A program made the position numbers and the translations under genes. Below, in pieces: positions 1 to 48,944 of a DNA stretch of 48,944 bases; position 1 is the first letter of the stretch, and the number at the start of each line of letters is the position of its first letter. A model generated the notes under the pieces. It was not told the DNA's origin. It was given only the letters and a program-made list of their open reading frames with translations, and searched no databases. Origin of the DNA: Microbotryomycetes sp. JL201 (taxonomy: Eukaryota; Basidiomycota; Microbotryomycetes); assembly GCA_033819885.1 (NCBI GenBank), contig JAQYUZ010000070.1:1-48944 (forward strand). The letters are read 5' to 3'.

Positions 1-657
1 AACGACACAGCCGCAACGAGCTCACCGTCGAGCATCTCGGACAAGGCGAATAATCTTGCCTCGGCAGCAGGCGGTGCGGCAGCAGGCGCCGCAGCTGCTG
101 TCGGTCTATCGGGAGTTGCCTCGACCATCTCTGAAAAGTCTGGAGCGAGAGATGACGCCAGCAATGCCGGAGCAGATGACCCGTTAGCCTCACTCAAATC
201 ACAGCTGGCGCAGGCCCGCGCCGAAATCGAAACACTCAAGAGTCAACTTCAGAACGCTGAAAACACGAATGCGACGCTGAGGTCGAGGGGACTCGGAGCA
301 AAGTCGGGTGCTGATGACAACAACGCCTCGAGTAGCGCGGGACAAGCTGTCGCGACCCAACACAAGGGCAGCGAGGGCGGCGTATCGGTACAGACGCTGT
401 TGGTTGTCTCTGCAGGCGTATTTGTCGTCACATGGTATGTTTCTTCACTCGAATACGGTAACGTGCCTAACCGCTGACATTACGCCTTGCCTCTCAGGCT
501 CTTCTTCTGGTATCGCTCTCGCTCACAGCAAGAGCGTAAGTTAAAAGGCGTCCTACGTTCGTCCTGGTCCCCAAGGTGTTTTCGCTTCTGTCGCGTACTT
601 GCTCTTCTTGCTCTCGTCTGTCCCCTTGCTGTAACAATGTGCCGAGACTTTATCTGA
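1..657 (+). CDS. Tail-anchored coiled-coil protein, 3' part (VAP/Scs2-like)
   Basis: The gene enters from the left edge, so only the C-terminal part is visible. Frame 1 is open from base 1 to 434, an intron runs 435-497 (GTATGT...CTCAG), and exon 2 begins at 498. The protein shows a Ser/Ala-rich linker, a short coiled coil (about residues 60-82 of the visible part, with SLKSQLAQARAEIETLKSQL), a second linker, then one hydrophobic segment (VQTLLVVSAGVFVVTWLFFW) followed by basic residues. Linker, coiled coil and C-terminal membrane anchor are the layout of VAP proteins, which tether the ER to other membranes through an N-terminal MSP domain; that domain lies outside the window, so the name is an inference. 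The 3' end is uncertain: frame 1 runs to TGA at 655-657, but a good donor (GTAAGT) sits at 536, so a further intron and a shorter tail are possible. Confidence 0.6.
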
Positions 658-912
658 TCATGCTGTCGTATCTGGGGTTTTTGAGTGCTTGCGCTACGGA
701 CGTTTTTCCATCTCAGCCAGTCTCATGCTGATTCTCGAGGATGGGCTCGACACACTCAATCGAACGACGTCAAAAGTCTCGACCCGTCTTTTTTAAATAC
801 ATATGCTCCTTGAACTCAAGCCCCGATGTCACCAAAATACTACAAAAAGGATAAAGGAGAAATTCGAATGTCTGACGCTCATGTCTCGACGCGGATCGGT
901 CGACAGCATACA

Positions 913-3900
913 CTACTCCCATTTTCCTGGAGATTTCAGAGCTCGCCGACGACCTGCCACGCAAGCAGTCCCGGCCGTGTCTTTCACCAGCCCATTTCTA
1001 CACGTGAAGCCCGCATCAGACTTGCCGCAAGTCGCATTAGATGGACAAGGTTGACAGACTGGCGATAAATACATGTCAGCAGACAGCAGAGTGAATGCCT
1101 TGCTTGTACGGTCAACTGACCTCCATTCTTGAAGTAACCGCCGTTGTTGCAGTAGCAACCATCAGTACCGGGATTCAGCTCCGGAGATACGCATAGGAAT
1201 CCGTTTGAATTGGCCAGGCATGTCGAGTCGGCGGGACATTCGAGACAGTGATACCGGCCGATGGTACTGTCGTATCCGATGTAGCCGCCGTTCGGGCAAA
1301 CGCATTGGCCAGCCAGATCGCCTTGACCCTTGACAAGACCTTGATTCGGGTCGCACGTGAATCCATCATTCGACTTGTCGCAACCTGCGTTCCTCGGACA
1401 CTCCTTGCACTCTGTTCGAGATCACGGTTGGCTCAGAGCGAAACGAGAAACCATACGCAGCTCCAGCTCACCTCCGTTTTCAAAATAGCCTCCGTTGCTG
1501 CACCGACAAGATCCATCGCTGGCGTACAGGCCACCGTCCGCAGACGAACAAGTGAAGCCGCCCGCATCGGGACAAGTAGCATCTGCCGGGCATGGAAGAC
1601 ACTTGTATTGCCCACTCGAATTGTCGAGTCCAAAGTAGCCCCCATTCACGCAGACGCACTTGTCAGCCGCCGCACCTGTGCCTTTTGCGAGACCGTAATT
1701 AGGATCACATGTGAAACCTTGGTTCGAGTCGCGACACAATGCCCAGGGCGGGCACTGCTTGCAGACTGCGCAAGACATGATGACTGTCAGCGCGAGAAAA
1801 AACAGGCCGAAATCTATTTTTCTCACCTCCATCTTCAAAGTATCCACCGTTATCGCATCGACAGGCGTAACCAGTGGAGTGCAATTCCTTGTCCGCCGGA
1901 CAGGTGAAACCGCTCGAATCGGCGCAAGTGGCTTCGGCAGGGCAAGCGAGGCACGTGTACACCGCGGTCGCATAGTCGTCACCGAGGTAGCCCCCATTCG
2001 AGCAAACACATTTGCCAGCCGTCGCACCGGTGCCTACAGCGAGGCCCAGATCGGGCCTGCATGTGAAGCTATCGGAAGACTTGGTGCTGCAGTAGGCGTT
2101 CTTAGGACAGGTCTGGCACACTGTTGCAAAGCAGAGATTGTCAGTCGGCGTCACCTTCGATCACGTTAGATTACAGCAGACCTTGACCATCGAAATAACC
2201 ACCGTTGTTGCAATAGCATGCGTCGTCGCCAGCGGTCAGTCCTTTGCTCGACGGGCACATGAACCCGCTCGAGTCGGCGCATGTGGCATCAGCCGGGCAA
2301 GGAAGGCACATTTTCGCGCCAGTCGAGGGGTCGTTTCCGAGGTAGCCGCCATTTGAGCAGACGCATTTTCCAGCGTCTGTGCCAGTGCCTTTCGCAAGGC
2401 CTTTCGCGGAGTCGCAAGTGAATCCTTCGTTCGATTTGCCACAGATTGCATTGGTCGGGCACCCTTTACAAACTGTCGGAGAGCGGTGCTTCAGTTCGTG
2501 CTATCGGACATGATTGCTCAATGCTCTTAGCTGCCTTTACCTCCATCCTCGAAGTAGCCGCCATTGTTGCAGTAGCAACCGCCAGTACCGGGGTTCAGCT
2601 CCGGTGAGTTGCATGTGAACCCGTTCGAGTTGGCGGAGCATGTCGAGTCGGCCGGACAATCCAGGCAGCGATACCGGCCGATTGAATTGTCGAGTCCGAT
2701 GTAGCCGCCGTTCGGGCACACACATTCCCCGGCCAAGTCCCCTTGACCCTTGACGAGGCCTTGATTCGGGTCGCACGTGAATCCATCATTCGACTTGTTG
2801 CAGCCCGCGTTCCTCGGGCATTTCTTGCAAACTGTGCAAGAGAGCTGTGAGTCAAGCGTCAAAAGGAAGCATGAAAGACTCTGACTCACCTCCGCCATCG
2901 AAATAGCCTCCGTTGCTGCATCGACAGGCGCCCGCATTGGCAAATAGTAATCCATCTGACGACGAACAAATGAAGCCGCTCAAATCGGGGCAAGTGGCAT
3001 CAGGCGGGCATGCGATACATTTGTACAGTCCGATCGAATTGTCGAGTCCGTAGTAGCCGCCATTTGAGCACAGGCACGTGCCGGCAGCCGTGCCGGTGCC
3101 CTTCGCGAGGCCTTTTTCGGGATCGCAGGTGAAACCAGCTTCAAAGCTGGAGCATTTTGCACCGAGGGGACAAGCCTTGCAAGCTGTGATGCGGATGCGT
3201 GTCAGCATGGGAAGGAAAACGAAATCTGCTGCGCACTGACCTCCTGCTTCGAAATAACCTCCCTTGCTGCAGTAGCACTTGCCTCCGCGTGAGGACAGGC
3301 CCTGGCTCGAATCGCAAGAGACACAGGCGCCATCGAACAAGTAGAAGTTTTTCGTCACGTCGCACGATGTGATTTTGCCGTCGCTATCGCAAGAAGCAAC
3401 TCCAGCTGAGAGACAGCTGGTGCACACGCCATCCTTTTTGTATTCATTTGGGCCACAGTCCTTGATGCATGCTCCAGATTCCAAAGTGTAGCCGTTGCTG
3501 ACGTCGCATGAAGTCGCTGCGCCGTCAAGTGCGCTGCAGGTCAAGACGCCGTCCTTCGCGCAATTTGTGCAAACACCATCTGTGGGATCCATGCTTTGTC
3601 AACGCAGGGCTCATACCCGAGTTTGCGCACATGCACATTCCGACGAGATCTCACTCACTGTCCTTGAATTCATTGACATCGCAGCTTTGGACGCAGTTGC
3701 CGTTCTTGAGGGCGAATCCTTGAGACGTATCGCAGGCCGTTGCTTTTCCATCGGTACCACTGCACGAGACCGCTCCGCTGCTGAGGCATGAGACGCAGGT
3801 GCCATCTGAAAAGGGACGAGCGTCAATACAGAATGCAAGTCTCAATGGGGCCGTGCTTACTTGATTTGAATTCGTTTTCGCCGCAGGAGGTTGTGCAAGT

Positions 3901-5750
3901 GCCGTTCCTGAGGATGTAGCCTTTGGCCTCGTCGCAAGTCTTGGGTGCGCCGGTCGTGCTGTCGCAACTAGTCACACCAGTCGAAAGACAGCTGGTGCAG
4001 GTGCCGTCTGACAAAGGACAATCGTCAATACCCAATGTCAAGTCCATCATGGCCGTACTCACTTGATTTGACTTCGTTTTCACCGCAGGAGGTCGTGCAA
4101 GTGCCGTTCCTGAGGATGTAGCCTTTGGCCTCGTCGCAAGTCTTGGGTGCGCCCGTCGTGCTGTCGCAACTTGTCACACCAGTCGAAAGACAGCTGACAC
4201 ACGTGTTGTCTATCCGACCCCGTCAGGCTCCTGTCAGCTGACCAGAACGCGCGCTGGCTTCGATGGGTTTGCAACTCACTCGACTTGACCTCATTAGTAC
4301 CGCAGTTCTTCACGCAAGTGCCTTGCCTGAGCACGTAGCCTTGCGCAGTATTGCACGCCGTGGCTGACCCGTTCACCGAGCTACAAGCCGTGACGCCTGT
4401 TTTGATGCAGGATGTGCACACACCGTCTAGAGGTCACATATGTGCGTGTCAACGATGCTTCACCCGCCCCGCAATCGCTCTGGGCTCACTCTTGTTGTAG
4501 GTATTGAAGCCACAGGACTTGACGCAGGCGCCTTGTTGGAGCTTGTACCCTTTGGCAGAGTCACAAGCGGTCGCCTTGCCAGTCGAGCTGTCACAAGCCG
4601 TCACACCGGTCTTGAGGCAGCTCACGCATGCCGTGTCTGCACAGAACGGTTTCAGTTCGGGACAATTTCCGATCGTCGGACTTGGACTGACTCGTCTTGA
4701 CCTCGTTGGTTCCGCATTTCTTCACGCAAGTGCCTTGCCTGAGCACGTAGCCTAGCGCAGTATTGCAAGCCGTGGCCGACCCGGTCACCGTGCTGCACGC
4801 CGTGACTCCAGTTTTGATGCAGGACGTGCAAACACCGTCTAGAGGTGGCAAAATATGTGTATAAGCAATGCGCCACCGCACCATGCCATTGCTGTTTGCT
4901 CACTCTTGTTGTAGACATTGGCGCCACAGGATTTGACGCACGTGCCTTGACGGAGCCCATACCCTTTGAAGAAGTCACAAGCGGTCGCTTTGCCGCTCGA
5001 GCTGTCACATGCCGTCACACCGGTCTTGAGGCAGCTCACGCACGCCGTGTCTGCACAGAACGGTTTCAGCTCGGGACAATTTCCATCGTCGGACTTTGAC
5101 TGACTCGTCTTGACCTCGTTGGCACCACATTTCTTCACGCAGGTGCCTTTCCTGAGCAAATAGCCCTGCGCAGTTTTACATGCCGTAGCTGACCCATTGA
5201 CCGAGCTGCACGCCTTGACGCCTGTTTTGAGGCAGGACGTGCACACACCATCTGAAGGTGACCAAAAGATGAGTGAAGCGATCGCACAAATGTGTGCGCC
5301 ATCGTTCGTAACTGACTCTGGTTGTAAATGTTGACGCCACAAGACTTGACGCACGTGCCTTGTCGGAGCCCATACCCTTTGGAAAAGTTGCAGGCGGTCG
5401 CTTTGCCACTGACGCTGTCGCATGACGTCACACCGGTCTTTAAGCAGCTGCTGCACGTCGGTTCTATAAAGCAGTCGTTAGCTTCAGTGCCGATCTTGCC
5501 TGGTCAAGCCCAAATGTGAATCACTGAATGGAGACTCACTCGATGTTGTTCCAGTCTTGTAAGTTCCTGACGGGCATTTTGAGATGCATCTTCCGTTGTA
5601 GAGAAATCGGGGCTTTGCGCACGATGTTGTTTGGCGAATTTCGAGGCGCGGCGCCATGTGCTCAGCTTGGTCGGCCTTGACGGCGAGCGTCAGGAAGCAC
5701 CATAGGAAAACAGCCAGCAGCGAGCTGCCGCCTAGCATTGACCTGCGCAT
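913..5750 (-). CDS. Secreted cysteine-rich modular protein built of repeated symmetric exons
   Basis: Proposed exons, complement of 913..1058, 1121..1411, 1472..1765, 1827..2120, 2182..2472, 2541..2831, 2890..3183, 3241..3579, 3659..3805, 3861..4007, 4063..4209, 4280..4426, 4490..4636, 4692..4838, 4904..5050, 5105..5251, 5317..5463, 5540..5750; 1257 aa. Exon 1 encodes a signal peptide (LLAVFLWCFLTLAVKA) and a short Cys-containing head. Exons 2-10 are each exactly 147 nt and encode a 49-residue module with six cysteines, spaced CxxC-x7-C-x9-C-x12-C-x3-C. Exon 11 (339 nt) fuses this module type to the next. Exons 12-17 (291 or 294 nt) encode 97-98-residue modules with twelve cysteines, each two half-modules ending in CxCxNGGY. 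Exon 18 is a truncated half-module with a basic tail. All introns are phase 1. The pattern resembles furin-like or growth-factor-receptor cysteine-rich repeats. No C-terminal membrane anchor is visible, so secretion or wall association is inferred. The donor of exon 14 (2182 or 2188) is ambiguous. Function unknown. Confidence 0.85.
1121..3183 (-). repeat. Array of six 291-294-nt exon repeats (twelve-cysteine double module)
   Basis: Six consecutive exons (12-17) encode 97-98-residue modules. Each begins shortly after the splice site with a CxxCP motif and closes with a CxCxNGGYF(D/E)xGG motif. Within each exon the two halves repeat the same six-cysteine plan, so the exon is about 2 x 49 residues, close to the 49-residue unit of the upstream array. 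Introns between them are 57-69 nt and phase 1. Confidence 0.9.
3659..5463 (-). repeat. Array of nine 147-nt exon repeats (six-cysteine module)
   Basis: Nine consecutive exons, each 147 nt and in phase 1-1, are separated by introns of about 53-75 nt. Exons 2, 4 and 6 resemble each other (ending in NIYNQS, NVYNKS and similar), and exons 3, 5 and 7 form a second type (ending in NEVKTS or NEVKSS). Corresponding acceptors are 412-414 bp apart (5463/5050/4636 and 5251/4838/4426), so a two-exon, two-intron unit of about 413 bp was duplicated in tandem. Exons 8-10 instead repeat as single units of 202 bp (4209/4007/3805). Confidence 0.9.
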
Positions 5751-6670
5751 TTCTAGTGCAAGAAATACGTCAGAGACAGTTGTCGATGATGAAGAGAAAA
5801 GTCGTTTGATCCTTCAACGCCAAAGAAGTCCCCACTATTGCCCATGCATCTGATAGATAATCGGACGATGGAATTACTGATCTAGGTCATGCGCTCCAAA
5901 ATTCTTCGCCGCCTTTCGCCGTCCCTCGAGTGATCGACCTTGCACATTCCTTCTCGCGCTTCCCGAAAAGCGGGAAGGCCGACTGCCAAGAACGTCCTCG
6001 TTGCGGTCGCGATGGGATGTCATGAAAGGTATAAAAGTGCCAAATTCCGGAAATTGCCGCAACTGCGCATAAAAGACCTGGACTCGAAGGGGATCGTGCC
6101 TGCGCGACGCTCGCAGTTCACTGGCTGAGAGCGCAACGCACAGCTTCAAAGCAAACGAAACTGAGAAATGTCAACTGCGTTCAAGATGCCGTGCAGGAGC
6201 ATTGCTTGCTTTGTGCCGGTGCTAGTCAAATGGTAAAATGATGAGTGCAGCGTAATATACCACCATCGGTGATTTGACACTCTCAGCGAAGCCGTGCCGA
6301 GACGCAGCGACGGGAGAGCCTGGAACATGCTCGGGAGGCCTGGGAAATCGGCCAAAGGGGCTTCCCGCATTCCGACCGGCAAGCCGGCACGGGAGTCAAT
6401 ACAGCTCATTTTAGGTATGAACCAGCCAAGGCGCAAGCATCATGTAAGTGACTCGTGTCCAAGCTCGGGAGCTGGTTTGCAACAACATGAATGGCCTCGC
6501 CACGCCCTTCGTCCATCTAAAGCAATCAAAGGAGAAAATAAAAGACAGAAAAAGTAGCGCGGCGTCAAGTACGCCGAAAGTACACCAGAAAAATCATGGC
6601 AAGAATGCTGAAATGGGAAAAGAGAATCCCTTTGCGGGGCAAAGAATGCTAAATCAGAAGGGTCGGGCGT
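5751..6670. other. Intergenic region upstream of the cysteine-rich gene
   Basis: This 920-bp stretch separates the start of the cysteine-rich gene (reading left) from the 3' end of the SGNH gene (also reading left), so it must hold the promoter of the first and the terminator region of the second. A TATAAAAG is present on the + strand at 6030-6037, but no convincing + strand gene follows it: the longest + frame (6294-6557) has no recognisable domain or splice partners. I see nothing else I can support. Confidence 0.5.
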
Positions 6671-8539
6671 CTACGGCACCCAACCTGGTCCGAAACGTTC
6701 GGTGAAGAATAACCTCGTCCAAATCTTGTACACCGTGTTTGGGAAATGTACATTGTCGATCATGTTGTGCGGTCCGGTCGTCCTCGTCAGTGTGAAAATG
6801 TCGAGCACTCTGACGCCCAACCGTTTCGCGTAGCCCATAACGACTTGATTAGACATATTGATCTGAACGTTGTGTCTCATGACAGTGTCCTTGATGTATT
6901 TGATAGGGATGCGACTTGGCGCTGTCGCGCTCGTCAAGACGATGACGAGCGCATCCTTGAACGGTTGCAAGATCGGTGTGATGCGATCCATGATCTCGAC
7001 CCAGCCTTCGTTCGTCAACTGAGACGCGTGAGAGCCCATCGACACGTAAATACGTTCGGCCGGTTGGGTAAAGTTGACGAATTGAGTTGGCAGCGTCGAC
7101 GGCAGACTAGGATCGTTGTGCCACCGCAGGTCCCACGGGTCATCGTTGCGCTCATAAATATAATCGTTCAAGCTCTCGCCCAGCCACGTCTGAAGCCTGT
7201 CTGCTGTCGCGCCGACGTCTTCCTCGCCGAACCACCAATCCCAGGTCCAGGCGGTCGTGTTGTCCCAGCACAAGACGTGGAGTTTGCGGCCACTCTTGAC
7301 GCACTGTACTGCGCCCAACGCTTTGGGATAGTTCCACACGAAAAAGAAGCGCATGTTGCTATCGCCGAGGAATCGCCACCAGCGCAGAGGTGTGCCAGCC
7401 GGTGTCGCGACGGCCTCGTCGACCTGAAGCAATCTGCAGGGTTTGCCGTCTGGTCCGATCGGTGTGAACGAGCCCGTCTCGTTGTTGAACGAGCCCGGTA
7501 AATGATCCAGCCGCGGGCACAGCGCGGTCGTCGTCGACACGGTGGGCAGTGGCGTAAGCTCGTTCGTGTACGTGGGCATGTTGCCGTTGTCGTCGAGAAT
7601 TGTTGCGCCGACCCAGCTGTAACCCTTGTCAAGCAGTGACGAGTAGTCGCAAGCGGGGGCATTACAAGGCATGCCATTGGCGGGGTAATCCGCCAGTTCG
7701 AGCACGGCTTCGACCGATACTTGGCCGTCTGCCGCCTTGCTGATGGGTGCGACGAGTTGGTAGTGGTACATGCCTGGTGCTATCTGTGCCGGGTCTTCAA
7801 GCAGTCTGATTGACGAGTCTTGGAACAAGAGCCTGACGGTGAACCACGCGTCGCTGAGCTGGTCGCAATTGCTGTATTGCTGCCAGTCTTTTGGGCGGAT
7901 GACGAGGTCTGTGCGGCGAGAGCGGGTGCGACAGCAGAGCGTGGATGAGCATGAGTGTTATCTGAGCGCATGGAAGTAGTGCGCACCTGGTGATTGGACC
8001 TGAACCGACCAGAACGACGGTTGTTTTGCGAGGTTGACGAGGCTCGTCTGATTGCAGCCCACGCCGGCTTTTGAAGTGCCTACCGCCGTGATTCCCGTAC
8101 CTGCGGGTGAACCAGTCGACGGTGTGCCACCCGCACTGTCGCTGTTGCCCGTGCTTGCGCTGGCGCTCGCATGTTTGCGCCTGCCGAGGCCGACGCCCAG
8201 TCCGACCGCGAGCGCAATCACGAGTGCGACGACGACGAGCTTGGCCAGGCGTCTGTCTCTCGGCGTCTTGAGCATTGAAAATGGCCAATGCGTGGGTGCT
8301 GTCGCCGCTGTGGCTGCCGTGGCCGTCGCTGTCCTGCGCGAAGTGCCCGCGAGCTTCTCGTCGTCGTCCTCGTCTCCGTCTTCGCCGTCACTGCTCAGGC
8401 TCGTCGACATTGGGGGTGCCATCAACCTCGATGCGTGGGCGGGTGCGGGCTGCTCGCTGTCGTGGTCGTTGTCGGCGATGAATGCGCTCGTCGAGCGCTG
8501 GCCTTGCTCGCCCAACATGGTCGCGAACCGGCCACCCAT
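6671..8539 (-). CDS. Type II membrane SGNH/PC-esterase family protein 1 (probable glycan O-acetyltransferase or esterase)
   Basis: Exons complement(6671..7908, 7987..8539); 596 aa. The intron (GTGCGC...CACAG) is phase 1, and an in-frame TGA directly precedes the ATG. An acidic, Ser/Ala/Thr-rich cytosolic tail of about 98 residues is followed by one membrane segment (about 99-120, LVVVALVIALAVGLGVGL), giving a type II topology with the catalytic part in the lumen. The lumenal domain carries the GDS block in RFLGDSNMR (near residue 366) and a C-terminal DxxH block (DNVHF, near residue 572), the catalytic signature of the PC-esterase/TBL/NXPE/Cas1-type clan, whose members move acetyl groups onto or off sugars. 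Conserved Cys pairs (GMPCNAPAC, GKPC) suggest disulfides. It is a clear paralog of the gene at 34557-36674. Transferase versus esterase activity and the acceptor are not determined by sequence. Confidence 0.82.
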
Positions 8540-8900
8540 TCAGCGGCAGTGTACGCTCGTCAAAATCCTCGCACAACAAACTGTGTCTCTGCCTCGTCGC
8601 TGCCCTGTCGCTCGTCGTCCGAGTCAAACTCACACGCGCTGCAACCGTCACAAACAAACTCGCCGCTCGCACGGGACAGTGGGCTGAACTGAACACGCAG
8701 CCTGTGCCCGCAGCAGATGGATAGGGCATGTGTAACAGGGCACCATGTCATTGTCAGGCAAGCATCACCGCATTGGTAGTAACAACATGATAAGCAACAA
8801 CAAAAAACTGGCGCAGGAAAGGCATGGTGGAAAACAAAGAGGCGGCCGCCACCAGAGAAAACATATGCGAAAAGGACGGCGAGAAACAACAGACGAACGC
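8540..8900. other. Intergenic region between SGNH gene 1 and heme oxygenase
   Basis: Both neighbours read leftward, so this 361-bp stretch should contain the SGNH gene promoter and the heme oxygenase 3' untranslated region. Open frames here on either strand are short and lack domains. No repeat or RNA gene was recognised. Confidence 0.4.
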
Positions 8901-10168
8901 TCAATCAGAAAACGCGACAGCATACACATAGCACGACAAGACAGCAGCGAGCACACATGTGACCATGCCGGGCATGCTCATCTTGACGGCCGCAGGCAAG
9001 CGCACGGCGACGTGCATCGGGCACCTCGGACCTGGCACCAAGCTCGACATGCCAGGCTTGAGATGTTTGTGCAGGCTGTCAAGACTCGTATCTGCAGACG
9101 GCACCATGTCGCTAAAGCTCTCAAAGATCTTCATGGACAGACACATCAACGCCACACGCGTTGATCATCAGCTCGCGTTCGGCCAATGTCCGTCAAGCAC
9201 GCCCGGGAAACTCACGCCCATATTGAGCTTGAACGCGTACAAGGCCTCGTCCACAACTCGCTGTCTCTGCTCGATTGTCATGTCCCGTCCGGCCGCGTCC
9301 AAGCCAGCCCGAAAGCGTGCTTTGACTTGCTTGAGCTCGTGCGCCGTCGCTCGTCGCGGCAGACCACCGCCATTGTCGCTTCCGGGAATGAAAAACTCGT
9401 AGAATGCCGATCCTTCGCCCGACTCTGGCAATCCGTATGCTTTGCGCAGAGACTTTGCGATCGCTTGGCCACCCGACAAGTCACCGACTGTGTGGTGACG
9501 ACGAGTGAGCATCAGACGTGATCAGGCATGGGATCGGGCCATAGAAACGGCTTACGGTACCTGACGTATGCGTGCGCCAGCAGCAACAGCGTCTTGTCCT
9601 CGTCGCAGTCATCCACGTCATTCGATCGTTTGCCACTGGCGCCTGCCAGCTGTCGCAACCTGTCTTCGTACTCGAGTGCTACGAAAGGCTTGTTTTCGAG
9701 AGTGTGTCGTGCTACTGCGCTGTCCGTGTGCCAGTTCCTCGTGCCTGCGAACCAGCTGCAATCGTCGTCGAGCGAGTCTGCGCGCGCCAACAATTTTGCA
9801 TCAAACACGCGCGCGAGATGTTGATTCGTCGAGTGGTGCTCAAGTGCGGCGTCCAAGTGTGTGTAGACGCCGTGCAGTAGGACAAGGTAGCGCAAGTAGA
9901 CGTCGCGCGGCAGCAAACCCTTGACGAGCGAGTGCACAACTGCCGGCAGCATCACGTCAGAGTGCGCCAGCGCCGTCGCGTCTCTCAGTAGCTGTGCCAG
10001 CCCAATCGGAGGCTCAGTCGCGGCTCCTTCTGCCACACGAGACTGGTCGGCGACTGGCAGCGGTGGCGTGGCGGGCGGCGTCGGCGGTGGTCGAGCCCCT
10101 TGATGTTTGCTCAATGCCGCCATAGCGGGCGACGGCGGCACACTTGCAACCTGATGCAGTCGAGACAT
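8901..10168 (-). CDS. HMX1: Heme oxygenase with C-terminal membrane anchor
   Basis: Exons complement(8901..9128, 9216..9487, 9556..10168); 370 aa. Heme oxygenase cleaves heme to biliverdin, CO and ferrous iron. The diagnostic signature AHAYVRYLGDLSGGQ is rebuilt exactly across intron 1, which supports that splice. The N-terminal helix LLRDATALAHSDVM carries the likely proximal heme-ligand histidine. Intron 2 joins FKLNM-G to IFESF, matching the family's AFxLNxxLFEEL helix; its acceptor is AAG rather than CAG. The last exon ends in a hydrophobic segment (about VTCVLAAVLSCYVYAVAF), a C-terminal ER-type anchor like that of yeast Hmx1 and animal HO-1. The start is the ATG giving MSRLHQ; MAALSKHQ is a possible later start. 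The Pro/Ala-rich N-terminal extension is non-conserved. It shares a 444-bp divergent promoter with DDB1. Confidence 0.92.
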
Positions 10169-10612
10169 TGCCGAGAATGGCCCAAGGCAAGACAACGGCA
10201 GCTGCAGCCGCCTCGGTCGGGCAAAAAGGCAGGCGGCCTGTGCGCGGTTTGCGCGAGCGAGCGAGACGAGCACCGATCAAAAGGCGAGAGCGATTTGCGC
10301 CAGCGCTTGGCACGAAGAGTGTCCTGATTTAAGATACGATACTATTCTCTCGATCGAGCTGACGCCCTCGTATCCGTTGTATAAAAACCGCTCACGTGAC
10401 GCTAACTGAATTTTGATCGACAGCAGATGCACCCTGGCAATACAACGTTGAGTTTGGCAAACGTCATTGTAAAACAGGGTGAGCAGGCATACCTCCGCCT
10501 AAAGCCTCCTGTTTTCGACAGCATGTGGAGCGCCGAGTGATTTGACCTGGCCTCCGCTGGTCGATCGTCACAGGAGCTCGGACGGCGCGCTCGATCCTGC
10601 CGCAAGCGCAAA
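10169..10612. promoter_or_regulatory. Divergent promoter region, heme oxygenase / DDB1
   Basis: This 444-bp gap lies between the heme oxygenase start (reading left) and the DDB1 start (reading right). On the + strand it contains TATAAAA at about 10380-10386 and a CACGTG E-box palindrome at 10393-10398, only 7 bp further on. CACGTG is a binding site of bHLH factors in fungi. Both elements lie more than 200 bp upstream of the DDB1 ATG, so their use by DDB1, by heme oxygenase or by neither is undecided. Confidence 0.35.
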
Positions 10613-13600
10613 ATGCTTTACGTGGCTTCTGCCCAGCATGCGAGCGTGCAGCTAGGCGCTGTCGCGTGTGACTTTGTGGCGCCAGGCGAGACGGCACTCG
10701 TCGTAAAGTCAGTCGATCACGTCTCGGTCAACGAGCTGGCGCCCAAGCTGAATTACAATCTCAACTTGCTGCAGCAAGCTAACCCGGCTAGAAGTGTACT
10801 CGGTTGATGCGAGCAGCGCCGCTGTCGAGCTCGCGTTCGAGGTGCCCGTCCCGGCCACGATCGCCGCCTTTGCACCTTTCAAACTCGACGTCAGTCCATC
10901 GAAGCCCTTTTCGAATGTTGAGACGGCTCCCATTCAGAACTGCTCACGCTCTTGTTGTGGTCCGTCCCACAGGCGCATGGCCCGAGCTCGCTCCTCGTGC
11001 TCACAACATCCATGCAACTGTTTGCAATCGAGTACTCGGGCAATGCTGCGACGTCTCACGTCAATACCCTTTCCTCGATCTCAATTCACGAACAATTCGG
11101 GAGGCCGGCAGAGTGTCAGACGATCGTCGTCGACCCGAACCAGTCGTGCATCGTCGTACACGCCTATTGCGGACTCGCGAGGGTTGTCCCACTGCTGTAC
11201 ACTCATACCGGCACGTCAACATCCTCAAGGACTCGCAGAGGGAGCAAACGGATGTCGGACGCCGCGATTGCTCATGCTCAGGCAGCCATTCAGGTTGACC
11301 TGTCGATGAGCTTCGACGTGAGGCTGCCAGAGCTCAATGTGACAAGTTTGGTCATCATGTCGGGAACGAACGCGTTGTCGTCAATCAACGCGGAGACTTC
11401 GCCCACAGAAAAGGACGACGCCACACAATCACCACCGATGCCAGTCCTCGCGCTCGTGCACCTCAGTCACTCGGGATCGCGCGTGCTCGTCACGCACACT
11501 CTCGACCTTGGCGCCAGAGAACTTGTAGACGGTCCGATCAGCTCGACAGATTTGGCCGACCCAGGTAGCGAGACGGTGATTCCCGTCGACTGCGCACAAG
11601 GCGAGAGCGGTGTGCTCGTAGTCGGAGAAGAGACGGTCACTTGGATACCAGTCACATCCCCTCAAACTGAAAAGAAGGGCAAGAGGAGAGCGAGCAGTAG
11701 TTCAACTTCGGGCCCAACTAGAATCATGTGTCGGCTGCCGGTCGGCATGATCCAGGCGTGAGTGCAGTCAAAGCCCACCAGACATCCGAGTGTGAGCTGA
11801 ACTCTCGCGTTATGGGCAGCTGGACGGCCGCTTCTAGCGACAAGTTTTTGCTCGGCGACATTTACGGCAAGCTGTTGCTGCTCACCTTGACGAGATCGCC
11901 GTCGACAGGCAGAGCTATCGATCTGACTGCATCTGATATTGGTGATGTGTGTAGGACATTCAGGTCCTGACCAGCGAGCACAATGCTGACTCCCGAGCTC
12001 TTGCAGACTTCGTCACCAACCGCGCTCGTTCTACTCTCGCCGGAAATCTTATATCTTGCATCACGCTTTGGCGATTCTCAACTCATTCGGATCCCAGCAG
12101 GGACTTTGTCGTCCGCCGACCAAACTTCTGCTATGGATACTGGAGAAGGCTTGCAGTTGCTCGACAGTTTCACTAGTCTCGCACCCATTTTGGATTGCTG
12201 CATCGTGCGACCGACGTCGGGCGGACCAGTGAGCGGACCGGAAAAACTTGTTTGCGTCCATCTCTGATCCAATACCTCTACGTCAGAGCCGCGTCGTGAC
12301 TTGCTCGGGCGCTTACAAAGGTGGCAGCCTGCGCGTCATCTCGCAAGGCATGGGTGTAAGCATGAGCATTGCATTGCTGCCGTCTTTGTTGCCACGTCTG
12401 ACTCCGAGGTTCGCAGGTCACCGAGTTGGCGAGCCTCGACGTTGAGGGTGTTCAGCGATTGTGGACAGTGGCAGATCCGGCTTCGTACGTATCAGAGCTC
12501 AGAGCCCCGAGAGCACCCTGACGTAGACTCACATGTTCCTACCAGCTCATCAATCCTGCTCGTCGTCGGCTTGTTGAACGAGACGCGCTTCATTAAACTT
12601 GTCACGTCGGAAACTGGCGACATTGACGACATTGACGAATTCGAGTCAGAATTATTGCTGACGGACGAAGCGACATTGCATGCCGGTCTCGTTGGTGGAG
12701 TCATCGTCCAAGTTTGCAACACCAAAGTGCTGTTCAGTAAGCTTGATGGTACAAATGGCGGATCTTGGGTGCCACCCGCTGGACGCGTGACGCACGCCGC
12801 CACTGCCGGCGATTATTTGCTTTTGGCCCTCGAAGGCGGTCAATTACAATTGTTCAATGCTGCCGAGCAAGCATTGGCTCCAGTCTCGTGAGCGTCCGGT
12901 CGTTCGAAGGGCACGAGCGTTCGTTGACGGTGTCTGTCTCAGCTCACATGCTCTCGCCAACGAAGCTTCGAGCATCAGTCTCGCCCAGTACGCTGGTCAA
13001 ACGGTAGCACTCGCTGCGACGTGGTCTACGAACGAGGTCTCCGTTTTGTCGGTGCCGAAGCTTGAGGTTATCAGTTCGTTCAAACCTCCGACGACGTATC
13101 CGATCCGGTCGCTCGCGGCTGCGACGTACGGTGACGACATGACTGTGCTATTTGTCGGCTTTGGTGATGGCGCGCTTGCGACATATTCGATGGCGCAAGG
13201 AATTGTTGATGCCGCAACAGAGCGCATCACGCCTCTCGGGACCAAACCCGTCGAGTTAAACACCTTTGTCAACAGAGGCAAAGCAAGCGTTGTGGCCGTG
13301 TCGGATCGACCGACTGTCATTTCAAGGTCGAACGACAGGCTCGTATACTCGAACGTTAACGCGCAAGCAAGTCTCGTTGCGAGAGTGCAGGTTGTACGAA
13401 CGTGCTGACGATGTTTGTCATTTCAATGACAGAACGTCACTGCGCTAGCGTCAATGGTCAAAGTCATGCCTTCATGCGTTGCCATCTCGGACCCGACGAC
13501 TGTACGCATTGCACGACTTGACGATATAAGAAGAATGGACGTTCGTACAATCCCCCTGGACGAAGAGGAACCGCGTCGGATTGCATACAGCGCATCATTG

Positions 13601-14970
13601 GGGGTGTACGCCGTTTTGTGCCTCAAGCGAGACGTTGATCGGTCGAGTGGCCGGCAGACGAGTGACGAGAGTGTGCACTTTTTCAGCGAGGACTTTGAGC
13701 GTCAGTCACCACCTGCTTGCCCGTCCACCTGCTTTCGCCAATTTGTGTAAGAACGATCAGACATGTTCCTGACCGTGTCCTGCTTTCCCCAGGCATTGGC
13801 TCGTTCAAGTTTGAAACCGATGAAGGCGGGCAGAGCATCACGAGCCTGTCGGTCCCAAGCGAAGATGAGGATGTATTTGTGATCGGCACGGTCGAGGCGC
13901 ACCCTGATGAGCCAGAGCCGACGAAAGGACGGCTGCGGTTGTTTCGTCGACAAGCAAGTTCCGGCGCATTCGAGCTGTCGAGCGAGGCGGTTTTGCCCGG
14001 CTGCCCTTACGCTGTGGCCGCTGTCGGAACGAACAGCCATGTCGCGGTTGCCGTCAACTCACAGGTACTGGTGTATGCCGTTGATGTGCGATCGGGCGCT
14101 CTCACGCAGGAGGCGAGCTGGGGCGGAGCATTCGTCGCTTTCAACTTGGCTGTTGCACAACGCCACCCCAATCGTCTGATTGTCGGTGATGCATTGCGCT
14201 CAGTGACGCTGCTCGACTTTGTAGCATCTGGACCATCTGGACCGAGCCTGAAGGAAGTGACATGCGACTATGACGCGCATTACATGTCTGCCGTCGCGGC
14301 AGTATCTGACAACGAGTATATTGGTGCCGAGACGGATTTGAACTTGTTTACGCTACTTCACGACGCCGTTGGATCAAGCCAAGGTGATGACGCTTTGACA
14401 CCGATGGGCCGGTTCCATTTGGGTCAGATGGTGTCCAAATTTCAAACTGGTCAGTCGGAGGGGATCATTTATAGTGATGGATGCTGATTGATATCCACGT
14501 TGACGCAGGCGCTTTGGTTCAGAGTGGCACAGGGGCAACAATTGAACCTGCTGCGATCATACCAAAGCTCGTGTTTGCGACGTCCGCAGGCATGGTTGGT
14601 GTTGTTGTCGACCTCGATGCCGAGACGTCCAAGCTGATGTCGGCGCTCGAGCGCAACATGCGACAGGTTGTGCCGAGCGTTGGCGATTTGGATCAGGAAG
14701 CGTGAGTGGCTACCGACCCGTTATGTTACACAAGGCTGACTTGACTCGTACCAACGACTTGTAAAACCTAGTTGGCGCGCGTTCAAGAGTGACCGTCGCA
14801 CTGTGGCGAGCGCGGGTTTCGTTGACGGCGACTTTGTACAACAATTTGTCGAGCTCTCACCAGAAGATATGGACAAGGTCGTGCAGGGCGCCGGGAAGGA
14901 ACATCAAAGGCTGGACGTGAGTACGCATGAGGTACTCAAGCTTGTCGAGGAGTTGTCTCGATTGCACTAG
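10613..14970 (+). CDS. DDB1: DNA damage-binding protein 1 (CUL4 ubiquitin ligase adaptor)
   Basis: Exons 10613..10707, 10775..10889, 10973..11757, 11820..11946, 12007..12228, 12287..12355, 12417..12484, 12546..12887, 12943..13390, 13433..13700, 13793..14449, 14509..14701, 14772..14970; 1195 aa, close to the usual 1140. DDB1 links CUL4-RING ligases to WD40 substrate receptors in DNA repair, replication and chromatin control. Family landmarks appear in order: NKLTRLEVYSVD (residues 32-43), HEQFGRPAE and VVDPNQSC in propeller A, LASRFGDSQL, VTCSGAYKGGSLRV, SDRPTVISRSNDRLVYSNVN in propeller B, EPTKGRLRLF and VGDALRSVTLLDF in propeller C, and the C-terminal VLKLVEELSRLH (family KVVEELTRIH). A basic Ser-rich insert (near EKKGKRRASSSS) is not family-typical. 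Intron 9 (13391-13432, 42 nt, donor GTTGTA) is the least certain splice. Confidence 0.95.
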
Positions 14971-15171
14971 ACGTTGATCGATTGGAATCAGCTTGAAATG
15001 AATAATGCCATAACCACATTTAATGCTCGAACTCGCGATTACGCTTTATTCTGAATGTGGGGCTCGAGTGTGTTTTGATGCGCAGCGCGCGGGGTTTGGA
15101 CGCTGTCGCTGTCTTGCCGGGCCATTGCGCTCGACAGTGACCTTGCGCCGTGTGACGGGCAAGTCAAGGCG

Positions 15172-17438
15172 ATGCAGTCCGACGGCGACAGTGCACGTGG
15201 CGGTGCGAGCTCGAGCAGTCATACTCAAAGGCCGCACTCGCCGCCGACTGCGACAGCCACTGATGCGCAGCAGCAGCACCTCTCAAAGCAGCAACGGCGG
15301 CCTCCAAAGGCTCGTGCGTGCGATCAGTGCAACGCGCGGCGCATCCGGTGTGTCGGTGACGGCGTGCCGTGCCAGTCGTGCGTAAAGTCGCAGCTGGACT
15401 GCACGTTTGAGAAGCAGCCACGCAAGAAGGGACCGCGCGGAGTCATCATGAGCAAGCTGAGACAGCAGTCTTCCTCGTCCACGAGCCAGCCAGCCTCAAA
15501 GACGGACGCAGGAGCCGGCTTACACCACCCAGCCGCCCCACAAGATCACGTGCACCCGTCATCGGCAATGCATTTGGACGTGTCGCCTCCGGGAGCAACC
15601 CTGTACAGCTTTGGAGCAACAAACTCGGCAGCAGGAGCACCGACAGTGACAACCACAACATCGACTCACTCTGGCGCCTCGGGCCACAGCCCGCCGTTCG
15701 CCACCCTGCACTCGTCATTGCCGCTGCACGCCAGTCACTTGCTCGCGTCGACATCACCCTCCACGGTCGACCAACAACATCGCCACCCGCAAGGGCCATC
15801 GCCGACAGACCACCTCGGCTTTGACCATCCGCTCGCGCCACCAAACGGCCACAACAATGACTCTCACGGACTCAGTCAAGACAACACCAACGTCAGGCTA
15901 GATGTCACCGATTTTTTCCAACTCAATTCCTACCTGGTCAGTTCAGATCTTCGTGTCCGCACGTGACGGAAGCTGACGCGACCTGTCCAGAACCCGACAC
16001 CGTCTGGCCCGACGCCGCCGGCGCACAACCCGTCTCCAAACAGCACAGGCGGGGAATCATTGTATCACTCGAGCTTGAGCAACTACTTTATGACGTCGGT
16101 GGACATGACGAATCAATTGGGCGCCGCTGGACTGCTTGCCCCGCCACCCCCTTCGAGCAGACATCCCGGGCTGACTTGGATTGCGACGATCGTCAAACTC
16201 ATCCTCGAACCACAAATTGATGTTTTCTTCGCCCGGCTTCACCTCATTCTGCCCATGATCCCACGGAGCTATATCCAAGCTGGCCTCGACACGGATCGCC
16301 ACTTGACAGACCCGCCGTTCGCAGCACTCGTGCTCGCAATTGCTTCGTTCGCGCTTGTAGGCCCGGTATCGGTTGCAGACAGGCGCAAAGCGACCGAGAA
16401 CCAAGAGCTCGCGACGGCGCTCCAGCACGAATGCTTGCGCGTCAAAGGCATGTCTTTGAGCTTTGAGCCAACATTGGACACGATCTGGACCTTGTTCTTC
16501 TTGTTCGGATCAGCTTTCAACCTGGAGCAGCATCAAGAGGCGTGGTGGCGGTTAAGGGAGGCACTGACGCTCGCCGAGACGCTAGAGTTGCACCGCCAAG
16601 AAGCGTACGACCAGTTGAGCATGGACGAACGATCACGACGAATCCGCACCCTTTGGGTGCTCATGGTGACGGAAAGGGCGTATGCGATGCAAAAGAATCA
16701 CTCGATCGTGTTCAATCGGGCGTCTGGCGTCGATTGGGCCTTGTCAGACATTCCTTGGTTGTCTGCTTACAGCGGCGAGATGACGCCAATGCTTGGGTTG
16801 CGCTGTCTCGCGCACTTGTACTCGTTCATCAATGAGGACATCGTGTCGTGCTGGAACGGCAAGTGTCTCGAAGGCGTGTGTGAGACGATGGACGCGCCCA
16901 AAGTTGTAACGCTGCAACGGGGGTTGGACGGTTGGGCGAAAGGCATCAGCGAGACATTGATGATGCAGTGAGTCCGGAGGGATTCGTACTGTCCTGTGGG
17001 TATGCCTTGAACTGACCCCTGCGTGCTCGTAGACTGACCGAACCAAACCGTGCCGACTTGCTCGTGTCTCAACAATGGTTGCGCAACCGGATATGGCAAT
17101 TGACGGTTTCGCACTGCCTCGCCGACCAAGACTCACCCGAGCTCGAACTTCGATTAAGCTACTCGCTCCTGATCGCGCGAGAAACGGTGCGCGTTTGTCG
17201 GTCGTTTACGCAAGATGCGCTCGAAGCCAATGGAGTCGGCGTCGCGCACAAGCTGCACGACATTGTATTATCCGTGATATACTCAAACCGGACACTTGGT
17301 GACGCGGCCCCTGATGCATGGATGGGTGGCACTCCACCTGTCGTGCTTGGCCAGCACTTGCGCAACGAGCTGACGCAGCTGCTTCGGGATTTCCGAGGCG
17401 GCAAGCATCCGTTCCTGCAGTCGGTGCTGGTGGCGTGA
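15172..17438 (+). CDS. Zn2Cys6 fungal transcription factor
   Basis: Exons 15172..15936, 15991..16967, 17033..17438; 715 aa. Residues about 50-76 form a Zn(II)2Cys6 binuclear cluster (ACDQCNARRIRC...PCQSC...DC, spacing CX2CX6CX6CX2CX6C) followed by a basic stretch (KQPRKKGPRG), the fungal-specific DNA-binding domain that contacts CGG triplets. A long Ser/His/Pro-rich linker leads to a fungal_trans-type middle homology region in exon 2, with typical blocks such as FFARLHLILPMIP, LFFLFGSAFNLEQHQEAWWRLREAL and RTLWVLMVTERAYAM. Targets are unknown; the middle region recalls sugar-responsive regulators but that is weak. The 3' end is uncertain: GTGAGT at 17435 followed by an acceptor at 17515 would replace the stop and end at TGA 17616-17618, overlapping the GT90 start codon. 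It lies 176 bp upstream of the GT90 gene in the same direction. Confidence 0.85.
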
Positions 17439-17614
17439 GTGGCGAGCGAGTGCCGACGGACGGTTTCTCTACTCGAGCACTTTCGCATAATTATCCCGAG
17501 CATCTTGTTCCTTAGTCTTCGCACCAACAGTGCCAGTGTTCCATGTTGTCATTGTATTCGTTACGGGGTCCTTCGTTTGGGTTTGTTCTTTGTTTCGACA
17601 AGAAGCGACATGCG

Positions 17615-19666
17615 ATGACGCGCCTCGTTGGCGCGCTGTGCGGCAGTGCGTCCAAAGTGCGTCAACTTGTTGTCGCTTGTGTCGTTGTCGTGGCCGTTGT
17701 CATGTGCGTGACGTCGCTGTTTGGCGTGCCAGTGTGGTGGCCAGTGCGCGTCCATCCGGTCGCTCAACTCTTGCGCGACGCCGAGCAGCAACACGACAGG
17801 TTTCGACAAGCTCAGCCCACGACGCTCGACGACGCGCGCAGGGTGTACGCGGCCAAGCGCGCGCGCTCACCGCCGCCAGGCTACGACGAATGGTTCGCAG
17901 CCGCCAAACGACTGGACGCGTGCGTCATTGACGGTTACGACGACATGTACGATACGTTGCAACCGTTCTGGGCGCTCTCGCCACGTGACATTGGCCGCCG
18001 GATGGAGCAACTGGCCGCCGTCAGAGGCATGGGCCGAGTGCGAGTCAGAAGTGGCAAAGTCTGGCGACACGACGAGATCAACAGCGACAGACCTGGCTCG
18101 GCAGGAGAAGATTCGGACGCGCGCAGGGCCATGCAGAGCATGCTCGAAGCCGTCGTCAGTCAATTGCAAGCAGACCTACCAGACTGTTAGTTTTACGCGA
18201 TCGCGATCCGCCTCGGTCACGCGTCCAGCTGGCTGTGGAAAGGCTGACTGCCGCTTCGCGCGCACAGTCGACATGTTTGTCAATGGGTACGACGAACCGC
18301 GCGTGTCTCTGTCGCACAAAGACAAGGCACAGTTGCTCAAGCTCGCGAGCGATGGGCAAGGTTTGTAATGTCAAGCCTGAAACTAATAGAACGAGTCTGA
18401 TTCCCTTTGCTTCAGTCCGCGAGCAGGTCGACGAACCGCTCGTGCTGAGAACATTCGGAGGCGAGCCGTCTCTGGCCGACAAGGTCCGCCTCACGTGTCC
18501 TTCCGACTCTCTCACTTGTCCAACAGCCTGGCAAGATTTGCGTCTCGCATGCGATCCTTCTTCACTGTCACGGCAAAGCAAGCTGTCTGAATTGCCTGGC
18601 AGCAACCCTGTCGTCACTCACGCGCACGACTGGCAGTTTACAACCCCGCTCGGTCACTTTCTCGTCTCGCCGAGACGGGAACAAGACACTTGGTGTGACC
18701 AGCCCGACTTGCAAGACCTACACGCTGCGTACATTCATCCCTTGTCCTTTACGTACACGCGACAACCGTATCCCGTCTTTAGTAATTCGCGCATCGGTGG
18801 TTTCAACGACATTCTCATTCCGGCGTGGTGGTACTGGTTTGACGTGACAGAGTACAGAGACTCGGAAGATCCACAATGGTCGACCAAGACAAACAAGGTC
18901 AGTCTGGCACGTGCAAGCCTTCGTTGAGCGCGAGTTTGACAAGGATTTCGGACAGTTGTTTTGGCGAGGCAGCAATACGGGAGGCTACTCCATCTCTCTC
19001 GCATACAAAGGTTGGCTACGGTCCCGTGCCGTTTCGATGCTCAACGTGCCATCGACATGGGATTCTCACGAGCAAGTCGTGCTCGCAGACGATCAAGGTC
19101 GAGCGATCGAGACAAGCGTGCCTGCGCGTCCGTTGTTGTCTTCGCATGCCGATGTTGCGTTTGTTGCGCCAGACCAAGGCGACGAACCGTCGTTGGCGTC
19201 TCAACGTGCCGAACCGACGTTCAGGTTTGCCGACAGAGTGCCTTTCAACGACAACTATAAAACGAAAGCGGTGCTCGACATGGACGGCACGGCGTACTCT
19301 GGTCGGTTCCTCGCCTTGATGCGCAGTAGGACGGCCGTGTTCAAGGCAGGCTTGTTCAGAGAGGCCATGAGTCACTCGCTCGTGCCTTGGTACCATTATG
19401 TGCCCGTGTCTGTCCGATTGACTGAACTACCTTCGTTGCTGGGTTACTTTTTCGGCGTCGATTCTGTACAGTCGTTCATCAGAGCGTCAGGCAAAGGTCA
19501 AATCACGAGCAAACTCGGTCGCGCACGACCTCACGATGACCAGCTCAAGTTGATCGGTGAGAGAGGGCGACGATGGGCGAGCGAGTGTGGACGGAGGGAA
19601 GACATGATGTTGTACACGTACTTGTTGGCACTAGAGTGGGCTCGCATTTTGCACCGCGACGAATGA
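17615..19666 (+). CDS. GT90 (CAP10-like) glycosyltransferase
   Basis: Exons 17615..18185, 18268..18360, 18416..18897, 18956..19666; 618 aa. An in-frame ATG at 17543 would add 24 residues; I prefer 17615 because the basic N-terminus then directly precedes the membrane anchor (LVVACVVVVAVVMCVTSLFGV), a Golgi type II layout. Family 90 landmarks are all present: PPPGYDEWF and DDMYDTLQPFW; DLPDFDMFVNGYDEPR rebuilt across intron 1; TWCDQPDLQDLHAAYIHP; GFNDILIPAWWYW; LFWRGSNTGG starting exactly at exon 4; LDMDGTAYSGRF; and VPWYHYVPV. The family includes Cryptococcus CAP10 and the beta-1,2-xylosyltransferase CXT1 as well as protein O-xylosyl or glucosyltransferases, so the donor sugar may be UDP-xylose but is not fixed by sequence. 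Context with GDP-mannose and acetyl-CoA transporters supports a role in wall or capsule-type glycan synthesis. Confidence 0.93.
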
Positions 19667-19759
19667 CAATACACGACAACGTTCCTCTAGTCGGTTTTCT
19701 TGCCAATCTCTGCCACGAAAAGAAAAAGAGGGGACTGGTTATGACAACACTGTGACCAA

Positions 19760-21338
19760 CTAGTCATACTCGTAATCTTCGTCTGCCGATTCCGCGTCCT
19801 CGTCCGGATAATCATTGCGGTAATCGTTTTCTTCTACAACTCAGCCCAGAACCGACTGGGGTCAGCGAGAGCCATGATCCCAGTTGAATCGGGCAAGCCT
19901 CACCGTTGCTGTCCTCGTCAGCCTCGTCCTCCTCTTCCGAGCTGACCTGAGCCGTCAACACGTCATCAAAGTCGTCCAAACCGGCGCTATCAAGCGTCAA
20001 AGCGTCAAAGAGGGTGTCGTGAGCTGCTTATACCTGTGAGGAAAGCACGGTGCCGGAACTAACATTTCACCAATCCGAGTCAGTCCTGCGAGCTTGGAAA
20101 CATCGTAACCGGCCGGGCCGATGACTGCGCCTTCCAGATCACTCGGTTCTCGCAAGTCTCTGTAGTAGACATCGTACACGTAATCTGCGTCATCGTCGTC
20201 CATGGCTCCGTTCGACAGAGTTGTCGGATTAGAGGACGATGCCAGAGTTTTTGCTGGCGAGCTTGCTTGATGTGTTGGCTCGACGTTGTCTTGCACTGTG
20301 TCGGGGACGACGCGCTCAGTCTGTGCGATGCACCAGGTTGTGTCCGTCGGAAGAGGTGCTCACTGCTGAGAAACTCTTCGAGCATCGGCACAAAATTGCT
20401 CATCATATCGTCTTCGGCTTGACTGGCAATGTTTCTGACATGAGTGACAATGTCAATCAGGAGTCTGACTTGTTTGTGGGCTCGTATCTAACATTGGATT
20501 TGCAGTTTTTTCGTCGCCCGCGTCGATGACGGCATCATATATTCTGCTCGGTCCTAAGGATTGTTGCGGCTGGGCTGCGGTTGCAATATCTTTCGCAGAT
20601 CTGTGGGGAATAATGCAGTCAGACAAAGGTTGTTCCGCTCGTCTGAGGCGTGTGCTGCCAGTGTTTCGCTGGTCACGCCACTGACCGAACGACAGGTGGC
20701 GCGTCTGACGCGCAGGGTCTGAGCGCCGGGGCGCTCGGTCTCTTGCGGATGTTGATGATGCGTAGCCTTGTTCTTTCTGTCGCTGATGGTTTCGCTGCAG
20801 TATCAGGAAGAGTGCCGGTCGAGTGTTGGCTGTCTTCTGGCGGCGGCGATGTGGCGCCTGCCTGCAGTGCAGCAGAGATGCGCGACTGTTGTCAAGTGAA
20901 GGCGGTCAGAGTGTGATCCGAGAAGAGTTGCTGCCTGGCCGTGATGGTACCTGTAGCTGCTTTGTTGCGAGCTCATCGTCAAACGAGGCGACGGCGACCG
21001 TTTGCGCGAAATGGAACACGCCAGCTGTCATGTAAAAGGCTAGGATGAATGATTTGTTGCTTCTGTTCGTCGTGCGTCTACGCACGTTGCCTCCGTGCGG
21101 TGCTGTGCTCTCGAGCGAATGCGTTCGACGGTCGAGACTGGCGCCTGCGCTTGACAGATGGCTCGTGACCGTCTCCAATGACTTGTGGGTGGCGATCATG
21201 TCAGTATGCGGGTTGCGGACCGCCATGCGGCGGCGTCGGGTTGTTTGACTGACTGAGCGCCTCGAGCGGCTGCTCCTGGGCAGTCCGCTTGCGCTTGATG
21301 CGCAGGATAGAGTATGCCGGTGCGCCATCAACTTGCAT
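19760..21338 (-). CDS. IWR1: IWR1, RNA polymerase II nuclear import factor
   Basis: Exons complement(19760..19833, 19904..20023, 20071..20295, 20364..20434, 20493..20600, 20686..20885, 20951..21024, 21086..21181, 21254..21338); 350 aa in nine small exons. Iwr1 binds assembled RNA polymerase II and carries it into the nucleus through a bipartite nuclear signal. The N-terminus has SILRIKRKRTAQEQPLEAL, the family's hallmark start, followed by KRRRQSRPS and GVFHFAQTV. The middle has VPMLEEFL, the core has DDADYVYDVYYRD, and the C-terminus has EEEDEADEDSN joined by a phase-1 intron to ENDYRNDYPDED. Each exon alone looks like noise, which is why the gene is easy to miss; the closing of all eight phases and the family landmarks in order support the model. 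Acceptors AAG at exon 2 and the exon 5 boundaries are the least certain. Convergent with GT90 (93 bp apart). Confidence 0.88.
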
Positions 21339-21482
21339 CTCGAGTCAATGCGCGTGGTCTCGGGCGAGCTTGTCGGTGCGCGGGCCAAGAGAGCTCAAGG
21401 GCGGACTTGTGCTCACGTGACCTGCGCCGGCTTGGGCTGGCACACGCTGTCGCTTGCCTCCTGACCTTGCTGCCGCAACCAC

Positions 21483-23130
21483 ATGGCCGCAGCCATCGCC
21501 AATCGACCACGGCCCACAGGTCCTGCCGGTCACACGAGGCGACCACGCGCTGTACCTGCTCAAATGCACGCAGACAGCGGCCGGCGTGCCAGCTATGACG
21601 ACCTGCGCCTGACCACACTGCCAGACAGTCCAGCAGCATCACCAGGAGCAGCCCATGCGCGAACGGATACACTCAAATGCGCCGAGGACGATCTTGAAGA
21701 CTTGCTGGCGTACGTGCACCGAGCGGTTGACTAGTGTTTGACAAAGCACGGGCCTCGTCTCCTGACGCAGCGCATCGCACACGCATACAGGGTCACGTAC
21801 GACGAGCCCGTACTCCCAAGTAACTACCACAAACACGCCAGGTTGCGTCAATCAGACGCAGTGGGACACCTGACGCGATCAGCAGCAACTTGGACAACAG
21901 ACGCGCCGTCGTTAATACCACGCCCGGCGAGTCCTCAACATTCACGCAGGACTGCCTCGGCAACTCACGCAAACCCTCAAGTATCGCCTCGACCCAAAGG
22001 ATTTGCACAAGCAGCGAATCGCGCCCGCAGCTCGAGCGTCGGCGCGCGCTCATCTGCCGACGCTCGCTCACCCGCCACTCGCGCCGCAAGGGCACGCACG
22101 AGCACATCAGCAGAGCAGCAAGCCCAAGCTTGGAACCGATTGGCCGAAAGCGAAAACATTAAGACCTCGTCCAGCAATGACGAAATTGCACCGTCTTTGG
22201 CAGAACCGCCAGCGCAAATGTCTACCATAAGCATTGCTAGCCCAGCGTTGCAGAACTCAGGCGCAATCACACCACAAAATCGAGAAGCTCAGCTTCAATC
22301 GTCGCTCTCAAACTCGTCGCCAAAGCGCAACAAATCTGTCAGATCGAGCCCAAAGCGACCGTCCCAGTCGAAACCTCGCCGCAAGAGTTTTTCGGGCGCG
22401 CACAATCTCGGTCATTACCAACTAGACGACGAAAGTACCGGACCGCCGCCATGGATGGCTGCTGGTCAACCTAGCTTGTTTCGAGACGCCTCGGGCGCGC
22501 TCTCAACTACCGGCAGACCAGAAGATCTCGTTTTGCCGGGTCAGTCGATTCTTTATGCGCCGCACAGTCGAGAAACCGTCAGCATGAAAACTGCGTCGTG
22601 TGACTTGAGCTGACTCGCCTTTGTGTCGTCGGACAGCCGTGGCTCGACGATTGCAGGCGGAGCGTCTCGAACGGTCTACACAGGACAATGACGGCTTGAT
22701 CACGATGTACGACAGGCAAGGTCGACCGCTCCTCAAAAAAGAAGTACCCGATCGGAGACGCTTCGGGCATGATGAGCCTGTTCCAAAAGGCAACATGCAA
22801 GCCAAGAACAACCAACACGTGACCTGTGAGCCGAGAGCTGAAGATGGTCCAACGTCTTGTCCAAGCGATCAAGATCCAGCCTTGCATGAGCGGTCACCGA
22901 CGAGCACTCCTGCCAATCGACGAGTTAGTGCCTCCCTTTTGCCACTGGCTCCCGCTGCAAAACAGCCGGCGTCTGTGCCAGCGCAAAGTCAAGGAAACGC
23001 TCTGCCGCATGTCAAAGAAAAGACCAGTCCGGCTCGAGACGACAGTGAGAACGACGGTCACGTGGAACGGGCCAGGAAGGCAGAGCATCAAACCGCTGGC
23101 GGATGCTGCTCAGCTTGTGTCGTGTCGTAG
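21483..23130 (+). CDS. Disordered basic protein ending in a CaaX prenylation box
   Basis: Exons 21483..21709, 21791..22539, 22637..23130; 489 aa. No enzymatic or structural domain is recognisable. The sequence is rich in Ser, Pro, Arg, Gln and Ala, with tracts such as SSPKRNKSVRSSPKRPSQSKPRRKSFSG that look like kinase target sites. A short more conserved-looking block follows exon 1 (EDDLEDLLA then TYDEPVLPSNYH), and exon 3 has NDGLITMYDRQGRPLLKKEV. The last residues are GGCCSACVVS: the final CVVS is a canonical CaaX box with Ser at the last position (farnesylation), and the two cysteines just upstream could be palmitoylated, so peripheral membrane attachment is inferred. It starts 144 bp from the divergent IWR1 gene. 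Intron 2 has 97 nt; the unspliced reading would stop early and lose the CaaX tail. Confidence 0.7.
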
Positions 23131-23381
23131 CCAACTTAGTGTCGTGCATCATTGTACTCGCTCTCGTTGCCATGCAAGGTAATTTCTAGATGAAAAACTG
23201 GGACACATCCGAATCTCGCTCGGGCCTTTCGCCTCTGGCCCCGAATCTCTCAAACTCGACATTTGAAAGCGCGCGTGCCCATCAGTTAGACCAGGCATTC
23301 CATTGCCTGCTAGGAGTGCGAGTGCGCAAGAGAGAGCGTGTGTGTGTGTGAGGGAGTCGAGGCCGGGCGTGGCCTTGGACG

Positions 23382-25882
23382 ATGCCAGGCGACCAGAGCG
23401 CGCGTCACGGCGGCGGCGCAGGCACGCAGGACGCGTCATCAACGGCCGTGCACGTCTCCAGGACAGTAAACGACAAGATGATCAACCGCAGGGACGCAAC
23501 GGGCACGCCATTGCTACGCGGCAAGCTCGTCGAGGACGAGCACGACCTTGTCGAACAGCAGTACGAGCTCATGAACGGAGACACGTCGCACTACATCAAA
23601 CTAGGCAAGACAGGTGTCGGACACGACGATGATGACGTGCCTGTGCCACCCGGACAATTGTCTCGCAAGGACAAGAAGGCGCTCGTGCTCCTCATCGCCT
23701 TGTGTGCGTTCCTGCTGCCGCATACTGTATCTCGACATGCGACTGACAAACCCTCCTAACGCCTTCGCGCCGCAGACCTGCTTCAAGGCGTGCCTGTTGG
23801 ACTCGCGTTTGGCTCGATCCCGTTCCTACTCCGGTCAAAGCTGTCATATTCGCAGATTGGCATCTTTACGCTGTGCACGTACCCGTATTCGCTCAAGCTG
23901 CTGTGGTCGCCGATAGTCGACTCTGTCTTTTCGGCAAAACTCGGCAGGCGCAAGAGCTGGATCGTACCCGTGCAGACAATCGTCGGCATCTTGCTCTGGT
24001 GGCTCAGCTCAAACGTGCAGAGCCTGATGGACGTGGTGAGTATCAACAGACTCTGGGGAACATCGCGCTCACAATGCTGATTGCGCTTGTCCCCGTCTGC
24101 AGGAAGAGCCAGACGTTCAGAGGCTCACGTTCTTGTTCTTCTCGCTCGTCTTTTTTGCCGCCACGCAAGACATCGCAGTGGATGGTTAGCCGTTCAACGA
24201 TCAAACAAAGCCGATTTCTCTCCATGCTAACGTATGTATTGAACCAGGTTGGGCGTTGACGCTGCTTTCGAAGGAGAACTTGTCGTATGCTTCAACCACG
24301 CAAACAATTGGCCTCAACACGGGATACTTCTTGTCTTTCACTGTCCTGCTCGCCTTCAACAGCGTCGAGTTTAGGTAAGATTTTCGCTCAAACTTGCGTT
24401 TTGGCGGTTCTGACGCTCGTTGCAGCAACAAGTACTTTCGTTCGACGCCGCTCGATTATCCCCTCGTCACGTTGAGCGGCTACCTGAGGTTCTGGGGTGT
24501 GGCTTTTGTCGTCGTGACGTCGTACCTGGCCGTTTTTCAGCCAGAGGTAGGATGAGCTATTTCTACCATGACCTGCCCGTTCGCCTACTGACTGGAGTTC
24601 GCATTCCAGAACGAGGTTTCGACTGACGATGAAGACATGGATCTGAAAAAGGTTTACAGCATCATGTGGGACATTTGCAAGCTCAAACGTATGGTCAACC
24701 ATACCGGACTTTGCTGCAGTAATGTGCTAACCTATCTCGCTCGTCCTCTTGCCGGTACAGATGTTCAAAGCTTTGTCATCATCCATCTTGTCGCAAAGCT
24801 CGGCACTGCAGCCAACGACGCTGCGACGAGCTTGAAACTGCTCGAAAAGGGTCTCAAAAAGGAAGACCTGGCTTTGGCCGTCTTGATCGATTTTCCGTTT
24901 CAAATTCTGTTTGGCTACCTGGCGGGCAAGTGGAGTCAGGGAGACAAGCCTCTCAGGCCGGTGAGTCTGTGAAATCTTTTCCACGTCGCCTCATCTTCTA
25001 ATCATCTTGGCCGACAGTGGCTCATCGCAATGTGGACGCGTCTGGGATGGGCCGTCATTGCCATGTTTTTGATTCATCACTTTCCTCAACGAGAGGATGT
25101 TGGACCATTCTACTTTTTCCTCGTCGTGTTTTGCACGGTCGGCTCAAGCTTTTCAAGGTGCGTATGCTCGGAACGGTTTCGCCTGTGCTTCGCATTATTT
25201 TCTGACCTTTCATGGGCTCGCAGCACGGTCCAGTTTGTCGGAATTAGTGCTTTCCATAGTCAAATCGCGGATCCTCTGATCGGAGGCACGTACATGACTG
25301 TGAGTTTGCTGCCTTTTCGATCACGCATGCGGACGTCCGGCTCATTGACACGTGCCACCTTGCGGCCAGTTGCTCAACACGGTTAGCAATCTCGGGGGGA
25401 CATGGCCGAGATATTTCGTCCTCAAGGGTGAGCCAGTCTGGCCGAGCTTGAACCGAGCGTGTGCTGATCTGATTTGGACCTAGGCGTCGACGCGTTCTCC
25501 GAGGCCGTGTGCGTTATCAAGGATGAGAATGTTGACCTGACTATCGAAAGTGAGAGCAAATACATCGTCGGGACAGGTCATACCCGAAAACAAGCTGACT
25601 CAATGGCAATTATCAAGGTCGCGAGTGTGTGTCGGATCACGGCAAGGCGGCTTGCGCCGACCTTGGTGGCCAATGCTTGACGACGCGCGATGGCTATTAC
25701 TGGATCTCTTCGTTGTGTGTCGTGCTTGGCGCTGTGCTGCTGGTGACGTACATCCAGCCTACTGCGCGGCGGCTACAGAGTGAGTGTAGGCTTGCCGCCA
25801 CTTGACAAGGTAGAGGCTGACCTGGGACGAGCCTGCAGGTTTGCCGAGAGTTGCATGGAAGGTCAAAGAGAGTCGGTTATAG
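23382..25882 (+). CDS. SLC33A1: Acetyl-CoA transporter (SLC33A1/AT-1 family, Acatn domain)
   Basis: Exons 23382..23703, 23776..24035, 24103..24184, 24248..24374, 24426..24546, 24610..24688, 24761..24960, 25018..25157, 25224..25299, 25370..25427, 25484..25549, 25618..25779, 25839..25882; 578 aa. This multi-spanning carrier imports cytosolic acetyl-CoA into the ER/Golgi lumen for acetylation of glycans, lipids and proteins. Family landmarks are clear: YLLQGVPVGLAFGSIPF, YPYSLKLLWSPIVDSVF, GRRKSWIVPVQ, TQDIAVDGWALTLL rebuilt across intron 3, TIGLNTGYFLSF, NDAATSLKLLEKGLKKEDLA, DPLIGGTYMTLLNTVSNLGG rebuilt across intron 9, a Cys-rich lumenal loop in exons 11-12, and a final transmembrane helix. 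A hydrophilic N-terminal tail of about 100 residues precedes the first helix. The last exon (SLPRVAWKVKESRL) is chosen because fungal homologs end similarly; without that splice the frame stops nine codons later. Only 95 bp separate it from the next gene. Confidence 0.95.
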
Positions 25883-25977
25883 ATGCAAATGAAAGAAGCT
25901 CCCAAGTGTATCGTGTTGCCATACCGAGCACTTTTTACAAAGTGTGCTTTCGTTTGTCCGAAACACGGCGCCTGCGA

Positions 25978-28900
25978 ATGCCAGACGAGGGCGATGACGT
26001 CGCAACGGTCGACCGGACGAGCTTGTCCAAGTTCAAGCAGCTGTGTGGCGAGCTGTGTGCTCCGTCTGTGTCGTCGTGCAGCAATGACGAACGAGAGCGA
26101 GCGCGCCTCGACGCGCTGTGCGCCATCGTGAGCCGCTCGTTCGCCCAAACGAGAACGCAGTCGCTGTTCGGTTCAGCTGACAACTTGCTTTGCTCAGCTG
26201 GACGAGTACCAGGAGCAGGCGTACCTGCTGGACAAGGACTTGCCCGAGCTCGTCGCGCCCGTCGTCGCTGCTCTGCCACGCACACACGACTCTACACGGC
26301 TAGCAAGCGCGCATACCGGTCGACTGTTTGCACTGCTGTACCACTTGACCAAAGTCAGGGGCCACAAAGTCATCGGTCAGTCCGGCACGCTCGGATTCAC
26401 AACGAGGCCCGAGCTCAACGCTCTCTCTTTCTCAGCCCAGTTCCTGCCACACGAAGCGACAGACTTGGTCGCGCTCGTCAAAATCTTCAGACAGAGCGAC
26501 TTGACCCGTGTGACGTGGCAAACGAGGTTCGGGCTGCTGCTGTGGCTGTCGGTGGCTGTGCGAGTGCCGTTTAGCCTCATAACGGCACACATCGACGATG
26601 GATTTGTGTCAGCCATTGCTGAGCAGTACTTGGCTTCAAGTGGCAAAGAACGAGATGGAGCCATTGCGCTGCTCACATCGTTCTACACGAGGTCAGCATG
26701 AATTTTCTAAAGCCAAGCTCGAACTGCACGAGTCTAATCTGTCCTCGGGATTAGGCAAGATGCCAACATAGAGCAGTTGGTGCAAGTCTGCGAACTCGCC
26801 CTCGAGGTTTCAACGACGGCAGGAGACGCGACACGAGCAGTGAGCTCGGGCCTATGATCACCTTGAGCGGACAGCGCTGACTGTGGACTTTGATCAAAAG
26901 GTCGCGTACTTGACAGCCCTCGTCGACGCCTTACAATCCGTCAAAGCCAAAGACATGATGCGCCACTGGCCACGCTTGTACAACATGGTAGCAACGTCCA
27001 AAGACTTGTTGTCGAGAGCAGGCGTTCAAAGTCACAAGCTGTGGATCAAGTTGACTGGCAGGCTCGCACTGCTGTGTCTTGCTTCGAAACACGAAAGCCA
27101 AGATGTGCCGGAAGAGGTCGAGGTTATCCTTCAAGATTTATTGGAATCGCTTGCCGCAGCAGTCAGCTTTGGTTGCAATGTTGTGAATACAGGGGACTTC
27201 AGGCTTATAAACTGCACAAATACAGGACACGGTCGTCAGATGGTCTGCCGCCAAGTACATAGCTCGCATCTCGGTGGCGGTCCCGGAGGAAATGGCTCAA
27301 GAGATTGCCGAAGCCGTCATCGACTCGTTCGAGACAAGCTTGCGATCGATAGACCGCCCAGAACGTGGAAGCCAAGGCGCATGCTTTGCGCTAGGCGAGC
27401 TTGGTAGACACAGTCGGCTGTCTGCCAGCGCCATCGAATCTGCCTTGCCTCTGATCTTTCAAGTGAGCTCTCAGCAAACGTTATGAGCGTGACGGCACGC
27501 TCACCTCCCCGTTCACAGGCACTTGTGCTCGATCATAAGCGAGGCATGCAGTCTGTCGGAACTGGCGTCAGGGATGCCGCCGCATACGTCATTTGGGCCG
27601 TCTCGCGAACGACTTCCGCGTCAGCATTGTCTGCGAGCAGTCTCGAGCGACTCGCACAGACGCTCGTATGTGTTGCGTGCTTTGACAGAGAAGTACAAGT
27701 CAGGCGTGCTGCCAGTGCAGCCTTTCAAGAATGCGCCGGCAGATGGGTAAAAGGCGTCCCGACTATTCAATCTGTTGGCTCAAGCTTTGCTGACGCAATC
27801 GCGGTTTCAGCAAGACCATTGGCCTCATGGTATAGATACGCTGCGCAAGATTGACTTTACCACGGTTGGCGTACAATCTCGCGCCTTTCTCGAGGCTGCT
27901 CCTGCCGTCGCCACGTGAGCGAAAAGGCAGCACCGACTTTCTTGTGCTCGCACTAACGGCGATCAACAGCCATCAAATTTATCGGTCGGCGATGATAGAT
28001 TTCGTCTTGTCAAAAAGCTTGGTCCACTACGACGCCGAGATCCGAGCGCTCTCAGCGGATTGCCTTGGTCGCCTCGCCAGGCTCGATGCCATGAACCTCG
28101 TGCCAGACCTCGTAAACCAGATGGTGCGTGCATCTCCAGCAAAAACTCCTCTGCCTCCTGACATGTCAGTTCAGATTCCGCTAGAAACAAAAGACTCGTC
28201 GCGATTGCACGGACAACTGTTGGCGCTGTCTGCTCTATCAGATCTCATCTCGGGGCACAGCAATGCGGAATATGGAAAGAGCTTGGATAAGGTGAGTTGG
28301 TTCATCCCGTCAATATCGAGGTCGAGGGTTCCTCTGAGCAGCATTTCATGTCCAGATCTTCTCTGCCGCCTCCGAGCTAGTGACCGTTCCGCGCGTGGGC
28401 CGGTCGCCAATGCTGCTCATTGCGACCTTTCGGGCAATGCAGAGTAGCTGCTTGGCCACGTCGCTGGCCCGAGACGATAGATGGCGGTCACTCGCAAACA
28501 AGGCCAAATCGACGACAGACACCGGGGTGCAGCGCGCTGCAGCAGATTTCTGGGCTGTCGTTTCAGGTTCATTCACATGTAAAAAGGACGTTTTTGGGTA
28601 TGTATCATCTCGGCGGCACGAACAGAGGCGCAAGACGGCTCATCAAACTTTTGCATACAGATTCCTCGACGACTTGCAGTCAAAGGCACCCGCCCGGCAG
28701 CAGTTGGCCGCGTTGACGTTGGGGTCCATCAAAGCTGATGCGACGTTGCAAATGCAAGTGTTTGACCAGCTGATGGCCTTTATTGACGAAAAGGTAATTA
28801 GCAAAAACTGTCAAGGACACCAGTCCAAGCTGACTCTCGATCAGCCGCTGAAACCCTGGCGCGTAATCGAGTCGCGAAGGGACGCGATATCGTCATTGGC

Positions 28901-30353
28901 AGGCATTGTCGTCCGTCAAGATATGTCGCTGGGTACGATTTCACAGTATGCGGGCGTCGGACTGCGCTTACGCCAAAAAAAATCGTGTTTCAGACCAAGG
29001 TCGACTCGAGAAAGCCTTGGATACGGTACAGCAAGGCTTGCGCGACTATACGTCTGACCAGCGTGGCGACGTTGGCTCATGGGTCCGAATCACCTCTTTG
29101 GACGCCTTGTCGAGAATGACGGTTGCAGCGTCTCTGCAAGGTCGACTGGACCAATCTCGATTAGATGCGATCGTTGCCGGCGCTCTGAAACAAGCCGTCG
29201 AGCCGCTAGATAACGTCCGCCAAGCTGCAGTTGCCTGTCTGTTCAACTTGTCTCGAAAAGTTCAAGACAATGACGGCATTCACATGATTGGTCGGGACCA
29301 TTTGAAGTCGATCCAGTGAGTGGTCCAATGCTTGCACGTTCTGGGACCCTCCTCACTGACCCGTGATGCGTGACTCGGGGGTAACTAGACCTTCAAAAGA
29401 ATGGGCTCGCAGTCAGCGTCTCGTATCGGACCACCTATTCGCATTGATGACAAACAAGGAATACAGTCTCTCGTTGCTTGAGGGAAGCGTACTCGCCAGT
29501 GTGAGTCGACAGGTTTGGGCGTGACATGGCGGTTTAGTTGACGGGTGGGCGCGCGTTTTCAGACACAGTATGCCGGCACCTCACCTCTTTTTGATTACGT
29601 GTCTGGCTTGTCAACTGAAAGCTTGAAGGTTGTCGACCCGCAAGAATACACGCTCGTGGCGTTTGTATTGGACTTGACGAGCTTGTTGCGCAAGAACGTT
29701 TCGTCAAACAGGTTTTGCGTCAACGCTGCTTCGCTCGTGCAGAGTCTTGTCGAGGGTGGAGTCTTGTACGATTTGGACGTCGAGGACGAACGAGCGAGGT
29801 GTGTGAATTGAATGAGCTCGTCCGAGCCGCCAAGGTGTCGAGCTGATCTCAATGTTGGTCATCGTTCAGCCTGCTCAAGTTGATGGACGCGCTAGCGATC
29901 GGATTAACCAAGATCAAAAGCGAATTGCGTCTTAAAGCAGTGACGAGTGTGTGAGTGTTGTCAAAGTCATTCTGAGACACATCATCTCTGGCTCTGACGA
30001 GCTTGCACGTTCAACCATGTTCTGGCAGGGCCGTTTCAATGTTGTCCTTGCAGTGTACAAGGCAGCGGGCTCTTCAAGTCGTTCGCACAATGCTCGAGCA
30101 CGCTTCAGTCAATGTGAGTGAGCTTGTTAGAGGCTCGGCTTGGCTGTTCACTGCGCTAACCGTCATTTCCTGTTCACGGGCTTCACAGGTACGCGAGCAC
30201 TGCATGCAGGCAGTCACATTGAGCTTGGTCATGCTATGCGCGTCTGACAAGGCAGAGCAGGTCGACGACGTGCTGGGAGCGCATGCTCGGGCAGTGTCTG
30301 ACGGCCAGAACGTGAGCGAGCTAGTGCGCGAGATTGAGCGTTTACTAGAATGA
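25978..30353 (+). CDS. TBCD: Tubulin-folding cofactor D
   Basis: Exons 25978..26127, 26198..26375, 26436..26691, 26755..26839, 26901..27161, 27226..27462, 27519..27746, 27811..27914, 27970..28123, 28175..28291, 28356..28597, 28661..28793, 28845..28932, 28994..29315, 29389..29500, 29563..29798, 29870..29950, 30029..30113, 30189..30353; 1077 aa (human about 1190). Cofactor D captures beta-tubulin and, with cofactors C and E, assembles or disassembles the tubulin heterodimer (yeast Cin1, fission yeast Alp1). Landmarks: LDEYQEQAYLLDKDL, LTKVRGHKVI, TRFGLLLWLSV, VVRWSAAKYIARIS rebuilt at an exon start, GTGVRDAAAYVIWAVSR, CFDREVQVRRAASAAFQE, RDYTSDQRGDVGSWVR. The rest is helical HEAT-type repeat. 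Exon 5's start (acceptor AAAAG at 26900) is the weakest junction. Nineteen exons make it the most fragmented gene in the window. Confidence 0.95.
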
Positions 30354-30518
30354 AGACGGTGATCCGGTCGGTCGGTGGGGCGATCGTCATGGGTTATCTT
30401 ATCTATTGTTGTTGTATTGCCGACATGCCTTGGGACGTGTCTTTCACTCCTGTTTTGAAGTTTTGCCGGTAGAGGCGTCTATCAAGAGAGTGGCATGATC
30501 GAGGTTGAGTGTCGTGCC

Positions 30519-31392
30519 TTAGTTGCTCTCCTCCTTTTCCTTTTCCCTTTGTTCCTTTTCCTGCAAACGGGAGGCAGTCAAATCTACATGTGCACATGAC
30601 GGCGTGCAAGGACACGAAGGAACTGACGGCGCGGTGGGTGCGGACGGACGCGGCTGCGGCCTCTGCAACGTTCTTTGGCTTGCCAATCTGCTTCGTCTTC
30701 ATGACGTGCGAGTCTTCCTTGACGTCATCTTTTGGCGTGCTGTTTTCGTCAGCCGTGGCCTCTTCTGCCTGCTTTTGAGCGTTGTCGTCCTCGTCCTCGG
30801 TGTTCTCATTCTTGTCTTGCTGCTCCTGCGGCTGCTCCGTGTTGTCGGCGTCGGCGTCGTCAGACTTGGCGTCTGTCTCGTCAGACGACACGTCAGATCC
30901 GGGTGTGGTTGCTTGTGGTTCAGTCTGTTCAGGCTTGTGTGCGACCGGTGCCGGTTTGGCGTGGCTCGTGTGGTGCGCGTGCGCGTGGTCCTTGTTTGGC
31001 GGCGAGGTGAGGTAGCTGTCGTATTAAGCAAGTTTCAGGCGAGTCAGCTTTCTGCTCGTGCAGCCGATACCGTCTGGTCACGAGCATGTGCGGGTGCGAT
31101 GACGACACGCGAGATTGGTTTGTGACTGACAAGACGAGAGGGCCGAATACGGCGAGCGAGGCGGCCTACATCCAGACACAAAGAAAAGAGGAGAGCAAGG
31201 CAAAACGTCAGCACGTGTGCTGTGCGGTCGATAGGCGTCGGGTGCGAGCCAGTCCGGCGACACCCGCGCTCGTTCGATTTCACTCACTGCCCATGCAAAG
31301 TCGCTTTTGGGCTTGGCAGGCGCGATCGTTGTCGCATATGTGCGCCTGGCGGCGGTTGCGCGAGCGGCTCGGGCAGCACTGCGAGCGAACAT
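30519..31392 (-). CDS. Acidic single-pass protein, probably mitochondrial inner membrane
   Basis: Exons complement(30519..30560, 30628..31015, 31131..31165, 31288..31392); 189 aa. The N-terminus (MFARSAARAARATAARRTYATT) is Arg/Ala-rich without acidic residues, a typical mitochondrial presequence with a likely cleavage near RRTYAT. A short hydrophobic segment made from the end of exon 1, exon 2 and the start of exon 3 (FAWAAASLAVFGPLVLFYLTS) is a membrane anchor. The rest is a His-rich stretch, then a long Asp/Glu-rich disordered region, and a charged C-terminus (EKEQREKEKEESN). No enzymatic domain is recognised. The 35-nt exon 2 is very small but needed to build the membrane segment. Convergent with TBCD and divergent from GT92. 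Localisation is inferred from composition only. Confidence 0.72.
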
Positions 31393-31659
31393 TTCGATGA
31401 GAGAGGGGGAAAAAGCCGCAGCGCAGCGCGCGGGCGAGTCGAAAGCGCCGTCACCGACATGGTCAGCCTACCAAGCGAGTATCATGCACATGCTTGCTGG
31501 GCCGATTTCCATTGATTCCCGTACCCACATTCAATTTGCCTGAAATTGTGATAGCAAGTGTGTATTTTATTTTGACGGAGCTGTGCTTGCCCGCCTGCCT
31601 GCCTGGCCTGGCCTGGCTCTGGCTCTGGCTTGGCTTTGCGCTCAGGCCGCACGCGCGCA
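31393..31659. promoter_or_regulatory. Divergent promoter region, acidic mitochondrial protein / GT92
   Basis: The 267-bp gap contains, just upstream of the GT92 start, a short imperfect repeat of CCTG, CCTGG and CTCTGG units at about 31593-31635, pyrimidine-rich on the + strand. Tracts like this are common in fungal promoters and 5' leaders; no specific factor site is identified. Confidence 0.3.
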
Positions 31660-34284
31660 ATGGGCTCGACAGGCGCGGGTGCAGGGCCGCCGACAGCGCC
31701 AGCATCGCCGGCAAGCGGCAGCAGCCCAAGCGCATGGCGTACCTTTGTCGTCGGTGCAGTCGCCATCGTCACGTTCGTGCTCGTCGTCGCGGCGGCGGCG
31801 GGCCAAGGCTCGGACGCGCGTCGGCGCTTGTTTGACGCGTCCGCCGTCGCATCATCCACACACGCGCGCGCCCCGCTCGTCTGGCACGACTATGATCGCA
31901 TCCACGAGCACAGCCAGCACAACTCGCGCCAGCAGACGGTCGTGCCGCTCGCGCTCCGGCACTTGCACGAGATGCGCGCGCCCGCGCCGTTCGAGTTTGT
32001 ACACGCCGTCAGCGCATGGCTAGACACGCGCCCGCTCCTCGCACACCAACAGCCAGAAATCGCCGTGCTCGCGACAATGTACGGCCAGCCATACATGGCC
32101 GTGCCAGAATCGACCTTTAGCTCAAACCCCGTGCGGTGCTACATCGTCGCCAGGCCGCGTTCGGCCACGGCATCGTTCGTCTCGAGAGCCACGCGCCACT
32201 CGAACAAACTAGACAAGGTCAGGGTCACGCAGAGCGTCCTGACGGGACTGCGCGACTCGCACTCGTACGACAAGGACCTCGTAACCGTCATTTACACTTG
32301 CCCACTCACCGCAACCGACGACTCTGACGACCAGGAACCGATAGATTGGGCAAACTCGGACATGTCAGTCCCTCGGTTATTGCACCGAATGTCGTCTTGC
32401 TCTGTACTGATATCACATGTCGTGCCATCGCTGCAGCTACGTTACACTCTCGCTCGAAAACCTGCCACCGCCCGCAGACGTGTTTTTACCTGCGACAGCG
32501 CTGCCGGTCTTGGATGCGGACAAGCACGTGACCGGCAGAGGACGCGGCGCAGTCTGCCTCCCTCCACTCTCGACAGACTTGTATGCGCCCGTGATACGCG
32601 ACTTTTTATCTGTAGGTCTCGTTTCAATTCTCCTGTCGTTGTTGTTTTTTTTTTTCTCTCTCCTTTGGCCTGCGCACACACTCGCCTCGCGCCCCCCGCA
32701 CTAACTCGCTTTCTTGGCCCGGCTCCACGCACGCCCGCAGTATTACCGTGGACTAGGATTCGATCGATTCTACGCATATATTCTCGACCCTGGACCAGAG
32801 ACAATACGCGTCTTGCGCGACGTTGCGCGCGAAGACCCATCGTTTACGCCAATCAGATGGGCCTTGCCCAAGACTTGGATGAAGAGCGGCTCATTTTTAC
32901 AGGCGCCTTCACGGGAATTCAGGGTCGATCCGTCGCAGTGGAACATCAAAGGCATCGAGCAACTGCCGCCCCAGGTTGAATTCGACATTGGCGTCACGAC
33001 AGACAATGAGCGAGATGTGCGCATCTGGTAAGCGAATCCAAAGGGCACTCTCAACCTACCAGCGAGCTGACATTACTTTCACATCGAATACAGGTACTTT
33101 GGCCAACATCCCAGTCAACAAGATTGTGCGTACCGCGCTATGCGCGACGGCATCCGCTACGTCGCCAACGTCGATTACGACGAGTACGTATCACTCCGTC
33201 CGGCATCGTCCCCTTCTTGGCCAGAGCCATCGAAAGAATCACCTCTGAGCTCGTTCGTCGATTGGGCAAGATCTCTCGAAAAGACATGGGACGGTGTAAA
33301 ACGGCAAGGCGACAAGGGCATGCCCGGCGCATTGACCCAGAACGACGCCGCTCGTCTCGGGCTCGACGTTGCAGCTCTCGCGCAGGGCATGCTCCCGTCT
33401 GCTTTCGTATTCCAGTCGTCATTCATGTGCGTCAAGTGCAGACCAACGTCGGCCCCACCGTCGTGGGCCACGTCTGCCGTCTCGACTCGGTTTCCGGCGC
33501 TCGATTGGCGCAATCCTGGCCTAGGTGTACCGTTCGCATTTTCGTCGCCCGTCCGCATGGACTGGCTGCCTATCCCTGTCAGAAGTAAAGCCGTCATCGA
33601 TCCTTGGTCAGTAGCACCGACTGCGTCTCTCGCCTGCGCGCATGCTCGCAAACCGCTGACCTGTCCTTGTGCATTGACTCGGTCAGGGCATGGCACTCTG
33701 GTATTATTCACTATCCGGGAGTCGCATACGCCGACTGGGTCGTCAATCACGGATATTGCGCGTCAATGCCAGTCGAGAAAGCGCGCGATTGCGCTGAACG
33801 GCTCATCAAAGTCTTTGGTATCGGCGCCGTGCCCGTCAGGCCGAGTCCTGCAACGCCGCCAGATCAGCCGTGGGAAGAGTTGCCGTCAGGTCGCGGCGCG
33901 TTGTACCACGTACGCCTGTCAAAGGACATTTCGACCGACGCCATCGAACACGAAAACGAAGCTGGCTCGCGCGACCTTGTCCTGAGTGAAGCCTCGACAG
34001 CAAAATTGTCTTCTCATCGCGTCGAGCAGAGCGATTGGCTCGCGGCGTACCGCATCTTGCTGTATTCTTCTTCCGCACAGGTCGACTTGTACGAAGACTG
34101 GTCACTCGTTGCTCTCATGGAACGGACTTTGGTTCGCGACCTCGCGCTCAAAACAAGACGGCGGCCGGGCTCGTCGAGCTTGCTTATCGGCGCCGGCGCC
34201 ATCGTCGCATTCGCGGCCGCCGTCATCTGGCGATGCAACGTTAGGCGCCAATCGTCTCGCGTTGCACCGCCATTCAAGGCATAG
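31660..34284 (+). CDS. GT92-family glycosyltransferase with N- and C-terminal membrane segments
   Basis: Exons 31660..32363, 32437..32611, 32741..33027, 33094..33606, 33687..34284; 758 aa. The family 92 (former DUF23) catalytic region is clear: VCLPPL, then YYRGLGFDRFYAYILD beginning exactly at exon 3, WYFGQHPSQQDCAYRAMRDGIRY rebuilt across intron 3 in part, and NVDYDEY containing the acidic DxDE metal and nucleotide-sugar site, then FVFQSSFMCVKC and AWHSGIIHYPG. The N-terminus has a membrane segment (FVVGAVAIVTFVLVVAAAA, about residues 27-45), as expected for a Golgi type II enzyme. A second hydrophobic segment near the C-terminus (LLIGAGAIVAFAAAVIW) followed by a basic tail is unusual. Characterised GT92 enzymes are beta-1,4-galactosyltransferases in animals and galactan synthases in plants; the sugar here is unknown. 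Intron 2 (129 nt) is longer than most and contains a T tract. Confidence 0.9.
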
Positions 34285-34556
34285 CAAGGAGAACAGCACG
34301 CTGCACACTTTTGACACCCTTTTTTTTAGACACTCTTGACGTAATTGCGCCCCTCCGGATCAGAGCATGGTTTGCTGGCAAAGCATTGTTGTGCAATGTA
34401 GATAGATTCACTCGTTCGTTTCATTATTCGCCGTCGAACGGGCATGCTGTGAGATTATGCAACTAGAATGATGATGACACGTAAATGTACAATAACGGGG
34501 TGATCCCTCACCCCTACAGGCCCCCCTCCCTTTGTTCCTGTGCATGCTCTTGTTGA

Positions 34557-36674
34557 TCATGTTGCCGACATCCACTCTGTGTAGTACATCTCTGACCATA
34601 AATCGTACACTCGCGGCTTAAAGTGAACCGGGTCCGAAGCCATCTTTGTGCCCATCGTCCTCGTCATTGTAAACAGGTCGAGCACGGTGTAACCCACCTC
34701 TCTACCAAATCGCTGAATGACGCTGTTGGTCGCCTTGAGCATAATGTTGTTGCGCAAGACTTTTGTTGGAATGTACAACTTTGGCAATCGGTCAGGCGAC
34801 GCCGCTGCCGTCAACGTCAAAACAATCTTGCTCGCCTCGGCTGCTCGCGCCAGGATGGGCTGGATTTTGCCGAGCAGCGTCTCGAGTCCGAGCGCGGTCG
34901 CCTGTGGCGCGTGGCTGCCGATCGAAACGTAAATGCGATCCGCCGACTTGTCAAAGTTTTCAAAATGCGAAGGCCAAGGCTTTGAACGGTCCCACGGCAC
35001 GGACCCGAGAAAGTCGTTGAGCGAATAGCTGAGCAAGCTGGACAGCTGCTCCTCGTCTTGGACTTCTTCGGCGAGCACGCCCTGACGCATGAACCACCAA
35101 GAAAATGTCAGGATCAGGTTGTCGTTCCAAGCCATCAGAACGGTTGGGTGTGCGTCCGTCTCAGGCTTGTAGGCAAGAATGTTGCTCGCGTTCATGAGTC
35201 GCGCGTATTCGGGCAGCAGCTTGCGTGAGTTCGAGTCACCGAGAAATCGGATCCATTTGCGCTCCGGCCCGTCGTACGCCCTAGGCTGCAGCATACGACA
35301 TGGTTTGCCCGTGCGTCTGTCGACATATGCAAATTGAGCAGTGTTGGCGCGCCAAGCGCCATCGAGCGCGTCAAACGTTGTGCAGATGGGCATCTCGGCT
35401 TCAGTTTGTGTAGCTGTGAGAGGTCTGGCGTCTGTGCGAAGCAAACAGGCCAAACGAAGTGAGCGACGTTGCAAGTGCGCCCAATTGACACTTATGCCGA
35501 CTCACTCGATTCAAATGTGGGTACCGCTGCGGCTGCATCCAGCACTCGACCGCCAATCCAGTCCATGCCGGCGCTCATCAAGCTCGTATAATTACACTCT
35601 GCCTGGCCGCACGGCATGCCTTGTCTACCGCCGGGAAAGAAATCCATGTCGAGCGAGACGTCGACCGTGACCGTGCTCGTCGATTGTGGCCCAAGCGGCG
35701 GCAAAACGTCGAAGAGGTAATGACCCATGGCCGTCTGCATCGGCTCGTCGAGCAGCCTCATCTCGTCTGCATACGACACTTTCGCCGTAAAAAAGGCATT
35801 GGCGAGCTCTGGACAGTTGACGTACGTGTCCTTGTCTCGCGGAGTGACGGCGATTTCTTGATCGAACGGCCGGCGAGCACCTTTGGTCAGCCAACACACA
35901 GATTGCGGCAGATTATGGGTTCGACTCACGAGTCTCTGACACGACATTCGCCATCCAGAATTCTGGTGACTTGCGCGCGTCGAGGAGCACCCTGTCTGCG
36001 CAGGCTGCGGCCGCAGACTGTGTTGTGGCGGCGGCGGCGGCGGCGGCGGACGATGTCGCAACGTCGAACAAGGTCGTGCCCGTCAGCTGGGCTATCCGTG
36101 CCTTTGAGCGCGATACGATGGCCGACCCTGCAAGGCATTCTTGCCAAAGAGCGTACGAGGCGAGCATGGCGGTGACGAGCCAGGGAAGCGCGCGCGAGGA
36201 TGACAGGACGTAAAACACTCGTACGGCAGCAGACTTTAGTCCGATCGCGCCGGCGGTCCATGGTGGCTGATCTTGTTGTTGCCTGCCGTGGTGATGATGG
36301 TGATGGTGGTGATGGTGATGGTGAAACGGGTTGAGTGACCGCAGCGACGGCGGCGAGGCTTCTGCAGCGCTCGCAAACGCCTTTGCGGGCGCCGAAGTCC
36401 GTCGCTGATGGTAGTACGCGCTACTGCTATTTGATCTGGTGTGTGCATAGCCTTGCGAGGCTCCGCTGTCCATGCTGTCGTTGCCGGCGACATCGTCGTC
36501 GACGGCGGTGGTCGCGCTGCTGCTGCTGTCGGTGCTGTACGAGTACGCGAGTGCGTCTACGCCGCGCCCATGGACTACAGACGCGCCTGTGGTTGGTGCA
36601 AACGTCGCGCTGTCGTCGATGGACGGGCTCAGCGGCAGCAGTGGCCGGTCGATGCTGATCCGGCGCCGGGCCAT
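34557..36674 (-). CDS. Type II membrane SGNH/PC-esterase family protein 2
   Basis: Exons complement(34557..35413, 35506..35880, 35930..36674); 658 aa. It is a paralog of the 6671-8539 gene: N-terminal hydrophilic tail, one membrane segment (around SSSRALPWLVTAMLASYALW, near residues 155-175), then a lumenal domain with the same landmarks, GMPCGQAECNYTSL, GKPCRMLQ, RFLGDSNSRK (GDS near 432) and the C-terminal DxxH block (SDPVHF, near 634). The GDS serine and DxxH pair form the catalytic set of this clan, which includes polysaccharide O-acetyltransferases. Both introns are phase 1. I start at the ATG giving MARRRIS. The cytosolic tail carries a run of twelve histidines (residues about 118-129) and an Ala run after the membrane. 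It converges on GT92 (272 bp apart). Confidence 0.83.
36288..36323 (-). repeat. Histidine tract: twelve CAC/CAT codons
   Basis: A run of 36 nt on the - strand encodes twelve consecutive histidines inside exon 1 of the second SGNH protein. CAC and CAT are mixed irregularly, so the tract is not a pure microsatellite and may be kept by selection on the protein rather than by slippage alone. Confidence 0.9.
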
Positions 36675-37309
36675 GCTCTCCGTTCCTGCCACTCAGCGCT
36701 GTACGACCATGTACAAACTCGGCGTGTCTCGCCAGTCCCTCGTTTCCGCGTCGTTGGGCTGCCCTCTTTCGCTCACGTCGTCCCGCGCGCGCGTTCGACA
36801 CGAAAACAAGTCGCGCAAACGCGTCGCGCGTCACGCCCTGCGAGGACCCCGACGCGCCGCGCCCGCGCCCGCGCGCGCCCCCGCAGGCTTTTGGAGAGTT
36901 TGAGTTTCCACTCGATATATTGGGCGATCAACAACTGCGCCGGCCTGGCTTCCGGCGACGCGCCTCGTCGTCTATTGGTGCACAGACTGCACCACCCTTT
37001 CAGCTAGCATGCACAGGACTATAATGTTCAAAAGTGCACGCGCACGACTTCATATAGCGAGCGATGGTAGATCAACAGTACATAGCATGCAGGATGCGCC
37101 CATCAGAGTACACGTGTCAACCGGGAATTGTAAACGAGACAGAATCATGATGTGGCACGCACACGCCGCAGCGGACGAGCGCGGACCGTCTAAAATAAAA
37201 GCAAGCATCTCGTCGATGACACGGGCCAAGCTAGTTGCTCCCCGAGCCACGCTCCGCCTTGCCGCCGTCGAAATATCTCGTCAACAGGAACAACACAAGG
37301 TGTCACCAT
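36675..37309. other. Intergenic region upstream of SGNH gene 2
   Basis: This 635-bp stretch separates the start of the second SGNH gene from the 3' end of the GDP-mannose transporter (both reading left). The part nearest the SGNH gene is very GC-rich, with CGCG and GCGC runs around 36840-36890. No coding frame with a domain, tRNA or repeat family was recognised. Confidence 0.4.
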
Positions 37310-39128
37310 CTACGTCTTGTCGCGTCCTCCATGCTCGTCCTTCGTGTCGTTCTGGTCCATCAAAGGGATGGCCGCCTCTTCGTCGTGCCTTGCCGACGAT
37401 TTAGACATGGTCTGCGCGCGCTTCTTGGCCTCGTTCGACAGCTGTTTGGCGTGCGTGTACAGCAAGCCGGCGGCAAAGCCGATTGTGACTGCGCTGACGC
37501 TACGCACCGTCACTGGGTCGCCAAAAAAGATCATGCCGGTCACAGCCACCGGTAGCTTGTTGAGTGCGCCAATCATGCTGTACGTCGTCGACGATGTCAC
37601 ACGAATGCACCATGCGCTGCAAAAACTGATAAAGACGGCAACGCCACCGGAAACAATCATGGCAGAGATCAGGTACGTCCGCGAATCGGCCGGGCTAGCA
37701 ACATGAGAAGGACACGACCGTTGGGTCAGCAAGTCTCCCACCCACGCTCGACATGAAAGAAAAATCAAAAAACTTCAAGCTTACAAGTTCTTTTCGAAAG
37801 TCTCGGCACTCCAATTTTCGGTCACGATGCTGGCGACGAGTAAAACGGGCGTGCTGATCGCATTGTTGTAAAAACTCGTCTGCCAATCCGTGAAACCCAT
37901 CGATTTGATCTTGTTTCGCATGCCAAGGATGTATGCTGCGCATACAAGGCAATTTGTGATGACCCAGAAGTATCCGAGTGCCGTATTGGTGTCTTTAGCC
38001 TCGGACGCCAGTGCAACCGGGGTCGACGAGAACGCTGCCGCAATATTGGGTGCAGCAGCAATGACAGACGACAGAATCTGTTGGAAGGGATTCCGACACG
38101 CGGGTGTCAGCATGGCTTGATGAAGCGTGCGTGATATTGAAATCCGGCTTGCCATCAGCACAAACGACGAGAACTCTAACCGCGACACTGTTCCGCCAAA
38201 CCAAATCATTTCGCCGTATGCCTGCGAACGAGCAAAGAACGAGGTCAGTTGTGGCGTGGACCGCGCTCGACGACTTGGACGGACGATCAAGATGATTGTC
38301 AGATTCTTGAAAATGACGTAGACTGCAAGGCAACGACACAGTCATGTCAGAGGATGCCAATTGGAGGAGTAGTTCATCGTTTTCAGCTCACCCGGGATTG
38401 ACAAGTGTTGCTGCAATCGACAAGTTTATACGTCAGATGGAATGAAATATACGCGTGGCGGCAGGCATGACAAGCTTACGAGCGCCTTTGAGCCGGTGTA
38501 CATCATCGTGACGAGCCCGAGCGAGACTGGGCTCCACTTTTTGGCGTCTTCCATGCTGAAAGCTGGGTAGTCGATGACCTGCGCGCACGAGACCGGACCA
38601 AGAAACGCAGGTCGTAAGAGCGCGCGCGCGGATGCAGGACGTCACGTCGAGACTGACTTTGGCATTTTTGGCGGCCCAAACGGCAGACGCGCTGACGATT
38701 GACTGCACGGCGAGCATCAAAAAGTTCATCGAAAACGATCGGCCCGAGACGATGTACTGTCGATACGAGGCGATTCAGGAAGGGAGCACGAGAGCGAGTC
38801 AGGACCTGCCGAGTGGCAGGCAGAGCTGACCTTGTTGGCGACCGTCATGGACAAGCTCGCGAAGCAGACGGAGATGATGGACAGCTGCGCGGCGGGAGGC
38901 GAGAGGTGAGCATTCGTCGCGTGCGCACACGTCCGCTTGCTTGGCCCAGCAGTAGAGCTGCGACAAGATGCGAACATCATAGATTGAACTGACCGCCGGC
39001 TGATTCTTGGCAACAATGAGCGCGAGTTGGTCGAGCATGCCGCTCGCGACCGACGTGGCTGACGGCGGACCTGCGCCCGGTGTGAGGCTCCCTCGACTTG
39101 ATCTCGCTCGCATCAACGCGGCTGCCAT
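37310..39128 (-). CDS. VRG4: Golgi GDP-mannose transporter
   Basis: Exons complement(37310..37694, 37785..38077, 38153..38221, 38285..38322, 38392..38410, 38480..38578, 38658..38756, 38831..38884, 38994..39128); 396 aa. The carrier exchanges cytosolic GDP-mannose for GMP across the Golgi membrane and feeds all lumenal mannosylation (yeast Vrg4, Cryptococcus Gmt1/Gmt2). Landmarks in order: SIISVCFASLSMTVANK, FSMNFLMLAVQSIV, DAKKWSPVSLGLVTMMYTGSKAL, FKNLTIILIAYGEMIWFGG, YFWVITNCLVCAAYILGMR, FYNNAISTPVLL, WCIRVTSSTTYSMIGALNKLP (the ALNKLP-type nucleotide-binding motif) and IGFAAGLLYTHAKQ. Exon 5 has only 19 nt. The intron between 38077 and 38153 uses a GC donor (GCAAGC). The C-terminal tail is hydrophilic. 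It shares a 275-bp divergent promoter with UFD2. Confidence 0.96.
38078..38152 (-). other. GC-AG intron in the GDP-mannose transporter
   Basis: The 75-nt interval begins GCAAGC and ends CAACAG on the sense strand. Removing it joins SSFVLM to ILSSVIAA, matching SSFLLMVLSSVVA in Vrg4 without a gap. No GT donor near this point restores that alignment. The interval is a multiple of three and stop-free, so an unspliced message would insert 25 residues rather than terminate. Confidence 0.75.
38392..38410 (-). other. 19-nt micro-exon of the GDP-mannose transporter
   Basis: The exon encodes QHLSIP plus the first base of a valine codon. It is flanked by a GCAG acceptor and a GTGAGC donor. It is required to join SKAL to VYVIFKNLT in the order and spacing seen in Vrg4 (ALQYLAVPIYTIFKNL). 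Confidence 0.85.
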
Positions 39129-39403
39129 CACACGTGCGAGCACCACCAAGTCGTCGAACGGTCCAGAGGCGTGGGCGCGATGGCGAGAGAGCGGCGAGCG
39201 GCCTAAATTCGCGTTGAGTTTTAAATCAGTCAGTACAAACGAAATCGTCATTTCGAAATAATACGAGTTTAGGGTAAGAACACTGACCCGACTCGCTGTC
39301 GCCCATCGTTCTACGCTAGTCTTGACTGCAAACTTCCGAGCCCGAGGCTGGCAATCGACTTGCGTGTGGACGCTGCAGTTTAACAGACACGCCGAGCGCG
39401 GTC
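39129..39403. promoter_or_regulatory. Divergent promoter region, GDP-mannose transporter / UFD2
   Basis: A 275-bp gap between two divergent start codons must serve both genes. I see no clear TATA box or defined factor site in it. Confidence 0.4.
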
Positions 39404-42400
39404 ATGGCGCCTCCGCCGACGGAGGACGATGCAGAGGCTGTGAGTCATCGCACACAGAACGCGGTGTGGTCACTGCCGCGAGTACAGGTCATAAGCTGAT
39501 ACAAACCTCGCCGCGGCGCTTGCTGTGCTCTCAGATCCGCCTGCGTCGCCTCGCTCGACTCGGCGCGACCAGTGCGCCATCACAACACTCGGTCGCACCT
39601 CCGATCAGCCAGCGATCCAATGAAACGGATACAATTCGCCTTGCGTCGGCAACCGACACGCCGCAGAATGCATCTACCACCACGGCAATGACGACATCAA
39701 CGCCGCAGCCCTCTCACACACCATCCGCGCGCACGGCCGTTCGCGACGACACAAGCAAGCTGACACTTTCCCGTCAAGCGGTGCCGCAGATCGCGAAAGA
39801 TTTCTCAGGCAGCAAATCACCTACCAGCGCCACCGCCACCGCCACTAGCTCAGGCATCCAAGGTTCGAGAAAGCCGTCCGCTGCGGCCGCAAGCTTTACG
39901 GACACCTACGATCAGTGGCAGAATGCGGCACTCGAGCGCATCTTGCAAGTCACTCTTGACGTACGTGCGCGCCCGCGTTGCCGCGAAACCTTGGTCGCTT
40001 ACGCTCTGTCCTGGGCAGCAAACACGAGCCGAGCAGTCGCAATGGACGCTCACGCTTCTCAAAGAAGTGGCCGACGAGGTCACGTCGGAAGATGCAGGTA
40101 CGGCAGCAGCGCCTGCATCGATTGGGTCCATCCCATGCGCTGACCAGCCGCGTCACTCGAATGCACCGTGCAGCAAGCTCCCTCAGTCTCAAAGTCGATT
40201 GGACGGACCGTCTGCTTCTCGCACGACTCTCACTGCCCTCGGTCGACGTAGCGGCGGTCGAAGATCCGCAGCAGGCTACCATCATTGCAAGCTTGCCCGC
40301 AAACATGACAGCTTTCGAGTACTTGTCAGCATGCTGGAAGCGAGGGCGAGCCGAAAAACATCAGGTTGTCCTTCGAAAGGTCGGTTTCCAGCCGGCCTCA
40401 CTCTCATCAACGTAACGACTGAGTCAATATTTCTGTGCAGGGGTCCGATTCGACGGAAGCCGATCGCAGGCTCGCTGCACTAGACAGCGTCAAGGACCTC
40501 GTCGTGTCATACACTGGACTTGTGCTTCTCGATCCCACGATGTTTCCCCAAGAGCACATTAAGTAAGTTGAGCTTGCTCTGTTGCGTTGCGCTCGTTTGA
40601 ATCAATGCGCTTACGTCATACGTCATTGTTACTCAGAGGAAAACCGATCGGACCGATAGAGCTTGAACCGCTGCTGAATCCAGCAGCAAAACGTCCCAAG
40701 ACACTGCTGCTGCAGCCTTCAGATGCCACTGCGCTCCTTACGGATCTCGCCTCGAGATATGCCCCTTCAGAGAGTAATGGTTTCGAGGGCGGACTCGAGA
40801 ACATTCTCGAGCCTCTGGTCACCGGTCTCGCGATGCGCCTGCTCACGCAGCGCATCGGTCTTGATGCAGTCGCCCAAGGAGACGGAGCTTCCTGGCGCGA
40901 CATCATCGGTGCTGTGCAGCAACTCACAGAGCTGAAGCCACTTGCATCTGCTTTGACCCAAATGTCAAGGTGGGACATGACTGAGGATGAGCGCATCACT
41001 GCGCCTGCAATCGAAATGGCATGTGCCCTAGGCCCTTTCCTGCGCGTCAGCATGTTTCCGGAAACTTTCGTACGTCGCTTTGCAGAGTGCGTCTATATTT
41101 CGCGGCTGATGAGCTTTCTCTCTGTGTCTGTCTGTTCTTAGCCATCTATAGCCCAAAATTACTTCCCAGAGCCGACAAAAATGGGTCGCGGAAACGTCGA
41201 GAGTGCTACTGCAAGCTTGCAAAACACGCTGTCGAGCTTGCAAGTGAGTTTGTGGCGAGCTCGAATCCCCTTCTCGGGCTTTGACTGACTAGCGACTGTG
41301 TAGAGTATCCTGTTTACCCTCATCAACAACATTGTCAGATCAGGCGCGCCGGCCAGGGAGGCCGTGCTCAATCTTTTCGCATCAACGGCGCGACTGAATG
41401 CCAAGCGTGCGGCCATGAGAGTTGACCCCGCGACAGTCTCCAGTCACGGATTCATTCTCAACATCCACACGATCTTGCTCGACTTTGCGAAACCATTCCT
41501 GGACCCATCTTTTTCCAAGGCACGTCACGTCGTCACGATGCCCGCCCGCCTGTATGCCGGCCGCGGAGACTAATTTGCGCTCGTCATTGCAGATTGACAA
41601 GATCGATCCGCTGTTCTATAAACATTCGAAACGCGTCGACATTTCGTCGGACACGAAGATAAGCGCAACGCAGCAAGAGAGCGATGAGTACTATGCAGAT
41701 CCGAGGTTGAGTGAACAGCGTGAGCGCACGCGCAACCGTTTCCCAGGATGCATGCACATTGACTGAACCCGAGTTTCGGTAGCTCCCAACTTCATTTCGG
41801 ATATCTTTTTCCTCACGGCGACATTCTTGCACATTGGGCTGATGCACGTCATCAAGGAGCACAAGGGCATGGTCCAGCAAATCCGATTTGAGGAACGCCA
41901 GATTGCCGACATTGAACACGACTCGACTTGGAGAGGTGTGAGTCGACGAACCGAGTTGCGACCGTGTCCTAGTTCTGAAAGAAAGAGAGAATTTGTAGAC
42001 ACCTCAAGAAGGCCCCACTCAAGCTGCCGTCGATCGACTGCGAGTAAGTTGCCGAAAGGACACAGCCACGTGCGTTTCTGTACTCAACGCCTACTTCCCA
42101 GTCACGCAAAGAAAGATGGTTATCGCATGTTCAAGCCTATCAAGTCCAATTACTCCATCCAACGTACCTTGGCACTTGCATTGAGTTTGCCAATCTGACC
42201 ATGGCTTGGCTGGTTCGCCAAGTCGATCCCAAGCGGCAGCATCCGCAGCGCGCGATCAGGTACGACATTTTCTAACTAATTCATGTGAAAAGCCTAACAA
42301 TCAAGTTGGTCTAGTCTTCCATTGCCAAAAGACACGCCGGAAAATTTCAGGTTCTTGCCAGAATACCTTATCGAAGACATCACCGAATTGTTCAGCTTTG

Positions 42401-43969
42401 CATCAAAGTGCGCGCTGAATCTCTCAAAATCAAAACCTTTTCCTGCTTTTTTTGCTGATCTTCAAACGTGCTCGATACAGATACGCGCCCCAATCAATCG
42501 CCGACAGTTCCTTGGATGAGCTGTTGACGTTCATGCTTGTGTTCCTGTCAACACCCTACATGAAGAATCCGTATCTGAAAGGGCAATTTGTTGAGGTAAG
42601 AAGCAAATGAATGTACTTGCAGTTTGTCTTCTCCTCTGACAGCTACTTGCTTAGATCATGTACTACCTGTGTCAACCACTTCCTCGGTATCCCAGAGGTT
42701 GCTTGGGCGAAGTTCTCAATGTTCACCCGATGGCGCTCGACTACCTCATGCCGTGCTTGGTACACGCTTTCGTTGGTATGCTTGTCAGGTTTGATTTAGC
42801 CAGGTCTTGATTGCTGAGGCACGCTTTTGCGCAGAGATTGAAGTGACTGGCTCACACACCCAGTTCTACGACAAGTTCAACATCCGCTACTACATCACCC
42901 AGCTCTTCAAAGCGGTGTGGTCAAATCCGGCTCACCGGGATGCGCTTCGCAGAGAGAGCCAGTACGCACATGCGAACGCTGTGTCAACAAGGCTTTCAAC
43001 TGACCTTCCCCCATAGAAACCTCGATCGCTACGTGCGCTTTGCCAATCTGCTGATGAACGACACAACCTACTTGCTCGATGATGCCTTGATGCACCTTGG
43101 CAAGATTGTAGAGCTGCAACGCCAGATGGACGATCAAGCTGCTTGGCAGGCTTTGCCCGTCAATGAACGGCAAGAAAAGGAAAAACTGCTCCGACAGTAC
43201 GAGGGTTCTGCGCGCAGTGACCTTGACTTTGGTGTCGAGAGCCTCCGACTTCTCAAACGCTTTGCCGCCGAGACGACGCAGCCATTCCTGGCCGCAGAGA
43301 TCGTTGACCGTCTTGCTGCCATGCTCGACATGAACTTGAGCCTACTGGCAGGACCTAAATGTCAAGATTTGAAGGTCCGAGAGCCAGAGAAGTATCGATT
43401 CCGGCCGAAGGAGCTTCTGTCAGACTTGCTCGACATTTTCCTGCAATTGGCCCCGCACAGTCAGTTCCAGAATGCCGTGGCAAAGGACGGACGCAGCTAC
43501 TCCAAGGCATTGTTTGAGCGCGCAAAGAGGATCGCCCTCAAAACGGCAATCAAAACGCCGGCAGAGCTGCAAGGTTTGGATCTTCTTGTGAATTGCGTAG
43601 AGGCCATTCGGTTGTCCCAAGAGGAGGATGATGCATCAGGTGAAGTGCCAGACGAGTACCTGGGTAAGTTGGACGTCTCACCAAAACGTGTGCTTGCTGA
43701 CTCTCTGAGCTTTACCAGACCCCTTAACGTACGAGATCATGCGTGATCCGGTCATCCTCCCTGCATCAAAGGCTATTGTGGACCGCTCAACCATCAAGCA
43801 GCACTTCCTCTCTGATCCAACTGATCCCTTCAATCGCGCACCGCTTGCGTGGGAATCCATTACTGATGCAGGGGAGCTCAAGGTCCAGATAGAAGCTTTT
43901 CTTGCTGATCGAAAGGCTCGCAAGACTGCCGCTGCTGATGCTAGTGCTGGATCAATGCAGGTTGACTGA
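39404..43969 (+). CDS. UFD2: Ubiquitin chain elongation factor E4 (U-box)
   Basis: Exons 39404..39439, 39535..39960, 40019..40097, 40174..40379, 40441..40562, 40637..41069, 41142..41243, 41304..41519, 41593..41719, 41783..41937, 41999..42043, 42102..42259, 42315..42407, 42481..42595, 42655..42775, 42835..42961, 43017..43663, 43719..43969; 1152 aa. UFD2 extends short ubiquitin chains on substrates and works with Cdc48/p97. The N-terminus has IRLRRLARLG and YDQWQNAALERIL; the core has SYTGLVLLDPTMFPQ, ALGPFLRVSMFPE, IAQNYFPEP, KIDPLFYKHS, FISDIFFLTATFLH, LSTPYMKNPYLKGQFVE, VRFANLLMNDTTYLLDD; the U-box (DPLTYEIMRDPVILPAS) fills the last exon from about residue 1070. At the exon 8/9 junction the family alignment (FSK then IDKIDP) suggests a GC donor at 41520, though a GT donor 12 nt later also keeps frame. 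The exon 9 donor (41719) has an alternative 9 nt upstream. Confidence 0.95.
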
Positions 43970-44239
43970 ATTGCCTCAATCCTGTTGCAACTTACTTGAG
44001 CCAGAGTTCCTGAAAGCTTGTGGATCTTGTTCCAACACAGACCAGAGAGAGGCCCTGCTTGTAATTAGCCAAGAGTTCAACAATTAAGCCAATTCTTGCT
44101 GCCAGACTCAGCCAGTTGTCATAGTGTCCTGCAGCTAAGCATGCAAGATTCCAAGCAGAGGTTGTACTGGCTCCAGCATCAGGAGCCTTTATGGGCTGAG
44201 CATTGGACTGAGCTCATACTTGGATAACTTGCGCTTGTT

Positions 44240-45640
44240 GTTGCCTGCCAAGTATCACAATACGCTTGCGGCATTTTCAAAGACTGGAGCCGACACGCTA
44301 CCGCCGCATTGGCCATTTGACCTCGCTATTGACCTGTAAGACAACAAACAACCGCCGTTTGGCCCTCTATACTTGCTCTTGGAGAAGGGACTTGCCGCAT
44401 TGTCTGCATGGATCGACAAGAATCTTGCCAAAGGATTCATTCGACCTTTGACTTTGCCTGCTGGCGCGTCTGTCCTGTGCGTTTGCAAGAAGGACGGCTC
44501 GCTGTATTTTTGCGTCAAATAACGCGGTGCTATCCGTTGCCATTCATTCCAGAATTGCTCAACCGCCTCCGCGACGCCAAGATCTTCAAGAAGCTTGACT
44601 TTCAATCTGGGTACAATCTTGTCTGGATAAAGAAAGGCAATGACTGCACAACTGCGTTTCAAACTCGCTACGGTCACTTTGAGTGTCTATTGATGCCCTT
44701 TGGACTGACAAACGCTCCTGCGGCATTCCAGCACCTCGTGAACACAATCTTCTGTGACCTACTTGACACTATAGTCCTTGCTAACCTTGAGGACCTTCTC
44801 ATCTTTTTGGACAACTTAGACAACCACGTCAAAGACGTTTGCAAAGTCCTTGTTCAACTTGCTTGCGCCAAACTCTATTGCAACCCCAAGAAATGCGAGT
44901 TTCACACAAGACGTCAACCTCGTACCTACGCTTTGTAATCTTGGCAGACGATGTTTCCATGGAGCAGTCACAGTTGAGTCCATCACATCTTGGCCTGTGC
45001 CCTCTGCAGTCAAGCAGCTACAGGAGTTCCTTGGCTCTGGCCAACTTCTGTTGGCACTTCATGCAGGTCTACAGTTGCATCATCTCACCTCTCACTTGAC
45101 TCCTCAAGGAGGACGTTCAGTTCAACTTTGACTCCGCTGCTCTTGCTGCTTTTGAGGACATCAAATCGCATTTTGCTTTGGATGTAGTTCTCAAGCACTT
45201 CAGCCCCTTGCTACCAAACCCTTGCTACCATGCATCCTGGAAACCAATGCTTTGGACTTTGACATCAGTGGCGTACTTTGTCAGTCAGTTGACAGCTGTC
45301 TTTTTCCAATTGCGTTCTATTGCCGCAAGATGACGCCACCAGAGCAGAACTACAAAATCCACAACAAGGAGCTGCTTACAATTGTTGTTTGCATCAAGCA
45401 ATTGTTGCTTGCATCAAGCAATTGTGCAACTACCTCAAATCCCTTGACCTTGCCTTTGTGATCTACACCAACCACAATGCCCTGCAGTATATTCAAACAA
45501 AACGGACATTGACGCAAAGCCAGGCTTGCTGGTTAGCGGAAATCAACCCTCACAAGTGTTGCTTTCCATGGTATGCCATCCATACTGGCTCAACCTCTCT
45601 CTCATCTCAGTTAGCTACCGACCTCCTGTCTTTACTTGGA
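44240..45640 (+). mobile_element. Ty3/Gypsy-type retrotransposon fossil (RT and RNase H region)
   Basis: A decayed pol relic on the + strand begins about 270 bp after the UFD2 stop. It retains recognisable reverse transcriptase blocks ([13 protein letters not shown] near the start, [31 protein letters not shown]) and RNase H blocks ([26 protein letters not shown]), in the normal order for this family. The reading frame is broken in several places and no terminal repeats, gag or integrase were recognised, so it is an old partial copy. Its base composition and codon use are less GC-rich than the host genes. Confidence 0.8.
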
Positions 45641-45672
45641 CTTAGGCTCAGTTTCTCCTTCCGGTCTTTCCT

Positions 45673-45800
45673 TCACCTCATCTAGTATTGCGTACACTCG
45701 TGCTTACCAGCATCTTGTGTCTCTCGTTAGGTTAGTGTGCAACTCACCTCATCTAGTATTGCGTACACTTGTGCTTACTAGCATCTTGTGTCTCTCGTTA
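45673..45800. repeat. Tandem duplication, period 71 bp
   Basis: Two near-identical copies of about 57 nt (from TCACCTCATCTAGTATTGCG to TGTGTCTCTCGTTA) lie 71 bp apart, at 45673-45729 and 45744-45800, differing at a few positions. They follow the pol relic. They could be a local duplication or a remnant of element non-coding DNA. Confidence 0.85.
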
Positions 45801-46902
45801 AACCGACGCGCGTGCTCACACGTATCGGTCAGGTTATGAGCCCAGCGCAGGGACACGACGGCGACACTGCCAATTCAGGCAGCTCACCGGAGGCGAGCCA
45901 TGAGCTCACCAGCATGAGTACGGCGACAGAAGCGACGCGCCCTTCCACGGCGCTGTCACGGTTCTAAACCCTGATAGGGGCTGACCTCTGAGAGAAGTCC
46001 GAGAAGACCGGTCACGTGCGAGGACGTCGTCACGTGATTCCTGACCTGTTCCCTTTGGGAGGAAATGGCGTCTCTGACCTAGTAAGTTCTTGCAACTTGA
46101 AGATTCACCAAAGTAGATGAAGATGGTGTAGACAAGACTTAGAATATCAGATCTGAAGAAGAAGAAGAAGAGAGCAAGAGAGCTTGGACAACTACTGAAT
46201 TTATAGGTCTACTGGCAAGGTGGGGCAACGGTCAACATGGACGATGTACCTTGATACCTATGTGGCTGTAGTCTAATCCTCTGCAACTAGTCTAATCGCC
46301 GTTGAAGACGTTGTAAACTTGGCCAAACATGCTCCAATCCGCAGTGTCCGTGCCTGATCGGCACTGAAGGCGAGGGGAACTGGCATGTGGGGCGGTTGCT
46401 GACGGTCCGAACTTTGATCCAAAAGGGTTGATCTTCACCCAACTGTTCCAGATACGCGTGCCAGGACGTCCAAATGCAGCTCAATGAGGATATTTGGTTT
46501 GTTTACCGTGACACGCTCTCTCCTAAGGTTGTTGCTTTCCACAGCAATAACTCTGTCGATTGGATTGATGGACTCTGACGAGTTGACGCGTTGGATCATG
46601 CCGTTTGGATCGGCGCCGGTTGTTGCGTCGCCCTTTGGACTTGCGCGGTGCAGAGTGGGGAAGCAGCGTTGCTGTGGTGCACGTGAGTGAGATGGACGGA
46701 GTGATGACAGATGAAGGAATTGACAGTTGAATGTTCTTTCGATAGGACCAAAGATCTCGGAAGAAATTGGACAAGGATGGTGGCGCAAAGAAACGTAAGA
46801 AGAGCGCCAAAGAACAGAATGGTCCGGCTCCGCGCTAGCGGCCGAAATGTTACCCAGTAGTGAAGGTACCCTGATTGTATGTTTACCAAGGCTGGAATGA
46901 AA
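45801..46902. other. Unassigned region between two retrotransposon fossils
   Basis: About 1.1 kb separates the + strand relic from the - strand chromodomain element. It holds a 43-codon + frame (45837-45968, starting MSPAQGHDGDTANSG), a GAA trinucleotide run near 46155-46170, a 60-70-codon frame on each strand, and a Lys-rich + frame ending at TAG 46836-46838 (KKRKKSAKEQNGPAPR). None matches a family I know. The stretch may contain the terminal repeat and leader of one of the elements or a fragment of a host gene; I found no matching pair of terminal repeats in the window. Confidence 0.4.
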
Positions 46903-48944
46903 CTAATCTCGCTTCCTCTTGCAATTTGTGCGAGCGTTCAGAGTCTTCGGCAACAATTGAGAGTTGGGTTTGTCCAGGTAATCTGAATGGAACTCGTTGA
47001 CAAGCTCGGAAGCATTCTGAACTGCCTCTGCGGGTTCCCACGTTTGCTGTTCGGGGTCGCCTTTGTATCCGGCCCATTGTACAAGGTACTTGAGATGGCC
47101 GTAACGTATGCGAGAGTCAAGAATGGCTTCGACTTCGTATTCAAGATCGTTGTTGATTCCAATTGGCTTTGGCGGCGGTTGCGTTTGACCTTTGATGTTG
47201 TCGGGATGAACGGGCTTGATCAAGGATACGTGGAATACAGGATGGATTTTCCACGACGCCGGCAACTGAAGTTTGACTGCCAGTTTCGAAACGACTTCGG
47301 ATACGGTGAAAGGACCAAGATATTTCTCGGAAATTTTTCTCGTTGGTCGACTTGTTGAGATGTTGGAGCTGTCAAGCATGGCTTGATCTCCGACTTGATA
47401 AACTGGAGCGTCGGCACGGTGTCGATCGGCATCAACCTTGTATTTGGCGAGGGCTTTGGCAATTTTGGACTTTGCGTGTTCGTGCAGGTCCTGGATTTGA
47501 CTGACAGGTACTGCGAGTTGACGGTTTGAGACGCTTCCAAGGTTAATCTTGAGGGAAGGATGGAATCCTTTGTTCAAGAAGAAGGGCAACTGGCCGGTAG
47601 CAGAACGCGGCGCGTTGTTGTACGCGAATTCGGCCAGAGGAAGATAACTCAACCAATCGTCTTGCTGGTAATTGACGTACATCCGGAGGTAAGTCTCGAT
47701 GATTTGATTGACGCGTTCCGTTTGACCGTCGGTCTGCAGGTGGTAAGCCGTCGAGAGACTTTGCCTGACATTCATGGCTTGCGATAGGGCTTGCCAGAAC
47801 AAGGACGTGAATTTGTTACCGCGATCGGAGACGATGTCGGATGGTGCACCATGTTTGGAGAACATGTGCGCGATGAAGAGCTTGGCAAATTGCTTTGCGG
47901 TGATTTTTGTTGATGTCGGAATGAACAGGGCCATCTTGGTAAGGCAATCAACAACAACAAGGATGGAATCAAAACTCTCGGAAAGAGGCAACTGGTCGAT
48001 AAAGTCCATTGAAATGGAGGACCATGGGCGTTGCGGGACAGGAAGCGGTTGCAGGAGACCAAAAGGACGATGCCTCTGGGCTTTAGCCCTTTGACAAGGT
48101 AGGCAACCTTTGACGTAGTCGCTGACGTATTTGTACATACCAGGCCAAATGAAGTCCTGCTGTACGAGCAACAAAGTTTTTGTGCGGCCGAGATGTCCTG
48201 CTGTAGGATGGTCGTGTCAAGCACGCAAGATTTTCAATTTGATTTCGTCCGAGTCAGGAACGAGGATTCGCCCATGTTGTAACACCAATCCGTTGCGCAA
48301 TGAAAACTTTGCGTCGGGCGACATAGAATCTATCGACGACCAAATTTCTTTGACGGTGTCGTCACGTGACTGGGCTTGAAGCAGTTCGAGTAAAAGCTTG
48401 TCTGCTCAATACTCGGTACAAAGGTTGTTGATTTGAGATTGAGATACACGGATTGTGTCTGGATTGATCACTGATCTTTTTGCGGCGGAGCTGCTCTCTC
48501 CCTTCTTAGCGGAAAGCTTGTCGCGACGCGAAAGAGCGTCTGCCTGGCTGTTTGATTTGCCAGAGCAATACGAAAGCTCAAACTTGAATTCTTCGAGTGC
48601 CAATGCCCAACGACTCTGTCTGCGGCTGAGCTCTTTGGCGTTGACAAAATACGTAATGTTCTTGTGATCCGTGATGATTTGGAACGGTTCTGTTGTAGAC
48701 ATGAGCACATGACGGAATTGTTTGCACGCCCACACAATGGCGAGTAACTCTTTTTTGAAGACGTCGTAATTGAGTTCTGCCGGTGAAAGAATTCGAGAGA
48801 TGAAGCCGACCGGTCGGAGGAGCTCGTCGTCGCATTTCTGCAGTACAACAGCACCAATACCGAAATTGCTTGCATCCGTTTCGAGAGTTGTATGACGGTG
48901 TGGCATGAAATGAATGAGGATAGGATCAGATGTAAAACGCTTTT
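46903..48944 (-). mobile_element. Chromodomain Ty3/Gypsy element (chromovirus), pol C-terminal half, runs off the window
   Basis: Reading leftward from the right edge the parts are, in order: RNase H (TLETDASNFGIGAVVLQ, ELLAIVWACKQFRHVL, ITDHKNITYF, ADALSRRDKL), integrase zinc region (CLPCQRAKAQRH), integrase core with its D-D-E pattern (SMDFIDQLP, PSDIVSDRGNKF, QTERVNQIIETYLR), and a C-terminal chromodomain (YLVQWAGYKGDPEQQTWEP). RNase H before integrase and a chromodomain at the end define the chromovirus clade, whose chromodomain guides insertion into marked chromatin. The visible part is largely open, with only about one or two breaks, so it is younger than the neighbouring relic. The upstream half and one terminal repeat lie outside the window; the other terminal repeat was not identified. 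Confidence 0.88.

What the first reader, a model, noticed from the sequence alone, without database searches (positions are those of the whole stretch)
913..5750. Exon-repeat cysteine-rich secreted protein in which all 16 internal exons are symmetric (phase 1-1)
Internal exon lengths are 9 x 147, 339, and 6 x 291 or 294 nt, all divisible by three and all bounded by phase-1 introns. Any internal exon or set of exons can therefore be skipped, duplicated or lost without a frameshift. In animals this is the classic arrangement for module shuffling; in a fungus with 50-70-nt introns such a long symmetric array is unusual. It could generate many isoforms of a secreted or wall-exposed protein, by splicing or by allelic copy-number change. 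The layout is read from the sequence; the variation is inference.
Basis: partly seen in the sequence, partly recalled or inferred. Interest (0 to 1): 0.85.

Follow-up and report, generated by a model that had tools for sequence, protein, structure and literature searches.

The report
Fungal gene built from duplicated exons
A fungal gene for a large, probably secreted, cysteine-rich protein has grown by repeatedly copying whole exons together with their introns, so every internal exon can be added or lost without breaking the reading frame; the layout is real and uncommon, but the idea that it makes many spliced forms is unsupported.

Summary
On the minus strand (5750-913) lies a gene of 18 predicted exons and 17 predicted introns (54-79 nt), all phase 1. 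Internal exons are 9x147, 339, 3x291 and 3x294 nt. The protein has 1257 residues, 149 Cys, one N-terminal hydrophobic stretch, ten A modules and twelve B half-modules.

The symmetry follows from tandem duplication of exon-plus-intron units. Alternate exons match (2/4/6 at 76-85%, 3/5/7 at 83-89%, 8/9 at 92%); three intron pairs match too (3/5 at 94%). Exons 12-13 pair with 16-17. Close copies are under purifying selection (dN/dS 0.12-0.38). Other gene models in the window have mixed phases.

No convincing family or sequence match was found in collections that hold few eukaryotes. The predicted A fold weakly resembles furin-like repeats. Diversity by exon skipping is not supported: skipping is usually a minor event in fungi (PMC5034255, PMC2219887). 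Allelic copy-number change is plausible, with a basidiomycete precedent (Cryptococcus CNN00420, PMC2395259), but was not testable. Verdict: real; new variant of a known kind.

The parts
913..5750 (-). Predicted gene, 18 exons, 17 phase-1 introns, 1257-aa cysteine-rich protein
5540..5750 (-). Exon 1 (211 nt): ATG, hydrophobic signal-peptide-like N-terminus, start of the Cys-rich region
5317..5463 (-). Exon 2, 147 nt, A module (2/4/6 class)
5105..5251 (-). Exon 3, 147 nt, A module (3/5/7 class)
5051..5104 (-). Intron 3, 54 nt, in frame and stop-free, 94% identical to intron 5 (4637-4691)
4904..5050 (-). Exon 4, 147 nt, A module (2/4/6 class)
4692..4838 (-). Exon 5, 147 nt, A module (3/5/7 class)
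4637..4691 (-). Intron 5, 55 nt, near-copy of intron 3 with a one-base indel
4490..4636 (-). Exon 6, 147 nt, A module (2/4/6 class)
4280..4426 (-). Exon 7, 147 nt, A module (3/5/7 class)
4063..4209 (-). Exon 8, 147 nt, A module; with its intron a tandem copy of exon 9 + intron (173 of 202 positions identical)
3861..4007 (-). Exon 9, 147 nt, A module, 92% identical to exon 8
3659..3805 (-). Exon 10, 147 nt, divergent A module
3241..3579 (-). Exon 11, 339 nt: one A module plus a transitional module ending in a B-type CxCxxGGY motif, with no intron between
2890..3183 (-). Exon 12, 294 nt, B double module (pairs with exon 16)
2541..2831 (-). Exon 13, 291 nt, B double module (83% identical to exon 17)
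2182..2472 (-). Exon 14, 291 nt, B double module
1827..2120 (-). Exon 15, 294 nt, B double module
1472..1765 (-). Exon 16, 294 nt, B double module
1121..1411 (-). Exon 17, 291 nt, B double module
913..1058 (-). Exon 18, 146 nt with stop: truncated first half of a B module; no hydrophobic C-terminal segment

Best explanation
This is an intact fungal gene for a large, probably secreted, disulfide-rich repeat protein that grew by tandem duplication of exon-plus-intron units bounded by phase-1 introns. Shown from sequence: exons 2-7 are three copies of a two-exon unit, exons 8 and 9 are a single-unit copy, and exons 12-13 correspond to 16-17. Each B exon is an internal double of a roughly 50-residue module. 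Each duplication that begins and ends in phase-1 introns keeps the frame, so the all-symmetric layout is a product of the growth process. Purifying selection has since kept the cysteine framework. Inferred: the protein is exported and forms an extended chain of small disulfide-knotted modules, with furin-like hairpin architecture in the A part, acting as a multivalent spacer or adhesive at the cell wall or in the extracellular matrix. Array length can change by unequal crossing-over or slippage between similar units, so it may vary among isolates. Normally all exons would be spliced in.
For: Gene structure. Alternating exon similarity (2/4/6 at 76-85%, 3/5/7 at 83-89%, 8/9 at 92%, 52-59% between classes) and three matching intron pairs of 36 compared in the A part (3/5 94%, 4/6 67%, 8/9 67%). 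Self-alignment blocks 4274-5047/4686-5460 (82%) and 1119-1718/2539-3136 (77%). Trees grouping 2/4/6, 3/5/7, 8/9, 13/17 and 12/16 (support 0.93-1.00). High-identity tract crossing intron 3 (187 columns, 13 mismatches, permutation p 0.0005). Selection: dN/dS 0.12-0.38 in the 7 within-class A pairs and 0.14 for 13/17; codon-position differences 35:26:85. Protein features. Fold models with mean pLDDT 80 and 75. A model closest to R-spondin Fu1-Fu2, which holds ranks 1-7 (best E 0.026, probability 0.85, TM 0.37-0.39, rmsd 7.6). Precedent for growth by intron-containing repeats: PMC2395259 (passages read).
Against: No transcript data. No orthologue or second isolate, so the present rate of change is unknown. 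Other within-class introns do not stand out: 7 against 3 or 5 is 24-29%, 2 against 4 is 47%, 2 against 6 is 30%; in the B block 12/16 is 55% and 13/17 is 37%, while unrelated intron pairs reach 47-55%. So those introns are diverged or were replaced. Fold matches are all E > 0.001, the pTM values are 0.63 (B) and 0.46 (A), and four of the five B models scored only 46-62. A and B profiles do not match each other (hhalign probability 0.3%), so one common ancestor for A and B is not shown. Extracellular location rests on one hydrophobic stretch. The intron sits two codons further from the first Cys in A than in B.
Confidence: 0.75

Rival explanations
1. The symmetric array is kept by selection because exons are skipped in regulated combinations to make many isoforms.
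For: All 16 internal exons are frame-neutral. Some donors look weak by eye, such as GTCTGC at intron 14 and GTAAAG at intron 13 (counted as; listed). Skipping does occur in fungi: 1,527 coding-region events in a splice-junction analysis of S. commune (PMC5034255) and numerous examples noted for C. neoformans (PMC2219887).
Against: Duplication alone explains the symmetry. Fungi are thought to use intron definition (PMC2219887, passages). Skipping was 1% of the called coding events in S. commune and 12 of 193 events in U. maydis.
Confidence: 0.07
2. An allelic copy-number switch: isolates differ in module number, and this variation is adaptive, as for intragenic repeats of yeast surface proteins.
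For: Similar neighbouring units; high-identity tract crossing an intron; Cryptococcus strains differ in the number of intron-containing repeats in CNN00420 (PMC2395259).
Against: No second isolate. Synonymous divergence is 0.21-0.59 even within the A classes and above 1.2 or saturated between them, so no unit is a very recent copy. Adaptive value is untested.
Confidence: 0.3
3. Intron retention rather than exon skipping diversifies the protein: introns 3 (54 nt) and 11 (57 nt) are in frame and stop-free.
For: Two of 17 introns can be retained in frame; intron 3 and its paralogue intron 5 are 94% identical although exons 3 and 5 have dS 0.55.
Against: Seven of 17 introns lack an in-frame stop against 6.9 expected from shuffles, so there is no enrichment. 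Intron 5, the near-copy, is 55 nt and would shift the frame.
Confidence: 0.07
4. True module shuffling: furin-like or EGF-like cassettes taken from other genes or from an animal donor.
For: Phase 1-1 modules and weak structural similarity to animal Fu, TNFR and EGF domains.
Against: No furin-like, TNFR or EGF family reached its cut-off in Pfam; no PDB sequence below E 0.64; no convincing copy elsewhere in the window (best outside hit E 0.081); similarity among copies shows internal duplication.
Confidence: 0.05

Closest known systems
Cryptococcus neoformans CNN00420, intron gain by repeat expansion (PMC2395259)
   Same: Tandem repeats that carry a whole short intron inside a basidiomycete gene; near-identical introns within one gene; growth by slippage, crossing-over or conversion
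   Different: There the unit is about 107 nt with exon ends plus an intron, the gene has six introns, and strain polymorphism was resequenced. Here 17 introns, exons equal to protein modules, a Cys-rich product, and no population data
Animal extracellular proteins with phase 1-1 module exons (general knowledge; phase 1-1 excess in metazoa per PMC6547436, passages)
   Same: Cys-rich modules each encoded by a symmetric 1-1 exon; duplication keeps the frame
   Different: No shuffling between genes shown; no named animal domain; fungal short introns
Furin-like repeats (R-spondin Fu1-Fu2, receptor Cys-rich domains)
   Same: Predicted A fold is a ladder of short strands; best PDB neighbours are RSPO Fu1-Fu2
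   Different: E 0.026 only; no sequence match; Cys spacing CxxC-x7-C-x9-C-x12-C-x3-C
Fungal surface proteins with intragenic tandem repeats (yeast FLO; recalled, and cited inside PMC2395259)
   Same: Repeat array in a probable surface or secreted protein that can change length
   Different: Each repeat here is split off by its own intron; Cys-rich; no hydrophobic C-terminal tail found

Membership tests
Intron-containing tandem repeat expansion gene (CNN00420 type) | Repeat unit includes a complete intron | tested here: met
   Paralogous introns 3/5 94%, 4/6 67%, 8/9 67%; blocks spanning introns. Other intron pairs do not stand out
Intron-containing tandem repeat expansion gene (CNN00420 type) | Copy number differs between strains | not testable with these tools
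   No genome or second isolate held
Phase 1-1 shuffled modular protein | All module exons bounded by phase-1 introns | tested here: met
Phase 1-1 shuffled modular protein | Same module present in otherwise unrelated genes | tested here: inconclusive
   Best hit in the rest of the window E 0.081; rest of genome not held
Furin-like / growth-factor-receptor Cys-rich family | Sequence match to a family model | tested here: not met
   Pfam: whole protein at E up to 1, and 9 exons or modules at E up to 10, gave no such family; the program's filters drop most matches above E 0.1
Furin-like / growth-factor-receptor Cys-rich family | Same fold and disulfide pairing | tested here: inconclusive
   RSPO Fu1-Fu2 tops the PDB list for the A model at E 0.026; disulfides not examined
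EGF-like family (for B modules) | Match to an EGF model | tested here: not met
   EGF_2 only at E 0.19, 12.5 bits against cut-off 22.1, in 1 of the 5 B exons scanned (of 6)
Secreted protein | N-terminal signal peptide, no other membrane segment | tested here: inconclusive
   Hydropathy fits: windows above the cut-off start only at residues 4-8; no dedicated signal-peptide predictor was run

The most novel reading that the evidence does not exclude
A fungal surface protein whose exon-per-module architecture works as a frame-safe length dial: unequal exchange between exon-intron units changes the number of disulfide modules among isolates without ever breaking the frame, giving fungi an intron-buffered counterpart of animal exon duplication, built from a previously unclassified Cys-rich module.
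Probability: 0.25. Interest if true: 0.65.

Novelty: new variant of a known kind. Interest (0 to 1): 0.42.

Why it matters
It is a clear example of a fungal gene growing by whole exon-intron duplication on a fixed intron phase, a route usually discussed for animals. It also adds two Cys-rich module types that no family model searched here covers. If isolates differ in module number, it would give a tractable system for asking whether introns make repeat arrays safer to expand and contract.

Tried and rejected
Rejected: assembly artefact or pseudogene. The frame is open throughout, the 17 chosen splice pairs are GT-AG, and differences between copies are concentrated at third codon positions.

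Rejected: treating 0.264^17 = 1.5e-10 as a probability for the phase pattern. The introns are copies of one another, so they are not independent.

Led nowhere: relatives in viral contigs (26 and 40 pattern matches, none confirmed), in GTDB genomes (65 and 20, none confirmed) and, for one B exon, in plasmids; PDB sequence searches (the only hit was E 0.64); NCBIfam (two matches to exon 11, E 0.035 and 0.11, far below their cut-offs) and PHROGs (none), each for 4 pieces. In the viral fold library (158 matches, 50 listed, none at E 0.001 or below) many listed rows are adenovirus fibre proteins, which I take for chance likeness of beta-repeats; fibre shafts also appear in the PDB list at E 0.83-0.88; a giant-virus ephrin-receptor-like protein is at E 0.057. 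These collections hold few eukaryotes, so the misses say little about fungi. Profile comparison of A with B modules gave no match. A PDB search with another window ORF, meant to hint at the species, found nothing.

Dropped rows: 8 of 36 A pairs had saturated dS. The pairs 13/14 and 15/16 there were compared without alignment gaps and are not used; 12/14 was skipped for unequal length. In one search the second comparison (exons 8/9) aligned a stretch with its own overlap and is void; one search replaces it. In one search I used 8 of 23 gene models, leaving out this gene, models overlapping on the other strand, retrotransposon pieces and 37310-41416. In two overlaps I kept the lower-scoring strand: 15172-17438 because of its Zn(2)-Cys(6) match, and 30596-34284 because of its long open frame. 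The models are unverified and some may be fused genes.

Papers: PMC2395259, PMC5034255, PMC2219887, PMC6547436 and PMC8654403 were seen as passages only; other listed papers were seen in search listings with abstract starts only. Searches bearing on fungal tandem or symmetric exon arrays were made; some searches bore on the domain and on splicing. Only the listed rows were seen (20 of 367, 20 of 190), and among these I noticed no fungal gene of this sort except that of PMC2395259. This is an open-licence library, so absence is weak evidence.
Full report
What is there. The minus strand of 913-5750 carries a gene with 18 predicted exons (bookkeeping). The 16 internal exons measure 147 nt (nine of them), 339 nt, 294 nt (three) and 291 nt (three). 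Every intron is phase 1, has GT-AG ends and is 54-79 nt long. One intron (number 3, 54 nt) is in frame and free of stops, so automatic models run through it. Its near-identical partner, intron 5, has 55 nt, which supports both being introns.

Is it more than chance. The nine 147-nt exons align as proteins without a gap, while the introns after them have lengths of 54, 55, 63, 65, 70 and 79 nt. Between near copies (six pairs) the differences at codon positions 1, 2 and 3 are 35, 26 and 85 of 342 sites each. Within-class A pairs have dN/dS of 0.12-0.38 (7 of 7 pairs) and the pair 13/17 has 0.14. So the frame and the boundaries are very likely real and selected. As a local yardstick I used 8 of the 23 gene models: 106 introns, phases 0/1/2 = 42/28/36, longest phase-1 run 3. 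Read from the output, none of the other 14 models outside this gene has a longer phase-1 run either. The models are unverified, I chose the 8 after seeing them, and the finder was trained in part on this gene.

How it arose. The copies show their history. Exons 2, 4 and 6 form one class (76-85% identical), 3, 5 and 7 another (83-89%), and 8 and 9 a pair (92%); between classes identity is 52-59%. The array 2-7 is thus three copies of a two-exon unit of about 413 bp. Some introns were visibly copied too: 3/5 are 94% identical, 4/6 67%, 8/9 67%. The rest do not stand out: intron 2 against 4 is 47% and against 6 is 30%; intron 7 against 3 and 5 is 24-29%; unrelated pairs reach similar values. In the B part, 12-13 correspond to 16-17 (77% over 600 bp; trees), though their introns are only 55% and 37% alike. 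Each B exon is itself a double: its two halves share CxxCPx4C...FxC...CxCxNGGY. A permutation test marks a 187-column tract of high identity that crosses intron 3 (p 0.0005). Since an intron should diverge faster than an exon, this points to later exchange between units. The same test also flags a tract of 58 columns inside exon 13/17 (p 0.001), which selection alone could explain.

Why all phases are equal. If a duplication starts and ends in introns of the same phase, the frame survives. Once a first unit had phase-1 borders, every further copy has them as well. The symmetry needs no selection for skipping. The figure 0.264^17 = 1.5e-10 would apply only to independent introns, which these are not.

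What the protein is. It has 1257 residues, 149 of them Cys (11.9%), one hydrophobic N-terminal stretch, no other hydrophobic window above the cut-off, and 11 N-glycosylation-type sequons. A modules have the spacing CxxC-x7-C-x9-C-x12-C-x3-C in ten of ten copies; twelve B half-modules follow a second pattern. No Pfam family was found for the whole protein at E up to 1, nor a convincing one for nine separate pieces at E up to 10 (best DUF5874 and MSC at E 0.018, below their curated cut-offs). AlphaFold2 on alignments of the gene's own copies gave moderate models: exon 13 with mean pLDDT 80 and pTM 0.63 (the other four models 46-62) and exon 11 with mean pLDDT 75 and pTM 0.46 (five models 68-75). 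Foldseek places the A model nearest to R-spondin Fu1-Fu2 (ranks 1-7, best E 0.026, probability 0.85, rmsd 7.6) and the B model near EGF, TNFR and R-spondin at E 0.16 or worse. I read this as 'works like a furin-like hairpin ladder', not as membership.

What it probably does. Inference: an exported chain of about two dozen small disulfide modules, acting as a multivalent spacer or adhesive in the wall or matrix. Shown: only the sequence features above.

Frame-neutral exons permit skipping but do not show it. In S. commune skipping was 1% of the coding-region splicing events called, although a splice-junction analysis in the same paper counts 1,527 such events in coding regions (PMC5034255, passages). 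In U. maydis it was 12 of 193 events, with fungi thought to use intron definition; the same paper notes numerous skipping examples in C. neoformans (PMC2219887, passages). Retention is the commoner event, but only introns 3 and 11 could be retained in frame, and stop-free introns are not enriched (7 against 6.9 expected). Copy-number change among isolates is the better half of the idea: in Cryptococcus, strains differ in the number of intron-containing repeats of CNN00420 (PMC2395259, passages). That paper is the nearest precedent I found and makes the present case a more extreme variant rather than a new kind. Against very recent change here, synonymous divergence is 0.21-0.59 even between the closest A copies.

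Limits. No genome is held for the window, and the searchable collections are prokaryotic, viral, plasmid or PDB, so fungal relatives, expression and variation could not be examined. The host is a fungus judging by its Zn(2)-Cys(6) protein; that it is a basidiomycete is a guess from the dense short introns.

Noticed in passing
window 44408-48906: Pieces of a Ty3-type retrotransposon: reverse transcriptase on the + strand (44408-44938) and integrase with chromodomain on the - strand (46903-48174), so perhaps two insertions or a rearranged one.
   Followed up: no
window 45673-45800: A 57-bp direct repeat, 96% identical, starts 71 bp apart, between the retrotransposon pieces.
   Followed up: no
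window 5051-5104 and 4637-4691: Two paralogous introns are 94% identical although exons 3 and 5 beside them have synonymous divergence of about 0.55; recent conversion or constraint on the intron.
   Followed up: partly
window 6671-7828 (-) and 34557-36674 (-): By eye, the two predicted proteins share motifs (RFLGDSN, and VHF near the C-terminus) and could be paralogous; the second has a sub-threshold GDSL-lipase match (E 0.024).
   Followed up: no
window 9512-10273 (-): Heme oxygenase domain (Pfam E 1.4e-13) in a model that the simple gene finder seems to have fused to the neighbouring gene.
   Followed up: no
window 12857-14487 (+), 15172-15966 (+), 18911-19666 (+), 42940-43746 (+): RSE1/DDB1/CPSF1-type protein, Zn(2)-Cys(6) regulator, glycosyltransferase family 90 and Ufd2 core: an ordinary fungal chromosome segment.
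   Followed up: no
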